DNA of 64,000 nucleotides from Elusimicrobiaceae bacterium. Its GTDB lineage: Bacteria; Elusimicrobiota; Elusimicrobia; Elusimicrobiales; Elusimicrobiaceae. The stretch spans positions 1-64,000 of the forward strand of contig JAFXVA010000013.1 of the NCBI GenBank assembly GCA_017534965.1, read 5' to 3'. The first letter of the stretch is position 1. Each line of letters begins with the position of its first letter. Under the pieces are notes generated by a model. The model saw only the letters and a program-made list of their open reading frames with translations. It did no database searches and had not been told where the DNA came from. Below are positions 1 to 64,000 of this stretch, piece by piece. A program made the translations under genes and the position numbers.

Positions 1-135
1 ATTATGCCTGGTGATAATGCTGAAATCGAAGTAACCTTAATAACCCCTGTAGCCATGGAAGAAGGCGTTCGCTTTGCTATCCGCGAAGGTGGCAGAACTG
101 TTGGTGCAGGTGTTGTTACCAAAATCTTAGAGTAA
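1..135 (+). CDS. tuf: Elongation factor Tu, C-terminal end (partial)
   Basis: The first 44 codons read as the extreme C-terminus of EF-Tu domain 3, including PGDNAEIEV, an [22 protein letters not shown] segment and a final VVTKILE before TAA. EF-Tu delivers aminoacyl-tRNA to the ribosome as a GTP complex. Only the beta-barrel domain that contacts the tRNA acceptor arm lies in the window; the GTPase domain is off the left edge. A strong intrinsic terminator follows after about 20 bases, so tuf is the last gene of its transcript. Identification is secure because this tail is highly conserved. Confidence 0.95.
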
Positions 136-153
136 GCAAATTTGCTGAAACAT

Positions 154-186
154 AAAAGCCCGACTTTTTATAGTCGGGCTTTTTTA
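154..186 (+). terminator. Intrinsic terminator of tuf
   Basis: A 12-bp perfect stem, AAAAGCCCGACT (154-165) with AGTCGGGCTTTT (172-183), encloses a 6-base loop and runs into a T tract. Confidence 0.93.
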
Positions 187-205
187 TTTGTGGCTTCGTC
201 TTTTT

Positions 206-316
206 GGTAAATTTTAATTTTTTTCAAATTTCGGATACACGGGCTTGCCAGCCACTCGGGGTATACCTCATTTGAAAGAAACACTTTTTCTAAAGAAAAA
301 GTTAATTAAAATTTCC
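206..316 (+). repeat. Structured intergenic hairpin element, copy 1
   Basis: A nested hairpin. The outer arms are GGTAAATTTTAATT (206-219) and AATTAAAATTTCC (304-316). The inner helix is TTTCAAAT (222-229) with ATTTGAAA (270-277). A conserved TTC/TC internal loop follows, then GGATAC (233-238) with GTATaCC (261-267, one bulged A), and an apical GGCT-TGCC-AGCC hairpin (242-253). Two other copies (44074-44164 and 48846-48954) share the loops but have different, compensating helix sequences. No coding potential is seen. A truncated left arm recurs at about 553-588. Confidence 0.75.
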
Positions 317-545
317 TCAAAAATACTGTGCCTTTTATGTGATATTTTTTAGCGCCTTATCTAAACTCAAAATCCTTGAAAAAGATATTTGCTCTATTTT
401 GCTTAATTTGAAGCGAAAAAGAAAAGTTAAAATTTTCTCAAAAATTCTGTGCCATGATATGTTCTGTTTAGATATAATTTTTGCACCTTATCTAAATGCA
501 AAATCCTTGAAAAAAGCCACGCGTTACTTGGACTGAATTTGAATT
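317..545 (+). repeat. Degenerate tandem repeat array, copy 1
   Basis: This spacer holds imperfect repeats of a unit of roughly 45-90 bases. It is built from a CGCCTTaTCTAAA box (352-364; again at 483-495), an AAAATCCTTGaaAAA box (369-383; again at about 500-514) and an ATTTGCTCTaTTT or ATATGTTCTGTTT box (388-400, 458-470). The same boxes recur in the spacers at 44185-44400 and 48797-49110. The small open frame at 339-536 is made only of these repeats and is not a credible gene. Confidence 0.6.
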
Positions 546-645
546 GCTTTTTATGGCTTCAATTTTTTTGGTAAATTTTAATTTTTTTATTTCAAAACAC
601 TGGAGTAATAATAAATCAATCTGTCATATTTTTTATAATTAAATT

Positions 646-1110
646 TTAATTTAAAATAAAAATACCTAAGTTTAAACTTGTTGCATATAAAAGCCATAGA
701 AGATAAACTAAAGAAATATAAAAACATTTTTTATCAATTTTGCGGCTCATTAAAATCATTTTTACGACGAGTAAATCAAGCGCTAAAATAACAACTAATC
801 CACCTAAAATACTTCTTAATCCAAAGAAAACTGGTGTCCACATAAAATTTAAAACCATTTGCAAAATAAAAACTCCTTTTAATTTCTTTATTAAATTTTT
901 ATCTTTGCTTTTGTCGTAAATTTTATCAAGTCGCCAATAAAAAACGGCAAGCAAAATATATAATATTGTCCAAACCGGTGCAAATAAAAAATTAGGCGGA
1001 GCAAAAAAAGGTTTTTTTACAAAAGCATACCAAGTCGTAATAGACGAACTAACAAAGATACTGCTAAGTCCGCCGGCAATTAAAAATAAAACAATAAGTG
1101 CTACTAACAT
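646..1110 (-). CDS. tspO: TspO/MBR family membrane protein
   Basis: A 154-residue protein with five hydrophobic helices and the family signatures: a WYAFVKKPFFAPPNFLFAPVW-type stretch near residues 27-47, an NFMWTPVFFG segment around 108-117 and an aromatic, Trp-rich core. TspO proteins are five-helix membrane proteins that bind tetrapyrroles and related ligands; their physiological role in bacteria is often regulatory or stress-related. Its length matches the family. It stands alone on the minus strand between the repeat spacer and a divergent operon, so context adds no function. The assignment rests on the motifs and helix pattern. Confidence 0.9.
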   Translation of the reverse strand: MLVALIVLFLIAGGLSSIFVSSSITTWYAFVKKPFFAPPNFLFAPVWTILYILLAVFYWRLDKIYDKSKDKNLIKKLKGVFILQMVLNFMWTPVFFGLRSILGGLVVILALDLLVVKMILMSRKIDKKCFYISLVYLLWLLYATSLNLGIFILN

Positions 1111-1246
1111 AATACCCCCTTTCTTCTTTACAAGTAAATTGTAAAAAAGATATAATTATTTTATATTATTTTTTGATTTTTGAAAATAATAGAAATATAT
1201 ACGGGAAAGAATAAGGCGTCAGTAGGATTTATAATATTTTAAAATA

Positions 1247-1276
1247 TTGTAAACAAAGTTAAATAAATGATATAAT
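1247..1276 (+). promoter_or_regulatory. Sigma70-type promoter for the 1337-2997 operon
   Basis: TTGTAA (1247-1252) and a consensus TATAAT (1271-1276) are separated by 18 bases, about 60 bases before the start codon. An AAGGAG ribosome site precedes the ATG at 1337. Confidence 0.6.
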
Positions 1277-1336
1277 TTATTAAAGGAAAATACTGACAAC
1301 TATAAAGTATTTTAAATTATAATAAGGAGAGAAGAA

Positions 1337-1861
1337 ATGAAGAAATTCGCAATACTTGCTGCTGTAGTTTTGTTTGCTATGCCAGCATTTGCACAGGTTA
1401 AAGTTGCCAATCATGGCAAAGTAACCACTTATGAAAAAGGGTCCACTATCAATGTCACCAGCAAAGATTATGCTGAAGTTTATTATGATGGTGTTTTATT
1501 TACTATTCCGAAAGGTAAAAAAGTAGTAATGAGCCAAAATAAATCCGGTGATATTTTAATCAGTGGAGATAATCTTAATGGGGTTAAAGTTTTAGGTCAA
1601 ACTTTAAGATCTGAAAAACCTGCAACTTATGTTATCAACATGAAAAGGAATACTATTATTCGTGCTCCTATTCAAACAGTTTCATCTAAAAAAGAAGAAA
1701 ATAAAGAAAATAAAAATTTAGATACTCAAGCCGCAGGCAAAGAAACTATTGTTGAAGTAGCTTTTCCGGAACCGGAAGATTATGTAAATGAAATCGTTTC
1801 CGAACAAGCCGTTCAAGATGTTGAAGGCCAATTAAGTCCTTCTGCACCTACTGGAATATAG
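1337..1861 (+). CDS. Secreted protein of unknown function
   Basis: A 174-residue protein with a clear Sec signal peptide (MKKFAILAAVVLFAMPAFAQ, cleavage expected after AFA). The mature part has a predicted all-beta segment of about 85 residues (KVTTYEKGST to TYVINMKRN) that loosely recalls FecR-like or periplasmic beta-sandwich domains. A Lys/Glu/Asn-rich linker (about 118-135) and an acidic tail follow. I do not recognise the family. It lies 14 bases upstream of a beta-barrel gene in the same orientation, so it may be the periplasmic partner of that outer-membrane protein; this is inference from adjacency. A good promoter and an AAGGAG site precede the start. Confidence 0.8.
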   Translation: MKKFAILAAVVLFAMPAFAQVKVANHGKVTTYEKGSTINVTSKDYAEVYYDGVLFTIPKGKKVVMSQNKSGDILISGDNLNGVKVLGQTLRSEKPATYVINMKRNTIIRAPIQTVSSKKEENKENKNLDTQAAGKETIVEVAFPEPEDYVNEIVSEQAVQDVEGQLSPSAPTGI

Positions 1862-1875
1862 AGGAAAAATATAAA

Positions 1876-2997
1876 ATGAAAAAATTAACATTACTTGGTT
1901 TTATTTGTGCTTTTGCCGTCGTAGCTAATGCCGGTAACCTTAAATTCTTGGCTTCCGAAGAAGTTAAATACGACGATAATATTTATTTAACCAACTCTGA
2001 TAAAAAAGATTCTTTTATCAGCTCCACTAAACTTGGTGCTAAGTATGAAGGTCAAATTCCTAATACTTCTTTAAAAGGTCTTTTTAGTGCCGTTGGCGGT
2101 TATAATGCTTATACCGAAAAAAATGATAAAAACGGTTATTGGGATGCTTTAGCCATTGCTGAAATTTCCAATAAAAACTTTACGCTTGGTGATAGATTCT
2201 TACTCACTTCCGATCCTGCTAACTCCGAACAAACCGAAAGAGCAAAAAGAATTAACAATAATGCTTATGCAAGCTTTATTACCAGCAAAGAAAAAATGTT
2301 TAGCTTAGGTTTCAAAGTTTCTGATGATTACACCAGATATTTTGAAGATGAATTTAAAGCTTTAAACAGAAACAGAATCAATGCCGGCGTCGGTGCTTAT
2401 TATAATATTTCCAGCAAAACCAGCTTGTTTGCCGAATATACTTATACCGATATTGACTATGATAAAAATAAAGATAATAATTCCGATGGCGGAATTGTTG
2501 CTTTAGGTGTTGAAGGTCAAATTGCTTCCAAAGTTAAAGGAACCGCAAAAGCAACCTATAACTATCGCAACTATGATCATGATTTAGCTGGTTATGATAA
2601 CTATGCCGATTTATTCGGTTATGAAGTATCTTTAGCTTGGACTCCCACATCTAGAAACTTAATTAAATTAACCGGCGAAAGAACTTTTGAAGAAACTCTC
2701 TTCACAAATAACCGCTACTTTATTGATACCGGTGTTAATTTGTATATGGCCCAAAAAATTAACAAACTTACTCTTGGTTTAAATTTGGGTTATGATAACT
2801 TAGCTTATCAAAAAGAAGTTTCTAATATTAAACGCAAAGATGATGTTTACACCGTTCGCCCGGAAATTGACTATCAATTAAAAGACTGGTTAAACATTGG
2901 TGCTTGGTATCAATTCAGAAAACGTGCTTCCAATATGTCTGACGATTATGAATATGATAACAACAGAGTCGGCGCTTATATCAAAGCTATTTTCTAA
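1876..2997 (+). CDS. Outer-membrane beta-barrel protein
   Basis: A 373-residue protein with a signal peptide (about residues 1-19) and no transmembrane helix. It shows many alternating hydrophobic/polar strands with Tyr and Phe at strand ends, periodic charged turns and a C-terminal aromatic residue (YIKAIF), as expected for a BamA-assembled barrel. The opening KFLASEEVKYDDNIYLTNSD resembles putative beta-barrel porin-2-type proteins. A pore or surface role is likely; the substrate is unknown. It is co-transcribed with the preceding secreted protein and followed by an intrinsic terminator. Confidence 0.85.
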   Translation: MKKLTLLGFICAFAVVANAGNLKFLASEEVKYDDNIYLTNSDKKDSFISSTKLGAKYEGQIPNTSLKGLFSAVGGYNAYTEKNDKNGYWDALAIAEISNKNFTLGDRFLLTSDPANSEQTERAKRINNNAYASFITSKEKMFSLGFKVSDDYTRYFEDEFKALNRNRINAGVGAYYNISSKTSLFAEYTYTDIDYDKNKDNNSDGGIVALGVEGQIASKVKGTAKATYNYRNYDHDLAGYDNYADLFGYEVSLAWTPTSRNLIKLTGERTFEETLFTNNRYFIDTGVNLYMAQKINKLTLGLNLGYDNLAYQKEVSNIKRKDDVYTVRPEIDYQLKDWLNIGAWYQFRKRASNMSDDYEYDNNRVGAYIKAIF

Positions 2998-3018
2998 TTT
3001 TATGTAGAAAATCAATCT

Positions 3019-3056
3019 AAAATCCCCAGGGGGAATAAAACCTTGGGGATTTTTTA
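3019..3056 (+). terminator. Intrinsic terminator after the barrel gene
   Basis: AAAATCCCCAGG (3019-3030) pairs with CCTTGGGGATTTT (3041-3053) with one bulged base, followed by T residues. Confidence 0.85.
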
Positions 3057-3083
3057 ATTAAAAAATATTTCAAGGTAAAATTT

Positions 3084-4433
3084 ATGTTGGAAAGATCTCC
3101 GGAAGAAAAAGTTGCAGTAAAACAATGTTTAAAATTGATGGAAGAAAACAATATTCAAATCTTAAAATTATGGTTTGTAGATATTTTGGGCAAATTAAAA
3201 TCTATCACTGTTTCTTATCGTGAATTTGAATATGCCTTAACTGAAGGTATGGGCCTTGATGGTTCTTCTATTGAAGGTTTTGCCCGTGTTTACGAATCCG
3301 ATCTTGTTGCTTTGCCCGATTTAAGCACTTTTCAGATGTTTCCTGCTGATTTTACCGGTGTGCCTATAGCAAGAGTTTTCTGTGATATCAAAACAACCGA
3401 TGGCAAACAATTTGAAGGCGACCCCAGATATATTTTAAAACGCAATATTAAAGAAATGAAAAAGTTTGGCTTTGATCAGTTTATGGTAGGGCCGGAACTT
3501 GAATATTTTTATTTTAAAGATAATAAAAATCCTGAAACTTTGGACCACGCCGGTTATTATGATACAATACCATTAGATTCTTCTTATGCTATCCGCCGTG
3601 AAACAATGCAACTACTGGAAAAACTTGGTATTCGTGTGGAATATTCTCATCACGAAGCAGCCCCTTCCCAACATGAAATTGATTTAAGATACGACGAAGC
3701 TATGAAAATGGCTGATAAAGTTATAACTTACCGCACCGTTGTAAAGCAAGTGGCTGCAAGAAACGGCGTTTACGCAACTTTTATGCCAAAGCCGATAGCT
3801 AAAATAAACGGCAGCGGTATGCATGTGCATCAATCTCTTTTTACTAAAGGGGAAAATCAATTTTTTGATGCCAAAGACCCTCTTTATTTATCCACTACCG
3901 CGCGCCATTATATAGCAGGTATTTTAACGCATGTAAAAGAAATTTGCTCTGTTACAAATCAATGGGTAAATTCTTATAAACGCCTTGTTCCCGGTTATGA
4001 AGCACCCTCTTATATTGCTTGGGGACGCAAAAACAGAAGCACTCTTGTTCGTATCCCGCAAGTAAAACTTGGCAAGCCAAATGCAACACGTATTGAGTTT
4101 CGCTTCCCTGATCCTGCGTGCAATCCCTATTTAACTTTTGCTGTTATGCTTGGTGCCGGCCTTGAAGGTATTAAACATAAAATGGCAATACCTCCTATTA
4201 CAGAAGAAAATATTTTTGAAATGTCTAAAGAAGAAAGAAAGGCCCGCAAAATTGAGTGCTTGCCCGCTTATCTTTATGAAGCTATAAATTATACTCGTGA
4301 ATCTAAATTCGTCAAGAAAATTCTTGGCGATCATACTTTTGAAAAATTTATTGCCAATAAAGATATTGAGTGGGCCCATTACAGAACGCATATATCTAGC
4401 TATGAGATAGATAGATATTTATCCACACTTTAG
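3084..4433 (+). CDS. glnA: Glutamine synthetase, type I alpha
   Basis: A 449-residue enzyme that makes glutamine from glutamate, ammonia and ATP. It has the N-terminal beta-grasp domain (WFVDILGKLKS, then MGLDGSSIEGF near 53-63). The catalytic domain has metal-binding VGPELEYF, the NGSGMHVHQSL ATP-site motif near 242-252 and NRSTLVRIP near 317-325. The length of about 450 and the lack of the roughly 25-residue insertion and adenylylation tyrosine region place it with GSI-alpha rather than GSI-beta, so feedback inhibition rather than adenylylation is expected. It has its own transcript after the terminator at 3019-3056. Its downstream flank is the tRNA-Val integration hotspot. Confidence 0.95.
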   Translation: MLERSPEEKVAVKQCLKLMEENNIQILKLWFVDILGKLKSITVSYREFEYALTEGMGLDGSSIEGFARVYESDLVALPDLSTFQMFPADFTGVPIARVFCDIKTTDGKQFEGDPRYILKRNIKEMKKFGFDQFMVGPELEYFYFKDNKNPETLDHAGYYDTIPLDSSYAIRRETMQLLEKLGIRVEYSHHEAAPSQHEIDLRYDEAMKMADKVITYRTVVKQVAARNGVYATFMPKPIAKINGSGMHVHQSLFTKGENQFFDAKDPLYLSTTARHYIAGILTHVKEICSVTNQWVNSYKRLVPGYEAPSYIAWGRKNRSTLVRIPQVKLGKPNATRIEFRFPDPACNPYLTFAVMLGAGLEGIKHKMAIPPITEENIFEMSKEERKARKIECLPAYLYEAINYTRESKFVKKILGDHTFEKFIANKDIEWAHYRTHISSYEIDRYLSTL

Positions 4434-4757
4434 TATTTTTGCTTAATGATTTTTCGGTAAATATAAAAGGGAATTAGATTTTTGGATTTGCCTTAAGGCC
4501 AATTTTTACTAGCAAAATAGGATTTGGTCACAAGCCGCCTTATTTGCAATAGAGTATAAACGCAGAAGATGAAGGCAATAAAAATTGCCCAGTACAGGAT
4601 TTGCCTTCCGATAAAATTCCTGACGGAATTTTTCTGCAGGCCCGCCTCGCGATGCTCGCCTTTCGCTTCGCTCAAACTCGCATAACGCTCCGGCTTTCAA
4701 ATTCTGACGAAACAACAAGCAGTTGTTGCTTCTACAAGGCCATATTTTATTGGCAAA
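4434..4757. other. Gene-free scar region left of the integrated element
   Basis: No credible gene. It holds a second partial tRNA-Val 3' end (4576-4603), a hairpin AAAATTCC-TGAC-GGAATTTTT (4613-4633), a GC-richer stretch (about 4638-4690) and an ATTGGC-aaaaat-GCCAAT hairpin (4749-4766) just 3' of the displaced tRNA end. The open frames here on the minus strand are read-throughs of tRNA sequence. It looks like debris of an earlier integration at the same site. Confidence 0.6.
4576..4603 (-). repeat. Vestigial tRNA-Val 3' end (older attachment scar)
   Basis: Twenty-eight bases match the tRNA-Val 3' end and its downstream flank with a single mismatch; the block TGCCCAGTACAGGATTT (4586-4602) is identical to 24027-24043. 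The match stops inside the T arm. Confidence 0.7.
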
Positions 4758-4817
4758 AATGCCAATAAAAAATGCCCAGTACAGGATTTGAACCTGTGAC
4801 CTTTCCCATGTCAAGGG
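4758..4817. repeat. Left attachment site (60-bp direct repeat)
   Basis: These 60 bases are identical to 24012-24071. They correspond to the tRNA-Val anticodon stem-loop through the 3' end plus 15 bases of downstream flank. This copy is not attached to a tRNA 5' half, so it is the displaced original 3' end. The adjacent bases form an inverted pair, GTCAAGGG (4810-4817) and CCCCTTGAC (4824-4832), as expected for core-type integrase sites. Confidence 0.92.
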
Positions 4818-4882
4818 CGCAGTGCCCCTTGACTGGGAAAGTTATCGTCGAGAAAATTGCTTGAGATTTTTCTTTTTTTACC

Positions 4883-4903
4883 ATTGCCAAAATATTGACA
4901 ATA
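4883..4903. repeat. Candidate integrase arm site, left
   Basis: ATTGCCAAAATATTGACAAT plus a following A occurs here and identically at 23888-23908. It is itself an imperfect palindrome (ATTGyCAA arms), as expected for an arm-type or excisionase site. Confidence 0.55.
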
Positions 4904-5000
4904 GCGGGTTATAATTAAGAAAAAATTTTAAATAAACTTTAACATATTATATTACTAAAAGTAATATTTTATTATAACTTATATTGAATTTTACAGTCAC

Positions 5001-5068
5001 CTTGCCCTAAACTTGCCCTAAACTTGCCCTAAACTTGCCCTAAACTTGTATATTACCTTGCATATTAC
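5001..5068. repeat. Tandem 11-bp and 12-bp direct repeats
   Basis: Four perfect 11-bp units CTTGCCCTAAA (5001-5044) are followed by CTTGTATATTAC (5045-5056), CTTGCATATTAC (5057-5068) and a partial CTTGTCTATTT. All begin with CTTG. They lie at the left end of the element, just past the stop of the AlbA-domain gene. They could be integrase, replication-initiator or partition iterons. Confidence 0.8.
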
Positions 5069-5073
5069 CTTGT

Positions 5074-6696
5074 CTATTTAGATTTAGAAGGATTCATTAT
5101 CCAATATGCAAAATGACCTGTTCCCTTAGATATAATTTTTCCATCTCTTCGTAATTCTTGTAGCATATTTTCAATAGTTTTTTTATCAGTATCCCGCATT
5201 GCTTCTAAAAATTCTTTTGTAGTTCCTTTTCCGTGGTTTTCAATATGTTTTAAAATAATTTCTTTTTTATAGGAACGAGATAAACCTTTTAATCTAGAAT
5301 ACTCTCCTAATTTGCCAATATGGGCATAATATTTTTTTGATAAAATATATTCTTGTTTTTTATGTTTTCCGATTGGTTCAATAATACCTAATTCTAATAG
5401 TTTTTTCTTATAACCTACATTTATAAAAGTTTTAGAAAGTCTTATATTTTCAAGTTCCAGCACCTCTTCTACTGAAAGATTAATATTTAATTTTTTTTGA
5501 ATTTCTTTAAGAAAAAGTACAAAATTTTTATCTTTAATTTGTGCTGGTATACTCAAAATTACCTGTTTATCTGATGTCTTTGATAAATCTGGAACTCCTT
5601 TTCCATCTTTAATTGATGATGAAAAGATTACATCCATTCCTTGTCCTGACCTTTCCACTAAACCGCTATATGCTAATGTTTCAGCAATAGTACGATTTCG
5701 TGATTTTTGGGTGTATAGAATATTTTGTACTGTGATACCTGGAGGGAATCCACCCGGACTTTGAATTATAAATGCTTCAGGAGATGCTTTAATTATGATA
5801 GAACCGCCGCTTATAGTATAATCTCTATGTGCGATGGCATTAAGAATTGCCTCTCTAATAGGACGCTCAGCAAACAAAGGAATTTCATTTATAAAAAACC
5901 CGTCTTGAAAAGAAATATTTTCATTTCTGGCATTGATAGTTCCCCATAGCTCATCAGCAATTTTAAAAAAAGGTTCTCTCCAAGATTTACGGAAATCATA
6001 TTCAATTTGGGCTGCATCTTTTCTCCACTCAAAAATAATTTCAGCAGACGGAAGCAATTTATCTAGAGCATCTTTTTTACCAAACAAAATTAAAGCTGCT
6101 AGCTTAATACCCTTATTATCTTTTAACCTCAATGATGTTAATAGTTTTTCGGTAGAAAAGTTTTTATACTCATCATTACTAGAACGTTGTGCCCACAAGT
6201 TTTTATAATTTTCTATAGCTTGTAAATCCATATCTGTAATAGATAAACCAGTAACATAAGTATTTGAAAAGTCTTCTTCCCTTTCAGAAAAAATAGAAAG
6301 TAGCTCATCTGAGGACATTTCGCAAATAGACGAGCCCCTTCTTATTGGATATCTATATTTCCCATTAGATTTTGTTGGAATACCTAGTCGATGTAGTGGA
6401 ATGGAGAATACTAAAATTCTTTTACTATCTACAAAGAGTTCTTCTACCTTAATATTTAAATTGAGAGTTTGGTAAATTTTATGTGGTAAATTAGTATGAG
6501 TTCCTAAAAATGCTTTAGTTCCAATAATTTCACGATTATCTTTAATACCGAGTAATAAATAGCCCCCCTTCACATTAGATATAGCAGCACAATAATCATT
6601 TATTTCCTTTTCACTAAAATGATTAGATGCTTCCTTGAACTCTAGATGAGCATCTTCGGGATTTTTTAATAAAACTTTTAATTCTTGTTCAGTCAT
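5074..6696 (-). CDS. AlbA-domain (Schlafen-like) protein with GHKL ATPase-like and winged-helix regions
   Basis: A 540-residue protein of the COG2865 type. The N-terminal AlbA_2 or Schlafen-like nucleic-acid-binding domain (about 1-135) contains HLEFKEASNHFSEKEINDYC, GGYLLLGIKDN and YRYPIRRGSS. The middle has the truncated GHKL ATPase-like domain typical of the family (PIREAILNAIAHRDY and RSGQGMDVIF). The C-terminus holds two winged-helix segments. The start at 6696 is preferred over an upstream ATG because AAAGGA lies just before it. Relatives act as regulators or defence components; the exact target is unknown. It is the leftmost gene of the island, read toward the integration boundary. Confidence 0.85.
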   Translation of the reverse strand: MTEQELKVLLKNPEDAHLEFKEASNHFSEKEINDYCAAISNVKGGYLLLGIKDNREIIGTKAFLGTHTNLPHKIYQTLNLNIKVEELFVDSKRILVFSIPLHRLGIPTKSNGKYRYPIRRGSSICEMSSDELLSIFSEREEDFSNTYVTGLSITDMDLQAIENYKNLWAQRSSNDEYKNFSTEKLLTSLRLKDNKGIKLAALILFGKKDALDKLLPSAEIIFEWRKDAAQIEYDFRKSWREPFFKIADELWGTINARNENISFQDGFFINEIPLFAERPIREAILNAIAHRDYTISGGSIIIKASPEAFIIQSPGGFPPGITVQNILYTQKSRNRTIAETLAYSGLVERSGQGMDVIFSSSIKDGKGVPDLSKTSDKQVILSIPAQIKDKNFVLFLKEIQKKLNINLSVEEVLELENIRLSKTFINVGYKKKLLELGIIEPIGKHKKQEYILSKKYYAHIGKLGEYSRLKGLSRSYKKEIILKHIENHGKGTTKEFLEAMRDTDKKTIENMLQELRRDGKIISKGTGHFAYWIMNPSKSK

Positions 6697-6766
6697 ACAT
6701 CCTTTATGCTTATATTTTAGCAAAAAAACAATCAATTGAGTTGCATATTATTATTATTATTATACT

Positions 6767-7852
6767 TTATCTAAGTTTATAATTTGTATTTCTTCCGCTA
6801 CCGATTTGTTCCAAAATTCCGCGTTTTAATAAGTCTGCTATATCACGGCCTGCACTGTCTTGGGAGCATTTGCAAATTTTAGCCCACTTACTGCTAGTCA
6901 AATTACCGCTGAATCCGTCAAAAAGCATATTAATAATTTTGCTTTGGCGGTCATTAAATGTTTCACCTTGGTATTGCTTCCAAAAGTTTGCTTTTACTAA
7001 AACTGATTTTAAAAGTTCGTTAGAATTTTTAATAGCATTTTCTAAGGTAATTAAAAACCATTCAAGCCATTCTGTTATATCTAAATCACCCTGTTGAGTA
7101 ATTTCCAGTTGCTTATAATATTGCTTGCGTTCTTTTGCTATTTGGGAAGACATAGAATAAAAACGATTAGAAGAATTTTCGCTTCTTGCCAGTAATAATT
7201 CTGATAAAGCACGGGCGATACGGCCATTACCATCATCAAAAGGGTGCAAAGTAACAAACCATAAGTGAGCAATAGCCGCTTTTAAGACATTATCTGTTTC
7301 GTCTTTATCTATAAATTCAAATAATTTTTTCATTTCGCCATTTAAGACTTTGGCACTTGGGGCTTGATAGTGAACTTTTTCTAATCCCATAGGGCCTGAA
7401 ACAACTTGCATTGGTCCTAATTTATCATCACGGTAATCACCTGCTTTAATAGTATAAAAACCGCTTTTACCTTCCGGAAACATATTTTTATGCCAAGCAC
7501 ATAAACGCTCCTTCGTAACGGGTGCATTATAATTTTGGATGGCATCTAACATCATATCCACAGAACCTTCAATGTTTCTTGGAACGGATATATCTTCACT
7601 ATGCAAACCAAGTTTTCTTGCAATAGAAGAACGAACTTGTTCCATATCTAAACGTTGGCCTTCAATTTGATTGGATTTTAAAATTTCTTCGGTAAGAGTT
7701 TGAAGCAAAGCATTATCCTGCATATTAAAACCAATGTTTTGCATTTTGCCAAGCAGTAAACCTTGCGCCAATTTAACTTGTGCAAGTAACGTTAAAATCT
7801 TTGTTTTATTCCACGTAAAGTGTGGCCAATTTTCATTTTGATATATATACAT
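6767..7852 (-). CDS. Fic-family protein (DUF4172-Fic-HTH)
   Basis: A 361-residue protein with the full catalytic Fic motif HPFDDGNGRIAR near residues 202-213, preceded by a DUF4172-type N-terminal helical region (NENWPHFTWN) and followed by a winged-helix C-terminus. An inhibitory-helix-like segment (about 75-85, SSIARKLG) precedes the core. Fic enzymes transfer AMP or other nucleotide groups to target hydroxyls; this architecture is common in mobile elements, where it may regulate transcription or act as a toxin. No separate antitoxin gene is visible. It lies 71 bases upstream of the AlbA gene and 87 bases downstream of the integrase, all on the minus strand. Confidence 0.9.
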   Translation of the reverse strand: MYIYQNENWPHFTWNKTKILTLLAQVKLAQGLLLGKMQNIGFNMQDNALLQTLTEEILKSNQIEGQRLDMEQVRSSIARKLGLHSEDISVPRNIEGSVDMMLDAIQNYNAPVTKERLCAWHKNMFPEGKSGFYTIKAGDYRDDKLGPMQVVSGPMGLEKVHYQAPSAKVLNGEMKKLFEFIDKDETDNVLKAAIAHLWFVTLHPFDDGNGRIARALSELLLARSENSSNRFYSMSSQIAKERKQYYKQLEITQQGDLDITEWLEWFLITLENAIKNSNELLKSVLVKANFWKQYQGETFNDRQSKIINMLFDGFSGNLTSSKWAKICKCSQDSAGRDIADLLKRGILEQIGSGRNTNYKLR

Positions 7853-7939
7853 AATTCATACTCCTATGTTATTATTATTATACCATAATCTACGCAAAAA
7901 ATGCGGAGATTATGCGGAGAATGTTAAATTTACCATATT

Positions 7940-8944
7940 TCACTTTATAATATTCATAGGAATTAGTCCATCCATTACTTTCATTTTACTGGCAATTTCA
8001 CCTGTTTTAAAGCGCAAATAACGTTGTGTAGTAGTAATTTTACTATGTCCAAGTAATCTTTGTAAATACTCTAAACTTCCACCGCGATTTAAGAAATTAA
8101 CTGCAAATGAATGACGCATATCGTGTGGACGAATGTGCCCAACTCCAGATTTTTTAGATGCTTTATTAAGTTGATATTTAAGTTTATCTTCCGTTATTGT
8201 TGCAAATACAAGACCATTTTTTTGTGGATTTAATGTTTGTAAAATTGATTCAATATCAGTACTTAATCCCAATGCTCGCGGACGTTCTGTTTTTGTTTTC
8301 GGAATATAAATTGTTTTGCAGTTAAAATCAATATTTTCCCAACGAAGCCCTAATAATTCCTGCCTTCTTAATCCTGTATAAAAGCCAATAATTACACAAG
8401 GTCGCACTTCATCGCTGATAAATGGTAAAAGTTTCTGAATTTCCATTTCATTTATCGGATGAGGGTTGAAAGGTTCTTCAGGTTTTTTCTTGGCTTTACG
8501 GCAGGGATTTGGACCGCTATATTTATCCCAATCATTTAAACAATTAAAAAATTTACTAATGATTCCGAAGTACCTATTAGCATTTGCATAAGAAGTTTCC
8601 TCAGCTTTTTGATTGTAGAATGTTTGTACTTCCAATGGCGTTATTTCTTTTAATGTGTAATTACCAAAATGCTCTACAATTTTTTTAAACATAGCCAAAT
8701 ATGTTTTTTTTGAAGGTAACAGTTCTATATGACACTTAATAAATAAAGGAGCCATATCTTTAAATAGCTGGCTTTCTTGCATTAGTCGTTGGTCGTTTTT
8801 TGCTTTATAAAATAAGTTTGTGCGTTTGGCCAATTCTTCCTTAGCGGCAGATTCACTAGTCCCAACAATCTTACGATGTCGTTTCCCCGTCTTGTCATAA
8901 TAATCAATTCCGTAAAGGCCTTTTTTATTTCTATAAATTTTCAT
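7940..8944 (-). CDS. int: Tyrosine recombinase (integrase) of the island
   Basis: A 334-residue phage-type integrase. An N-terminal Arm-DNA-binding-like strand region (KKGLYGIDYYDKTGKRHRK) is followed by a SAM-like core-binding domain (about 60-165) and a catalytic domain. Arg I is in TGLRRQELLGLRW, the HxxR box is HDMRHSFAVNF, and LGHSKITTTQRYLRF supplies the second His and the nucleophilic Tyr. The ATG at 8944 is chosen over a TTG six bases upstream because AAGGA then sits at proper spacing. It should recombine the core sites in the tRNA-Val anticodon region. Two 19-bp repeats in its promoter region suggest control by the divergent ribbon-helix-helix protein. Confidence 0.95.
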   Translation of the reverse strand: MKIYRNKKGLYGIDYYDKTGKRHRKIVGTSESAAKEELAKRTNLFYKAKNDQRLMQESQLFKDMAPLFIKCHIELLPSKKTYLAMFKKIVEHFGNYTLKEITPLEVQTFYNQKAEETSYANANRYFGIISKFFNCLNDWDKYSGPNPCRKAKKKPEEPFNPHPINEMEIQKLLPFISDEVRPCVIIGFYTGLRRQELLGLRWENIDFNCKTIYIPKTKTERPRALGLSTDIESILQTLNPQKNGLVFATITEDKLKYQLNKASKKSGVGHIRPHDMRHSFAVNFLNRGGSLEYLQRLLGHSKITTTQRYLRFKTGEIASKMKVMDGLIPMNIIK

Positions 8945-8958
8945 ATTCAATATTCCTT

Positions 8959-9020
8959 AGTATTATATTATAATATTACATAATATTTAATCATATTGTC
9001 AAGTATTATATTTTAATATT
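8959..9020. promoter_or_regulatory. Paired 19-bp operators between int and the RHH gene
   Basis: AGTATTATATTATAATATT (8959-8977) and AGTATTATATTTTAATATT (9002-9020) differ at one base, are near-palindromic and start 43 bases apart in the divergent intergenic region. They are good candidates for binding by the 54-residue ribbon-helix-helix protein encoded alongside. Confidence 0.6.
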
Positions 9021-9045
9021 CAACAAAATTTGCTATTATATTTAT

Positions 9046-9210
9046 ATGTCCGAACAAAATAATGAACAAAAGATAAAAACAATTAGTTTTACGCTTCCCG
9101 AAGAACTTTTAAACCGTGTTAAAGCCTATGCTCAACGGGAAGATCGTAATTTATCTTCAGTTATTCGGTTAGCTCTTAAAAAATTATTAGAATCAGAGCG
9201 AACCAAATAA
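9046..9210 (+). CDS. Ribbon-helix-helix (CopG/Arc-type) regulator
   Basis: A 54-residue protein with a charged N-terminus, the beta strand KTISFTLPEELLNRVKAYA and a second helix RNLSSVIRLALKKLLES, the standard MetJ/Arc fold that dimerises and inserts a two-stranded sheet into the major groove. It is divergent from the integrase gene across a spacer with two 19-bp near-palindromes, so autoregulation and repression of int are likely. No toxin partner is adjacent. The gene is short but has the fold pattern over its whole length and typical codon use. Confidence 0.85.
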   Translation: MSEQNNEQKIKTISFTLPEELLNRVKAYAQREDRNLSSVIRLALKKLLESERTK

Positions 9211-9221
9211 CTAAATTTTCA

Positions 9222-9428
9222 TTAAGAATGTCCGAAAGAAGGTTCTATAGAATCTTCCACCAGTTGTTCTATCTTCTCTCTTACAAAAAGAAGTTTTCCA
9301 AACAATTTTACAGTGCTACCTTTTGGGAACTCACCACGGGTTCTTTTAGAATAAACGGTTGCAGGTGATAGGTGTAAATAAGACGATACTTCTTTTACAT
9401 CCATTAAAGGGCTTACATTAGTTTTCAT
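9222..9428 (-). CDS. AlpA/excisionase-like helix-turn-helix protein
   Basis: A 68-residue protein with the winged-helix MerR/AlpA pattern: MDVKEVSSYLHLSPATVYSK, then a basic wing GEFPKGSTVKLFGKLLFVREKIEQLVED. Such proteins act as excisionases or activators of int in integrative elements. Its first codons overlap the end of the replication-initiator gene by 11 bases, so the two are probably translationally coupled. It is convergent with the RHH gene. Family assignment is firm; the excision role is inference. Confidence 0.85.
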   Translation of the reverse strand: MKTNVSPLMDVKEVSSYLHLSPATVYSKRTRGEFPKGSTVKLFGKLLFVREKIEQLVEDSIEPSFGHS

Positions 9429-10584
9429 TGTCTACGCCCTCTAAATTTTCAGTTTCCTGTATTACAGGGGTTTTAGTAGGTATAAAATTATTACTTTTAT
9501 ATCTATTTAATGTTTCTATAATACTATCTTTTGTAACATAATCATCAGAATATAGAGATTCTAATATAGTATCTTTGAATAGTCTTTCTTCAGGCATTCT
9601 AGAAAGATTGAGTTTTTTAAGTAGGTTTAAGTTATTCCTTACTTCTTTCAATGAATAATGTTGTTTTAAGTATTTACAATAATCAGAATAACCTAAAGTA
9701 TTAAACTTACAAACAGCACCAAATAAGGCATTTCTTTTTTGTAAACCATTATATTGTTTATGCATATCACAAAATTGCTCTACAGATGCTAAGTGTTTTA
9801 CCATATCATTTGAAATAGTAAAGAACCCTTCCAATACTTCAATAGTTCTATACTGTAAAATCTTTGAACAAGTTTCTCTATCAAATGCTGTTTCTAAAGT
9901 GTTAGGAAGATAACTTTTTATGAGTTTTAATTCTTCATCAATCGCCTTTTTATCATTCATTGCATATTCTAAATTTAGTAAACAATAACCATTTTGTTTA
10001 AATAATTGTGATAAATCTGTAGGCATACCATCCCATTTCATTGCTTCAGCCGTTTTATCATACATTTTAATACCTTTATGTTGAAAATTAAAATGCACAC
10101 ACCACCCATCTGATGTTTCATATGCTGAGTAACCTTTACGAGATTTAGCAGGTTGTGGAATATTATGAGTGCAAATCAATCGCAAAACAGAGGATGTAAA
10201 AGGAAGAAGGATAGGTTTATTTACGTCCCAACCAGATAAATAGTGGTTCCGTAATACCGATTCATCCGTTAAAATGCCTGCATATTCTAATTTTTCTACT
10301 AGCAGAGATAAAAAGCATTCCAAATCTTCTTCCTTAGTTTCGTAGATGTTCGTGCCATATAATAGTTTACTAGGGCAAACTTGAATTTCTGCTCTTTTAA
10401 TACCCGTATTATCAGCATATACGTGAATTGTTGGCATATAGTCATTGGAATTCCTATTAATATACACTTGTCTGAAACCTGTTCTTTCGACTTTATCCAA
10501 ATAGGCGTGTCTTAATGAACGCCCTTTTGAGAGCACCTCAAATTCCCAATTGTATAAGTTTATTCTTATTATATCTATAGACAT
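9418..10584 (-). CDS. Putative phage/plasmid replication initiator (gpII/X-like)
   Basis: A 388-residue protein. The segment AEIQVCPSKLLYGTNIYE followed by a helical region, LSGWDVNKPILLPF and GIKMYDKTAEAM resembles the II/X-family replication proteins of phages and small plasmids, where the conserved KIYDK-type motif lies in the rolling-circle nicking domain. An AAGGAG site precedes the ATG at 10584. It overlaps the AlpA-like gene. If correct, the element can replicate extrachromosomally after excision. The similarity is judged by eye and moderate; it could instead be another element-specific DNA-processing protein. Confidence 0.55.
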   Translation of the reverse strand: MSIDIIRINLYNWEFEVLSKGRSLRHAYLDKVERTGFRQVYINRNSNDYMPTIHVYADNTGIKRAEIQVCPSKLLYGTNIYETKEEDLECFLSLLVEKLEYAGILTDESVLRNHYLSGWDVNKPILLPFTSSVLRLICTHNIPQPAKSRKGYSAYETSDGWCVHFNFQHKGIKMYDKTAEAMKWDGMPTDLSQLFKQNGYCLLNLEYAMNDKKAIDEELKLIKSYLPNTLETAFDRETCSKILQYRTIEVLEGFFTISNDMVKHLASVEQFCDMHKQYNGLQKRNALFGAVCKFNTLGYSDYCKYLKQHYSLKEVRNNLNLLKKLNLSRMPEERLFKDTILESLYSDDYVTKDSIIETLNRYKSNNFIPTKTPVIQETENLEGVDNEN

Positions 10585-10805
10585 AATAACTCTCCTTAAA
10601 TTTGATCAGATTTTGTTCTGATGTTAAGATTTGAGTGGGTAAAAAATTATTACCCCCTCTACGTAATGTAAAAGTGTAAACATAACGCTGTTTTACAATA
10701 GGGATAAAATTCAGCAAAAAATCTTAAATAGGGTATTTTTCTTTTGAAATAGGGTTACTTGGCATATAAAACCAATAAAAATGATGTTTTTATGAAAAAA
10801 TAGCC
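10585..10805. other. Spacer upstream of rep: hairpins and AATAGGG repeats
   Basis: No gene. It contains the hairpins ATCAGA-ttttgt-TCTGAT (10605-10622) and GGGTAA...TTACCC (10637-10655), and three AATAGGG repeats (10697-10703, 10727-10733, 10748-10754). Next to a replication-initiator-like gene, this is the best place in the island for an origin, but direct evidence is lacking. Confidence 0.35.
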
Positions 10806-10834
10806 TTGTATATGCTTAATTCGCTAAATATGAT
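10806..10834 (+). promoter_or_regulatory. Promoter of the mod-res leader transcript
   Basis: TTGTAT (10806-10811) and TATGAT (10829-10834) at exactly 17 bases spacing; transcription would begin near 10841, just before an AAGGAG at 10859-10864. Confidence 0.65.
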
Positions 10835-10872
10835 AAGATAAAGGTATATTTTAGTTTTAAGGAGTAAATACA

Positions 10873-10980
10873 ATTTCAGTAGGTCCAAACGAAGGACCTG
10901 CTTACAAAATTAGTACTGTTTTTGGAGAGCATTTAGCTCGGACTTTTGTGAAAGCAAAAGGAATTACAAACCAGAAATAG
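10873..10980 (+). CDS. Possible 35-residue leader peptide (ATT start)
   Basis: An open frame of 35 codons starts with ATT eight bases after a strong AAGGAG (10859-10864). It reads SVGPNEGPAYKIST, then VFGEHLARTFVKAKGITNQK, and stops at TAG (10978-10980). The stop overlaps the first base of the AGTCGCC strand that pairs with the terminator's left arm, so ribosomes on this frame would reach into the closing helix of the leader RNA. ATT starts are rare but known (for example infC). It could also be a decayed gene whose ATG mutated. No homology is recognised. Confidence 0.4.
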   Translation: MSVGPNEGPAYKISTVFGEHLARTFVKAKGITNQK

Positions 10981-11116
10981 TCGCCATTTGCTAGTAAAAC
11001 GGCCTAATTACCCGTTTAACTGGCAGCAAACCCTGTATTTGATGCAATATCGGTATGGGTAGGCGGCTTTTGTTTGGGTCCTTGTAATTCCTCAAGCATA
11101 AGTCGCCTTTTTTATT
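10959..11116 (+). ncRNA. Structured attenuator leader upstream of mod
   Basis: AGGAATTACAA (10959-10969) is perfectly complementary to TTGTAATTCCT (11082-11092). Inside this, AGTCGCC (10979-10985) pairs with GGCGGCT (11062-11068), a hairpin GCTAGT-A-AAACGG...CCGTTT-A-ACTGGC (10990-11024) forms, and ACCC/GGGT (11030-11033, 11057-11060) closes a third arm. Alternatively GGCGGCTT (11062-11069) pairs with AAGTCGCC (11100-11107) just before a six-T run, an intrinsic terminator. The two AGTCGCC copies compete for one partner, the standard antiterminator/terminator switch. I cannot match it to a known riboswitch class. Confidence 0.7.
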
Positions 11117-11155
11117 GCTCTCCGTAAAGTCTTAAAAGTTTTTGTGGAGGACAAT

Positions 11156-13189
11156 ATGAAATCATTAATTGAAGAATTACCGAAAATTATTGCAGAAGGG
11201 AAAAAAGAAGTAATTAAAATACTTGAAAATTTAGAAGGAAGGCATAAAATTACACTCCAAACAAATGAATATGTTCTTCCTGTAGAAAAAGGGAACCAAC
11301 TATATCAGAAAACGGTCATTAGACCTTCACAAAGCGAATGGCTAAATCGATTGTGTTATGGGGATAATTTATTTGTTATGCAAGCATTACTCGCAGGAGA
11401 CCAATCTACAGGACTACCTTCTATGCGTAAGTGTATTGACTTGATTTATATTGACCCTCCATTTGATAGTAAGGCAGATTATCGTAGTAAAATTACATTA
11501 CCAGGAACAGAAGTCTCTTTAACTCCTACTACAGCTGAACAAGTAGCCTACTCTGACACTTGGAGAGATGGAACAGTTAGTTACTTAAAAATGATGTATC
11601 CAAGATTAGTATTAATGAAAGAATTATTGTCTGATAAAGGTAGTCTTTATGTTCATCTAGATTGGCACGTAGGACATTATGTCAAAATATTATTGGATGA
11701 TATATTTGGTAAAGATAAATTTGTAAATGAAATAGTCTGGCAACGAACTGGAGCACAAAATAACGCAAGGTCGTATGGTATTAACTATGATACTATTTTA
11801 GTATATAGAGTAACAGAAGATTATATTTGGAATCCTCAATTTACGCCATATACTGAAGAAGATATTCAAGAATATTTTTCAGTTGACCCGATAAATGGTA
11901 AATTATATCGAAAAAATAATCCTACTGGTCAAGGATACCAACATCATACACGTAATTTCGGAAAAGGAGAAATATATCCTCCACAGGGACGCCATTGGTC
12001 TATTGACCAGGAAGAAATAAATAGATTATTAAAAGAAGACAGAATTATATTTACACGTTCAGGATATCCTTTCATTAAGAAATATATTGATGAATTACCT
12101 GGGCGTAATATTCAAAGTATTTGGACAGATTGTATTCCTCCACGAAAAAGTTCGGAGTTAACAGGATATGCTACTCAAAAACCTGAGAAATTATTAGAGC
12201 GTATTATTAGAGCTTCATCTAATGAAAATTCTATAGTAGCTGATTTCTTTGCAGGGAGTGGCACAACAGGGGCAGTAGCAGAAAAATTAGGTAGACGTTG
12301 GATTATGAGTGATATGGGTAAACCTGCTACAATGATTATGCGTAAGAGGTTCGTAGATATTCCTGCTAAACCTTTTTTATATCAATGTATAGGAGATTAC
12401 CAACAAGAAGTTTTTGCTTCCAATAAAATTTTTAAACGCGTAGGAGATTTAGCCCAGGTTGTTCTTAATTTATTTGGAGCCATTCCTTTATCTAATGAAG
12501 AAAGCCAACGAAATTTAGGCTATATTAAAGACTCTCATACACTTGATGTAGTTGATAGCCCAAACCGTATAACAGGAGAAAATATTATCAACAAAGCTAT
12601 AGAACTAAAAGAACGAGATGGTTGGAATAAAGTTATTGTTTTGGGATGGAATTTTGCATTTAATATAGTTGATATTATCCGTAATACGAACAATCCCTCA
12701 TTGGAAGTACAAGTAATTCCACCCGATTTAATAGATAAACTACGTAGTAAAACTAATTACAAAAAATTGATAGAAAATAAACAAATTCGTTTCGTTACTT
12801 TGCAATATATTAGTTTGCAAAAACCATTTGTTGAATCTAAAAATAGTACAGAAGAAACCCTACACGTGGAATTAAAAAATTATTGTATGCTTTCTCCAGA
12901 AGCACTTCCATTAGATGAAAAAGGAAAAGAACAAATACAAAAATTTGTAGATAAAGACCCTCTTGCACTTATTGAGTATTGGAGTGTGGACCCTAATTAC
13001 GATGGAGAGACCTTTCATAGTCAATGGCAGGATTATCGAGAAAATACTGAACATAATGATAATAATTTGCGTGTGGTTACAAAGGCAATTTTTGATGTTC
13101 CTAAACTGCCTGATGGCCAAAAGCGTAAAATCTGTGTTAAAGCAGTAGATGTATTTGGATTAGAAAGTGTAGTAGTGGAAGAAATTTAG
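11156..13189 (+). CDS. mod: Type III restriction-modification methyltransferase (Mod)
   Basis: A 677-residue N6-adenine methyltransferase of the beta class. The catalytic motif DPPF (about residue 100, in [13 protein letters not shown]) precedes the SAM-binding FAGSG motif (about 365, in [18 protein letters not shown]). Between them lies the variable target-recognition region. The ATG at 11156 is chosen because GGAGG sits five bases upstream; an in-frame GTG at 11144 would overlap that site. Mod methylates one strand of the recognition sequence and supplies specificity to Res. It is preceded by an attenuator-like leader and followed after eight bases by res, so the pair is one operon. Confidence 0.95.
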
Positions 13190-13197
13190 GAGAAATT

Positions 13198-16113
13198 ATG
13201 ATAAAAAAACAACAAAATAAAACTAAAGATTTGCCATTGCAATTTGCCCAACAACTTTCCACGCTAGTAAACACAGAATGGGAAAATGGAAATTTTCTTA
13301 AAAAAGTAACTCCTATTACACAAGAACTCTTAAAATTCTGGTTTACTAGTTCTTTTGCAGATAATCGTATGACCAATTTTCATAAGGGACAGAAACAAGC
13401 AATTTTAAATACAATTTATTGTCACGAAATCCTTAAAACCAAGAACACTTTAGAATTGTATCAAACTTCCAGTAACGGATTATTAGATAATAAGGGATTG
13501 TATAATACTTTGATGGAAGATAAATACTCATATCCCAAGTATTGTATCAAAATGGCAACTGGAACTGGGAAGACGTGGGTGTTGAATGCTTTGTTGATTT
13601 GGCAGATGTTAAACGCCAAAAATCCGATAGATAATGGTGTAATTTATACTAAAAACTTTTTGCTAGTTGCACCTGGAGTAATTGTTTATGAACGTTTACT
13701 AGATACCTTATTGGGCAAAGAACAATCTGATGGGAAACGGGATTTTTTAACATCTGATATAAAAAAATATCAAGATTTATTTATACCTATACGTTTTCGT
13801 GATACAGTATTTGCTTTTGTTCAAAACAACGTAGTAAAAAAAGAAGAAATTGGACATAAAATTACTGGAGATGGAATTATTGCAGTCGCCAATTGGCATC
13901 AAGTTAAAGATGATAATAAAAATATAGAACAAGAAAAAACAGATTCAATCTTGGACCCTACTGAATGTATAAATGAAATCATTCCAATAAGACCAGGCTC
14001 TGATAATGGACATTCTTTGGATGTTTTTGACACCGCATATCTTAGAGAAGATAAATTGAAGTTTTTATCTAATTTGCCAAATTTATGCGTGTTTAATGAT
14101 GAAGCACATCATTTATATGGATTATCTAAAAAAGAAGAAGATTTAGAATGGCAAAAATCTATTGATAAACTGGCAAAAAACCATAAAGGATATTTTATTC
14201 AAGTAGATTTTACCGCAACACCTTATCATAATAGTTCTAATTCTAGATATCGCGCAGGTAAACAAGGCAGAAAAACCCAACCGATAAAAGATTATTTTCC
14301 ACACATAATTGTAGATTTTGATTTAAAAAGTGCTATTAATAATAGCCTTGTTAAAATTATTGGTATTGATAAACGTGAAGAATGGGCTAGTATTTCTAAT
14401 GATGATTTAAATTTTAAATCCATTAGGGATAATGGTAAAGTTATTGCTATTTCGCCTGGACAACGTTTAATGCTAAAAGCGGGTTTAGCAAAATTAAAAA
14501 CATTGGAAGAAGAATTTATAAAAAAAGACGAAAGTAAACATCCTAAAATGTTAGTAATGTGTGAAGATACTTCTGTATCACCATTTATTGTCGATTTTTT
14601 GCGCCAGGAAGGATTAGAGGAAAAAGATATTTTGCAAATTGATTCTAATAAAAAAGGTGAAGTATCTCAAGAAGATTGGGATAAAATTAAACAAAAATTA
14701 TTTAATATTGATAAAATGTCTTCTCCAAAAGTTATAGTATCAGTACTAATGTTGAGGGAAGGTTTTGATGTAAATAATATTTGTGTTATAGTGCCTTTAC
14801 GTTCAGCTCAATCTTCTGTATTACTAGAACAAACTGTTGGAAGAGGATTGCGTTTAATGTGGAGAGAGCCAGTTTATTTTGATATTCATCAAGAAAACTT
14901 AGAGAAATTAAAACGACACGAAATGCCTGATAACCGTTTAGATGTTTTAAGCATTATTGAGCATCCTGCTTTTATGCAATTTTATAAAGAATTAGAAGAT
15001 GGTCTTGTAGTAGAAGAGAGGGGGGCGCCCAAACGAGAAAATATTTTAGGAGACATAATTACAGTAGGCTTAAAAAATGATTATAAAAAATATGATTTGT
15101 TTTTTCCACAAATTATAAAAGAACAGGACGAAGTTCTTAAATCTGAAGAATTAAATGTTCAAAAATTACGGCCGTTTAATGGATATTCTATTGAACAGTT
15201 AAAACAATTTGTAGCTAATCGTACGGAAGAGCAGTTTTATACACAAGATTTAGTTACAGAAACACGTTTTGGGAAATACAAAGTATCAGTAGATTTATTT
15301 TCTGCAAGTGGATATAATGATTTCTTAATTAAGATTATAGGGTGTATTACACAAAATGTAGTTGGTAGAACTAAATATCCTGTAATGAGTATTAATAGAG
15401 TATCTTTACTACGAATGTTAGATAATTATATTAGACATACTCTGTTTAACACAGAATTTAATCCAACAGAAGGAAACAACTGGAGGATATTAATGTTAGT
15501 TGAGAAAGGAATTATTCAACATATTATGATACAAATTAGTCAAATTATCTATGATATGCAAAATAATGTTTTACAGGAAGAGGCAGTAGTAATTAAAAAT
15601 TGGTTTTCAGATGTTTCGAGTATAAAAATGCGCGATAATTTCTCATTAGGTATTCAAAAATCAATTTATATTAAAACGCAATACCCTTCCAATAAAGGTG
15701 ATTTCGAGAAAAATTTTATGCAATTTGCCGATAGAGACAGTGATGTGAAGAAATTGATAAAAATAGACCCTAATTACCATCTTTTTTGTGCTCTGAGATA
15801 TGTAAGTGCAGATGGTTTGTTAAGAAGTTATTTTCCTGATTTTATAGTACAAATAGGAAAAGAAATATTTCTAGTAGAAACCAAGGCTCAAAAAGATATA
15901 GATAATGTGAATGTTCAACAAAAAGAAAAAAGCGCATTATCTTGGTGTAAACAGGTCAACTCTCTTAAATCTGAAGACAGAATGGATTGTATTTGGAATT
16001 ATGTAATATTAGATGAGAAATCTTTCTATCAAGATAAATTAAAAGGAAATCTTTTTCAAATTTTAACATCTAAAAAACTTACTAGAAAAAAGGTAGAAAA
16101 TAGTTTATTCTAA
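13198..16113 (+). CDS. res: Type III restriction endonuclease subunit (Res)
   Basis: A 971-residue SF2 helicase-nuclease. Walker A is ATGTGKT (about residues 119-125), the DEAH box is FNDEAHHLYG (about 299-308), motif III-like VDFTATPYHN and motif VI VGRGLRLMWREP follow. A C-terminal PD-(D/E)xK nuclease has its Asp in YFPDFIVQ (about 880) and the ExK in FLVETKAQ (about 892). Res cleaves DNA after ATP-dependent communication between two inversely oriented Mod-recognised sites. All helicase and nuclease residues look intact, so the system should be active. AGGAG precedes the ATG. Length and domain order match the family. Confidence 0.95.
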   Translation: MIKKQQNKTKDLPLQFAQQLSTLVNTEWENGNFLKKVTPITQELLKFWFTSSFADNRMTNFHKGQKQAILNTIYCHEILKTKNTLELYQTSSNGLLDNKGLYNTLMEDKYSYPKYCIKMATGTGKTWVLNALLIWQMLNAKNPIDNGVIYTKNFLLVAPGVIVYERLLDTLLGKEQSDGKRDFLTSDIKKYQDLFIPIRFRDTVFAFVQNNVVKKEEIGHKITGDGIIAVANWHQVKDDNKNIEQEKTDSILDPTECINEIIPIRPGSDNGHSLDVFDTAYLREDKLKFLSNLPNLCVFNDEAHHLYGLSKKEEDLEWQKSIDKLAKNHKGYFIQVDFTATPYHNSSNSRYRAGKQGRKTQPIKDYFPHIIVDFDLKSAINNSLVKIIGIDKREEWASISNDDLNFKSIRDNGKVIAISPGQRLMLKAGLAKLKTLEEEFIKKDESKHPKMLVMCEDTSVSPFIVDFLRQEGLEEKDILQIDSNKKGEVSQEDWDKIKQKLFNIDKMSSPKVIVSVLMLREGFDVNNICVIVPLRSAQSSVLLEQTVGRGLRLMWREPVYFDIHQENLEKLKRHEMPDNRLDVLSIIEHPAFMQFYKELEDGLVVEERGAPKRENILGDIITVGLKNDYKKYDLFFPQIIKEQDEVLKSEELNVQKLRPFNGYSIEQLKQFVANRTEEQFYTQDLVTETRFGKYKVSVDLFSASGYNDFLIKIIGCITQNVVGRTKYPVMSINRVSLLRMLDNYIRHTLFNTEFNPTEGNNWRILMLVEKGIIQHIMIQISQIIYDMQNNVLQEEAVVIKNWFSDVSSIKMRDNFSLGIQKSIYIKTQYPSNKGDFEKNFMQFADRDSDVKKLIKIDPNYHLFCALRYVSADGLLRSYFPDFIVQIGKEIFLVETKAQKDIDNVNVQQKEKSALSWCKQVNSLKSEDRMDCIWNYVILDEKSFYQDKLKGNLFQILTSKKLTRKKVENSLF

Positions 16114-16172
16114 TTATATAAATAATTAACAGCAAAAAAACTATAAAATCTCATTTTTTACGCAAAGTGGAC

Positions 16173-16204
16173 TTGACAAATCCATCTGAAAATGCTATTA
16201 TAAT
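16173..16204 (+). promoter_or_regulatory. Strong extended -10 promoter of the ClpX-like operon
   Basis: TTGACA (16173-16178, full consensus) and TATTAT (16196-16201) at 17 bases spacing, with an extended TGc just before the -10 (TATAAT at 16199-16204 is an alternative register). Transcription would start near 16208 and include the riboswitch-like leader. Confidence 0.8.
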
Positions 16205-16287
16205 ATTATAAGCTAGGATAAAAAGGCACAAAAAGCCATTTTTATCGTTTTTTTGAAAATTATAGCGTTATTTTATTAAAAAATAAC

Positions 16288-16430
16288 GATTCCATTAAGA
16301 GTGTACGAGGGACAAGCCCGTTGACTACACAGCAACCTACCCAAAGGGCAAGGTGCTAAAGCTTGAACGATGGGAACTAAAACAAATTTGCAGTAAGCAG
16401 GACCCATCGGAGACGATGGGTCTTTTTTTA
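16288..16430 (+). ncRNA. SAM-I-clan riboswitch-like leader with terminator
   Basis: The conserved S-box core is visible in order: AAGAG (16297-16301), GAGGGAC and GCCCG (16307-16320), P2 arms GTGTA/TACAC (16301-16305, 16325-16329), AGCAACC (16330-16336), short P3 TACCC-aaa-GGGCA and AAGGTGCTAAA (16350-16360). A P1 helix can form between ATTCCATT (16289-16296) and GATGGGAA (16369-16376). The same 3' strand CGATGGG (16368-16374) can instead pair with CCCATCG (16403-16409), an antiterminator that competes with the perfect terminator GACCCATCG-gaga-CGATGGGTC plus seven Ts (16401-16429). P4 is short or absent, as in SAM-IV or SAM-I/IV variants. Known logic: SAM bound gives termination, low SAM gives read-through. 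Confidence 0.7.
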
Positions 16431-16469
16431 TTCTCTCCGATGGCTAAATTAACAAAGGAGAGTTTTTTT

Positions 16470-16601
16470 ATGACAAAAAAACACAAACAACAAAAAAATA
16501 ATAGAACAATCTGGGTATTGGGCAATAGCTATTTTAAAAAAGAGCCGATGAAGGAAGATTCTTTTGGCTATTCCGATTGGGAAATTTATTACGGAGTTTA
16601 A
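16470..16601 (+). CDS. 43-residue peptide, first gene of the ClpX-like operon
   Basis: A short basic-then-acidic peptide: MTKKHKQQKNN, TIWVLGNSYFKKEP and an aromatic C-terminus YSDWEIYYGV. It has a consensus AAAGGAGAG site, six bases of which (16457-16462) can pair with CTCTCC (16433-16438), so initiation may be restrained. It is the first gene after the riboswitch-like leader and lies 18 bases before the ClpX-like gene. It has no recognised family. It could be an adaptor or substrate tag for the unfoldase; that is speculation based on position and on the exposed hydrophobic C-terminus. Confidence 0.65.
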   Translation: MTKKHKQQKNNRTIWVLGNSYFKKEPMKEDSFGYSDWEIYYGV

Positions 16602-16619
16602 TTTAAAAGGATAATAATT

Positions 16620-17990
16620 ATGGAAAATAAAACTAAAAAAATTACGAAATATACTTCACGCGCAGAGTTAATAGAAGATATAGTAAATTGGAACGATATC
16701 TCTGTTTCTGCCTGTAAGGAAGCAGAGTATATTCAAACTCTTAAAGATATTCACACTCGCTTGTTGCGTTCCGATGGTAAAAAATTACCACTGGCCGAAT
16801 TTATTCAAAAAAACAAATTATCACAAGTGGAACTATTTTTACTGCTTCGCATATCTATATTGTGTTTGCAGCGTTTGTTAAATTCCAGTTTCTTTCAAAT
16901 ACCTAGTTTACTCACCAAAGGACAAATTTTTGGGACACGACAAGAAGTATTATCTATCTTATTAGACCATAAAAGTGTATTATTTACGGAAGGCATTTTT
17001 ACAAGTATAGGCGATAGAATAGAATTAAAGAGAAATTTCCTTGTTTTACCTGTTTCAAAGAAACCTAAAACTAAAAAACGCACTTTAAACCCTAAGCGTG
17101 TTTTAGCAGAACTTAACAAATATGTAATCGGGCAAGATGAAGCCAAAAAGAAATTAGTAGCAGGTGTTTTTGAGCATTTAACCAAATGTGCTAGTGCCAA
17201 AGACGGACAATTTTTTAATAAGAGCAATATCTTTATTAGCGGACCTACGGGAACAGGCAAAACTTATATGTGCCAATGCTTAGCAAGAATACTTAAAATA
17301 CCTTTTATTCACGCTGATGCCAGTCAATATACTCAGACAGGTTATGTCGGTATGGATGTAAGTGATATTTTACGCCCTCTTATTTCACACGCTTCAGCAG
17401 GCAAAATGCCTATAGCTATAGTTTTTATTGATGAAATAGATAAAATACGCCAAGGAAGTGAAAGTCACGGTGGGGCTGCTTCCACAAATGTCCAAGTAGA
17501 ACTTTTACGCCTTATAGAAAGCACTCGTTTTCGTTTGCAGGATAGAAGTTTTATTAGAAATGTTATGAATTTTGATATTTCCAAAGTACTTTTTATAGTC
17601 GGCGGTGCCTTTGAAAGTTTGCAAGTTAAACACGCTGATAAAAGTGTCGGTTTTACGCACGCACCTATTGTTAAAAAGGAAACTTTGACAGCAGATGATT
17701 TTATTGCCTATGGGATGTTACCTGAATTAATAGGCCGTTTTTCATACTTCGTCCAGTTAAAAGGGCTTGAAAAGGAAGATTTACGCAAAATATTATTTAA
17801 CCCGCATAATGGGCCTTTGCAACAGTATAAGGACTTATTGCATACATCCAATAAGGTATCCCCCAAAACCCTTGAAACCTTGCTAAACAATGCTTGTGAG
17901 CGACATCTAGGTGCAAGAGGGTTGCATCAGCAAGTCGGGCAATTATTCCAAACGCAATTTTTGGAAAAAGCAGTTCAAATTGAAATATAA
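16620..17990 (+). CDS. ClpX-like AAA+ unfoldase lacking the zinc-binding domain
   Basis: A 456-residue protein whose AAA+ module (about 155-450) follows ClpX closely. It has Walker A GPTGTGKT (about 208-215), the pore loop TGYVGMDVSDIL (about 239), Walker B IVFIDEIDKI (about 266), a sensor-1 region VLFIVGGAFESL, the VGF tripeptide at about 342 where ClpX has the ClpP-docking IGF loop, LPELIGRFSYFVQL and sensor-2 GARGLHQQV (about 430). The first 150 residues are unrelated to the ClpX zinc finger and probably provide a different substrate selector. It may unfold targets for the host ClpP. It sits in an operon with a 43-aa peptide, a LemA-like protein and a membrane TPR protein. Confidence 0.9.
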   Translation: MENKTKKITKYTSRAELIEDIVNWNDISVSACKEAEYIQTLKDIHTRLLRSDGKKLPLAEFIQKNKLSQVELFLLLRISILCLQRLLNSSFFQIPSLLTKGQIFGTRQEVLSILLDHKSVLFTEGIFTSIGDRIELKRNFLVLPVSKKPKTKKRTLNPKRVLAELNKYVIGQDEAKKKLVAGVFEHLTKCASAKDGQFFNKSNIFISGPTGTGKTYMCQCLARILKIPFIHADASQYTQTGYVGMDVSDILRPLISHASAGKMPIAIVFIDEIDKIRQGSESHGGAASTNVQVELLRLIESTRFRLQDRSFIRNVMNFDISKVLFIVGGAFESLQVKHADKSVGFTHAPIVKKETLTADDFIAYGMLPELIGRFSYFVQLKGLEKEDLRKILFNPHNGPLQQYKDLLHTSNKVSPKTLETLLNNACERHLGARGLHQQVGQLFQTQFLEKAVQIEI

Positions 17991-18001
17991 GGAGAATAAA
18001 A

Positions 18002-18499
18002 ATGACAGGAATATTAGTAGTTGTTGTACTCTTAGTAGTATTTGCAGTAGGATATTTCATTTCCGTAAACAATACGGAAATTCGCCTTCGCAATCTTGTT
18101 AAAGCACAGCAAGAAGTATGTGAGGCCAACTTTGATAAAATGTGGAAGGTAATTAAGCAAATTACAAATGTGTCTGATACATATTTAAATGCCTTTAAGG
18201 AAATTTACCCCAAACTTATTGAAGGGCGTTATCAAGGCAAAGATATTTCATTTATCGTAGAGCATAACCCGCCTTTAGATACCTCGGTTTTACAGCAACT
18301 TGCAACTGCTATAGAAATCAATCGCGAGGAGTTTTTCAGCCATCAAAGATTACTTGTCGCCCGTCATAATGAGCATAAAACATTTATTCAAAGTTTCCCT
18401 GCTAATATTTTATTGCCTAATGCTAAAGAAATCAAAATTACAGTCATTAAATCTGACCATACGGCAGATGTTTATGCCACAGGCAAGGAGAATATTTAA
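18002..18499 (+). CDS. LemA-like membrane-anchored protein
   Basis: A 165-residue protein with one N-terminal transmembrane helix (about residues 3-23) and a helical region (NTEIRLRNLVKAQQEVCEANFDKMWKVI in two halves) that matches the LemA/phage LemA-like pattern of an N-out anchor followed by a long helical bundle. A conserved-looking EHNPPLDTSVLQQLATAIE segment follows. Function in the family is poorly known. An AAGGAG site precedes the ATG. The stop overlaps the next start (TAATG), so it is translationally coupled to the membrane TPR protein, and the two probably form a complex. Confidence 0.75.
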   Translation: MTGILVVVVLLVVFAVGYFISVNNTEIRLRNLVKAQQEVCEANFDKMWKVIKQITNVSDTYLNAFKEIYPKLIEGRYQGKDISFIVEHNPPLDTSVLQQLATAIEINREEFFSHQRLLVARHNEHKTFIQSFPANILLPNAKEIKITVIKSDHTADVYATGKENI

Positions 18500-20079
18500 T
18501 GGTTATTGCATTTATATATGCACTTTGTTTTCTGTTGATAGTGCCACCTTTAATGGGTTGGGAATCACTCGGTATTTTAGGTATTGTGGTCGGTTCTATT
18601 TGTGCTTGGATTATTATTGGGATAGCGAAAGCTTTTGAATCGGAAAAAGTTCAAGATGAAGAAATACTCGGCACTTATGTAACCGAAGCGCGTTATTATG
18701 AACCTTGGACCGAAAAAATAAAACACGAAGACGAAGAAACAAAAGAAGTAACCTATGAAATAGTTGAGCACGAAGAAGAATGGGAAATTACCGTAGCCGA
18801 AGGCGATAGTTTCCCTATTGACGAAGAACGATATAAACAATATGTGGAGATATTCGGCAATGAGGAAGAAGATTATGTAGACCACGAATTGGAAGCCGAA
18901 GGCGAGATTATAGAATCAGGTTCTTGTTTCGTAACCGAGTGGCCTGGTACTTTTGATACAGTCTGTTATGAATATGTGCATCGCTCTTATAAAAATCCTA
19001 TTTTAAAGGGTTCCAATGTGTATGAAAGTGAAAAGTTAACCGAGGAAGATATTAAAAAATATCACTTAGTTAAATATGGTGAAATGTCCGTTTACGGTAC
19101 AGCCCGAGATAAAGATGATGCGTGGGAATTAAGCAGTAAACTAGACGAATATAACTGTTGGTTTCGTGAAAAGAATATAAAACTTAATTTTATTTTGCTT
19201 AAAAATGCTAAATCTACCCAAGCTATGTTTTGGCAACAATATTGGCAAAACGGTAAACGCAATACCATTAATGCTGTAGTCGGGATTAATGATGAACGTA
19301 AAATTGAGTGGGCACACGTTTTCGGTTGGCAAAATGAAGCCGTGTGTATTAAACTCCGTAATTTTATTGCAGGATTAGATAAATTATCAGATATTACACT
19401 CAATTTCAATAAAGCAGAAGAAATCTTGCAAAAAAATTATAAAGTGCCAGATTTTAAGCAATACGATTTCGTGCAAGGTCAATTCCCTTTAAAAGGTGTG
19501 ATTATTTCCTTAACGGTATGCCTTGTGATATTTTGCGGTTTATTTTGCCGTCCACCGCAGTATCAGGACCGTGCTTGCCACCATATTGTAGAAGGAAATT
19601 ATGACTTAGCAAAAAATGAATTGAGGAAACATCTTTCAAAATATCCCGAAGATGCTATTGCTCTAAATAATCTTGGAGTATTGCATTTCCGTGATAAACA
19701 ATTTGAAGATGCAGAGGTCTTTCTTTCACGTGCAGTAGAAAAGTCAGAGCTAATAGCCGATGATAATGCCGCAAGCATATACCGAAACCGTGGGACTTTG
19801 TATCGTGAAACAAATAGAAATAAAGAGGCTATTGTAGATTATAAAAAGTCTATTGAGAAGTATCACGCTACGAAATCTTATTGCATCCTTTATCGGTTAT
19901 ATAAGGACCTTGGATATAAAAAATCAATATGGGCTTTGCGAAAGAAATACGAAAATTATACTTATAGAGAACTTAAAGAAGATTGCGAAAGTGATGAAGA
20001 CCAAGTAACTTTCTTAATGGACTACGCAGATGCAATAGAAGGTCGTGGTTTTATGCGGTTAATTAATAGTTCATTCTAG
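18499..20079 (+). CDS. Membrane protein with TPR domain, partner of LemA-like protein
   Basis: A 526-residue protein with two N-terminal transmembrane helices (about 2-20 and 24-44). A strongly acidic, beta-rich domain of about 290 residues follows (EEETKEVTYEIVEHEEEW early in it), then a third helix (about 334-354, IISLTVCLVIFCGLFC) and a C-terminal TPR region (NYDLAKNELRKHLSKYPED, ALNNLGVLHFRDKQFEDAE). No enzyme motif is visible. Its start overlaps the LemA-like stop. The composition suggests a membrane scaffold whose soluble parts bind partners, perhaps the LemA-like protein and the ClpX-like unfoldase. The family is not recognised. Confidence 0.8.
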   Translation: MVIAFIYALCFLLIVPPLMGWESLGILGIVVGSICAWIIIGIAKAFESEKVQDEEILGTYVTEARYYEPWTEKIKHEDEETKEVTYEIVEHEEEWEITVAEGDSFPIDEERYKQYVEIFGNEEEDYVDHELEAEGEIIESGSCFVTEWPGTFDTVCYEYVHRSYKNPILKGSNVYESEKLTEEDIKKYHLVKYGEMSVYGTARDKDDAWELSSKLDEYNCWFREKNIKLNFILLKNAKSTQAMFWQQYWQNGKRNTINAVVGINDERKIEWAHVFGWQNEAVCIKLRNFIAGLDKLSDITLNFNKAEEILQKNYKVPDFKQYDFVQGQFPLKGVIISLTVCLVIFCGLFCRPPQYQDRACHHIVEGNYDLAKNELRKHLSKYPEDAIALNNLGVLHFRDKQFEDAEVFLSRAVEKSELIADDNAASIYRNRGTLYRETNRNKEAIVDYKKSIEKYHATKSYCILYRLYKDLGYKKSIWALRKKYENYTYRELKEDCESDEDQVTFLMDYADAIEGRGFMRLINSSF

Positions 20080-20157
20080 AAGATTAAAAAATGACTTGCG
20101 ATTTTTTAAAAAAACATATAATTTGATATACTACAATAGAATATTAAATAAAAAGTC

Positions 20158-20221
20158 TAAAAAATTTCTGTAAAAATTTTAAAGGGATAAGTTTTTATAA
20201 AATTTTTCAGAAAAATTTTTA
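20158..20221. repeat. 24-bp inverted repeat between the ClpX-like operon and ietA
   Basis: Arms 20158-20181 and 20198-20221 are complementary over 24 bases with two mismatches around a 16-base loop. It may act as the operon's terminator, although no clean T-run follows. The rest of the 332-base spacer holds only the ietA promoter. Confidence 0.6.
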
Positions 20222-20350
20222 AGCTAACTCTTTTTAAAAAAATAAGATTTTATTTTTGCAACATTATCAACTGTCATAGGCCGCTACCTTTGGCTAACCT
20301 TATTTTTGCCAAGCGAAACATAGCCGCTAATATTAACTTGTTTTTAGTAT

Positions 20351-20393
20351 TTTTGTCCCAATACTTGATTTTTTGTCCCATTTCTGCTATACT
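20351..20393 (+). promoter_or_regulatory. ietA promoter with two TTTTGTCCCA boxes
   Basis: TTGATT (20365-20370) and TATACT (20388-20393) are spaced by 17 bases with an extended TGc. TTTTGTCCCA occurs at 20351-20360 and 20371-20380, exactly 20 bases apart, one box upstream of the -35 and one inside the spacer. That geometry suggests a repressor binding the same face of the helix. Confidence 0.7.
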
Positions 20394-20411
20394 TATAAAA
20401 AGGGATGAGCT

Positions 20412-21449
20412 ATGAAAAAGAAAAATATATTAAATCTTATAAAATATTATGCAGAAAAAAATGATGCTGCGTTCAGAAATGAAGCATATGAAATTGCTCA
20501 ATATTTCGATAAAAACAATGATACACAATTATCTGAATATATTATGGCATTACTTTCAGATGCTCATACCCTTTCTCCTCAAAAAAGTCCAATGTCTTTT
20601 AAATTTATTAAAGCACTAGATTTACATACAGATTCATTACCATTACCAAATGAGATTAGAGATAAAATCTTAGGAGTTTTAAATGCAATAGGACATAATG
20701 TAGGTGTTAATAAATTTTTATTTGTGGGAGCTCCTGGAACTGGAAAAACAGAAACTGCAAAGCAAGTAGCACGCATTTTAAACCGAAAATTATTCGTAGT
20801 TAATTTTGATATTATCATAGATAGCAGATTAGGACAGACTGTTAAAAATATTGCTTTAATGTTTGAAGAATTAAAAACACTTCCTAATCCTGAAGAAGCA
20901 ATTATTTTAATGGATGAAATAGATGCTATTGCTATGGATAGAATTAACCAAAACGATTTGCGGGAAATGGGCAGAGCTACTTCCGCAGTTTTGAAAGGAT
21001 TAGATTCTTTTAATGAAAAACTAGTGTTAATTGCCACAACTAATTTACATAAATTATTTGATAAAGCATTAATTAGACGCTTTGACTCTGTTATTGACTT
21101 TAGCGCATATTCTCAAGAGGATTTGTTACTAATTGCAGAATCCCTTTTAAATAAATTTTTAGTTAGATTTAAATTTGCAGGAAGAAATATTTGTTTGTTT
21201 AGAAAAATAATTAAAAGTATGTCCCCTATTCCCTTTCCAGCAGAATTGAAAAACTTAATTCGCACATCCTTAGCTTTTAGTTCTTCTGAAGATGAGTTTG
21301 ATTATCTGAGACGCCTTTATTTTTCAATTCATCCAAATAAAAATATATCATTGAGATATTTACAGAAACAAGGATTTACAGTTCGTGAAATAGAAATATT
21401 AACAGGCGTTTCTAAAAGTTCTGTTTCTCGTGAATTAAAGGGATTATAA
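20412..21449 (+). CDS. ietA: AAA+ ATPase of an IetAS-type system
   Basis: A 345-residue ATPase with Walker A GAPGTGKT (about residues 108-115), Walker B ILMDEIDA (about 166), a sensor-1 segment VLIATTNL and the arginine finger in ALIRRFDSVIDF. The C-terminus contains a helix-turn-helix-like stretch (TVREIEILTGVSKSSVSREL). It lies two bases before a subtilisin-like protease gene; this AAA ATPase/S8 protease pair is the IetA-IetS arrangement known from plasmid maintenance and anti-phage defence surveys. The ATPase probably senses or remodels a trigger and gates the protease. Its own promoter carries a doubled operator-like box. Confidence 0.88.
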   Translation: MKKKNILNLIKYYAEKNDAAFRNEAYEIAQYFDKNNDTQLSEYIMALLSDAHTLSPQKSPMSFKFIKALDLHTDSLPLPNEIRDKILGVLNAIGHNVGVNKFLFVGAPGTGKTETAKQVARILNRKLFVVNFDIIIDSRLGQTVKNIALMFEELKTLPNPEEAIILMDEIDAIAMDRINQNDLREMGRATSAVLKGLDSFNEKLVLIATTNLHKLFDKALIRRFDSVIDFSAYSQEDLLLIAESLLNKFLVRFKFAGRNICLFRKIIKSMSPIPFPAELKNLIRTSLAFSSSEDEFDYLRRLYFSIHPNKNISLRYLQKQGFTVREIEILTGVSKSSVSRELKGL

Positions 21450-21451
21450 TC

Positions 21452-23674
21452 GTGAATAAGGTACTATATTTAAAAGGAACATTTGACCAAGCATCTCGTA
21501 CTAACAAAATGGGACCTGCTAATATCCCTGCAAAAGAATCTCTAAATATCAATAGAGTGCAGAGTTTGTTATCAGATTTAGAGCGTTTATATTTATACTG
21601 GCAAGAAAATCAACAAATAATTAAAGGTGCTCTAATTAGTGTATATTACATCAAGCTAGCCGCAAAAACTAATAGAATTAAGTGTTTACTTACTTCAAAG
21701 TCTTCTGTCTCTCCTAATCAATCAATTGTAGGTGCAAGGTTTTACAATGATATTAGCCAAAAACACATTATTACACACTTCGTTTCTTTGTCTACTATAG
21801 AAAAAACAATAAATATACTAAAAAAATGTGTTAAAGTATTAAATTTTTCTAGATTTAATGGAACCATTACACATTCACAAATTGATTCAATTAATAAAAA
21901 TATTATTAGAATTTCTGGAGTACAAATTTCAAAAAGCCAATTTGTAAATGCAATAGTTGATTGTTATTATGTACAAAAATTTAATATTTTCACATCAGAT
22001 GTGCCTACTAATCAAGAAGCAATTATAACTTTATATAATACAGGAGTGCAAACTGCAGAAATGCTTGAAAAATTAGGAATCGAGGCACCAGAAAGTCGTA
22101 TTTTAAAGGATAGCAACACTGTTTTATTAACACCAAAACAAATTTCTTTATTGCAACAGAAAGCTCCTTTTTTAATAGCTATGGCAGTTAGTGACTTAAA
22201 TAACATTACAAAGGAAAATTTTATATCTAATCGAAACACCTTATTTACTATTCCACATCCTACTAATGAACCTACTATTGGAGTAATTGATACTTTATTT
22301 GATAAACGAGTTTATTTTTCCGAATGGGTTGATTATCGAGAAATGATAGATATTAATATTCCCAGAGAGCAAGAAGACTATGTACACGGTACAGCTGTTT
22401 CTTCTATTATTGTAGATGGGCCTTCTTCCAACCCTCAATTAAACGATAATTGCGGACGATTTAAAGTGAGACATTTCGGGGTGGCTACAGGTAAACAATT
22501 TAGTTCTTTTACTATTCTGCGAAAAATTCAAGAAATTGTGACACAAAATCCAGATATTAAAGTATGGAATCTCTGTCTTGGGTCTAAAACAGAGGTTAAT
22601 CTTAATTCAATTTCTCCTGAAGCGGCAATTTTAGATAAAATACAATATGATAATGATGTCGTCTTTGTTATTGCAGGAACTAACAAAACTGAAAAAAATG
22701 TAGTTAGATTAGGGGCTCCTGCTGATTCTATAAATTCCGTAGTAGTTAATTCAGTCTCTTTTAATAACAAACCTGCTAACTATAGTAGACGCGGGCCTGT
22801 ATTGTCATTTTTTGAAAAACCAGATATTAGTTGCTATGGTGGAGATAGTACACAAAAAATTAGAGTTTGTACACCTACAGGAGAATCTTTTGTTTCAGGA
22901 ACATCTTTTGCTGCTCCGTGGATTTCTAGGAAATTATGTTATCTAATTGAAGTTTTAGGATTAAACCGTGAATTAGCCAAAGCTTTACTTTTACACTCAG
23001 CAACTACTTGGGACTCTCAAACTAATGAAATGTCTAATTTAATAGGATATGGCATCGTTCCTACAGATATAAATAACATCGTTAATAGTAGTAATGATGA
23101 AATTCGATTTATGTTAACTGGAAAATCAGAAACATATAACACTTATACATATAAACTTCCTATACCAGCATATAATGGTAAACATCCTTTTATTACAAAA
23201 GCCACTCTATGCTATTTCCCTTTGTGTTCGCGCAATCAGGGAGTAGATTATACCAATACAGAACTAGACATTCAATTCGGTCGAATAGATGAAACAATAA
23301 AACCAATAAATAATAATTATCAATCAGAACCAGGACATCATACATTGGAAGCAGAAGCAAGAAAATATTTTAAAAAATGGAATAATGTAAAACATATTAG
23401 AGAAAAATCTACTGGTAGGAACCAAGGGAAAAAAGCATATCAAACAGGTCTTTGGGGGTTAAGTTTAAAGAGAACTGAGCGTTTAGATAGTCGATTTGAA
23501 CGTGGGATTAATTTCGGAGTGATTATTTCTCTTAAACATATAAAGGGCGAAAATAAAATAGAAGATTTTATTCAAAATTGTCAATTAAAAGGTTGGTTGG
23601 TTAATAATATAGATGTAAATAATCAAGTAGAAATTTACAATAAAGCAGAACAGGAAGTAGTTTTTGACGACTAA
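21452..23674 (+). CDS. ietS: Subtilisin-like (S8) protease of an IetAS-type system
   Basis: A 740-residue protein beginning at GTG, two bases after the ietA stop. A roughly 260-residue N-terminal domain of unknown fold precedes a peptidase S8 domain with the full catalytic triad: Asp in GVIDTLFD (about 279), His in VHGTAVSS (about 311) and Ser in SGTSFAAPW (about 485). A C-terminal beta-rich region of about 200 residues follows. There is no signal peptide, so it acts in the cytoplasm. Together with the ATPase it should form a regulated intracellular protease. Substrates are unknown. It is the last gene before the right attachment site. Confidence 0.9.
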   Translation: MNKVLYLKGTFDQASRTNKMGPANIPAKESLNINRVQSLLSDLERLYLYWQENQQIIKGALISVYYIKLAAKTNRIKCLLTSKSSVSPNQSIVGARFYNDISQKHIITHFVSLSTIEKTINILKKCVKVLNFSRFNGTITHSQIDSINKNIIRISGVQISKSQFVNAIVDCYYVQKFNIFTSDVPTNQEAIITLYNTGVQTAEMLEKLGIEAPESRILKDSNTVLLTPKQISLLQQKAPFLIAMAVSDLNNITKENFISNRNTLFTIPHPTNEPTIGVIDTLFDKRVYFSEWVDYREMIDINIPREQEDYVHGTAVSSIIVDGPSSNPQLNDNCGRFKVRHFGVATGKQFSSFTILRKIQEIVTQNPDIKVWNLCLGSKTEVNLNSISPEAAILDKIQYDNDVVFVIAGTNKTEKNVVRLGAPADSINSVVVNSVSFNNKPANYSRRGPVLSFFEKPDISCYGGDSTQKIRVCTPTGESFVSGTSFAAPWISRKLCYLIEVLGLNRELAKALLLHSATTWDSQTNEMSNLIGYGIVPTDINNIVNSSNDEIRFMLTGKSETYNTYTYKLPIPAYNGKHPFITKATLCYFPLCSRNQGVDYTNTELDIQFGRIDETIKPINNNYQSEPGHHTLEAEARKYFKKWNNVKHIREKSTGRNQGKKAYQTGLWGLSLKRTERLDSRFERGINFGVIISLKHIKGENKIEDFIQNCQLKGWLVNNIDVNNQVEIYNKAEQEVVFDD

Positions 23675-24011
23675 TTAATCTTAGTAAGAAATAAATTATA
23701 AAACTTCTTCTCTCTTTTTTCAGGCTATTTTCCTATATATCCCTTTTAAATGTTATGAGAAATTGTAATTGAAGTATATATTTAATTATTCACCTTTCCC
23801 GCGGAAATTGGGCCTTTCAGACGTATTTACTTTTTTAAAATTGCCAAATAAAGAGCACAAAAAGATATTTTTGTCCTCATAAAACGCATTGCCAAAATAT
23901 TGACAATAAAACTACAAAAACCTGCAAAAACGCGCAAAAAATGGCCTTTTTAACGCTTAGGTCAAAAAAGCCATAAAATAGGTAAAAAATAATAAATCTT
24001 CGTCGTAAAAT
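23675..24011. other. Right end of the island: recombination-type repeats, no gene
   Basis: No credible gene. It holds an almost perfect palindrome GAGcACAAAAA-GATA-TTTTTGTcCTC (23853-23878), the second copy of the 21-bp palindromic repeat (23888-23908), and a TCGTCGtaAAAAT-like motif (24000-24010) that resembles TCGTCGagAAAAT just inside the left end (4845-4857). These are plausible binding sites for integrase and accessory proteins. Confidence 0.5.
23888..23908. repeat. Candidate integrase arm site, right
   Basis: Identical over 21 bases to 4883-4903 and in the same orientation; it is an imperfect palindrome 103 bases from the right core site. Confidence 0.55.
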
Positions 24012-24071
24012 AATGCCAATAAAAAATGCCCAGTACAGGATTTGAACCTGTGACCTTTCCCATGTCAAGGG
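24012..24071. repeat. Right attachment site (60-bp direct repeat)
   Basis: Identical to 4758-4817. This copy rebuilds the 3' half of the functional tRNA-Val, so the element restores the tRNA gene it entered. Confidence 0.92.
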
Positions 24072-24098
24072 AACGCGCTACCACTGCGCCAACTGGGC
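24027..24098 (-). tRNA. tRNA-Val(GAC)
   Basis: A complete cloverleaf on the minus strand: acceptor GCCCAGT/ACTGGGC with discriminator A, D arm GCGC...GCGC, anticodon arm TTCCC-TTGACAT-GGGAA giving anticodon GAC, variable loop AGGTC and T arm ACAGG-TTCAAAT-CCTGT. CCA is not encoded. Its 3' half is supplied by the integrated element. Confidence 0.97.
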
Positions 24099-24150
24099 TT
24101 AAAACTAAAAACTCAAATTGTTTATCGTCGTCATTTCTAACAACAAATAT

Positions 24151-24179
24151 ATTATAGCAAATTTATTTTATAACTGCAA
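24151..24179 (-). promoter_or_regulatory. Promoter of tRNA-Val
   Basis: Read on the minus strand: TTGCAG, 17 bases, then a consensus TATAAT preceded by TGC. The same TTTGCTATAATATATTT string precedes tRNA-Ala at 43922-43938. Confidence 0.75.
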
Positions 24180-24187
24180 AAGATAAT

Positions 24188-24688
24188 TTATAATAAACTA
24201 TCGTAAATATTTTTATCTTCCGTGCTAAAACAAACAAAAAATATTTGTTTTATATTTTTTAATGTGGGGGAAATTTCTTTTATGGAGGTTACGGCTATTT
24301 TTGCTGCTTTCTCTTTAGGAAAGCGGTAAACGCCTGTAGAGATGCAAGGGAAAGCAATATCTTTACATTTATATAATTCTGCTAATTTTACAGAATTTAT
24401 ATAACAATTATATAGTTTTTCTTCTTCCTTATTATTTCCGCCATACCATACCGGACCGACGGTATGTATTACATATTTACAAGGCAAGTTATAATCGGAA
24501 GTTATTTTAGCTTCACCTGTTTTGCATCCGCCTAAAGTTTGGCATTCTTTTAATAAATCCGGCCCGGCAGCGCGATGTATTGCCCCGTCAACGCCGCCTC
24601 CACCAAGCAAGGTATGATTTGCCGCATTGACAATAGCATCTACTTTAAGCGTAGTAATATCCTCTTTAATAACTTGTAAACTAATCAT
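24188..24688 (-). CDS. Macro-domain protein (O-acetyl-ADP-ribose deacetylase type)
   Basis: A 166-residue single-domain protein with the macro-domain signatures [27 protein letters not shown] (the ADP-ribose pocket, about residues 16-42), [19 protein letters not shown] and [10 protein letters not shown]. Enzymes of this YmdB-like class remove acetyl-ADP-ribose or ADP-ribosyl esters. All pocket residues appear present. It lies just outside the right boundary of the island, 17 bases upstream of nothing obvious in its operon except the phosphoesterase that follows it in the reverse direction. The host copy probably deals with ADP-ribose derivatives; no link to the island is shown. Confidence 0.93.
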
Positions 24689-24705
24689 ATAAAAAAGTAA
24701 ATTCT

Positions 24706-25881
24706 TTAGAAATAAATATCTAAAGCATCAATTTTTTTATTTTCGTGAGTATAAATTCTTAAAGAAAGTTTTCTATCCACAATTTTTATGTGGGCAAAAT
24801 GCGGTGTTGCATAATATTTGCTTGTCCACGCATTAGAGTAAGAAGCCGGTTCAAAAGAACGGCCTGCTCCGCCGATAGTAACATAAATCGGGCCTGCTTT
24901 ACTTGGCTCAGCTGAACGAATAGGTTTTGTCCTTTCATAAGCGCCCTGATGCCCTTGTAAAACCAAATTAACTCTATAGGTTTCAAATAAAGGGGCTAGT
25001 AATTCGCTTAGTCTATCTTCGCTTGCACCGCTGGAATATACAGGATGGTGTAAAACAACAATTTTCCATTTATCTGCCCCGGCTGTAGCAAGAGTATTTT
25101 TTAGCCAAGCATATTGCGGACTTTCTTTATCAAGTTTAGGGGCATTTATTGCGTCATATAAATTGTTTGTATCAAGAACTATTATGCGGGCATTTGCGCT
25201 ATCATAATAATAATAGTTAGGTGTGCCTTTGCTCCAAGGCATTGTATTTATTATGCGGTAATTAGCGTTTAAAAAGCCTTTGCTTTCAGGGTCTGTTCTA
25301 TCTGGGCCATATTCATCTTGCCCAAGGGCAGCTATATAGGGCGTTTTTTTAAGCACTTCTTTAAAAGGTTCAAAAAAGTCTTTATAAGCATTAGTTAAAA
25401 GCCCTTCTGTAGCAATATTCCCGGTATGAATTAATAAATCTGCATTATGGCCAAGCATACTTTGGGCTAGTTGTTTTTTTATTTGTCCTGCATTATTATT
25501 GGGGTCCGAGGTATTACCTAATACAAGAAGACTTAATTCTTTTCTTTCTGCGCTATAGGCCGTTGTAAAAGTGCCACTTTGCGGTTCTTGCACGCCGGTC
25601 CCTTTATTGTTTTCCACGTAAACTTTATAACAAAATTGAGTATTAGGTATAAGCCCATGTAAATTAATTGCATGGTTCCTTTGTCTTGGGCTATTAGTCA
25701 TTATTAAGGAGCAATTATCTTTTGGGCCATATTCTATCCACGCGGGGGAAGGCTCATCTGTAGAAAAGCGCATAACCACTGTTGTCAGTTCTGTATCTTG
25801 AATATAAGGGCCGCGCACAATTTGTGCGCTATTAAGGGAAATTGTAAGACAAATAAAAATAAAAAATAAAAGTTTCTTCAT
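24706..25881 (-). CDS. Secreted purple-acid-phosphatase-like metallophosphoesterase
   Basis: A 391-residue protein with a signal peptide ([20 protein letters not shown]). The ATG at 25881 is preferred over a TTG 45 bases upstream because it begins the signal peptide. An N-terminal fibronectin-III-like domain (about 20-115, [18 protein letters not shown]) is followed by a calcineurin-like phosphoesterase domain with LLIHTGNIA in the metal-site region where GD is usual, [10 protein letters not shown] and [11 protein letters not shown]. The first metal motif appears altered ([10 protein letters not shown] instead of a DxH box), so activity is uncertain. The expected site is the periplasm or outside the cell. 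A terminator separates it from the upstream barrel gene. Confidence 0.82.
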
Positions 25882-25900
25882 ATACTTAAATTTTACTAAA

Positions 25901-25936
25901 AACAAGGCCTTTGCGCTATTTGGCAAAGGCCTTTTG
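25901..25936 (-). terminator. Intrinsic terminator downstream of the 25953-26702 gene
   Basis: An 11-bp perfect stem AAGGCCTTTGC (25904-25914) with GCAAAGGCCTT (25923-25933); on the minus strand it runs into GTTTTTAG. It overlaps the upstream region of the phosphoesterase gene. Confidence 0.8.
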
Positions 25937-25952
25937 TTTGATTTCTAAGAAA

Positions 25953-26702
25953 CTAGAAAGTATATCTTAAAGTAATACCGAATTGAACGGTAGAGGGCAC
26001 ATCATCGCTATGGGATTCTGCAGACCAGAAAGGAACTAAAGCAAGATTATCTTGTAAGAGTCTTGCATAATCAAATCTGATACCATAACCGGTATAGTCA
26101 TCTCCTGCGGAATAGTGTTTTAAGAAAATACCGCCGTCAAAAGAGTTCAAGTCATCTAAGTAATATTTTGCATTACCGGAAAGGTAAATAACATTGCTGG
26201 ATTTTGTGAATTTTGTGCTACCGATTAAATCAACACCGGCTTCTGCCCATAAAACAAAATCTTTAGCTAATTCTTTGGAGCCGACCATAGCAGAAAAGCC
26301 AAAATCGGTAGAACCTTTAGCCACACCGTCATCGCCGTTTAACGGGGAATCAAAAATCTCAGGGCTGAGATAGGCTTTTAAATCAACGATAATACCATTA
26401 GAGGTTTTTGCTTCATCTGCAATTCTATATCTTGCATAGATGGTGGGGTCTTCTAAACCGCTGTCGCCGTGTTTAATTTTAGCCCAGCCAAGGCCTGCAC
26501 CAATAGATAATTCATCCATAATACCATAGGTTACAACTTCTCTGATACCATATGCTCTGGCATTGCCACTATTTTGTTTAAGAACGCTAGTGTCAGAGAT
26601 AAAACCTCCCTTTTTAGGCATATAAAAGGGGTCTGTAATATTTAATGCATAAACTTGCGCAACTAAAAAGAGGGCAAGAGTTCCTAAAATAACTTTTTTC
26701 AT
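25953..26702 (-). CDS. Small outer-membrane beta-barrel protein
   Basis: A 249-residue protein with a signal peptide (about 1-19, ending VYA) and repeated amphipathic strands such as SIGAGLGWAKI, NGIIVDLKAYLS and STVQFGITLRYTF, ending in the C-terminal Phe required by the BAM machinery. There are no helices after the signal. It resembles transporter-like or OmpW-sized barrels without a clear family. An AGGA site precedes the ATG. It is divergent from the MscS-type channel gene and is followed by its own terminator. Function unknown beyond outer-membrane location. Confidence 0.8.
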   Translation of the reverse strand: MKKVILGTLALFLVAQVYALNITDPFYMPKKGGFISDTSVLKQNSGNARAYGIREVVTYGIMDELSIGAGLGWAKIKHGDSGLEDPTIYARYRIADEAKTSNGIIVDLKAYLSPEIFDSPLNGDDGVAKGSTDFGFSAMVGSKELAKDFVLWAEAGVDLIGSTKFTKSSNVIYLSGNAKYYLDDLNSFDGGIFLKHYSAGDDYTGYGIRFDYARLLQDNLALVPFWSAESHSDDVPSTVQFGITLRYTF

Positions 26703-26766
26703 TTTAAAAAGTCCTCCATAATTTATACAATATGTATATAAATATCATAGCATAAAAGGAGAATTT

Positions 26767-27969
26767 ATGTCAGGTGAGTTTTTAAAAAATTTTATAACTA
26801 TTGAAAGTGAATTAACAAGATATATTATAGGTGTCGGCGTAGTAATATTGATTGTTATTGCGTTAAAATATATTTCCCGCACTTTGCAATGGCTTACAGA
26901 AAAATTTTTAAACAAAAAACAACTTATCGGCAGAGGTTGGGTTAGTTTAATTATTAAACATAAAGTTTTAGATCATTTGTTTTTTGCTATCGGACTTTGT
27001 GTTTTAGTCGGCGTTAACGAAGTTTTTTTAAGTTCGGCTTATCCAAAATTTACCACTTTTATTTTAAGGATTTTAAATATCATTATAGTTGCCAAATTTA
27101 CTTTACTTGTAACAGCTTGTTTAAGTGTCTTAGGTGATAAATATTCTCGCTCGGTTAAAATCCCTGTTAAAGGTATTGTGCAGGCAATTCAGGTTATTTG
27201 TTGGCTTGTATCTGTTATTTTAATGGTGTCTATTATTGTTAACAAGGAGCCTGTTTATCTACTCGGTGGTTTAACGGCTTTATCTGCAATTCTGCTTTTG
27301 ATTTTTAAAGATTCAATTTTGGGCCTTGTTTCCGGTTTTCAACTTTCCTTAAATGATTTAGTGCGCGTTGGCGATTGGATAGTTATTCCCGGTCAAGGGG
27401 CAGACGGAGAAGTTGTTGATATTTTGCTTTCCACCGTCAGAGTTAAAAATTGGGATAATACTATCGTCAATGTGCCGGCTTATGATCTTGTTTCCCACTC
27501 CTTTACAAACTGGCGTGGCATGAGCGAATCGGGGGCAAGAAGAATAAAAAGAGCAATCAATATTGATATTCACTCAATTAGATTTTTAACCCCTGAAGAA
27601 ATTGAAAAATTAAAAAGTGTTTCTTTATTAAAAGACTATTTGGCAAAAAAAGAAAAAGAACTTGCCGATTATAATAAAAAAGTTGAACACCGCGAAAATA
27701 TTTATAATACAAGACGTTTAACCAATATTGGTACTTTTAGGGCTTATTGCCAAGAGTATTTAAGACATAATAAAAAAATCACTCAAGATTTTACCTGTAT
27801 GGTGCGCCAATTAGAGCCGACTTCAGAAGGTTTGCCTCTAGAAATTTACGCATTTTCCAGTGATACAAATTGGGTCGCTTACGAAGGTATCCAAGCAGAT
27901 ATTTTTGATCATCTTTTGTCTATAATTTCAGTTTTTGATTTGAAAGTTTACGAAAGATATACTCTTTAA
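26767..27969 (+). CDS. MscS-family mechanosensitive channel (YbdG-like)
   Basis: A 400-residue protein with about five transmembrane helices in the first 185 residues, then the MscS beta-domain: GLVSGFQLSLNDLVRVGDWIVIPGQGADGEV, followed by STVRVKNWDNTIVNVPAY. A larger cytoplasmic C-terminal domain than in MscS (about 160 residues) matches the YbdG branch. Such channels open under membrane tension to release solutes. The stop is four bases before the nuclease gene, which suggests a two-gene operon, with a shared terminator at 28523. AGGAG precedes the ATG. Confidence 0.9.
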   Translation: MSGEFLKNFITIESELTRYIIGVGVVILIVIALKYISRTLQWLTEKFLNKKQLIGRGWVSLIIKHKVLDHLFFAIGLCVLVGVNEVFLSSAYPKFTTFILRILNIIIVAKFTLLVTACLSVLGDKYSRSVKIPVKGIVQAIQVICWLVSVILMVSIIVNKEPVYLLGGLTALSAILLLIFKDSILGLVSGFQLSLNDLVRVGDWIVIPGQGADGEVVDILLSTVRVKNWDNTIVNVPAYDLVSHSFTNWRGMSESGARRIKRAINIDIHSIRFLTPEEIEKLKSVSLLKDYLAKKEKELADYNKKVEHRENIYNTRRLTNIGTFRAYCQEYLRHNKKITQDFTCMVRQLEPTSEGLPLEIYAFSSDTNWVAYEGIQADIFDHLLSIISVFDLKVYERYTL

Positions 27970-27972
27970 TTT

Positions 27973-28506
27973 ATGATAAAAAAATATTTTTTGTTTAGTC
28001 TTTGCTTAATTTGTTTTTCGTTTTTAAATGCGGAAAATTTTGACGATGTAAAAGTAGTTTCCGTATATGATGGCGATACTTTTAAAGTAAACTTGCCTTG
28101 CACGCAAGATATTTTTTGCAGGGATGTTTCCGTTCGTGTTTACGGCATTGATACTCCGGAAATGAAAACCCAAAATACTTGTGAAAAAAGAAAAGCAAAA
28201 GAAGCCCAAGCTCTAACAAAAGAAATTTTATCTAAAGGGCCTGTCCTTCTTAAAAATTGTAAAAGAGATAAATATTTTCGCATACTTTGCGATGTTATCG
28301 TTTTGGGGCAAAATCAAGGTTATGATTTATCAGAGGAACTGGTAAATAATCATTTAGCCGTTAGATATTACGGAGAAACTAAGGCCGAAGTTGATTGGTG
28401 CAAGACGCCAAAGAGCCCTACAAGAAAGGAAAGTCTTTCGCAATATGTTCAAGATATTCTTTCCCGCGTATTTGACGAGTTCCTTAATTATCTTAAGAAA
28501 CTCTAA
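27973..28506 (+). CDS. Secreted thermonuclease-like (SNase) protein
   Basis: A 177-residue protein with a signal peptide (about 1-20) and an OB-fold staphylococcal-nuclease domain: VVSVYDGDTFKVNL, VRVYGIDTPEM (metal-binding Asp and catalytic Arg region), YFRILCDVIV and LSEELVNNHLAVRYY. The second catalytic Arg position reads KYFRILC. It has four or more cysteines (CTQDIFC, TCEKRK, NCKRDK), consistent with disulfides in an exported enzyme. It degrades DNA or RNA outside the cytoplasm, probably for nucleotide scavenging. It is tightly coupled to the channel gene. Confidence 0.9.
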   Translation: MIKKYFLFSLCLICFSFLNAENFDDVKVVSVYDGDTFKVNLPCTQDIFCRDVSVRVYGIDTPEMKTQNTCEKRKAKEAQALTKEILSKGPVLLKNCKRDKYFRILCDVIVLGQNQGYDLSEELVNNHLAVRYYGETKAEVDWCKTPKSPTRKESLSQYVQDILSRVFDEFLNYLKKL

Positions 28507-28522
28507 TTAAGTTTTCTACAAT

Positions 28523-28560
28523 AAAAAACCCCTGTTCTTTTTACGAGCAGGGGTTTTTAT
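28523..28560. terminator. Bidirectional intrinsic terminator
   Basis: AAAAACCCCTG (28524-28534) pairs with CAGGGGTTTTT (28549-28559) between convergent genes; A and T tracts serve both strands. Confidence 0.92.
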
Positions 28561-28571
28561 TTTGTATCAAA

Positions 28572-29510
28572 TTACCATTTTTTGTATTTCCAAATGGAAA
28601 TCATAGCCCAAACGGAAAGTAGGCCTAGCGCCATAACTATCCAGAAGGCATAATAATGTTGGGCAAGCGGGATTCTAACGTTCATAGAAAATGCGCTAAC
28701 AACAAAAGTCGGCACCATAATACCGATAGTGATATTGTTTAAACGTTTAATAAGCCAGTTTAAGTTGTTATTTACGATAGAAGCTCTTGCATCCATAAGG
28801 CCGGCTAAAATATCAGAATAAATTTCCGCTTGTTTTTGTGATTGGGTGTTTTCAACGATAATATCGTCTAAAGTTTCTCTGCTTGCTTCATCAAAGCCAA
28901 GGCGAGTGGAGAAGTTTCTTAATTTTTCAAAAGCAAAACCATTTGCGGTAATTGCGCTGATATAATACACTAAACTTTTTTCAAGACTAAATAAATTAAG
29001 CAAATATTTATTATCAAGAGATTCTGCCATTTTCTTTTCAATTTCTTCGGAAATCATATTGATAACGCGCAAGTGTTCAAGATAATGGGCAATAGCGTTA
29101 TAAATAATTTTTAAGAAAACATCTTGTATGGAAGAAATATTGTTAAATCTTTTACCTATAAACAGCGGTATATCTTCCGTCATAACAATAACGAGTTTAT
29201 CTTTAAACATAAATAAACCCATGGAAGCAACTTTAAAAACAAGTTGATCCTTGCCTGAATAATTGCGCGGTCTATTTAAAATTAAAGCGGTGTGGTTTGG
29301 CTCTTGTTCCACACGGGGCAATTCTTCCGGATCCATCGCGGAAGCAAGCGTATGCTCGTCAATTTTTAATTCGTTAATTAAATATTGTTGTTCTGCGGTA
29401 GTTGGGTCCACAAAAAGCAAAACATCGCAAGCATTTGCGCTGGTGTTTTCATCTTCCACAATTTTATTATCTTTTAATATATAAGTTTTTTGCACAACAA
29501 AAATCTCCAA
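28572..29510 (-). CDS. corA: CorA-family divalent cation transporter
   Basis: A 312-residue protein with the large N-terminal cytoplasmic domain and the two C-terminal helices of CorA (about 250-270 and 283-305), ending in a basic KYKKW tail. The signature loop after the first helix reads SAFSMNVRIPL, so the first residue of the usual GMN motif is Ser. Family members carry Mg2+, Co2+ or Ni2+ through a pentameric pore, and GMN forms the selectivity ring. The protein is otherwise full length. It is a single gene between terminators. Confidence 0.88.
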   Translation of the reverse strand: MEIFVVQKTYILKDNKIVEDENTSANACDVLLFVDPTTAEQQYLINELKIDEHTLASAMDPEELPRVEQEPNHTALILNRPRNYSGKDQLVFKVASMGLFMFKDKLVIVMTEDIPLFIGKRFNNISSIQDVFLKIIYNAIAHYLEHLRVINMISEEIEKKMAESLDNKYLLNLFSLEKSLVYYISAITANGFAFEKLRNFSTRLGFDEASRETLDDIIVENTQSQKQAEIYSDILAGLMDARASIVNNNLNWLIKRLNNITIGIMVPTFVVSAFSMNVRIPLAQHYYAFWIVMALGLLSVWAMISIWKYKKW

Positions 29511-29590
29511 AAAAGTCTTATTAAATTAAAACGAAATAATATCTAAATAAAGGATAGCATTTTTAGCACAAAAAAAGAATATATTTTATT

Positions 29591-31030
29591 TTATGCTTTA
29601 GATAATCTTTCCCAAAATTCTTCTACACTTTGCACTCTTTCGACGGGATCTTCTTTTAAACAACGTTCAATTAAAGCATCAACAGCGGGGGGGATATCCG
29701 GCAATAATTTTGAAAGGGGAACAATTTTTTTAGTTTCCACATCAAAGCCATCAACAGACCAAGGCACCTGTCCGCAGAGGGTTTCATATAAACAAACCGC
29801 AAGGGAGTAAATATCCGATTGTTTTGACATAATACCTTGTTGTTGTTCGGGCGACATATATGCCGGTGTTCCAGCCAAGTTTTTTGCTTCTTTTTTACTT
29901 CCGCCGGCTAATTTTTTAGCAACGCCAAAATCCATAACTTTGGCGATACCGCTATCGGCAATCATAATATTACCGGGCTTTAAATCGCAATGAACTACAT
30001 CTTGTTTATGAGCGTAAGCAAGGCCTTTACAGACGGAAGAAAAAATATCTTTTGCCTGTTCTAAAGTCAAATTATTATCAATATCAAGGCGTGTTTCCAA
30101 GGTTTGTCCGTCAACATATTCAAAGACAAGATATAAACTATTTGCTGTTTCAATGACGGTATAAATTTCCACAATATAAGGGTTGCGTAACATTGCAACC
30201 ATGCGGGCTTCGGACAAAAATTGTTCTCTTATATAATCGTTTTTTAAAAGTTCCGGGCGTATTCTTTTTACGGCGACTCTTCTTTTTAAAACATTATCAT
30301 AGGCCTCGTAAACTTTACCCATACCGCCTTCACCTATCTGACGGATAAAGTTATATTTTTCTTTAATATTTATACCTTGGTATGCTGTTCCTTTTTTATC
30401 TTTTAAGGAATATATTGCTTTGAAATGTAAGATTAGTAAAAATCCAATTAAAGCTAGCACGCATATTAAATAAGGCACAAACCAAGAAGGAAGTCTTTTT
30501 TGATTTCTTGCCTGATATTTTTTCTTTACAATTTGGGTGTCATAATTATCAATTAAATTTTTTAAATCTTGGGCGAATAAATAATTCGGATTTAAGTTTA
30601 AAGCAGTTTCAATATCTTCTGTCGCTCTTAAAGTATCGCCATTTTTATAATAACAACTTGCGCGCACTGCATAGGCCTGAGCATCTGATGGTTGCCTTGC
30701 TATTGCTTGAGTGGCATAATAAATTGCATTTTTACAATCACTTTGTTTTTCATAACTTAAAGCAAGCAAGCGTTCCACTCTTGAATCTTTAACATCTTGG
30801 GCAATTAGTTTTTTTGTTTCTTCTTGAACAAAAGCATAATCTTCTGCTTTAACGGCTTGGTTAAGTTCTTCAATCTTTCTGTTTAAATCAGTAATTTTTT
30901 TAGCTTCTTCTTGCAAGGATAATTGCTTTTGGGCGGATCCATAAGGGCCTTCCACAATAATTGCATTATTTTGGGCAAAAAGCGGTAAAGTAAGTAAAGT
31001 AAATAAGATAAAAATTTTGGTGATTCTCAT
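29591..31030 (-). CDS. Ser/Thr protein kinase with periplasmic TPR domain
   Basis: A 479-residue protein with a signal-like N-terminus (MRITKIFILFTLLTLPLFAQ), a TPR region (about 55-165), one transmembrane helix (about 186-206) and a C-terminal Hanks-type kinase domain: GEGGMGKVYEA, the VK lysine in RVAVKRIRP, catalytic HCDLKPGN, metal-binding DFGVAKK, and GTPAYMSPEQ. The predicted topology puts the TPRs in the periplasm and the kinase inside, the reverse order of the usual PASTA kinases. It probably relays an envelope signal. All catalytic residues are present. Confidence 0.92.
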   Translation of the reverse strand: MRITKIFILFTLLTLPLFAQNNAIIVEGPYGSAQKQLSLQEEAKKITDLNRKIEELNQAVKAEDYAFVQEETKKLIAQDVKDSRVERLLALSYEKQSDCKNAIYYATQAIARQPSDAQAYAVRASCYYKNGDTLRATEDIETALNLNPNYLFAQDLKNLIDNYDTQIVKKKYQARNQKRLPSWFVPYLICVLALIGFLLILHFKAIYSLKDKKGTAYQGINIKEKYNFIRQIGEGGMGKVYEAYDNVLKRRVAVKRIRPELLKNDYIREQFLSEARMVAMLRNPYIVEIYTVIETANSLYLVFEYVDGQTLETRLDIDNNLTLEQAKDIFSSVCKGLAYAHKQDVVHCDLKPGNIMIADSGIAKVMDFGVAKKLAGGSKKEAKNLAGTPAYMSPEQQQGIMSKQSDIYSLAVCLYETLCGQVPWSVDGFDVETKKIVPLSKLLPDIPPAVDALIERCLKEDPVERVQSVEEFWERLSKA

Positions 31031-31072
31031 AAATATATAATATTATAAAATGTAAATGTTTACAATAGTAAA

Positions 31073-31100
31073 TAAAAAACCCCCGCAAAAGCGGGGGGTT
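31073..31100 (-). terminator. Intrinsic terminator of the FadL-type gene
   Basis: On the minus strand AACCCCCCGC-TTTT-GCGGGGGTT followed by TTTTATT, immediately after the stop of the 31120 gene. Confidence 0.9.
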
Positions 31101-31119
31101 AATCTGTTTCAATTTTAGG

Positions 31120-32370
31120 TTAGAAAGTATATCTAACTGAAAGACCAAATAAGTGGCTTTGGGAATCTTTAAAATGAACCGGTGTTGTGTGGTCAGCTGC
31201 CACACCGCTTACACCTTGAACAAATAAGATATTATAACTGAGGTCTAAAAGAACATTTTTGCCTAAATCAAAACCTGCACCGACACCTACGATATATCTA
31301 TCATCAGCGGGGAGCATAACATCTAAGAATTGTTGATTTAAAGGTGATTTATCAAAGATGAAGCTACCGCGTAATTTAGTTATATCATTTAAAGTATATT
31401 CAGCACCGATACCGATTCTGTAAGCATCTTGATATTGTTTCATATTACCTTGTGGGGTGCCGAGCATAGGTGCATATCCAGAATCTACAGGGACATTATC
31501 AAAATAAATATCAATAGATCTAAAACAGCTCCAGAAGATATTTGTCCAGTTAAATTCAAATAACCATTTATCTGTCGGTTTATAAGAAGCACCTAAAGCA
31601 AGTTGTGCGGGGAAGGTAATATCGCCCCAGAAATCACCACCTTCAGTGAATCCTAACATGTTTGTATCATATTTAAGGGGACCTCTTACATTATGGTCAT
31701 TTCTCATACGGAAGCTACCGCCAAAGTTAACCTTTTCATTTGCATTATAGAAGAAAGCAATCATCCCTGACCAAGCATAGCTATCTCCGTCTAAATTCAT
31801 ATCAGAATATGTTGTAGGAACTCCAAAACGGACTTTTTCAGTAAAGTTTAAATATTGAACTTCAAGACCGGCAGCAACGGAAAGTTTATCTGTTGCTTGG
31901 TAAGCAACTGTCGGTTGAATAGTATAAGTTACAACACCGACATGGTATAAACTTGCGCCACCTGAACCGGATAAAAGCCATCCTTTATCTGGATAATCAT
32001 TACTTAAACCAAAACGGGTAAAAGCACCCAAGCCGAGCCACCATTTTTCCCCAACTTGTTGGGTATAATATAAAGCGGGCAAAGGCCACCATTGTCTATC
32101 TGTGCTGGTTTTATGGTTTCCATATTCTACATCTTCAATTTTTGCAGTAACAAGAGTTGCGGATAATTGAACCTGTTTGCCGGGTAATTGGGTAATTAAG
32201 GCCGGGTTAAGTGCCAAAGAGGCAGGTTCTGCTTCCCCTGCTAAAACGGCACCGCCCATAGCATTGCCTCTTGCGCTGAACTCATATAAACCAAAGCCAG
32301 CGGCAAAAGCAATCTGACCGGCAAAGCAAACGGATAACACTAAAGTTGCGATTTTTGTTAGTTTTTTCAT
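31120..32370 (-). CDS. FadL/TodX-family outer-membrane transporter
   Basis: A 416-residue protein. Signal peptide ending near AGQIAFA, then the family's N-terminal hatch pattern GFGLYEFSARGNAMGGAVLA and ASLALNPA, which plugs the barrel. The remainder is a 14-strand-type barrel ending in SVRYTF. FadL proteins pass hydrophobic compounds such as fatty acids through the outer membrane. The ATG at 32370 is chosen over one 12 bases upstream because GGAGG then lies at good spacing. It has its own terminator. Confidence 0.9.
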   Translation of the reverse strand: MKKLTKIATLVLSVCFAGQIAFAAGFGLYEFSARGNAMGGAVLAGEAEPASLALNPALITQLPGKQVQLSATLVTAKIEDVEYGNHKTSTDRQWWPLPALYYTQQVGEKWWLGLGAFTRFGLSNDYPDKGWLLSGSGGASLYHVGVVTYTIQPTVAYQATDKLSVAAGLEVQYLNFTEKVRFGVPTTYSDMNLDGDSYAWSGMIAFFYNANEKVNFGGSFRMRNDHNVRGPLKYDTNMLGFTEGGDFWGDITFPAQLALGASYKPTDKWLFEFNWTNIFWSCFRSIDIYFDNVPVDSGYAPMLGTPQGNMKQYQDAYRIGIGAEYTLNDITKLRGSFIFDKSPLNQQFLDVMLPADDRYIVGVGAGFDLGKNVLLDLSYNILFVQGVSGVAADHTTPVHFKDSQSHLFGLSVRYTF

Positions 32371-32477
32371 TTTTTCCTCCATTACTTCTATACTTATATT
32401 TTATCAGTTAAAAAGTTTGGGGGGAAGAAAAAACTTTTAATAGTATTGCTTTTAAAAATATTTTTTGTTATAGCACA

Positions 32478-33356
32478 TTAGCCCCTTGGGTGTGCTAGTT
32501 TATGCTTTCTCTTCAGATCTTGGGTATTTACATGGGTATAAATTTGGGTGGTGTTTAAGCTTTCATGGCCTAGCATTTCCTGTAAGGAACGCAAATCTGC
32601 CCCACCGCTTAAGAGGTGTGTAGCAAAAGTGTGGCGCAAAAGGTGGGGGTGTAATTTGGTTGAAATACCGCTTAAACGGCCGATTTCGGCAAGGTCTTTC
32701 CAAACAATAACGCGGCTCATTTTTTTGCCGTCGCGGTTTAAAAAGAACTCATCGGAAGTGTTTTTTTTAGCAAAGTGGGCGCGCCTTAACTCAAGATAAT
32801 CTTTTAGCACACTGCATGCTTCCTTATTAATAGGCACAAATCTTTGCTTTCTGCCTTTACCAAAGGCCAGTAGCCACCTTTCTTCAAGGTTAACATTTTC
32901 AATTCTTAAATTTATAAGTTCGCTCACTCTTATACCGCTTGCATAAAGTAAATGTAAAATAGCAAGAGTTCTTTTTTCGCTAAAAGTTTTTGCTGGGAAA
33001 CTTAGCAAACGATCCATTTGCTCTTTTGTTAATTGTTTTGGCAAATGGCGGATAGTTCTTGCCGAAATTAAAAAACGCGAAGGGTCATTTTTCAAAACAC
33101 CTTCAATCATCAAAAATTTATAATAAGATTTTAGGGCTTCAAGTTTCCTTTGAGTGCTGGCAGGCGCAAGCATTAATTCTGCTTTTAAATGGTAAATATA
33201 GTTATCCAAAAACTCCGGTGTTGCCTGCATCGGTTCTGTTTTATTTTGCGCGCAATAATCAAAAAACTGCCGAATATCTCTGCCATAAGCAAGAATAGTG
33301 TTTTTTGATAATTGCCTTTCAAAAGAAAGGTGATTTAAAAAATCTTCAATTTCCAT
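32478..33356 (-). CDS. xerD: XerC/XerD-type tyrosine recombinase
   Basis: A 292-residue recombinase with an N-terminal SAM-like domain (about 1-85, FLNHLSFERQLSKNTILAYG) and a catalytic domain with Arg I in ASGIRVSELINLR, HLLRHTFATHLL, the second His in LGHESLNTTQ and the nucleophile in IYTHV. Length and sequence fit the chromosome dimer resolution enzymes acting at dif. Whether it is XerC or XerD cannot be settled here; the single-copy XerH/XerA situation is also possible. It is clearly distinct from the island integrase. It follows recA but is separated by a terminator. Confidence 0.9.
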   Translation of the reverse strand: MEIEDFLNHLSFERQLSKNTILAYGRDIRQFFDYCAQNKTEPMQATPEFLDNYIYHLKAELMLAPASTQRKLEALKSYYKFLMIEGVLKNDPSRFLISARTIRHLPKQLTKEQMDRLLSFPAKTFSEKRTLAILHLLYASGIRVSELINLRIENVNLEERWLLAFGKGRKQRFVPINKEACSVLKDYLELRRAHFAKKNTSDEFFLNRDGKKMSRVIVWKDLAEIGRLSGISTKLHPHLLRHTFATHLLSGGADLRSLQEMLGHESLNTTQIYTHVNTQDLKRKHKLAHPRG

Positions 33357-33372
33357 TTTTTCTTTTTCTTTT

Positions 33373-33409
33373 AAAAAAACAGGGCTTACAGCGCGCAGCC
33401 ATAAGCCCT
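33373..33409 (-). terminator. Intrinsic terminator of recA
   Basis: On the minus strand AGGGCTTA...TAAGCCCT (8-bp perfect, 13-base loop) followed by GTTTTTTT. Confidence 0.85.
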
Positions 33410-33428
33410 ATATATAATAAGAATATTC

Positions 33429-34472
33429 TTAGGCCGCTTTTTTAGATTTCTTTTCAGCCTTTGTAGGAAGTGAGCCTGTATTTAAGAACATTTCTTTTAA
33501 TTTGTTCTCAATTTCGTTTGCTACTTCCGGATTATCTTTTAGATATTGGCGGGCATTTTCAGCACCTTGGCCGAGTTTTTCGCCATTATAAATAAACCAG
33601 CTGCCGCTTTTTTCAATAACGCCATTATCTGCGCCCATAGAAAGTAAGCAAGCTTCTTTAGAAATACCTTCGCCGTGGAGCATAGTAAATTCGGCTTGTC
33701 TGTAAGGGGGTGCAACTTTATTTTTAACAACTTTTACTCTGACGCGTGTGCCGATAACATGTTCGCCGTTTTTAAGGTTTTCAATTTTTCTAACTTCCAA
33801 ACGAACGGAAGAATAAAACTTTAAAGCAAGACCGCCGGGGGTAGTTTCCGGGTTGCCAAACATAACGCCGATTTTTTGGCGTAGTTGGTTAATAAAGATA
33901 ATGCTTGTTTTTGTCTTAGCAAGAAGACTTGTTAATTTTCTTAAGGCTTGGCTCATTAAGCGGGCTTGAAGACCGACATGGGCATCGCCCATTTCACCTT
34001 CAATTTCTGCCTGGGGAACAAGGGCCGCAACAGAGTCAACAATAATTAAATCAGTAGCACCGGAGCGGACTAATTTTTCCGCAATTTCTAAAGCTTGTTC
34101 GCCGCTATCAGGTTGGGAAATAAATAATTCATCAATATTTACGCCAATTAATTTTGCGTAAGACGGATCTAAAGCGTGTTCTGCATCAATAAAGGCAACT
34201 GTTCCGCCTGCTTTTTGGGCTTGGGCTGCAATATGCAAACTTAAAGTTGTTTTACCGCCTGCTTCAGGGCCGTAAATTTCAATAACTCTGCCACGCGGAA
34301 TACCGCCGATACCAAGTGCTAAATCAAGGGAAAGTGCCCCTGTCGGGATACACTCAATTTTTTGTGTTGCTGCTTGGCCTAAGCGGCAAATTGCCCCTTT
34401 ACCGAAAGATTTTTCAATTTGCCCGATAGCAAGTTCAAGGGCTTTTTTCTTATCTAAATTTGTTTCTGCCAT
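33429..34472 (-). CDS. recA: Recombinase RecA
   Basis: A 347-residue protein with the RecA core: Walker [11 protein letters not shown] (GxxxxGKT kept; Ala-Gly replaces the usual Ser-Ser), the catalytic Glu in [10 protein letters not shown], Walker [11 protein letters not shown], loop L1 [21 protein letters not shown] and loop L2 [21 protein letters not shown]. It carries out strand exchange and SOS co-protease functions. A Lys-rich C-terminus replaces the acidic tail of some homologues. It is 14 bases downstream of clpC on the minus strand, an uncommon pairing, and ends with its own terminator. Confidence 0.98.
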
Positions 34473-34486
34473 ATTTTTACTTCCTC

Positions 34487-36970
34487 CTATTTTTTAGCAC
34501 TTTTAGATTTTGAAATACTAAAAACTATTTTATCTTTTGCTTTGTCATAATCGGCAACAACTTCGCTCTTATCACCAAGTTGGTTTTCCAAAATATATTC
34601 GGCTAAAGGGTCCTCAAGTTCGCGTCTAATGGTGCGAAGTAAAGGTCTTGCGCCGTATTTCGGGTCAAAGCCGGTTTTGACTAAGAAATCTTTTACGCCT
34701 GCCGTAAATTTAATTTTTAAATTATGGGCGGCAAGTTTTGTTTCAATATCCTTTAAGTTTATATCAAGAATTTTGTGCATATTTTCTTCGGTTAATTGAT
34801 GGAAGACGATAATTTCGTCAATTCTGTTTATAAACTCAGGGTTAAAGGTCTTTTTGACTTGGTCAAGAACATCAACTTTCATATCTGCATATTGTTCTTG
34901 CAAGGTATTTTGCGCTGTAAAACCAAGGCGACTGCCTTTATTAACAATTTCACGCGCACCGACATTTGAAGTCATAATAATTATAGTATTTTTAAAATTA
35001 ACTTTATGGCCTAAATTGTCAGTCAAACTGCCTTCATCAAGCACTTGTAAAAGAATATTATAAATATCGGGGTGTGCTTTTTCAAATTCGTCTAAAACAA
35101 CCACGCTGTAAGGGCGTCTTCTTACGGCTTCTGTCAGTTGACCGCCTTCTTCATAGCCAACATAGCCCGGGGGCGCACCGATTAAGCGTGAAACGGCAAA
35201 TTTTTCCATATATTCAGACATATCAATTCTTATCATAGCGTCTTCATCGCCAAATAAGAAAGAAGCCAAAGTTTTTGCAAGTTCTGTTTTACCAACACCG
35301 GTAGGCCCTAAGAACAAAAAACCGCCCAAAGGTCTGTTAGGATTGGAAAGACCGGTTCTGCTTCTTTTAATTGCTTGGGAAATTGCGTGCACACCTTCAT
35401 CTTGGCCGATAATTCTTTCGTGTAAAAATGCTTCCATATTTAAGATTTTATCTGTTTGGCTTTGGGTTAAGCGGGTCACGGGAATACCCGTCCATTTAGA
35501 AGCAACTATTGCAATATCTTCTGCTGAAACTTGCGGATGTTTTTTCTTTTTATTTTTAAAGAAAGTTTCTTTTGCCTTTTCAATCTCTTCTGAAAGTTTA
35601 GAAATTTTTTGTTTTATTTTTTCCGCCGCTTCATATTTTTGTTTATTAAGGGCTTCTTCTTTTTCTTCATTTAAAGTGTTTAAAGTTCTTTGTTTTTCCC
35701 TAAGAGCAGGCGGCAAGGTGGAATTTTTTAAACGCACTCTTGAGCCGGCTTCATCTAAAAGGTCAATAGCTTTATCGGGCAAGGCGCGTTCTGTAATATA
35801 TCTATCAGCAATATTTGCAGCTGCTTTTAAGGCCTCATCGGTAAAAGAAACTTCGTGATGTTGTTCGTATTTATTTTTAAGACCTTTTAAAATTTCAATA
35901 GTTTCATTTAAAGAAGCAGGTTCAGTTGTAATGGGCTGGAATCTTCTTTCTAAAGCAGGGTCTGCTTCCACATATTTTCTATATTCATCAAAAGTGGTAG
36001 CACCGATACATTGAAAAGAACCTCTTGCAAGAGCGGGCTTTAACATATTTGAGGCATCCATAGAACCTTCCGCTGCACCCGCACCGACGATAGTATGAAA
36101 TTCGTCAATAAACAAAATAACATTTTTTGCTTCTTCAACTTCGCTGATAATATTTTTGAGTCTTTGTTCAAATTCGCCGCGGTATTTTGTGCCGGCAACA
36201 AGAGAGCCAAGGTCAATATTAACAAGGCGTTTATTATGTAAAACTTCGGCAATTTCGCCACTTGCCATACGCTGGGCAAGGCCTTCAACAATAGCTGTTT
36301 TACCGACGCCCGGGTCGCCGATTAAAATTGGATTATTTTTTGTTCTTCTTGCAAGTATTTGGGTTAAGCGTTCAATTTCTTCTTCTCTGCCGATAACAGG
36401 GTCAAGTTTGCCTTCGCGGGCAAGTTGGGTTAAATCACGGGAGTGTTCATCAAGGGTCGGGGTGGAAGAAGTTTCCTGCTTCTTTTCTAAATTAGCTAAA
36501 GTTTTATTTTGTTTTTCTTCTTTAAATTCTTTTTCCTGTTCGGAAATTGTTTTTAAAACTAAAGCGCGGATAAGGTCTTCTGTTATATTAAAATTTTGTA
36601 AAATGCGTGCGCCAACACCTTCTTGCTCGGCGGCAAGGCCAAGCAGTAAGTGTTCTGTGTTTATAAAAACGCTATTTAAAATTTGGGCTTCTTCAAAAGA
36701 GCGTTCCAAAACTCTTTTTGATCTTGCGGTAAAAGGAATTTCGCTAGGTATAGAAACATTATCGCCTCTACCTACAAGTTGTTCAATAGCATTAATAATT
36801 TTTGGTGCTTCAAGACCAAGATTATATAAGATAGCATAAGAAATTTCACCTTCTGCTTTAGCTAAACCTAGTAAAAGGTGCTCCGTTCCTACATAATCGT
36901 GATTTAATTTTTTTGCTTCTTGTTGAGCAATTAAAACTGCTTTTTGTGCGCCGGGGCTGAATCTTAACAT
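34487..36970 (-). CDS. clpC: ATP-dependent Clp protease ATPase subunit ClpC
   Basis: An 827-residue Hsp100 protein: two N-terminal Clp repeats (about 1-145, with [13 protein letters not shown] and [10 protein letters not shown]), AAA-1 with GDPGVGKT, a UVR-containing middle region (about 430-470), AAA-2 with [10 protein letters not shown] and [12 protein letters not shown], and a C-terminal D2-small domain. The LGF tripeptide in GSRLGFTAQ is the ClpP-docking loop. It unfolds proteins for ClpP and is central to quality control. The UVR motif and length distinguish it from ClpA and ClpB. It heads the clpC-recA pair. Confidence 0.96.
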
Positions 36971-37094
36971 AATAGAAATCCTTTATATTATAAAATGTGT
37001 TTACTTATATTATATATAAATTTAAGAAAAACCTTATAACTTTAAATTAAAAACTCTTTCTTAAAGTTTATCATTATGATATTATATTAAATAT

Positions 37095-38531
37095 ATGGAA
37101 CAAAATTTTGAATCTATTATCGGACTTGAAATACACGTCCAACTTAACACAGAAAGTAAAATGTTTTGCTCTTGCCCAAGCGGTGCAAGAAAAAACCTCG
37201 CCCCTAACACGGCTCTTTGCCCTGTTTGCAGCGGTCAGCCGGGGGCTTTACCCGTTTTAAATAAAAAAGCCGTTGAACTTGCTTTAAGAGCAGGTTTTGG
37301 TTTTAATGCGCAAATAAATAAGGAATCTGTTTTTGCTCGCAAGAATTATTTTTATCCCGATTTGCCAAAAGGTTATCAAATTTCACAAGATGATAAACCT
37401 ATTATTGGTAAAGGATATATAGAAATTAAAGATGCTCAGGGTAACACAAAAAAGATAGGTATTACCCGCGCCCACTTGGAAGAAGATGCCGGCAAAAGTA
37501 TGCACGAAGAAAGTGATTCCCTTGTTGATTTAAACAGAAGCGGTGTTCCTTTGCTTGAAATTGTCGGCGAACCTGATTTAAGAAGTCCGCAAGAGGCCTA
37601 CGATTATTTAACAAATTTACGCGCCCTTTTATCTTGGCTTGATGTTTCAAATTGCGATATGGAAAAAGGCGAGTTAAGAGTTGATGTCAATGTCTCTGTC
37701 CGCCCTAAAGGCCAGGAAAAATTCGGCACAAGGATGGAAATAAAAAATCTTAATTCTTTTAAAGCGGTAAAAGATGCTTTAACTTATGAAATTAATCGCC
37801 AAATTGCAGCAGTTAAAGCAGGGGAAACTTTACACCAACAGACAATGCTTTGGGATGAAGTTAAAGGGGAAACCAAAGTTATGCGTAGTAAAGAAACGGC
37901 CCAAGAATATAGATATTTCCCCGAGCCGGATTTAAAACCTTTAATTATTACAGAGGAAGAAATAGCGCAAGTCCGCTCTTCTATGCCAATGCTTCCTTCT
38001 CAAAAAAGAGAATATTTTGAAAAAGAACTTGGCCTTGCTTCTTACGATGCCGGTATTTTAACAAAGAGCCGCCAAATTACAGAATATTTTGAAAAAGTTT
38101 TATCTTATGGAGTGCCTGCAAAACAGGCCGCTAATTGGATAGGAACAGATTTGCTCGGTGCTTTAAATGCTTGCGGTAAAGAAATTGAAGATAGTCCTTT
38201 ACCACCAAGTGAAATTGCGGCTTTAATTAAATTTATACAAGAAGGTAAAATTTCTATTAAAATGGCTAGGGAGATCTTCCCAAAAGCTTTTAATGAAAAT
38301 AAAAAAATCGCAGATTTAGTTAAAAGTTTAGGCCAAACTCAAATTAATGATGAAGCACAGATAGAAGTTTGGGCTAAGCAAGCAGTTGAAGCTAACCCCA
38401 AAGCTGTTGCCGATTATAAATCCGGCAACACAAAAGCGATAGGGGCTATGGTTGGTATGGTAATGAAACTTTCAAAAGGCAAAGCCAATCCTGCCATAAT
38501 TAACAAAATACTTGTTCGCTTAATGAGTTAA
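37095..38531 (+). CDS. gatB: Asp/Glu-tRNA amidotransferase subunit B
   Basis: A 478-residue protein. GLEIHVQLNTESKMFCSC opens the catalytic cradle, followed by CPVCSGQPGALPVLN with the zinc-site cysteines, YFYPDLPKGYQISQ and DLNRSGVPLLEIV. The C-terminal tail is the YqeY-like tRNA-binding domain. In complex with GatA and GatC it converts misacylated Glu-tRNA(Gln) or Asp-tRNA(Asn). GatA and GatC are not in this window. It begins a plus-strand run with short gaps to the barrel protein, histidine kinase and permease genes. Confidence 0.97.
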   Translation: MEQNFESIIGLEIHVQLNTESKMFCSCPSGARKNLAPNTALCPVCSGQPGALPVLNKKAVELALRAGFGFNAQINKESVFARKNYFYPDLPKGYQISQDDKPIIGKGYIEIKDAQGNTKKIGITRAHLEEDAGKSMHEESDSLVDLNRSGVPLLEIVGEPDLRSPQEAYDYLTNLRALLSWLDVSNCDMEKGELRVDVNVSVRPKGQEKFGTRMEIKNLNSFKAVKDALTYEINRQIAAVKAGETLHQQTMLWDEVKGETKVMRSKETAQEYRYFPEPDLKPLIITEEEIAQVRSSMPMLPSQKREYFEKELGLASYDAGILTKSRQITEYFEKVLSYGVPAKQAANWIGTDLLGALNACGKEIEDSPLPPSEIAALIKFIQEGKISIKMAREIFPKAFNENKKIADLVKSLGQTQINDEAQIEVWAKQAVEANPKAVADYKSGNTKAIGAMVGMVMKLSKGKANPAIINKILVRLMS

Positions 38532-38548
38532 TTTTGTAGAATAATTTT

Positions 38549-39403
38549 ATGAGAAAAATATTTTTTATTTTTGTTTTATGTTTAAGCAGTCTTTCTGCCG
38601 GTGCTTTTGAAATATCGGAGGGTTTTGTTTATAGCAAAGATTTTTGGCAAAACAATGTCGCCGTATCGCAAGACATAAATTATATGCTTAATGTCGGTTT
38701 AAATTTTGATATAGCCGAACATGATGATATTTCCCATCACATATATACTTTTAGTTTGCCTTTGATGTTCCGCACAGAAAGATTGGGTTTATATCTTAGG
38801 CCTTTTATTGTGCCGGATAATGCCAATGACGCCAGTGCTTATGGAGCCAAGGCCTCCCTAACCTTAAATATAAAACATGACGAAGTAGATAATTCCTCTT
38901 CAAGTGTCTTTTTGTCAGCCGGCTTTGCAAATCAAAATGCTTATGTTACAAAAGTCGGTCTTGGCAGCCAAAAAGAAGATTTTAAACAAATGGTTTATGA
39001 AGGGGGGCTTGTTTTTGATTATTTTGATATGTATTTTTTTGAAATTTCCGGTAATATGTTTGATTATATTTCAGGCATAAGTGATGTGGAAAATGTTGCC
39101 GGTGTTTTAGATCAACAAAACATTGCCTCTTTAGATACCTTAAATTATGTTTTAAGCTTGCCAAAATCTTCCATAGGGGCTAAAATTAAATGGAATTCCG
39201 AAGCAAGCCAAAGTTCAAATACTATTTCTTATAAATATATAGAATTTAAAGAGCATGACATTAGCCCGCATCATTCTGTTATGTTTTCAACTCTTGTCAT
39301 GCTAAAATATAATTTGTATATAAATTTGGCCTATAATCATATTTTTATAAGTTCGCAAAAAGATAAAGATATTTTTAAAGGGGCAATATCTCTTAAGTTT
39401 TAA
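38549..39403 (+). CDS. Secreted protein, probable outer-membrane barrel
   Basis: A 284-residue protein with a signal peptide (about 1-19, SSLSAGA) and a mature region of alternating strands (YTFSLPLMFRTERLGLYLRP, NLYINLAYNHIFIS) ending ISLKF with a terminal Phe. No family is recognised. The open frame begins 17 bases after the gatB stop and ends 13 bases before the histidine kinase start, so it is part of the same operon. A structural or transport role in the outer membrane is the best guess. Confidence 0.72.
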   Translation: MRKIFFIFVLCLSSLSAGAFEISEGFVYSKDFWQNNVAVSQDINYMLNVGLNFDIAEHDDISHHIYTFSLPLMFRTERLGLYLRPFIVPDNANDASAYGAKASLTLNIKHDEVDNSSSSVFLSAGFANQNAYVTKVGLGSQKEDFKQMVYEGGLVFDYFDMYFFEISGNMFDYISGISDVENVAGVLDQQNIASLDTLNYVLSLPKSSIGAKIKWNSEASQSSNTISYKYIEFKEHDISPHHSVMFSTLVMLKYNLYINLAYNHIFISSQKDKDIFKGAISLKF

Positions 39404-39416
39404 TAAGGGGCAATTT

Positions 39417-40202
39417 ATGTCAGAAGAAAAACCTATGTCAGATGAAACAAAACCACAAATAGCAAAAGATCCAGCATCAAAATTACTTGCTTTAGTTTCG
39501 CATAAATTAAAAACGCCGTTATCTATTATAAATGGTTATAGCGAAACTATTTTATCAACAATGCAACCGGGGGAGATGTCTTCCTTTAACATTCAGGCCT
39601 TGCGTAATATTAGTAAGCAAGGGCAAAAAATGGCCCTCTTGGTTGATCGTCTTGTCCATTTTTCTTCAATTACAGAATTAAAAGAAACAGATTTAAAATT
39701 TGAACCAATAAATTTATATTCTGTTTTAACGGAAGTTGCTACAAAATGTGCTTTTAGAGATGATGCTGTTAATGTCAATTCTTCCGAAGAAACCATGCGC
39801 CGCAAAGGGCCAAACATAGAAATAAGATGTGCAGAAGATGTTAAAATTAATGTCGATAAAAACTTATTCAATATGGCTTTGGAAGAACTGCTGGATAATA
39901 GCATTAAATTCAATAATAATATGAATAAGCGTTTAAAACTTTTCTATTATGAAGAAAACGGCCAAGACGTTGTTGCTATTGCAGATAATGGCGTAGGCAT
40001 AAAAGAAGAAGACTCTCATAAAATTTTTGAAACTTTTTATCAGGTGGATGATTTTTTTACCGGCCAAATAGAAGGTTGGGGGCTTGGTCTTGCTTTAGTA
40101 AAAAGAATAGTTGCTTTACATAAAGGGCATATTGCTATGCGCTCTCAATATGGGATAGGCACAATAATTTCACTTAAATTCCCAAAAACTCAAGATAAAT
40201 AA
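39417..40202 (+). CDS. Soluble sensor histidine kinase
   Basis: A 261-residue kinase without membrane segments or a recognisable sensor domain. The H box is LVSHKLKTPLSIINGY (about residue 29), the N box EELLDNSIKFNN, G1 IADNGVGI, the F region FYQVDDFF and G2 GWGLGLALVKR. It autophosphorylates the H-box His and passes phosphate to a response regulator; none is adjacent. The very short N-terminus suggests input from a partner protein. It lies between a barrel gene and an AI-2E-type permease in a tight run. Confidence 0.93.
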   Translation: MSEEKPMSDETKPQIAKDPASKLLALVSHKLKTPLSIINGYSETILSTMQPGEMSSFNIQALRNISKQGQKMALLVDRLVHFSSITELKETDLKFEPINLYSVLTEVATKCAFRDDAVNVNSSEETMRRKGPNIEIRCAEDVKINVDKNLFNMALEELLDNSIKFNNNMNKRLKLFYYEENGQDVVAIADNGVGIKEEDSHKIFETFYQVDDFFTGQIEGWGLGLALVKRIVALHKGHIAMRSQYGIGTIISLKFPKTQDK

Positions 40203-40237
40203 AATTAACTAAAATAAAGTAAGTCGGGGGAAATTTT

Positions 40238-41302
40238 ATGCCGGAGAAACAAAATACTACCATAAATAATACAGAACAGAAAAATGTTCCAGAAGTTTAT
40301 CGCAAAATTAATACTATTTGTTTAATTGTTCTTGCTGCGGTAAGTTTAACTATTGCCCTTGCTTATACAAAAACAATTTTAATACCTTTAGTAATTTCTG
40401 TTTTTATTTTTACTATGGTTACACCTATTACTCGTTATATTCGTGTAAAATTCAAATTGGCTAAATGGCTATCAATGTTAATTGGCGGTGCTTTAGTTAT
40501 TATCCCTTTGATTTTTATTTCTATTTTTTTGATACAATCTATCAGCAATTTCTTAAAGGTTATTTCCAGTTATCAACAAAATATTACGGCTTTGCTCACA
40601 GATATTGGTAATTTCTTTGCAGAACACAATATTCCCATTTCGCAAGATTTTTTTGAATTTGATACTCTTTCCAAAATTATCAGTGTTGATTATGGCGCCT
40701 CTATTATGAAAAATATTAGCGGCATGACAATAAAACTTCTTTCCGGCACAATGCTTGTAATCTTATTTTTATTCTTTTTATTTATCGGAGGCAGTAGCAC
40801 AAAAATAACAAATCCCTTAATAAAAGAAATACAAAATAAAATTTCTGCTTACTTATTTATTCATATAATAATGTCTATTGTAACAGGTGTTTGCGTTGGT
40901 ATTGTATATTATAGTGTAGGTATCAAACTTGCGTTTACCTTTGCCGTATTAACAATTATTTTAAATTTTATTCCAAATATCGGTTCTGTTATAGCGGTTT
41001 TGCTTCCTTTACCTATTGCCTATATGCAATATGGTTTTGGCGCCCATTTTTTAATTGTGTTATTGATTCCTACGGCTGCCCAAATAATAATCGGCAGTAT
41101 TTTGGAACCTAAATTTCTTGGTAATGGTATGGACTTGCACCCTGTCACTATAATTAGTTCTCTTGTTTTTTGGGCTTTAGTTTGGGGAATACCGGGGGCT
41201 TTTTTGGCTGTTCCTATAACTTCAGCGGTGCATATTATTTTAAGTAAAATTGAGCCGACAAAAGTTTTTGCGGAAATTATGTCCGGCCGTTTGCCGAGAT
41301 AG
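40238..41302 (+). CDS. AI-2E family transporter (permease)
   Basis: A 354-residue membrane protein with about eight hydrophobic helices and the AI-2E/YdiK family pattern: an N-terminal pair of helices, a periplasmic or cytoplasmic domain of about 100 residues, then FIPNIGSVIAVLLPLP and an LGNGMDLHPVTIISSL motif. Family members export autoinducer-2-like molecules, ions or other solutes; substrate cannot be told. Ends 82 bases before the pal operon. Confidence 0.92.
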   Translation: MPEKQNTTINNTEQKNVPEVYRKINTICLIVLAAVSLTIALAYTKTILIPLVISVFIFTMVTPITRYIRVKFKLAKWLSMLIGGALVIIPLIFISIFLIQSISNFLKVISSYQQNITALLTDIGNFFAEHNIPISQDFFEFDTLSKIISVDYGASIMKNISGMTIKLLSGTMLVILFLFFLFIGGSSTKITNPLIKEIQNKISAYLFIHIIMSIVTGVCVGIVYYSVGIKLAFTFAVLTIILNFIPNIGSVIAVLLPLPIAYMQYGFGAHFLIVLLIPTAAQIIIGSILEPKFLGNGMDLHPVTIISSLVFWALVWGIPGAFLAVPITSAVHIILSKIEPTKVFAEIMSGRLPR

Positions 41303-41387
41303 ATATTGACTGAAAGGCCCAAAGTCTTGTATCATTTATTATTATATAGAAACTATATAGAAATAATAAAATCTAAAGGAGAAAATG

Positions 41388-41897
41388 ATGAGTAAAACAA
41401 TGAAGTTAATGTTAGTTTTTGCTTTGGTTTTTGGTGTAACTGCCTGTAGCAAAAACGTCAAAAAAGATGCCACAGCAGATACCGTTGCTGTCGGTCAGTC
41501 AACAGAGATCTATGTTGAAGAAGAACTTGATGTGGAAGATGAAGGTAATGGTCTTCCTGTTCCGAGCAATTATCTTGAACCGGTCTATTTCGCATTTAAC
41601 GAATATAGTCTTAATGCTCAAAGCCGCAAAACTTTGGAAGATAATGCCAGCGCTATTAAAGAAAAAGGCGCAACTAATATCTTAATTGAAGGTAATTGTG
41701 ATGATAGAGGCACTATCGCTTATAACATCGTTTTAGGTGATAAGAGAGCTCAAGAAGTCAAGAATTACTATATTAAACTTGGTATTCCTGCTGCAAATAT
41801 CAGAGTCGTTTCTTATGGTGAAGAAAAACCTGTCTGCACAGAAAACACCAGTGCCTGCTGGTCCAAAAACCGCAGAGCTGATACAGCAATTATGTAA
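41388..41897 (+). CDS. pal: Peptidoglycan-associated lipoprotein
   Basis: A 169-residue lipoprotein with the lipobox FGVTAC and an OmpA-like C-terminal domain: YFAFNEYSLNAQSRKTL, ILIEGNCDDRGTIAYNIVLGDKRA and VVSYGEEKP, ending KNRRADTAI. It holds the outer membrane to peptidoglycan as part of Tol-Pal. Two ATGs overlap (41385 and 41388); the second has better spacing from GGAG and is used here. It begins the pal-cpoB-tolB operon. TolQ, TolR and TolA are not in this window. Confidence 0.95.
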   Translation: MSKTMKLMLVFALVFGVTACSKNVKKDATADTVAVGQSTEIYVEEELDVEDEGNGLPVPSNYLEPVYFAFNEYSLNAQSRKTLEDNASAIKEKGATNILIEGNCDDRGTIAYNIVLGDKRAQEVKNYYIKLGIPAANIRVVSYGEEKPVCTENTSACWSKNRRADTAIM

Positions 41898-41923
41898 GAC
41901 TTTACAAAGGGAGTTTATTTTAT

Positions 41924-42598
41924 ATGAAATTTAGAAATTTATTTTTAATTTTCGTGGGGATAAACTCCCTTTTTCTAGGTGGTTGTGTTGCCACTCGTGA
42001 TGATATTAGTATTTTAAAAACACAAATTTCTGTTTTAAATAAAACTTTACAAAGCGTTCAAGCCAATCAGGCCGCCAGCGATCAACAAATACAAGATTTA
42101 TCCGTTCAATTAACTGAAGCCAACGATAATTTAAAAGATTTTAATTATAAACTTGATCAAGTTTCTTCAAAACTTGATAATATTACTTCTTCTATAAGTG
42201 AAAAAGAAACTTCTACATATAAAAGTTCTCCAACAGAACTTTACTCCGAAGCTAAAAAACAATTTGATAATAAAAATTATGCCGCCGCGGCAGAAGGTTT
42301 TAATTTATATATAAAATCTGCTCCAAACGGCGCCAATATTGAAGATGCTTATTTTTATTTAGCAAAAAGCAATTTTGAATTAAAAGATTATCAAACAGCC
42401 GCAATAAATGCTGCTACTTTGATTGATAAATATCCAAGCAGCAAATTAACTGCTCAAGGCCGTCTTGTTTACGCTCAAAGTATTTTGCCTTTAAATAAAA
42501 AAGACGAGGCCACAATGTATTTAAAATCTGTTGTTCAAGATTTTAAAGATACAGATTTTGCTAAAGAAGCAAAAGACTTACTTAAAAAATTACAATGA
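41924..42598 (+). CDS. cpoB: Tol-Pal system protein YbgF/CpoB
   Basis: A 224-residue envelope protein with a lipobox-like signal (LFLGGC), a coiled-coil region (about 30-95, with VLNKTLQSVQANQAASDQQI) that trimerises, and a C-terminal TPR domain (ELYSEAKKQFDNKNYAAAAEG and repeats). CpoB coordinates peptidoglycan synthesis with outer-membrane constriction. It lies between pal and tolB; its stop overlaps the tolB start (ATGA). The lipidation differs from the soluble E. coli protein. Confidence 0.92.
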   Translation: MKFRNLFLIFVGINSLFLGGCVATRDDISILKTQISVLNKTLQSVQANQAASDQQIQDLSVQLTEANDNLKDFNYKLDQVSSKLDNITSSISEKETSTYKSSPTELYSEAKKQFDNKNYAAAAEGFNLYIKSAPNGANIEDAYFYLAKSNFELKDYQTAAINAATLIDKYPSSKLTAQGRLVYAQSILPLNKKDEATMYLKSVVQDFKDTDFAKEAKDLLKKLQ

Positions 42599-43893
42599 AA
42601 AATTTAAAAATATTATTATTCATAGCAATTTTGCTATGTCCCTTATTTTGTCTTGCCAGAAATAGCGATGTCTATATCGGTATTTCTTCTAAATACGACC
42701 CTAATGCTTTACCTAAAATTGCTTTGGGTTCTTTTAGATATGCGGAAGGTAATGAAAAAGCACAAGAAAATGCAAACCTTTTAAGCAATGTCGTTCGCTC
42801 GGATTTAATGCGTTCAAGATATTTTAATTTAGAAGAAAATATCGGCCTTATTGATACAAATAATATGGCTTCTTCTTTAGAGTTAGCCCGTTCAAAAAAA
42901 GCGGATTATCTTTTATTCGGGGAAGTTTCCTCTAGTCAAAATAATTCTTGGGAATTAAAAGCTTTTGTTTATGATACTCAAAGCCAAAAAGCAGTTCTTG
43001 CTAAAAAATTTGTAAGTTCTGCAAAAGGGCTTAGACGTTCGGCGCATTTATTTAGTGATCAAGTTGTAAAACTTTTACAAGGAAAACGCGGTATTGCAGA
43101 TACCAAAATTGCCTTTTCAAATGACTCTGCCGGGTTTAAAGAAATTTTTATGGTTGATTATGACGGCTATAATTTAACAAAACTTACCAAAGATAAAAGT
43201 ATAGCTCTTTTACCGCGCTGGAATACAGACGGCACAAAAATTTTTTATACAACTTATCGTAATAATAATCCGGATATTTTTTATATTGATTTAAAAGCCG
43301 GTAAAATAAGATCTTTAATTAAAGATGAGGGCTTAAACCTAATTGGGGGTGTTTCCCCGGATGATTCTAAAATTGTTTTTACAATGTCCCGCGGAGAAAA
43401 TGCAAGTATCTTTATTAAAGAACTTGATACAGGTAACTTGAGGCAACTAACAGATAAATATGGGGTGGATGGCTCTCCCTCTTTTTCACCGGACGGCAAA
43501 TTTGTTACTTATGTTTCAAACCGCTCGGGCAATCCTCAAATTTATGTTTTAGATTTAATGACAAAACAAACTCGCCGTTTAACTAAATTTAATTGGACTG
43601 ATACTCCGCAATGGTCACCTAATGGTGATTGGATAGTTTTTGCCGGGCGCCAGGCCCCTAATCATCCTATAGATTTATTTTTAGTAGATATTACCGGCTC
43701 TCAAATCAGACAACTTACGGCAGATAGCGGAAATAATGAAGATCCTTTCTGGTCGCCTGATGGCCGTTTTATTGCCTTTACCACAACCCGTGGTGGCAGA
43801 CACCAAATCTATGTTATGGATTCTGATGGCAGCGCCCAACATTTGATTGCTAATATCGGCGGCAATTCGTTTACTCCGTGTTGGAGTAAGTAA
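42595..43893 (+). CDS. tolB: Tol-Pal translocation protein TolB
   Basis: A 432-residue periplasmic protein with a signal peptide, an N-terminal alpha/beta domain (PKIALGSFRYAEG, YLLFGEVSS) and a C-terminal six-bladed beta-propeller with WD40-like PD40 repeats such as PRWNTDGTKIFYTTYRN, PSFSPDGKFVTYVSN and PQWSPNGDWIVFAG. It binds Pal and links it to the inner-membrane TolQRA complex. Its ATG overlaps the cpoB stop by four bases. tRNA-Ala follows 46 bases later. Confidence 0.96.
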   Translation: MKNLKILLFIAILLCPLFCLARNSDVYIGISSKYDPNALPKIALGSFRYAEGNEKAQENANLLSNVVRSDLMRSRYFNLEENIGLIDTNNMASSLELARSKKADYLLFGEVSSSQNNSWELKAFVYDTQSQKAVLAKKFVSSAKGLRRSAHLFSDQVVKLLQGKRGIADTKIAFSNDSAGFKEIFMVDYDGYNLTKLTKDKSIALLPRWNTDGTKIFYTTYRNNNPDIFYIDLKAGKIRSLIKDEGLNLIGGVSPDDSKIVFTMSRGENASIFIKELDTGNLRQLTDKYGVDGSPSFSPDGKFVTYVSNRSGNPQIYVLDLMTKQTRRLTKFNWTDTPQWSPNGDWIVFAGRQAPNHPIDLFLVDITGSQIRQLTADSGNNEDPFWSPDGRFIAFTTTRGGRHQIYVMDSDGSAQHLIANIGGNSFTPCWSK

Positions 43894-43901
43894 TATTATA
43901 T

Positions 43902-43931
43902 TTGCTTATTTTAAACTTTATTTGCTATAAT
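43902..43931 (+). promoter_or_regulatory. Promoter of tRNA-Ala
   Basis: TTGCTT (43902-43907), 18 bases, TATAAT (43926-43931) preceded by TGC, eight bases before the tRNA. Confidence 0.7.
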
Positions 43932-43939
43932 ATATTTAC

Positions 43940-44012
43940 GGGCCTGTAGCTCAGCTGGGAGAGCGCCTGCATGGCATGCAGGAGGTCATCGGTTCGATCC
44001 CGTTCAGGTCCA
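43940..44012 (+). tRNA. tRNA-Ala(GGC)
   Basis: A full cloverleaf: acceptor GGGCCTG/CAGGTCC with the G3-U70 pair that identifies alanine tRNAs, D arm GCTC...GAGC, anticodon arm CCTGC-ATGGCAT-GCAGG with anticodon GGC, T loop TTCGATC and discriminator A. CCA is not encoded. Confidence 0.97.
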
Positions 44013-44022
44013 TAGTTTTGAA

Positions 44023-44060
44023 TAAATATCCCCTCGCAAAAGCGAGGGGATATTTATTTT
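44023..44060 (+). terminator. Intrinsic terminator after tRNA-Ala
   Basis: A 14-bp perfect stem AAATATCCCCTCGC (44024-44037) with GCGAGGGGATATTT (44042-44055), loop AAAA, then ATTTTC. Confidence 0.9.
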
Positions 44061-44073
44061 CTTCGGCTTTTTT

Positions 44074-44164
44074 CCTCTTTTTTATTTTTTTAAGACTTCG
44101 GATAGTTCCGCCCTGCGGGCGTGGTTCCCTACTATACCTCGTCTTAAAGAAAATAAAAAATAGG
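44074..44164 (+). repeat. Structured intergenic hairpin element, copy 3
   Basis: Outer arms CCTcTTTTTTATTTT (44074-44088) with AAAATAAAAAAtAGG (44150-44164, one mismatch); inner helix TTTAAGAC (44089-44096) with GTCTTAAA (44141-44148); the conserved TTC/TC loop; GGATAG (44100-44105) with CTATaCC (44132-44138), bulged A kept; apical GCCC-TGC-GGGC (44110-44120). The helices differ from copies 1 and 2 by paired changes. Confidence 0.75.
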
Positions 44165-44184
44165 TCGGTGTATTTTTACACACC

Positions 44185-44400
44185 TAAAAAATCCTTGCAA
44201 AACTAAATTCAACATGAATGCAAAATCCTTGCAAAATGGGTTGTTATGCTTCGCTCCTTGCGCCTTCTCTAAAATCAAAATACTTGATAAAATAATTCGC
44301 TCTGTTTAAATTTAATTTATCTAAAAAATCCTTGCAAAACTAAATTTGTTCTACATATAAAATACTTAATTTGCTCTATTTAGTTTAATTTCTCTACAAA
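44185..44400 (+). repeat. Degenerate tandem repeat array, copy 3
   Basis: The gene-free stretch between tRNA-Ala and the activase gene contains AAAATCCTTGCAAAA-type boxes (about 44189, 44222, 44328), a CTTCGCTCCTTGCGCCTTCTCTAAA-like segment (44251-44274) and GCTCTGTTTAAATTTAATTT or GCTCTATTTAGTTTAATTT boxes (44301, 44374). It lies in the same orientation and order as in the other two spacers. Confidence 0.6.
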
Positions 44401-44484
44401 TTTTTAGTAAGGACATTAATTGTATATATTTATTGAAAACTCTTGATTTGATATAATTTATATATAGGGGAAAAGATAAAAATA

Positions 44485-47400
44485 ATGGAAAAACAGATTT
44501 TACATATCGGCATTGATGTCGGCTCTACGACGGTAAAAGTGGTCGTCATAAATGATAAGGAAGAAATTTTGTTTTCTACCTATCAACGTCATATGTCCGA
44601 AGTCCGCCAAAAAATTATTTCTATCTTACAAGAAGTCCAAAATAAATTTCCAAATTATTCTTTTCGCTTGGCTTTAACAGGGTCCGGTGCTTTAACTTTA
44701 TATTCAAAACTTAAATTAAATTTTGTGCAGGAAGTTATTGCTTCGGGCTTGAGTATAAAAAGCAAAATACCTAATGCTGATGTAATAGTTGAACTCGGCG
44801 GAGAAGATGCCAAACTTACCTTTTTAACTAACGGCACAGATTTAAGAATGAACGAAACCTGTGCCGGCGGAACAGGGGCTTTTATTGACCAAATGGCTTC
44901 TTTCTTAAATTTGGAAGTTCCGCAAATGGATGCCCTTGCACTTGAAGCAAAAAATATTTATCCTATTGCTTCGCGTTGTGGTGTTTTTGCTAAAACAGAT
45001 ATTGTTCCTTTAATTAACGAAGGTTGCACAAAAAGTGATATTTCCCTTTCCATTATGCAGGCCGTGGTAAATCAATTTATCGGCGGGCTTGCAAGAGGCC
45101 GCAAAATAGAAGGAACAGTTGTCTTTTTAGGGGGCCCTTTATCTTTTTTAAAATCTCTTGGCAAATGCTTTGTTAAAACGCTTAATTTGGATGATAAACA
45201 CGCAATTTTTCCCCAAAAGGCAGAAATTTTTGTTGCAATCGGTGCTGCTTTATATGCTCTCAGACATACCGAACAGGAATATTCTTTACCACAAATTATA
45301 GAAGATTTAAAAGATTTAAAAACGGACCAAGATATTCAAAAATTACCGCCTTTATTTAAAAATGAAAAAGAATATCAAGAATTTATTAAACGCCACAAAA
45401 AAGATGATGTCAAAACTTTCCCTTTAGAAGAATATGAAGGCCCCGCCTATTTAGGTATTGATAGTGGCAGCACCACAATAAAGGCCGTTTTGATAGACGA
45501 GCAAAACCGCGTTTTATATTCTTCTTACGGCTCAAATAACGGCGATCCTTTTGCAATCGCAATGAAAATTTTACAGGAAATTTACTTGCGCAAAAAACCC
45601 GGCCTTGTAATAAAAGCCGCAGCTGCTACAGGTTATGGTAGCGCACTTTTAAAAGCCGGCTTAAAATTTGATATTGATGAAGTAGAAACTATTGCCCATT
45701 GCACAGCGGCAACTTTCTTTGCGCCAAAAGCCACCTTTGTTTTGGATATCGGCGGGCAAGATATCAAATGTATGTCCTTAAAAAACGGCGCAATAGACCA
45801 TATCGGTTTAAACGAGGCCTGTTCGGCAGGTTGCGGTTCTTTTATTGAAAATTTTGCTAAATCTCTTAATATGGAACTGCCCCAATTTGTTGAGGCCGCT
45901 TTAAAAGCCAAAAATCCTGTTGACCTTGGCACCCGTTGCACCGTTTTTATGAACTCTAAAGTAAAACAGGCCCAAAAAGAAGGGGTGCCTGTCGGCGATA
46001 TTGCGGCAGGGCTTTCTTATTCCGTCATAAAAAATGCCTGTTATAAAGTTATTAAAATAAGAAATGTTGAAGAACTCGGCGATACTATTGTTGCCCAAGG
46101 CGGTTCTTTCTTAAATAATGCTTTACTTAGAGCGCTAGAACTGCAAGTCGGCAAAACAATTATTAGGCCTAGTTTATCTGGTTTAATGGGTGCTTTCGGT
46201 GTGGCCTTAATTGCCAAAAAACGCGGTCCTGAAAACGGCAAAAAAACGGCTTTACTTTCAAAAGAAGAAATTGATAATTTAAAAATAACTACCCGCAATG
46301 TCCGCTGTCAAGGTTGCACAAATCATTGTTCTTTAACTATCAGTAATTTTGGCGGAAAAGAAAATTTTGTTTCCGGCAATAGGTGTGAACGCGGTGCCGG
46401 CCTTTCTAAAAACAAACATATTAATTTAGCGGAATATAAATATAACCGCCTGTTTAATTATTATAAACCCTTACCCTCAAAAGAAGCCAAAAACGGCACT
46501 ATCGGTATTCCTCGCGCTCTTGATATGTTTGAAACTTACCCCTTGTGGTTTACTTTACTTAGTGAACTTGGCTTTAAGGTGGAATTATCAGAACCTTCTT
46601 CCAAAAAACTTTTTTTTGAAGGTTATGGCTCAATACCTTCACAAACAATTTGCTATCCTGCAAAAATGGCACACGGCCACATTATGAACTTGCTTAGCAA
46701 AAAAGTTGATGCGATTTTCTTTCCGTCAATTATTTTACAGAAGAAAGATTTTGCCACGCAGGAAGATTCTTATAACTGCCCGATAGTTGCCGGCTACCCG
46801 GAACTGCTTTATAAAAATATTACCGAAATTGCCGAGCAAAATATTCCCTATTATGCCCCCTTTTTACCGCTTGATGAAAAGGTTTTAGCTAAGCGTTTAA
46901 AAAAGGTTATTCTATTTAAGAAATTTAGCAAAAGAAAATTAAATAAAGCTGTTAAAAAAGCTTTTGCCGAGCAAAGAAAATATCTAAAAGATATCCGCGA
47001 AACAGGCCGTAAAGCCGTTGAAGAATTAAAAGCAGAAGGTAAACTCGGTATTGTTTTAAGCGGGCATCCTTATCATATTGACCCTGCTATAAACCACGGC
47101 ATACCGGAACTTGCTAATTCTTGCGGTCTTGCTGTTTTAACGGAAGATAGCGTTGCTCATTTGCATCCGGATCCAGGTCCATTAAAAGTGCGCGATCAGT
47201 GGACTTATCACGCAAGACTTTACCGCGCGGCTGCTTTTGTTGCTAGTCAAGATAATTTAGCTATTTTGCAACTTGTTTCTTTTGGTTGCGGGCTTGATGC
47301 TATTACGGCAGATCAGACGGAAGAAATCGTCAGCAGTAAAGGGCGTTTGTATGCTCAAATAAAAATAGACGAAGGCGATAATCTTGGCCCTGCCAAAATA

Positions 47401-48705
47401 CGCATACGCTCACTCTTGGCTGCTATGCGTGATAGACAACCTAAAGATTATGTATCAAATGAAAGCGAGCAAGAAAAATTTGCCACCTTTACCCCGGAAA
47501 TGAAAAAGACCCACACCCTTTTAGTGCCGCAAATGTCGCCTTTACATTTCCAATTTATAGAAGATGTCTTTTCTAGCGAGGGCTATAAACTTGTGCAACT
47601 GCCCCACGTCAGCAAAGAAGCTATTGAGCTTGGTTTAAAACATGTTAATAATGATGTTTGCTACCCGGCAATAGTTGTTATAGGCCAATTACTAAAAGCC
47701 ATACAAGATGGTAATTATGATACGCACAAAATTGCTTTGCTTATTTCGCAAACTAACGGCGGTTGCCGCGCTTCAAATTATACCTGGCTTCTTAGAAGAG
47801 CTTTAGCCCAATGTAATTTATCTTATATTCCTGTTATTGCTTTAAATGTAAGCGGTAAAAAAGCCAATACCGGTTTTGCACCCGGGCGCAAAGTTTTCTT
47901 GCGTATTTTAATGCTTGGTTGTTACGGGGATACTTTGCTTGGCCTTACTTGTCGTATGCGCCCTTACGAAAAAGAGCCCGGTGCAACTGATGCTTTAGAG
48001 CAAAGATGGTTGCCACGCATACACAAAAATATTAAAAACGGCAATTTATTTACCTTTGTTTATAATATTTTCAGTATGATTAGAGATTTTGATAAAATAC
48101 CTCTCAAACGCCAAAAAAGAAAACCGCGTGTTGGTATAGTGGGGGAAATTTTACTTAAATATCACCCCGATGCCAATAACTATGCCGGCCAAATTATTGA
48201 ACAGGAAGGTGGCGAAGTTGTTATAACAGGTCTTTTAGATTTTATTTTGTATGGCTTTTATGACCATATTTTCCGCCACCGCTATTTAACAGGCAAATTA
48301 AAAGATAGTTTATTTAGCCGTATCGGTCTTTTAGTTATAGAGTTGTTCCGTTTGCCACAGCGTATCGGCTTAAAATTCTCTAAACATTTTGAACCTTTCG
48401 GTTCTTTTAGTAAACTTCGCAAAAAAGTGCGCGGTATTGCATCTCTCGGCCATCAGGCAGGCGAAGGTTGGCTTTTGACTGCCGAAATTGTTGAACTTTT
48501 GGAAGCCGGCGTTCGCAATATTTTATGTGTGCAACCTTTTGGCTGCTTACCTAATCACATTATCGCCAAAGGTTTTATTAAGGAAATAAAAAAACGCTAT
48601 CCTAAAGCAAATATTATTGCCGTTGATTATGACCCCGGTGCTAGTGAAACTAATCAGGTTAACCGCATAAAGTTGATGATGTCCATTTCCAAACAAGAAC
48701 AATAG
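44485..48705 (+). CDS. Giant BadF/HgdC-type acyl-CoA dehydratase activase
   Basis: A 1406-residue protein. Two tandem ASKHA ATPase domains (about 1-265 and 325-590) begin HIGIDVGSTTVKVV and LGIDSGSTTIKAV. The iron-sulfur loops CAGGTGAFIDQM / SRCGVFAKTDI and CSAGCGSFIENF / TRCTVFMNSK supply the cysteines that hold the activator's [4Fe-4S] cluster. A DUF2229 region follows, with a CQGCTNHC motif (about 610), and a C-terminal HgdB-like domain. Related proteins energise radical dehydration of 2-hydroxyacyl-CoAs in strict anaerobes. All-in-one fusions of this size are typical of uncharacterised gut-anaerobe homologues; the substrate is unknown. Stands alone between two repeat-rich spacers. Confidence 0.9.
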   Translation: MEKQILHIGIDVGSTTVKVVVINDKEEILFSTYQRHMSEVRQKIISILQEVQNKFPNYSFRLALTGSGALTLYSKLKLNFVQEVIASGLSIKSKIPNADVIVELGGEDAKLTFLTNGTDLRMNETCAGGTGAFIDQMASFLNLEVPQMDALALEAKNIYPIASRCGVFAKTDIVPLINEGCTKSDISLSIMQAVVNQFIGGLARGRKIEGTVVFLGGPLSFLKSLGKCFVKTLNLDDKHAIFPQKAEIFVAIGAALYALRHTEQEYSLPQIIEDLKDLKTDQDIQKLPPLFKNEKEYQEFIKRHKKDDVKTFPLEEYEGPAYLGIDSGSTTIKAVLIDEQNRVLYSSYGSNNGDPFAIAMKILQEIYLRKKPGLVIKAAAATGYGSALLKAGLKFDIDEVETIAHCTAATFFAPKATFVLDIGGQDIKCMSLKNGAIDHIGLNEACSAGCGSFIENFAKSLNMELPQFVEAALKAKNPVDLGTRCTVFMNSKVKQAQKEGVPVGDIAAGLSYSVIKNACYKVIKIRNVEELGDTIVAQGGSFLNNALLRALELQVGKTIIRPSLSGLMGAFGVALIAKKRGPENGKKTALLSKEEIDNLKITTRNVRCQGCTNHCSLTISNFGGKENFVSGNRCERGAGLSKNKHINLAEYKYNRLFNYYKPLPSKEAKNGTIGIPRALDMFETYPLWFTLLSELGFKVELSEPSSKKLFFEGYGSIPSQTICYPAKMAHGHIMNLLSKKVDAIFFPSIILQKKDFATQEDSYNCPIVAGYPELLYKNITEIAEQNIPYYAPFLPLDEKVLAKRLKKVILFKKFSKRKLNKAVKKAFAEQRKYLKDIRETGRKAVEELKAEGKLGIVLSGHPYHIDPAINHGIPELANSCGLAVLTEDSVAHLHPDPGPLKVRDQWTYHARLYRAAAFVASQDNLAILQLVSFGCGLDAITADQTEEIVSSKGRLYAQIKIDEGDNLGPAKIRIRSLLAAMRDRQPKDYVSNESEQEKFATFTPEMKKTHTLLVPQMSPLHFQFIEDVFSSEGYKLVQLPHVSKEAIELGLKHVNNDVCYPAIVVIGQLLKAIQDGNYDTHKIALLISQTNGGCRASNYTWLLRRALAQCNLSYIPVIALNVSGKKANTGFAPGRKVFLRILMLGCYGDTLLGLTCRMRPYEKEPGATDALEQRWLPRIHKNIKNGNLFTFVYNIFSMIRDFDKIPLKRQKRKPRVGIVGEILLKYHPDANNYAGQIIEQEGGEVVITGLLDFILYGFYDHIFRHRYLTGKLKDSLFSRIGLLVIELFRLPQRIGLKFSKHFEPFGSFSKLRKKVRGIASLGHQAGEGWLLTAEIVELLEAGVRNILCVQPFGCLPNHIIAKGFIKEIKKRYPKANIIAVDYDPGASETNQVNRIKLMMSISKQEQ

Positions 48706-48845
48706 TTTTTGCGTCGGCTTTTGCGCTTATAGTGCGTTATGCCTCGCTCATATATACGGGGTTGCCACCCGCTCAAGATATGCTTCGCTCGGCAAGCCTT
48801 CTCTAAACGCAAAATCCTCGCAAAACTTTTACTTCGTCTTTTGGG
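48706..48845 (+). repeat. Repeat boxes and divergent hairpin after the activase gene
   Basis: Contains an imperfect hairpin around GGGT-TGCC-ACCC (48759-48770) flanked by CATAT/ATATG, then a TTCGCTCGGCAAGCCTTCTC box, TAAACGCAAAATCCTCGCAAAA (48804-48825, one base changed from the usual box) and the CTTCGTCTTTTGG lead-in that also precedes copy 1 of the hairpin element. Confidence 0.5.
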
Positions 48846-48954
48846 CTAGTTTTAATTTTTAAAAAATTTCGGATACGCGGGACTGCCGTCCGCTCTAGGT
48901 ATACCTCATTTTTTAAAACATTTTTTCTTTAGAAAAAATTAATTAAAACTAACC
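48846..48954 (+). repeat. Structured intergenic hairpin element, copy 2
   Basis: Outer arms TAGTTTTAATT (48847-48857) with AATTAAAACTA (48941-48951), perfect; inner helix TTAAAAAAT (48859-48867) with ATTTTTTAA (48908-48916); conserved TTC/TC loop; GGATAC (48871-48876) with GTATaCC (48899-48905); apical GGAC-TGCC-GTCC (48880-48891). Confidence 0.75.
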
Positions 48955-49140
48955 TCAAAATACTCGTAAAACGATATGCTCTGTTTAAAATTAAAATTTC
49001 CACAAAAATCCTTGCAAAAACCATTTGCTCTATTTAAAATTAAAATTCAAAAATCCTTACAAAACAATATGCTTTGCTTGGTAAAAGTAAACTTCAAATT
49101 TCTCACAAAAAAATATGTTCTTTTTCTCTTTATAAAATAC
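48955..49140 (+). repeat. Degenerate tandem repeat array, copy 2
   Basis: The clearest array. A unit of about 44 bases, AAAATCCTTGCAAAA plus an ATTTGCTCTaTTTAAAATTAAAATT block, repeats from 48975 to about 49080 and decays toward smc. Boxes at 49004 and 49050 (CCTTaCAAAA) keep the order seen elsewhere. No gene. Confidence 0.65.
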
Positions 49141-49204
49141 CTTAAATTTAGTATGATATAAATAGGGCCTTTTGTGCCTAATTTTTTATAGGAATTTCCC
49201 CATT

Positions 49205-52200
49205 ATGTATCTTAAAGCAATTGAAATAATCGGTTTTAAATCTTTTGCAGATAAAATGCGCCTTAATTTTGAACCTGGCGTATCTTGTATTGTAGGGCCA
49301 AATGGCTGCGGTAAATCAAATGTTATAGATTCTGTTCGCTGGTGTATTGGCGAAATGTCTTGGAAGGCACTTCGCTCCGGCTCTATGGTAGATATTATTT
49401 TTAACGGCACAAAAACACGCCCGCCTTTAAATATGGCGCAAGTTAATATGATTTTTGATAATACTTCGCGCAAATTGCCGGTTGATTTTAATGAAGTAAC
49501 AGTTTCACGCAAAATCTTTCGCTCAGGGGAAAGCGAATATTTCTTAAACCGCGTGCCTTGCCGTCTAAAAGATATTAGAGAAATGTTTTTAGATACCGGT
49601 ATCGGCGGGGCAGGTTATGCTATTATTGACCAGGGCTCTGTCCATCAAATGCTTGAGGCCTCCCCAGAACAAAGACGCGAAATGTTTGAAGAAGTTGCCG
49701 GTGTTTCCAAATACAAAGCAAAAAGGGATGAAGCCGTCCGCCGTCTTGAAAGAGTTGATATGGATATTGCCCGTTTGAGTGATACTCTTGCTTTGCTTGA
49801 AGAACAAATCAAAAAACTTGACGGCGAAGCCCGCAAAGCGCGCCTTTATCAAAAATACCGCGAAGAATTAAAAGAAAGCGAAATTATTTTATGCCTTGAA
49901 AATATTAAAACACACGAAGAACAAATAAATAAAATCGCGGCCGAGTTAGAACCCGTTGTAAAAGAAAAAGAAGATTTACAAAATACTATTAGCGCAGCCG
50001 AAGGCGAAACTGCTGCTTTAGATTTAAACCTTACCCACAAACAAAAACAATTAAGCGAATTTAGCGAAAAAATTGCCGCCGATAAATACCAAATCGGTCT
50101 TTTAGAAGGCGCAATACAAAATTGTGAAAATATGGCACAGGAACTTCAGGCCCGCCTTAAAAATTTTGCTTCTGAGGAAACTTTAAGTTTAAGCAGACTT
50201 GGTGAAATTGAACCTGCCCTTGCCAACTTAAAAAAGAAACTTGAAGAAATTACTTTGCAACTTGAACCTGCCCAACAGGAATATAACAATAAATATCAAC
50301 AAGTTACCGCAAACGAGCAAGCAATTTTACAAGTCCGTCAAGATTTTGAAAAAGCAACCAATAACTTAATGGGCTTTACCCATAAAGAAATGGAGTTAAG
50401 CGGTAAAATTGCTCTTGAAGAATCTGCCGCCCAACACGAAAATAATAATTTAATCAATCTTGAGCGTTCTTTAACCGCGCAAAAAGTGCAACTTGATGAA
50501 GTTAAAAAAGAATTAGAAACTATTAAAACTTCTCTTGAAACAAAAAAACAAGAAGTTGAAAAATTGCGCCAAGAACAAACAAATTTAGACGAGCAAAGAC
50601 AAAAACTTCAAACCCAAAAGCAAGAGTTAAACGATAAATTAACAACTCTAAAAACAAAACAAGCTGCCCTTAATACCAAAATGCAAATGATACAAACCCA
50701 GGGCAAAAATAATCCTTATTGGGTTGGCACAAAACTTGTGGAAGATGCCCAAATACCCGGCGTGCTTGGCACTCTTAGAAAGAACCTTAAATTTGATAAA
50801 TCTTTAGAACTCGCCTTTGAAGAAGCTTTTGGTAAATATCTCGATTCCGTCGTGTGCGAAAACGAAAATGCTTTTAACCAAGCCGAGCAAGTTTTGAAGC
50901 AAAACGGCAAAACAAGATGCCGCTTTATCCTTTTAAATGCTGTTCCGCAAGGCTCAAACAACGGGCAAGATTTATCAGCAAAAATAACTTGCGCGGATAA
51001 TTTGCGCCCCTTAGTAAATTATATTTTGGGTAATGCCAGCAGCGCAGAAGGTAAGATAAATTGCGGTTTTTGGCTTTCTGCCGGTGCCGTTGGTGTAGAA
51101 TCGCCGGAGGCCTATTGGGGTAAAGAAGAATCTGCCAAAGCCGAACTTAAAGAATTAAATAAAGAGCAAGAAGATTTAACCAAACAAACTTTAAAAAATA
51201 TTGATGACCTTGCTAGAACAGAAGATTTACTAAAAACAGCAAGAAATAAATTTCAGGAAGAATCTTTATCTCTAAATTCTTTACAAAATAATTTAAACAA
51301 TAAGCAAAGACTCTTAAATGATTTAGAACAAACAAGTTCTCAAATTATTAAAAATAAACAAGAAATTTTAGATAGAGTTGAAAAGCGCAAAGCCAAAGTG
51401 CAAACTTTTAAAGAGGAATTAGACGCTCTTAATAATCAGCACGAAGAAGCAAAAAAACAACATGAGGCCTTACGTGTTAAAAGAGCAAATCTTGAGCAAG
51501 AAGAACAAACTTTAAAAGTGGAGATAGAAAAAGCCAGTAGCAAACTTTACGAGATAAAAATTAAAAAGAATAATATTGAGCTTGACTATAAAACTACTTC
51601 CGGCGAGCAAACAACCTTGCTTGAAGCAAAAACAAAACGCACACAGGAAACAACTGCCGCAGAAGCAAGAATAAAAACTTTGCAGGAAGAAAAACTTACT
51701 TCCCAAGCAAAGCTTGCCGCTTGCCGTGATAATTTAGCCGCTCTTGAAACTTCTGAAAACAAAATGCGTGGCGACTTAAATATTTTAAAAACAGAATATA
51801 ATAATAAAATTTCTGCTTTAAATAAAAATAAAACCCGCGCCGGTGAGCTTGCCTTAAAAGCCCAAGAATTAGAAAACAATTTAACTAATCACCGCCGTCA
51901 AAAAACGGCTATCGTTAATACTTTGCTTGAATCTTGGAACACCACACCCCAAGAAGCACAAATGAAGTGCGAAGGCAAAACCGTTGACCTTGAAAGAGTT
52001 AAAATGATGCGTAAGCGTATTGAAAATATGGGTGCTGTTAATATGACCGCTCCGGAAGAATACGACGCTCTCACTCAAAGAAATGATTTCTTAAAGAAAC
52101 AAATTGAAGATTTACAAAATGCAAAGAAAGATTTAAAATCTGCTATTGCCAAAATTAACGCAACAACAAAAGAAAACTTTAAATATACTTTTGACCAAGT

Positions 52201-52669
52201 GCGCACTCACTTTAAGAGGATTTATCAAATTCTTTTCCGCGGTGGCGAAGCAGAATTAAAACTTACCGATCCTGAAAACTTGCTTGAAACGGGTATAGAA
52301 ATTATCGCCCAACCGCCCGGCAAAAAACTTTTAACAATTTCTGCAATGTCCGGTGGAGAAAAGGCCTTAACAGCGGTTTCTTTACTCTTTGCTTTCTTTA
52401 CACACAGCCCTTCTCCTTTCTGTATTTTGGACGAAGCGGACGCCCCGCTTGATGAAGCAAACGTCGAACGTTTTGTCAATTTGATAAAAGAATTTTCCGC
52501 CAAGACACAATTTATTGTTGTTACCCATAATAAACGCTCTATGGAAGCAGCGCAAATGCTTTATGGCGTTACTATGGAAGAAAAAGGTGTTTCAAAAATT
52601 TTATCCTTAAATTTAAAGGAGCAGGATTCCAAAACCAAACAACTTGTTGAAGCTGCCTCTGCTGCATAA
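49205..52669 (+). CDS. smc: Chromosome segregation protein SMC
   Basis: A 1154-residue condensin subunit. The N-terminal ATPase half has MYLKAIEIIGFKSFADK and Walker A VGPNGCGKSN. Two long coiled coils flank a hinge domain (about 500-640, PGVLGTLRKNLKFDKSLELAFEEAFG). The C-terminal half has the signature SAMSGGEKALTAVSLLFAFF and Walker B FCILDEADAPLDEANV. It compacts and segregates chromosomes with ScpAB. The ATG at 49205 is chosen because the family always begins just there; upstream in-frame codons lie in the repeat spacer. Length is normal for bacterial SMC. Confidence 0.97.
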   Translation: MYLKAIEIIGFKSFADKMRLNFEPGVSCIVGPNGCGKSNVIDSVRWCIGEMSWKALRSGSMVDIIFNGTKTRPPLNMAQVNMIFDNTSRKLPVDFNEVTVSRKIFRSGESEYFLNRVPCRLKDIREMFLDTGIGGAGYAIIDQGSVHQMLEASPEQRREMFEEVAGVSKYKAKRDEAVRRLERVDMDIARLSDTLALLEEQIKKLDGEARKARLYQKYREELKESEIILCLENIKTHEEQINKIAAELEPVVKEKEDLQNTISAAEGETAALDLNLTHKQKQLSEFSEKIAADKYQIGLLEGAIQNCENMAQELQARLKNFASEETLSLSRLGEIEPALANLKKKLEEITLQLEPAQQEYNNKYQQVTANEQAILQVRQDFEKATNNLMGFTHKEMELSGKIALEESAAQHENNNLINLERSLTAQKVQLDEVKKELETIKTSLETKKQEVEKLRQEQTNLDEQRQKLQTQKQELNDKLTTLKTKQAALNTKMQMIQTQGKNNPYWVGTKLVEDAQIPGVLGTLRKNLKFDKSLELAFEEAFGKYLDSVVCENENAFNQAEQVLKQNGKTRCRFILLNAVPQGSNNGQDLSAKITCADNLRPLVNYILGNASSAEGKINCGFWLSAGAVGVESPEAYWGKEESAKAELKELNKEQEDLTKQTLKNIDDLARTEDLLKTARNKFQEESLSLNSLQNNLNNKQRLLNDLEQTSSQIIKNKQEILDRVEKRKAKVQTFKEELDALNNQHEEAKKQHEALRVKRANLEQEEQTLKVEIEKASSKLYEIKIKKNNIELDYKTTSGEQTTLLEAKTKRTQETTAAEARIKTLQEEKLTSQAKLAACRDNLAALETSENKMRGDLNILKTEYNNKISALNKNKTRAGELALKAQELENNLTNHRRQKTAIVNTLLESWNTTPQEAQMKCEGKTVDLERVKMMRKRIENMGAVNMTAPEEYDALTQRNDFLKKQIEDLQNAKKDLKSAIAKINATTKENFKYTFDQVRTHFKRIYQILFRGGEAELKLTDPENLLETGIEIIAQPPGKKLLTISAMSGGEKALTAVSLLFAFFTHSPSPFCILDEADAPLDEANVERFVNLIKEFSAKTQFIVVTHNKRSMEAAQMLYGVTMEEKGVSKILSLNLKEQDSKTKQLVEAASAA

Positions 52670-52690
52670 TCATTTTGGTAAAATAATTTT

Positions 52691-53431
52691 ATGAAATATG
52701 CCGTTTTTTCAGATATTCACTCTAATTATGAAGCTCTAAAAGTTTGTCTTGATAAAATGCAAGAGCTTAAAGTTGACGGCTATGCTTTTTGTGGTGATTT
52801 AATAGGTTATGGCCCTAATCCGGAAGAATGCACCAAAGCAATTATGAAATTAAAAAATTTCATTGCGGTAATGGGTAATCATGATGTTTGTTTGTTTAAT
52901 AAAGATTTTTCCCGTTGGTTTAGCGAATATGCAAGCAAAGCAATGATTTTTACCTCTAAAAAATTAAGTTCAAAAAGCAAAAAATTTATTTCAAGTTTTT
53001 TAACGGAATATCAAGGCCCGCATTTTTCCATGGTTCATGGTTCTTTCAGCGATCCTTATAGAGATTATCTTTTAACTCCGGAACAATTTATTATGAATTT
53101 ATCAAAATGGGAGGGTAATGTTTGTTTTGTCGGGCATAGCCATGTTCCGTTTATTATGAGTTATCGCGAAGGTCATATCCCCCAAATTGATGTTTTTTAC
53201 GGCAGAGATGTCAGTATAAAACTTATGCCGGGGGTTAGATATATGATAAACCCCGGTTCTGTCGGCCAACCCCGCGATACAAATCCTCTTGCTTCTTTTG
53301 GTCTTTTTGATACAGAAAAAAACATTTTCCGTCTTATCCGTTTACCTTATGATATTAAATCTGTTCAAGAAAAAATAGAAGCTCTTAAATTGCCCCAAAT
53401 TTTATCTGACCGCCTACCAAAAGGTATTTAG
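52691..53431 (+). CDS. Calcineurin-like metallophosphoesterase
   Basis: A 246-residue single-domain phosphoesterase of the YfcE/CpdA-like type: YAVFSDIHSNYEAL (first metal site), FCGDLIGYGPNPEEC, VMGNHD, MVHGS and FVGHSHVPF, ending in INPGSVGQPRDTNPLASFG. All metal ligands are present, so it should be active on phosphodiesters; the substrate is unknown. It lies 21 bases after smc in the same direction, with a shared terminator at 53454-53488. Confidence 0.92.
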   Translation: MKYAVFSDIHSNYEALKVCLDKMQELKVDGYAFCGDLIGYGPNPEECTKAIMKLKNFIAVMGNHDVCLFNKDFSRWFSEYASKAMIFTSKKLSSKSKKFISSFLTEYQGPHFSMVHGSFSDPYRDYLLTPEQFIMNLSKWEGNVCFVGHSHVPFIMSYREGHIPQIDVFYGRDVSIKLMPGVRYMINPGSVGQPRDTNPLASFGLFDTEKNIFRLIRLPYDIKSVQEKIEALKLPQILSDRLPKGI

Positions 53432-53453
53432 TTTTTAATAAAATTTGCCAATT

Positions 53454-53488
53454 AAAAGCACCTTCTAATAATACTAGAAGGTGCTTTT
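53454..53488. terminator. Bidirectional intrinsic terminator
   Basis: A 14-bp perfect stem AAAAGCACCTTCTA (53454-53467) with TAGAAGGTGCTTTT (53475-53488) between convergent transcripts. Confidence 0.93.
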
Positions 53489-53505
53489 GATTAATCACTT
53501 TATTT

Positions 53506-54255
53506 TTATTTCAAACTTTTGGCAAACATATCATACATAATAATTGCGCCTGCAGCAGCGGCATTTAAACTGCTAACGCCGCCTTTTTGCGGTATGCTGA
53601 TAACTTCATCACAATGTTCCAAAGTTTTCTGGCGGATGCCTGTTCCTTCAGAACCGACAACCAGAACAGCAGGGTAAGCATAATCAAAATTAACAATGCT
53701 TTTACCATCCATATCAGCGCCGTAAACCCAAAAACCTTCTTCTTTTAAATCAATCAAAGCAGTGTTTAAATTGGAAACTTCAACAATTCTAAGTTTTTCA
53801 ACGGCACCGCAGGCAACTTTATGCACGGTTGCATTTATGCCGACAGTTCTGTGCTTTGGTAAAAGAATTGTTGTAAAACCAAGGCAAGCGGCGCTTCTTA
53901 AAAGGGAACCTAAATTTTGGGGATCGGTTACTTCATCTACGGCAAGCCAAAGTTCTTTTTTATTATTTTGCGCTTCGTAAATTGCACTTGAAAGACGCAT
54001 AGCTTTAATAGGTTCAGCTTTAGCAATAACGCCTTGGTGATTACCACCGGAAGCAAGATTATCCATAAGTCTTAGTTCTAAAGATTTAATTTTTACATTG
54101 TTTGCTTTTGCAAGGCGGATAACTTCTTCCACCTGTTTTGAAGCCGTTTTATTTGCCACGATATAAAGCATACTAACTTGGCGTTTTTTTGTTTTAAGGG
54201 CTTCTCTAACAGAGTGTAAGCCAAAAATTAATTCTTCTTTACTAATTCTTTCCAT
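53506..54255 (-). CDS. rlmB: 23S rRNA 2'-O-ribose methyltransferase (RlmB/TrmH family)
   Basis: A 249-residue SPOUT methyltransferase. The N-terminal substrate-binding domain begins EELIFGLHSVREAL. The knotted catalytic domain has DEVTDPQNLGSLLRSA, LVVGSEGTGI and IPQKGGVSSLNAAAAGAI, motifs 1-3 of the TrmH family. RlmB methylates G2251 of 23S rRNA; TrmH homologues act on tRNA, so the target is inferred from the N-terminal domain. It is the last gene of the minus-strand operon. Confidence 0.92.
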   Translation of the reverse strand: MERISKEELIFGLHSVREALKTKKRQVSMLYIVANKTASKQVEEVIRLAKANNVKIKSLELRLMDNLASGGNHQGVIAKAEPIKAMRLSSAIYEAQNNKKELWLAVDEVTDPQNLGSLLRSAACLGFTTILLPKHRTVGINATVHKVACGAVEKLRIVEVSNLNTALIDLKEEGFWVYGADMDGKSIVNFDYAYPAVLVVGSEGTGIRQKTLEHCDEVISIPQKGGVSSLNAAAAGAIIMYDMFAKSLK

Positions 54256-54283
54256 AAATCTTCTTCCTTTTCTTTTTTAAAAT

Positions 54284-55384
54284 TTAACCTAAAGTAGGTG
54301 AACCGAAACTTGTGCCAACTTCTAAAGCTGTCTTAACTTCTTGGCTGTTTGGGTCAACTTTCTTAAGTTTAGCTACGGCCTCTTTTACCGGCACGCTTAT
54401 AATATCTGTTCCGCGTAAAGCAACCATATTGCCAAACTGGCCTTGTAAAATTAAATCAACGGCTTTTGCGCCAAATCTGGTTGCAAGCCATCTGTCAAAA
54501 GCGGTAGGAGTTCCGCCTCTTTGTAAGTGTCCTAAAACTACAACGCGGCATTCAATATCTAAAATCTTTTCGAGTTGGCTTGCGATTATTCCGCTTATAC
54601 CGCCAAGTCTTATCGGGTCAGTAGAGCCCTCTACTTTCTTTTGAACAGCCATTTTGCCTGACTGGTCAACAGCACCTTCTGCGGCAACAATAATACTGAA
54701 GGTTTTGCCTTTTCTTTGTCTTTTTTCTATTGCTTGCGCTATAGTATTAATATTGTAAGGAATTTCGGGTATCAAGCAAATATCACCGCCCCCGGCAATA
54801 CAGGAACGCAAGGCAATCCACCCGGCATAGCGGCCCATAGTTTCAACAATCATAACTCTGTGGTGGGATTCTGCTGTTGTATGTATTCTATCAACAGCTT
54901 CACTTGCAACGGCTAAGGCAGAATCAAAACCAAAAGTAAAATCGGTTGCGCTTAAATCATTATCAATAGTCTTAGGCACACCGATAATTTTAACACCCAT
55001 ATCAATAAATTTGCTTGCCATAGATAAAGTTCCATCCCCACCGATAGCAATTAGAGCATCAATTTTATTTGCTTTAAGAACGTGTAAAACTAGAGAAGAT
55101 AAATCTTTTGGTTCTTGCGGGCTTGCAAGGGGGGCAAGAGTATAATTAAAAGGATTTGCGAGATTGCTTGTCCCCAAAATTGTTCCGCCTCTTGTTAATA
55201 TGCCCGATACGGACCTATCGTCTAATATAACAAATTGGTTTTTTACTAACCCGTCAAAGCCGTTTTTAAATCCAAAGACTTCAATATTATTTTGTAAAGC
55301 ATGTTTTGTTGCCGCGCGGACAACGGCATTTAACCCGGGGCAATCACCACCTGCTGTTAAAATACCAATTCTTGAGATACTCAT
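54284..55384 (-). CDS. pfkA: 6-phosphofructokinase
   Basis: A 366-residue phosphofructokinase: GILTAGGDCPGLNAVVRA, IGGDGTLSMASKF (nucleotide loop), GVPKTIDNDL (catalytic loop), VETMGRYAGWIA and VVLGHLQRGGTPTAFDR. It phosphorylates fructose 6-phosphate. The Gly in GGDG is the ATP-type residue, whereas the Lys in PKTIDND is the residue seen in PPi-type and group-III enzymes, so phosphoryl donor should be tested. It abuts ispH directly. Confidence 0.94.
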   Translation of the reverse strand: MSISRIGILTAGGDCPGLNAVVRAATKHALQNNIEVFGFKNGFDGLVKNQFVILDDRSVSGILTRGGTILGTSNLANPFNYTLAPLASPQEPKDLSSLVLHVLKANKIDALIAIGGDGTLSMASKFIDMGVKIIGVPKTIDNDLSATDFTFGFDSALAVASEAVDRIHTTAESHHRVMIVETMGRYAGWIALRSCIAGGGDICLIPEIPYNINTIAQAIEKRQRKGKTFSIIVAAEGAVDQSGKMAVQKKVEGSTDPIRLGGISGIIASQLEKILDIECRVVVLGHLQRGGTPTAFDRWLATRFGAKAVDLILQGQFGNMVALRGTDIISVPVKEAVAKLKKVDPNSQEVKTALEVGTSFGSPTLG

Positions 55385-56248
55385 TTATTTTTCTCCTTTT
55401 AAGGTTTTAATATAATTTGCTACTTCTTCTACTAGGGAAATAGGTGTTGAAGCACCTGCCGTAATAAAAATCTTTTTACTATTAACAATTATTTGCGGTT
55501 CAATATCTTTTGAAGTTTCAACGTGAATAACATTTTTACATAAATCAGAGCAAAGTTTAGCAAGACGTGCAGTGTTTGCGCTATGATGGCCGCCAACGAC
55601 CACAACTAAATCGGCATCTTTAGCACATTTTGTTGTTTCCGTCTGTCTTTGTTTTGTTGGTTGGCAAATAGTATTTGAAATATTACAAATTTTTGATTTT
55701 TGTTTTATGATATTTGCAATTTCAAGGAAAGTTGCTTCCTTCTGTGTCGTTTGGGAAACTACATTAACTTTTTCAAAATGGGGTAAGTGTTGCGCTTCTT
55801 CAATACTGCCTACAACGATACCTTTATTTTGGGTATAACCCATAAGACCTATAACTTCTGCATGTTTGCTATCACCTACAATAACAGTATCATAACCTTT
55901 CTTAGCGTATTCTTCAATAACATTATGCACTTTTTTAACCAGCAAACAAGTGGCATCAACAACTTTCATACCATAATCCATAATTTCTTTTTGGAAGGCA
56001 GGTGTAATACCATGAGCGCGTATTACCAAAACGCCGTTTTTATCTTTTGCTTCTTCTAAACTTTCTATTTCTTTTATGCCTTTTGCCTCAAGACTATCTG
56101 TTACTTGTTTATTGTGAATAAGAGGGCCAAGAGTATAAATAGGTTTATGGCCTTGGGCTTCAAGTTCCAAAACACACTCAATAGCTCTTTTCACTCCTGG
56201 GCAAAAGCCGGCAGATTTAGCAATAATAATATTGTCTTTTCCACTCAT
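55385..56248 (-). CDS. ispH: 4-hydroxy-3-methylbut-2-enyl diphosphate reductase
   Basis: A 287-residue iron-sulfur enzyme of the MEP isoprenoid pathway, converting HMBPP to IPP and DMAPP. The three cluster cysteines are in AKSAGFCPGVKRA, VDATCLLVKKVH and SNTICQPTKQRQ. HGITPA and VGGHHSANTARLAKLC match substrate-binding motifs. The usual Pro after the second Cys (ATCP) is Leu here. Its position between a NagZ-like gene and pfkA in a dense operon is metabolic clustering rather than a pathway unit. Confidence 0.95.
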   Translation of the reverse strand: MSGKDNIIIAKSAGFCPGVKRAIECVLELEAQGHKPIYTLGPLIHNKQVTDSLEAKGIKEIESLEEAKDKNGVLVIRAHGITPAFQKEIMDYGMKVVDATCLLVKKVHNVIEEYAKKGYDTVIVGDSKHAEVIGLMGYTQNKGIVVGSIEEAQHLPHFEKVNVVSQTTQKEATFLEIANIIKQKSKICNISNTICQPTKQRQTETTKCAKDADLVVVVGGHHSANTARLAKLCSDLCKNVIHVETSKDIEPQIIVNSKKIFITAGASTPISLVEEVANYIKTLKGEK

Positions 56249-56264
56249 AATTATATTTTAGCAA

Positions 56265-57680
56265 TTAAAAAGGCATTTTGCCTTTTGCTTGTATTTTGCC
56301 AAGTAAAATTTGTGCCGTAGTCTTTTCAAATTCTTTTCCGGCTGAACCGGCCATAATAAAAGAAGTTAAATTTTTTAATCCTTTATCTACAAAAGGGCTT
56401 CCGTAAGATATAAGAGCGCTTTCTTTATTGTCAGTTATTGCTTTTTGGATAAGTTCTTTTTGTTCTTTAGTAAAATTTATTTGTCCGCTAAAAGCTGCAT
56501 AATTAGAATAGGTGGCAATAATTATTTTTTCATTTTTTATTTCTTTATTATAAGGTTTCACGGAAATATTTTGTTTTTTTAATTCATCAATAAAAGTTTG
56601 TGCGCGCCAAGAAATGCTTGGATAAGTTTCTGCTTCAAAATAATAAATTGTTTCACCTTTTTTAATATTAAAGATGCCTTTTTGCACAATACAATTTTTG
56701 GCAACTTCGGTATTTAATTGCTCAACATTTATGGTTTTATTTAAAGAGTTTTTTTGTAAACTTTCTAGTTTTAAAACAAGTTTTTCTTGTTTGTCTAAAG
56801 CCTTTTCTATACGTTCAGAAATATTTTTTTCATTTTTCTTTAATTCTTCTATTAAAAGTTCCGGTTCACTTGGACAAAGCAAAATATCGGCTCCCGCTAG
56901 TAAAGGGGCTAAAGGATTTAGCGGTCCTATTGCCTTCATTACAAGCGCATCAGTAATAATTAAACCTTTATAACCCATTTTTTCTCTTAAATAATTTTGC
57001 ATTATTTTAGCCGAAAAAGAGGCCGGCAAATCTTTATCAAAAGCAGGGATATTCAAATGCCCTATCATAATAGAATCTGCTTTATCTAAAAGTTGTCTGT
57101 AAGGTAAAAGATCTTCTTGTTCTAGCAATTTAAAATCTTTTTTTAAAACAGGCATAGCCAAATGGGAATCAATATCAGTTGAGCCATGACCGGGGAAATG
57201 TTTTACAGAATTTAAGCAACCGCCTTCTGCAAGGCCTTGCATAAACGCTCCTGCTAATGTGGCAACTTTACTTGGCTCAGCGCCAAAAGAGCGCGTATTA
57301 ACAATAGGGTTATTTGGCTCCTGGGCAAGGTCAACAACAGGGGCAAAAACCCAATCAACGCCCAAAGCGCGGGCTTGAATAGCGGTGCTGTAACCTTTTT
57401 TATAGGCAAGTTCTTTATTATCAGCTGCACCGATAGATATATTAGAAGCAAGTAAAGGGGCATCTTTATGCCAGCGCCCAAGGCCATATTCATAATCACA
57501 ACAAATAAGTAATTTATGGGGCGCATTTGCACGTAATTCTGTAATTAAATCATTCACTTCTTTAGTTGTCCCGTTATAAATACAAAAACCACCCACGCCT
57601 AAACGGGCAAGTTTTATAGCATCTTTTTTGTTGCTTTTACCAAACCAAAATCCGGGATATATCAAGCGGTTTATATTCAT
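56265..57680 (-). CDS. nagZ: GH3-family beta-N-acetylhexosaminidase (NagZ-like)
   Basis: A 471-residue cytoplasmic glycosidase. The catalytic core (about 1-330) has the NagZ signature KHFPGHGSTDIDSH (with the flexible-loop His) and the nucleophile Asp in GLIITDALVMKAIG. It would remove GlcNAc from GlcNAc-anhydroMurNAc peptides. About 130 extra C-terminal residues form an alpha/beta module like those of longer GH3 enzymes. There is no signal peptide. Its start overlaps the anmK stop by four bases, and anmK and murQ use the product, which supports murein recycling. Confidence 0.92.
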   Translation of the reverse strand: MNINRLIYPGFWFGKSNKKDAIKLARLGVGGFCIYNGTTKEVNDLITELRANAPHKLLICCDYEYGLGRWHKDAPLLASNISIGAADNKELAYKKGYSTAIQARALGVDWVFAPVVDLAQEPNNPIVNTRSFGAEPSKVATLAGAFMQGLAEGGCLNSVKHFPGHGSTDIDSHLAMPVLKKDFKLLEQEDLLPYRQLLDKADSIMIGHLNIPAFDKDLPASFSAKIMQNYLREKMGYKGLIITDALVMKAIGPLNPLAPLLAGADILLCPSEPELLIEELKKNEKNISERIEKALDKQEKLVLKLESLQKNSLNKTINVEQLNTEVAKNCIVQKGIFNIKKGETIYYFEAETYPSISWRAQTFIDELKKQNISVKPYNKEIKNEKIIIATYSNYAAFSGQINFTKEQKELIQKAITDNKESALISYGSPFVDKGLKNLTSFIMAGSAGKEFEKTTAQILLGKIQAKGKMPF

Positions 57681-58744
57681 GGTAAAATAATTTCTCCTAG
57701 AATTGTTTTTTTATTATTTGCCAGTTTAAGTGCTTTTTTGTTTATTGTTTGCCAACCAAAATAAGCCATGGCTAAAGCTTCTTTTGCCATTGGCTCAAGG
57801 CCAAGTTGTATTGTGTTTATGATATCAAGTTTTGTTAAATCTTGAATATTTTTAATTAAAGTTCTATTAAAAAGGCCACCGCCGGAAACGGCTATAGTGT
57901 TTACTTTATATTTTGAAAGCACAAATTTTTTAAGATTTTCGGCAATTATTAAAGCCGTAAAATAATTTAAAGTAGCGATATCTTTTTCTTTTAATTTTGG
58001 GAAATATTTTTTTAAAAAATTGGGGCCAAAAGTGTTTCTATCTAAAGAAAGCCCTACTTTTTTAGGTGTAAAATTTTTGACAAGTTCTTTTGCGTATTTT
58101 ATATCGGGCTGATATTTTGCGGCAAGAAAACCTTCTTTGTCAAAAGTTTTTTTACCTTTGGTTAAAATAGTTATGGCTGTATCACTTAAAGCATTAGCCG
58201 GGCCGATATCAAAGCCAAAAGTTTTTATATTTTTACCAACCAAACTGAAATTTGCAATACCGCCAAGATTAAGTAAAATTAACGGCTCTGAGTTTTTAAA
58301 AAACGCATTATCAAAAATGGGCATTAAAGGGGCGCCAAGTCCGCCAAGGGCAATATCGCCGACACGGAAATTATTAACTACAGGTATCTTTAAATTTTTT
58401 GCCATAAAAGCCCCTTGCCCGATTTGCATAGTCGCTTTTTCTTGCGGTGCGTGGCAAATTGTCTGCCCATGACAGCCGATAACTTTTATGTTTTTTAAAT
58501 TAAATTCGCGAGTAAATTTTTTTGTTAATTTTAAATAAAGTCTGCCTAAATCATAATCAAGTTTGGCAAGTTTAGGCGCGGTAAAATTGACTGCATTTAA
58601 AATTTCTTTTTGTAAGTTTGCAGGGTATTTATAAGTTTTATAACAGAGGCAATTTTGCTCTTTTAAATCTAAAGCCGCAATAGTTAAACCATCGGCGGAA
58701 GTGCCGCTCATTAAACCAAGGGCAAGAGGGTTTTTATTTATCAT
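57677..58744 (-). CDS. anmK: Anhydro-N-acetylmuramic acid kinase
   Basis: A 355-residue kinase with GLMSGTSADGL at the N-terminus, GCHGQTICH, LNLGGIANF, FDIGPANALSD and VSGGGLFNRTLI, the ASKHA-type motifs of AnmK. It opens and phosphorylates anhydroMurNAc to MurNAc-6-phosphate, the substrate of MurQ encoded just upstream. Overlaps murQ by 11 bases and the NagZ-like gene by four, so translation is coupled. Confidence 0.95.
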   Translation of the reverse strand: MINKNPLALGLMSGTSADGLTIAALDLKEQNCLCYKTYKYPANLQKEILNAVNFTAPKLAKLDYDLGRLYLKLTKKFTREFNLKNIKVIGCHGQTICHAPQEKATMQIGQGAFMAKNLKIPVVNNFRVGDIALGGLGAPLMPIFDNAFFKNSEPLILLNLGGIANFSLVGKNIKTFGFDIGPANALSDTAITILTKGKKTFDKEGFLAAKYQPDIKYAKELVKNFTPKKVGLSLDRNTFGPNFLKKYFPKLKEKDIATLNYFTALIIAENLKKFVLSKYKVNTIAVSGGGLFNRTLIKNIQDLTKLDIINTIQLGLEPMAKEALAMAYFGWQTINKKALKLANNKKTILGEIILP

Positions 58745-59612
58745 TTAAAGCGGCCTCCAAATTGCCGTTGTGTTTTGTAAGTAAAGTTTTATAATTTTTT
58801 TTACCTTTACCAAGCAAAATAGCTTCTTTAACTTTATAGTTTGTTTTTTGTGCTAAAACTTGCGCTTTTTCTTGATTAATATTTAAGGTTAAAGCAATTA
58901 ATCTAACGGCGCGTGCTTTTAATTTTGTATTTGTTGCTTTAACATCAACCATATAATTTTTATAAACTTTATTACATTTTGTCATAGCAAGGGTTGTAAT
59001 CATATTCAAAGCAAATTTGGCAGCACTTGCCGCTTTTAGCCGGGTAGAGCCACTTATAAACTCCGGTCCTGTGTCAAGGAAGATAAAAATATCTACATTT
59101 TCTTTACTTGCATTTTTATTTGAAGTTATTAGAATTGTTGGCACTTTTTTTTGTTTTGCCGTTTTTAAAGCTCCTTGGATATAAGGGGTGTTTCCACTTG
59201 CAGCAATAGTTATAAGGGCGCCTAGATTTTTTGAATTTTTTAAAAAATCTCTTGCCCCGTTTTCTTTAGAATCTTCTGCGCCTTCAACGGCTTTAAAAAC
59301 GGCTTTATTACCGCCGGCAATTAGGGCTTTAAATTGGCTCGGTAAAGTGCTAAAAGTGGGGGGCAGTTCGGCGGCTTCTAAAATGCCAAGCCGTCCGCTT
59401 GTGCCTGCCCCCATAAATAAAATTGTTTTATTTTCCAGGTAAGTTTTTGCAACTAAATTAATTGCTTTTTTTAAAGAAGTTTTTGCTTTTTTAAGGCATA
59501 AAACCGAGCGCAAATTTTCCTTATTCATCAAGTCAATTTGCTTATCTAAAGTAAGAGAGTGTAAACTAGCGGTATTTTTATTTATTTTTTCTGTTTCGCT
59601 CAGTTTTTGCAT
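58734..59612 (-). CDS. murQ: N-acetylmuramic acid 6-phosphate etherase
   Basis: A 292-residue SIS-domain lyase: FMGAGTSGRLGILEAAELPPTF, the catalytic Glu in EGAEDSKENGARDF, ITIAASGNTPYIQGAL and GPEFISGSTRLKAASAAKF. It cleaves the lactyl ether of MurNAc-6-P to give GlcNAc-6-P, completing the recycling steps of the neighbouring anmK and NagZ-like genes. Active-site residues are complete. The stop of the alpha/beta-hydrolase-like gene lies one base upstream. Confidence 0.95.
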   Translation of the reverse strand: MQKLSETEKINKNTASLHSLTLDKQIDLMNKENLRSVLCLKKAKTSLKKAINLVAKTYLENKTILFMGAGTSGRLGILEAAELPPTFSTLPSQFKALIAGGNKAVFKAVEGAEDSKENGARDFLKNSKNLGALITIAASGNTPYIQGALKTAKQKKVPTILITSNKNASKENVDIFIFLDTGPEFISGSTRLKAASAAKFALNMITTLAMTKCNKVYKNYMVDVKATNTKLKARAVRLIALTLNINQEKAQVLAQKTNYKVKEAILLGKGKKNYKTLLTKHNGNLEAALNDK

Positions 59613-59613
59613 T

Positions 59614-60444
59614 TTATAAAACGCTCGGCGTTCCTAAGTGAATAATTTCTTCTTCTTCTTTATTTTCAGAATAAGTAATTTCTATTTCTTTATTTTCTTT
59701 AAAATTGGGTATATCTGGTAAAACTTCCGGCAAAGCGGGTTCTTTAAGCCACCAGATAACATTGCTTGTTAAATAGCGGTCAAGCATTTTAGTTCCGGCA
59801 AGTTCATAAGCAGTTAAAAATAAAACTTTGCCTTGTCCGGAAGATAAAAAAGCCGCATTTCTGAGTAAATTTGCTTCCATCATAGGTTTTCTATCAACGG
59901 AACCCACAGCAATCATAACAGGGTTTTTATACATCTTTATTCCGCCCATAGAAAGAACATCTTTTGTTTTTAAACCGGGGGTCAAAAGGCCAAGCCCTGC
60001 GATTTGCGGATTTAACCCCACTGCTTTTGCTGCCACATTTGCGCCAAGGCCGGCCCCGATAATAAAAATATCTTCTGTTTTATATCCTTTGTTATTTAAA
60101 AAGTTTATAGCCCCTTCCACATCTCTAACCATTTGGTTATATTCATTATCTGTGCCGGTTTTTTTAAAGCCATTATAAGTTCCCAAGTTTGTGCTTTTGC
60201 CGTGTCCTCTTAAATCAAAGGCAAGGTAGCCAAAAGTTTCATTTTCAAGTCTTTTTGTAAAATTTTTATAATCTTCTCTTGTTCTGCCAAGATCGTGTAA
60301 AAGTATAACCATTTTGCCATTTTTAGAAGGTAAAAAAGTTGCTTTTATGTTCCAATTATCGGCAGTTTTCCACTCAACTTCGCTTTGAGCAAAGCATAAT
60401 GGAGTTAATATTGCAAAAACTAAGAGAAGCAAAAATTTTCTCAT
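59614..60444 (-). CDS. Alpha/beta-hydrolase-fold protein without the catalytic serine
   Basis: A 276-residue exported protein: signal peptide (about 1-19), MVILLHDLGRTRED (oxyanion region), LAFDLRGHGKS, then IIGAGLGANVAAKAVG at the nucleophile elbow, where the expected GxSxG reads GAGLG. The His-loop position, usually HG, reads ELAGTKML. The fold is complete and the frame is clean, but Ser and His appear lost. It may be a binding protein or pseudoenzyme of the envelope. It overlaps ndk by four bases and precedes murQ by one base. Confidence 0.85.
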   Translation of the reverse strand: MRKFLLLLVFAILTPLCFAQSEVEWKTADNWNIKATFLPSKNGKMVILLHDLGRTREDYKNFTKRLENETFGYLAFDLRGHGKSTNLGTYNGFKKTGTDNEYNQMVRDVEGAINFLNNKGYKTEDIFIIGAGLGANVAAKAVGLNPQIAGLGLLTPGLKTKDVLSMGGIKMYKNPVMIAVGSVDRKPMMEANLLRNAAFLSSGQGKVLFLTAYELAGTKMLDRYLTSNVIWWLKEPALPEVLPDIPNFKENKEIEITYSENKEEEEIIHLGTPSVL

Positions 60445-60887
60445 TTTAAAACTTCCTCTGGTTTAAACCAAATGTTAATTTCTCGCAAAGCTTCTTCCGG
60501 GGTGCCGGATGCGTGCACGCAGTTTTGCATAACGCCGTCTTTAAAACAACCGAAAGCCCCGCGAATAGTCCAAGGGTCTGCCTTGGCAGGATCGGTTGCC
60601 CCAAGTGCCGCGCGGACTTTTGCGACAGCATTTTCTCCCTCATAAACAAAGGCATAAATTCTGTGATCTTTAATGCCGTTATAATCGCCGCGCATAAAAC
60701 TTATTACGCTTGGCAAAAAGGGTTTCCCGGCCAAATTGGCATAATGTTCTTTTGCAAGTTCTTCAGTTACAACGGTTACCTTGGCGGCTTTCATATCAAG
60801 GCCAAGGTGTTCAATTCTGTCTATAATGATGCCGGTAAGTTTTTTGCTTATAGCATCGGGTTTAATTAAAATTAAAGTTTTTTCCAT
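60441..60887 (-). CDS. ndk: Nucleoside diphosphate kinase
   Basis: A 148-residue enzyme that balances NTP pools by ping-pong phosphotransfer. It has TLILIKPDAISKKL, the ATP-binding loop ATDPAKADPWTIRGAFG and the active-site His in NCVHASGTPEEALREI (about residue 122). Family length is normal. It is the first gene of the minus-strand operon that runs to rlmB. Confidence 0.96.
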   Translation of the reverse strand: MEKTLILIKPDAISKKLTGIIIDRIEHLGLDMKAAKVTVVTEELAKEHYANLAGKPFLPSVISFMRGDYNGIKDHRIYAFVYEGENAVAKVRAALGATDPAKADPWTIRGAFGCFKDGVMQNCVHASGTPEEALREINIWFKPEEVLK

Positions 60888-60929
60888 ATAATCATTATAT
60901 AATAAAAGAACTTAAAATGTTAGTCGTAA

Positions 60930-60948
60930 GCGTCGTATTTTGCTATAA
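60930..60948 (+). promoter_or_regulatory. Promoter (-10 region) of the oxidoreductase-lpxB-rel operon
   Basis: TATAAT at 60943-60948 with an extended TGC, about 23 bases before the start codon, in the same TTTGCTATAATAtttTT context seen upstream of the two tRNAs. The -35 is weak. Confidence 0.55.
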
Positions 60949-60970
60949 TATTTTTGTGGAGAAGTGTTTT

Positions 60971-61921
60971 ATGACAGATAAAAAAATAAAGTTTGGTGTT
61001 ATTGGTGCCGGTAGAATCGGAACTTTTCATACTCGCACCTTATCAGGTTTAAGCGAAGTCGAACTTATAGGTGTGTGTGATAATAATTTTGAAAGAGCAA
61101 CGGCTCTTGCTAAAGAATATAATTGCAAACCTTACAGCGATTATAAAGAAATGCTAAAAGATATTGAAGCTGTTATTGTCGCTGCACCAACACCTTTACA
61201 CCACGAAATCGGTATGTATTGTTTAAATCAAAAAAAGCATACCCTTTTGGAAAAACCTATTGCCTCCACAATGGAGCAAGCCAGAGAACTTGTTGAAGCT
61301 GCAAAACAAAATAATGTCCTTTTGCAAATAGGTCATATTGAGAGATTTAACCCCGCTGTAGTTGAGGCCTTTAAATATATTAAAGATCCAAAGTTTATTG
61401 CTATTAAGCGTATGGGGCCTTATGATCCGCGCGTATCAAGTGTAGGCGTTGTATTAGATTTGATGATTCACGATATAGATTTACTTCTTACTATGCTTAA
61501 AAGTGATGTAGTTAATATTGAGGCCTTGGGGCTTAGCGCTTTTTCACAATACGAAGATATTGCAAATGTCCGTCTTAAATTTGCCAACGGATGTGTTGCT
61601 GATGTAACAGCAAGCCGCGCAAGTTTTGAAAAAGCAAGAACGATGAATCTTTATCAGCAAGATGCTTATATTTCCGTAGATTTTATGAACGCAAGAGTTA
61701 AAATTTACCGCAAAAAAACACCGGTAGTTAAAACTCTTGATGATGTGGAAGTTATTTTCCCGCAAGTTGAAAAACAACTGCCAATGACTTCTGAAATTTT
61801 ACACTTTATTGATTGTATTAAAAATCATAAAACGCCTGCTCCAAGCGGTGAAAAAGGGGCAAAAGCCCTGCAGGTTGCCTTGGAAATTATTGATAAAATT
61901 AATTGTTATAATGTTAAATAA
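60971..61921 (+). CDS. Gfo/Idh/MocA-family oxidoreductase
   Basis: A 316-residue NAD(P)-dependent enzyme. The Rossmann motif is FGVIGAGRIGTFH, then EKPIASTMEQA with the conserved Lys, and GHIERFNPAVVEA in the C-terminal domain. The ATG at 60971 is preferred over an upstream ATG at 60917 because the Rossmann fold begins there and GGAG precedes it. The substrate is probably a sugar or nucleotide-sugar. Neighbouring lpxB (20 bases downstream) suggests a role in lipid A or envelope sugar metabolism, by context only. Confidence 0.9.
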   Translation: MTDKKIKFGVIGAGRIGTFHTRTLSGLSEVELIGVCDNNFERATALAKEYNCKPYSDYKEMLKDIEAVIVAAPTPLHHEIGMYCLNQKKHTLLEKPIASTMEQARELVEAAKQNNVLLQIGHIERFNPAVVEAFKYIKDPKFIAIKRMGPYDPRVSSVGVVLDLMIHDIDLLLTMLKSDVVNIEALGLSAFSQYEDIANVRLKFANGCVADVTASRASFEKARTMNLYQQDAYISVDFMNARVKIYRKKTPVVKTLDDVEVIFPQVEKQLPMTSEILHFIDCIKNHKTPAPSGEKGAKALQVALEIIDKINCYNVK

Positions 61922-61941
61922 AAAGATTTTTTAGAGGTAAA

Positions 61942-63084
61942 ATGACTCAACGAAAACAAAATAGAATTTTCTTTTGCGCCGGTGATGTTTCCGGAGATGT
62001 CCACGCATCTAATTTAATGAAAGAATTAAAAAATCTTTCTTCTGATGTTTGTTTTGATTCTGTTGGCGGGCAAAGGATGAAGGCCCTTAGTGATACTTTT
62101 TTATATGATATGGTCGCTAAAGGGGCTAATGGCTTTGTTGAACCGATAAAGAAAATTTTTACCTTGCTTAATTTATTAAAAGATATTAAAAATTATTTTG
62201 ACACACAAAAACCTTCCTGTGTTGTTTTGACGGATTTTTTTGGCTTTAACAGCCGTGTTATGAAAGCCGCTTACGAGCGCAATATCCCTGTTTATTATTA
62301 TGTTTGTCCGCAAGTTTGGGCAAGCAGGAAATACCGCGCTAAAAAGATTGTCAAAATGGCAAAAAAGATGTTTGTCATTTTCCCTTTTGAAAAGAAAATT
62401 TACACAGAACTTGGCGGGGATGCTATATTTTTGGGCAATCCTTTACTTGATACCGTGCCGGAACCTTTACATAAAACTTTTAAGCCCGACCATAATGATG
62501 AATTTAAAATCGGTATGATGCCGGGTAGCCGTCGCGGTGAAATTGAAAAACATACAAAACTTTTCTGGCAGGCCTTTAAAGAAATCAAAAAAACCTTACC
62601 TAATGCTAAGGCCTATTTATTTGCCGTGCCGGAAGTTAGCGATGAAACTTTGTTTAACCATATCGGCGGTAAAAATGAAGATTTTAAAATTGTCAGAGAA
62701 AAAGATTATAAAGTAAGGCGCACGATGGATTTTATTATAACCTGTTCCGGCACAGCCACATTGGAAAATGCCCTTTTAAATTTACCTATGGTTGTTGTAT
62801 ATAAAACTTCTTGGATAACTTATTTGATTGCAAGAATGATAATAAGAGTTCCTTATATTTCCCTTGTAAATATTTTGCGTAAGCAACAAGTGGTAAAAGA
62901 ACTTATTCAACATCAGGCAACGGCGGAAAATATTGCCAAAGAAACCATCTTTGTTTTAAGTAATCAAAAAAAATTGGGTGCTATGTGTAAAAATATGAGC
63001 GTTATAAGAGAACATCTCGGTATGCCCGGCGTAGCCAAAAGAGTAGCTGAAGTTATTTTGGGGGAGGTTTTTCATAATAAATAA
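61942..63084 (+). CDS. lpxB: Lipid-A-disaccharide synthase
   Basis: A 380-residue GT19 glycosyltransferase: FFCAGDVSGDVHASNLM, VVLTDFFGFN, YYYVCPQVWASRKYRAKKI, GMMPGSRRGEIEKH and TCSGTATLENALLN. It joins UDP-2,3-diacylglucosamine and lipid X to make the lipid A disaccharide at the inner membrane, so the organism makes lipopolysaccharide. Followed after three bases by rel/spoT. Confidence 0.95.
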   Translation: MTQRKQNRIFFCAGDVSGDVHASNLMKELKNLSSDVCFDSVGGQRMKALSDTFLYDMVAKGANGFVEPIKKIFTLLNLLKDIKNYFDTQKPSCVVLTDFFGFNSRVMKAAYERNIPVYYYVCPQVWASRKYRAKKIVKMAKKMFVIFPFEKKIYTELGGDAIFLGNPLLDTVPEPLHKTFKPDHNDEFKIGMMPGSRRGEIEKHTKLFWQAFKEIKKTLPNAKAYLFAVPEVSDETLFNHIGGKNEDFKIVREKDYKVRRTMDFIITCSGTATLENALLNLPMVVVYKTSWITYLIARMIIRVPYISLVNILRKQQVVKELIQHQATAENIAKETIFVLSNQKKLGAMCKNMSVIREHLGMPGVAKRVAEVILGEVFHNK

Positions 63085-63087
63085 ACT

Positions 63088-64000
63088 ATGCAAGATTATC
63101 TTAAAAGAATATTAGAAGGCTTCAAAAGTTATAACCCTACTCAAGATACATCTATGATTGAGAAAGCCTATCATTTTGCCGAAACTGCCCATAAAGGCCA
63201 AAAACGTCTTACAGGGGAAGATTTCTTTATGCATTGTTGCGAAGTTGCTTTAATCTTACTTGAACATAAACTTGATGCTGATACAATTTGCGCAGCTTTA
63301 CTTCATGATACCGTAGAAGATACATCCACCACCGTTGCTGATATTGAAAAAAACTTTAATAAAGAAATAGCTTTAATGGTAGAAGGCTTAACCAAAATTG
63401 ATAAACTTGAAAACACTTCTAATGATGAACAAACTATGGAAAATTGGCGTAAAATGTTAATTGCCGTTTCCCATGATATGCGCATAATTTTAATTAAACT
63501 TGCCGATAGAACCCATAATATGAAAACCCTTGATGCCCTTGCCCCTAAAAGAAGAATAGAAAAAGCACAGGAAACAATTAATTTATATGCCCCTTTAGCC
63601 CAGCGTCTTGGTATGTTTAGTTTAAAAAACGAACTGGAAGATTTATCTTTTAAATATTTACAGCCGGAAGAATATAAAAACTTAGTTGCCGGTGTAGCCA
63701 AAAGATCTGAAAGTTTAGAGAAAATTTTACTTTCTTTTAAAGAAAATTTAGATAAAGTTTTGGTAAAAGAGCAAATACCGCATCGCTTACTTTCAAGAGT
63801 CAAAAACTATTATTCTATACATAGAAAAATGGTTAAGCAAAATATTTCTTTTGAACAAATACAAGATTTGCTTGGCGTGCGTATTATAACAGAGAGCAAA
63901 CTTGATTGTTATCGCGCTTTAGGGGCTTTGCATGCTAATTTTAAACCGGTCAGCGGAACTTTTACCGATTATATTGCTATGCCAAAAATGAATATGTATC
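63088..64000 (+). CDS. rel: RelA/SpoT-family (p)ppGpp synthetase/hydrolase (partial, runs off the window)
   Basis: At least 304 codons from the ATG at 63088, without a stop before the window ends. It begins MQDYLKRILEGFKSYNP and shows the HD hydrolase domain: HKGQKRLTGEDFFMHCCEVA, LLHDTVEDTS and IKLADRTHNMKTL with its metal-binding His and Asp residues. The synthetase domain start is visible (PHRLLSRVKNYYSIHRKM, VRIITESKLDCYRALG). The TGS and ACT regions would lie off the right edge. It makes and degrades the stringent-response alarmone. It follows lpxB after three bases. Confidence 0.93.
   Translation, partial: MQDYLKRILEGFKSYNPTQDTSMIEKAYHFAETAHKGQKRLTGEDFFMHCCEVALILLEHKLDADTICAALLHDTVEDTSTTVADIEKNFNKEIALMVEGLTKIDKLENTSNDEQTMENWRKMLIAVSHDMRIILIKLADRTHNMKTLDALAPKRRIEKAQETINLYAPLAQRLGMFSLKNELEDLSFKYLQPEEYKNLVAGVAKRSESLEKILLSFKENLDKVLVKEQIPHRLLSRVKNYYSIHRKMVKQNISFEQIQDLLGVRIITESKLDCYRALGALHANFKPVSGTFTDYIAMPKMNMY

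Follow-up and report, generated by a model that had tools for sequence, protein, structure and literature searches.

The window, a 64,000-nucleotide stretch of DNA from the genome of a gut Elusimicrobiaceae bacterium, contains an operon in which a riboswitch leader is followed by genes for a 43-amino-acid (aa) protein, a ClpX-like unfoldase, a single-pass membrane protein, and a TPR membrane protein. The earlier note on this DNA had described four closely spaced genes behind one strong promoter, and both features were borne out, with a gap of 18 bp between the 43-aa open reading frame (ORF) and the ClpX-like gene, a gap of 11 bp between the latter and the 165-aa gene, and an overlap of 1 bp between the 165- and 526-aa genes. 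Near-consensus promoters also lie 5' of nearly all of the leaders of relatives.

16173..16201, + strand: sigma-70-type promoter, TTGACA-17-TATTAT, 11 of 12 consensus matches
16266..16288, + strand: hairpin CGTTATTTTATTAAAAAATAACG, probably the closing helix left over from a ~120-nt RNA domain of relatives
16289..16376, + strand: SAM-I (S-box) riboswitch aptamer, RF00162, 61.4 bits
16368..16374, + strand: P1 3' strand CGATGGG, antiterminator arm, complementary to 16403-16409
16400..16429, + strand: intrinsic terminator, 10-bp stem (16400-16423) followed by a U-run
16433..16462, + strand: second hairpin CTCTCC...GGAGAG, a predicted fold covering the Shine-Dalgarno sequence of the 43-aa ORF
16470..16601, + strand: 43-aa protein, conserved C-terminus, dN/dS below 1
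16620..17990, + strand: ClpX-like AAA+ unfoldase with its own helical N-domain and no zinc finger
17646..17654, + strand: VGF tripeptide, residues 343-345, where ClpX has its IGF loop
18002..18499, + strand: 165-aa protein with one N-terminal membrane helix, phage family phrog_1383
18499..20079, + strand: 526-aa membrane protein with N-terminal membrane helices, a beta domain (phrog_2087 type), a membrane helix at residues 331-349, and C-terminal TPRs

Judged by its sequence and pairing potential, the leader, earlier called SAM-riboswitch-like, is a SAM-I riboswitch with a classic OFF-switch terminator. The RF00162 covariance model matched over its full length (model positions 1-108) with a score well above the gathering score of 44.4 bits (E value, 8e-12; 64 kb searched), and this match at 16289-16376 is the only one in the genome. 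The 5' arm of the terminator, CCCATCG (16403-16409), complements the 3' strand of P1 in the OFF layout of S-box leaders. This complementarity is kept across loci with compensatory changes (CAATGGG/CCCATTG and AGATGGG/CCCATCT elsewhere), and the aptamer core is strongly conserved among 35 riboswitch matches in family genomes, which together argue for selection on the switch. A chance match is ruled out by the score, the family-wide matches, and the kept P1/terminator pairing. The conserved core and the compensated pairing likewise make it very improbable that an old leader has been reused as a generic promoter/terminator unit from which SAM is no longer usefully reported, a reading that is suggested by the presence of the identical leader type before many unrelated, unassigned genes and by the loss of part of the leader in the window. 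The lost part is the RNA domain of ~120 nt which in relatives separates the promoter from the aptamer. No Rfam family matched this domain, and with two-sided change in 6 of 22 pairs and a weak folding energy its structure is a lead only. The predicted second hairpin over the ribosome-binding site is also found in most relatives, and the near-perfect promoters of relatives are flanked by GACATTTAAATGTC-like palindromes.

The C-terminus of the 43-aa protein, FGY(N/S)DW(D/E)IY(H/Y)G, is conserved in 11 loci, and every usable pair gave a dN/dS below 1; a chance ORF is thereby ruled out. Divergent small ORFs occupy the same position in G073, G053, G014, and G052, and in G042 and G044 the ORF is apparently broken or its start is missing.

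The ClpX pore and sensor motifs, the VGF tripeptide at the ClpP-docking place, and the non-ClpX N-terminal domain that had been read from the unfoldase were all confirmed. The protein contains Walker A and B motifs, a GYxG pore loop, the third residue of which varies among relatives, and a sensor-2 GARGL. Both comparisons with ClpX equivalog models remained below the cut-off (225 versus 359 bits and 193 versus 371 bits), the 225-bit match to the NCBIfam ClpX model extending over residues 147-443 only, and a search for the C4 zinc-binding domain gave no zinc-finger match. The low score and the missing zinc domain rule out a canonical ClpX. The N-domain, mostly helical in the predicted model (pLDDT 82), had no significant structural match in the PDB and no match among 2.9 million viral contigs. 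At the docking position, [VI]GF is present in 10 of 10 aligned sequences, with GF invariant, the first residue V or I, and the surrounding loop variable. The genus has ClpP, which is also encoded in this genome, and no other (canonical) ClpX was found in it. The invariant GF within a variable loop, the presence of ClpP, and the lack of a second ClpX lend support to the predicted docking to ClpP.

For the 526-aa protein, a TPR C-terminus and membrane segments had been correctly recognized: TPR_1 matched with an E value of 3.4e-11, above the Pfam cut-off, and Foldseek retrieved TPR structures. Solved structures were matched by the TPR part alone, and the beta domain had no such match. The LemA-like label of the 165-aa protein, on the other hand, is not supported. 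LemA (PF04011) is absent from the Pfam matches of the window protein and did not appear among those listed for 36 family members, and a profile-profile comparison by hhalign gave a probability of 54% over the N-terminal 67 columns only. With the PDB sequence search, these results argue against assignment to the LemA family, true members of which are encoded elsewhere in the same genome. Both membrane proteins also occur as a pair in approximately 40 Bacteroidales chromosomes. Homologues in Bacteroidales stand alone among housekeeping genes, a setting that speaks against a role of the pair in defense only.

The operon lies within a 19.2-kb integrative island at a tRNA-Val gene, between two known defense systems, as had been noted before.

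4758..4817, no strand assigned: attL, the left member of a pair of perfect 60-bp direct repeats, which includes the final 45 bp of tRNA-Val; island boundary versus sibling genomes
7940..8950, - strand: island tyrosine integrase, PF00589, 3.2e-25
11144..16113, + strand: type III restriction-modification (R-M) genes Mod and Res, directly upstream of the operon
20412..23674, + strand: IetAS defense pair (AAA ATPase and S8 peptidase), downstream of the operon
24012..24071, no strand assigned: attR, right 60-bp copy, overlapping tRNA-Val(gac) at 24027-24098 (- strand)

With its att repeats, its integrase, and an empty site in the sibling genome G074, the island is a proven integrative element. A homologue of its integrase, 81% identical, adjoins the operon of G053, and in another genus the operon is found on a related island together with type III R-M and SIR2. 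This joint travel of integrase, type III R-M, and operon in two genera raises the question of whether the genes work for the mobile element, or for a former phage, as virion or host take-over proteins, in entry exclusion, or in element maintenance, rather than host defense. Such a role would fit the phage families to which the 165-aa protein (phrog_1383) and the N-terminal region of the TPR protein (phrog_2087) belong, which occur together in large phages, and the same riboswitch motif was found on a phage contig 5' of an unassigned gene. We nevertheless consider it quite unlikely, given that no virion genes were recognized on the island, that the N-domain of the unfoldase has no viral match, and that the membrane pair is also chromosomal in Bacteroidales. 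An origin of the whole operon as a phage module was rejected, as this N-domain was not found in the viral contigs and the nearby gene in Lak-B5 is a true ClpX.

The earlier proposal was to be abandoned if the gene set had no counterpart outside this genome; it recurs in two genera. Among 90 family genomes searched, the ClpX-like gene is patchy (17 of 90) with a mosaic divergence, and all 17 genes of this type have a SAM riboswitch directly upstream. A WYL or HTH gene directly precedes the leader in 14 loci (11 homologous WYL-type and 3 divergent HTH genes). It is absent from G055, G011, G052, and the window, which has lost a regulator that most relatives keep. WYL regulators have been tied to BREX, CRISPR, and other defense loci (PMC9122601). 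PADLOC WYL models matched 12 of 114 neighbor proteins compared with 1 of 114 control proteins, and the neighbors of other SAM-riboswitch loci gave matches to 314 PADLOC models compared with 25 in controls (DrmD, BrxH, AbiL, HmaA, and others), an enrichment that does not reflect independent events, given the redundancy in the PADLOC model counts and the mutual homology of most of the WYL genes. R-M genes are immediately beside five riboswitch loci. Several relatives' operons lie in an ordinary chromosomal setting, with no recognized integrase within 10 kb. Against the PADLOC defense models, the ClpX-like protein itself had weak AAA-domain matches only, and the other operon proteins had nothing meaningful.

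The gene system as a whole is undescribed and its regulatory parts are of known kinds; its function is what we infer. We propose, tentatively and at a little under an even chance, that this is a SAM-gated operon of a mobile island and most likely an inducible defense or damage-control module. At normal SAM levels, the aptamer would form and transcription would stop. Were the SAM pool to collapse, for example when an infecting phage destroys or consumes SAM and so disarms SAM-dependent R-M, the antiterminator would form and the operon would be expressed. A hexamer of the ClpX-like protein, with host ClpP, could then unfold or degrade targets that may be picked by its own N-domain with the small protein assisting, and a complex of the two membrane proteins may locate this action at the membrane. 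Phage SAMases are known as a counterdefense against restriction (PMC7877911).

This SAM-gated defense reading draws on an OFF-type riboswitch that is sole in its genome and precedes all 17 ClpX-like genes; on the WYL/HTH genes, promoter palindromes, defense-rich neighborhoods, and R-M genes beside five riboswitch loci; on the integrative island, its relative in another genus, the patchy presence, and the existence of phage SAMases; and on the kept [VI]GF in a genus with ClpP and no other ClpX. Against it stand the lack of any match of an operon protein to defense models, the ordinary chromosomal setting of some relatives' loci, the missing WYL gene in the window, and the housekeeping surroundings of the Bacteroidales membrane pair. 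The more specific claim, that the riboswitch is the infection sensor of an immune operon in which SAM loss to phage switches on membrane-located ClpX-like/ClpP proteolysis, guarding the SAM pool with a WYL repressor as backup in most carriers, is possible but somewhat doubtful.

The main rival is a starvation response, in which a fall in SAM when methionine or sulfur is scarce would induce the operon, the ClpX-like protein with ClpP and the membrane partners would remodel or recycle proteins, and the island would be incidental. SAM-I riboswitches normally report methionine and SAM supply, the platform here is the standard OFF switch, an unfoldase linked to a protease would suit amino acid recycling, and in Bacteroidales the two membrane proteins form an ordinary chromosomal module. 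However, metK, present elsewhere in the genome (C28), has no SAM riboswitch in front of it, and no recognizable methionine gene follows any of the 33 riboswitches examined in the family; other unrelated genes of unrecognized function also sit under the same riboswitch. The operon is, moreover, missing from most family genomes, rides integrative islands with defense genes, and in most relatives adjoins a WYL/HTH gene, WYL control being typical of conflict loci. We regard a starvation response as unlikely.

Regulation of methionine metabolism is the textbook role of SAM-I riboswitches, and yet the sole one of this genome lies on a mobile island and controls a conserved, undescribed gene system outside methionine metabolism. 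If low SAM is read as infection, this would be the first metabolite-riboswitch-gated immunity, as far as our literature searches reach: no paper joining SAM riboswitches with Elusimicrobia was found, and titles and abstracts retrieved with riboswitch and anti-phage terms described no such system. Phages attack the SAM pool, and we know of no host sensor of such attack; infection sensing by SAM would explain this asymmetry. Should starvation be the signal, the locus still ties SAM supply to the only ClpX-type unfoldase found in its lineage.

The unfoldase shares with the ClpX of ClpXP the AAA+ module, including Walker A/B, the GYxG-type pore loop, the GARGL sensor-2, and [VI]GF at the ClpP-docking position. 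In contrast to ClpX, it has no zinc-binding domain and instead a helical N-domain of its own, for which no solved relative was found, the loop around GF is shortened, the RKH loop is not kept, and the score is well under the equivalog cut-off. The membrane proteins resemble the phrog_1383/phrog_2087 pair of PTm1, phage G, and other large phages in being adjoining single-pass helical and membrane beta-domain proteins, but the second protein of the operon ends in a TPR domain, and its two genes are linked with a ClpX-like gene and a riboswitch. Lak-B5 has a true zinc-finger ClpX upstream of its phrog_1383 gene, unlike the ClpX-like gene here. IetAS and type III R-M share the island with the operon but are separate genes with their own spacing, outside the riboswitch operon. 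Compared with usual SAM-I riboswitches (RF00162), the leader has the same aptamer core, P1, and terminator OFF platform, whereas it serves a mobile-island operon without methionine or SAM genes, has an extra ribosome-binding-site hairpin downstream, and in relatives adds an RNA domain upstream of the aptamer. The nearest regulatory parallels are the WYL-regulated defense loci (BrxR/BREX, CapW/CBASS, and Sll7009/CRISPR), with which the operon shares an HTH-WYL or related HTH neighbor in most relatives, inverted repeats at the promoter, and defense neighbors. It differs from them in that the regulator is absent from the window, that the effectors match no known defense system, and that a metabolite riboswitch appears to form a second layer of control.

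By sequence comparison, the window contains a mobile island that bears defence genes and, driven by a SAM-I OFF-switch, a conserved set of genes. The source genome is a 1.32-Mb draft of 47 contigs that is 96.5% complete; every genome compared was a draft, and ORF boundaries follow gene calling by longest ORFs. The features of the window on which this description rests are as follows.

4758-4817 and 24012-24071, 60-bp perfect direct repeat that includes the 3' end of tRNA-Val(gac)
4818-24011, integrated island
7940-8950, tyrosine integrase (PF00589, 3.2e-25)
16173-16201, promoter with 11 of 12 consensus bases
16289-16376, SAM-I aptamer, full length at 61.4 bits
16433-16462, second hairpin, covering the Shine-Dalgarno sequence of the 43-aa ORF

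The site is empty in the sibling genome G074, where tRNA-Val abuts the left flank directly. Besides the integrase and the riboswitch operon, the island bears Schlafen-AlbA_2, Fic, type III Mod/Res, IetAS, and a 388-aa uncharacterised protein. The nearest carrier element outside the genus, that of G053, has cargo of a like kind: Fic (81%), integrase (81%), a regulator, the riboswitch operon, type III Mod/Res, and a SIR2 protein. The 388-aa protein (9418-10584, minus strand) and a 358-aa protein of another island (L047:13669-14745) each neighbour the integrase of their island; neither has a match in Pfam, and they are perhaps the replication proteins of the element.

The named relatives bearing the same genes are Elusimicrobiaceae MAGs from rumen and gut. 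The N-domain of the ClpX-like protein was found at high score (at least 221 bits) in 17 of 90 family genomes, with a SAM riboswitch immediately upstream in all 17. The 165-aa gene is present in 11 of these carriers, and the TPR gene is complete or near-complete in 10 of the 11, the eleventh being cut off by the contig end. Mosaic divergence between the G055 and G011 loci (L040 and L041; leader, 96%; clpX-like gene, 74%; remainder, 89%), together with the N-domain paralogue and a lipoprotein gene inserted in L040, suggests recombination or diversifying selection acting on clpX.

The aptamer in the window is the sole SAM-I aptamer of the source genome, and metK lies elsewhere. The 5' arm of the terminator (16400-16423) is complementary to the P1 3' strand CGATGGG, which is the usual OFF-switch design. 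Across relatives the P1/terminator pairs change in step (CGATGGG/CCCATCG, CAATGGG/CCCATTG, and AGATGGG/CCCATCT), which shows the switch to be under selection. A hairpin resembling the second one is predicted at most loci. At 12 loci (L040-L061), a conserved RNA domain lies between promoter and aptamer, about 120 nt upstream of the latter, with a closing helix CGTTATT/AATAACG and helices GGAAGA/TCTTCC and CCAATTCC/GGGATTGG; it matches no Rfam family and its covariation is weak. In the window just the closing hairpin is left, as a probable remnant (16266-16288).

WYL matches were found in 12 of 114 neighbour proteins at 15 ClpX-type loci versus 1 of 114 in 15 control stretches of the same genomes, an enrichment that is real as a count but does not represent independent events, since most of the WYL genes are mutually homologous. 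Homologues of one HTH-WYL protein stand 0.25 to 0.3 kb upstream of the riboswitch at 11 loci, and a divergent HTH gene occupies this position at 3 more. Promoters of these regulator-bearing loci are near-perfect and flanked by palindromes (e.g., GACATTTAAATGTC); in the window the WYL/HTH gene is absent and the palindrome is degenerate. At several riboswitch loci of non-ClpX type, a palindrome (e.g., ACGACAACcTGTTGTCG) lies immediately upstream of the -10 box. Defence loci are known to be under the control of WYL regulators (PMC9122601).

The other SAM riboswitches of the family stand before different uncharacterised genes (L045, L051, L053, L054, L059, L060, and L062-L071). A zinc-ribbon protein of a 304-aa family follows at five or six loci, and elsewhere the N-domain paralogue alone, a 297-aa membrane protein, a 158-aa protein, or a 140-aa protein, the last of which, first after the riboswitch at L066 and L069, has a weak AbiJ_NTD5 match (3.9e-5) just under the Pfam cut-off. 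No methionine or SAM genes were recognised downstream of the riboswitch at 33 inspected loci (of 35 matches). Restriction-modification genes adjoin the riboswitch or operon not only in the window but also in G073 (Eco57I type), G053 (type III), G010b (type I HsdR), and G011b (C5 methylase with HNH). Neighbours matched 314 PADLOC models at non-ClpX riboswitch loci, 135 at ClpX-type loci, and 25 in controls, counts that are a rough guide because the models are redundant. The same aptamer occurs at 57.1 bits in a 34.7-kb phage contig (IMGVR_UViG_3300001598_000126; L220:1415-1498), preceding a 231-aa uncharacterised gene; genes nearby encode a Dam-like methylase and a protein resembling integrases, each recognised as such by eye in the translation.

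The 43-aa ORF is real, given a C-terminus like FGYNDWDIYHG common to 11 loci and dN/dS below 1 in all pairs that allowed an estimate. The 165-aa protein, with a single N-terminal membrane helix, belongs to the phage family phrog_1383 (3.7e-30). The earlier note had called it LemA-like, a family assignment that finds no support: the Pfam matches listed for 36 members do not include LemA. Aligning its profile against that of true LemA gave a probability of 54%, over the N-terminus only. In the 526-aa protein, membrane helices occur N-terminally and at 331-349, along with a phrog_2087-type beta domain and a C-terminal TPR domain (structure model pLDDT, 86). Genes for the 165-aa protein and the beta domain form an adjacent pair in about 40 Bacteroidales genomes (MAGs) and many large-phage contigs (L088-L127 and L128-L159); the Bacteroidales copies are a stand-alone chromosomal module amid housekeeping genes. 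The Lak megaphage Prevotella phage Lak-B5 (L076:3789-6486) encodes a true zinc-finger ClpX some 0.9 kb upstream of its phrog_1383 gene.

We have high confidence in the regulatory part of the mechanism, in which low SAM would switch the operon on. The ClpX-like protein would then act together with ClpP, in a complex that the membrane proteins may anchor. Phages destroy SAM as a counter-defence to restriction (PMC7877911) and so would provide a natural trigger, although methionine starvation would also do. Defence as the purpose of the operon is a tentative reading, put at slightly under an even chance.

ClpP is present in the source genome and most of the genus, and searches of 18 genus genomes turned up no canonical ClpX, so that the operon protein is the only ClpX-type unfoldase found here. 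Together with a [VI]GF loop, in which GF is invariant though the surrounding region varies, this makes ClpP a likely partner, to which the ClpX-like protein would dock. An 827-aa ClpB/ClpC-type ATPase (34487-36970) is another possible ClpP partner. In many relatives the gene after the clpX-like gene is a stand-alone N-domain paralogue (hhalign, 96%), and no solved structural relative of the N-domain was found. Unlike ClpX, the operon protein has no zinc finger, scores far under the ClpX cut-off, and bears a helical N-domain of its own; what it shares with ClpX is the AAA+ core, including Walker A/B, the pore loop, and sensor 2.
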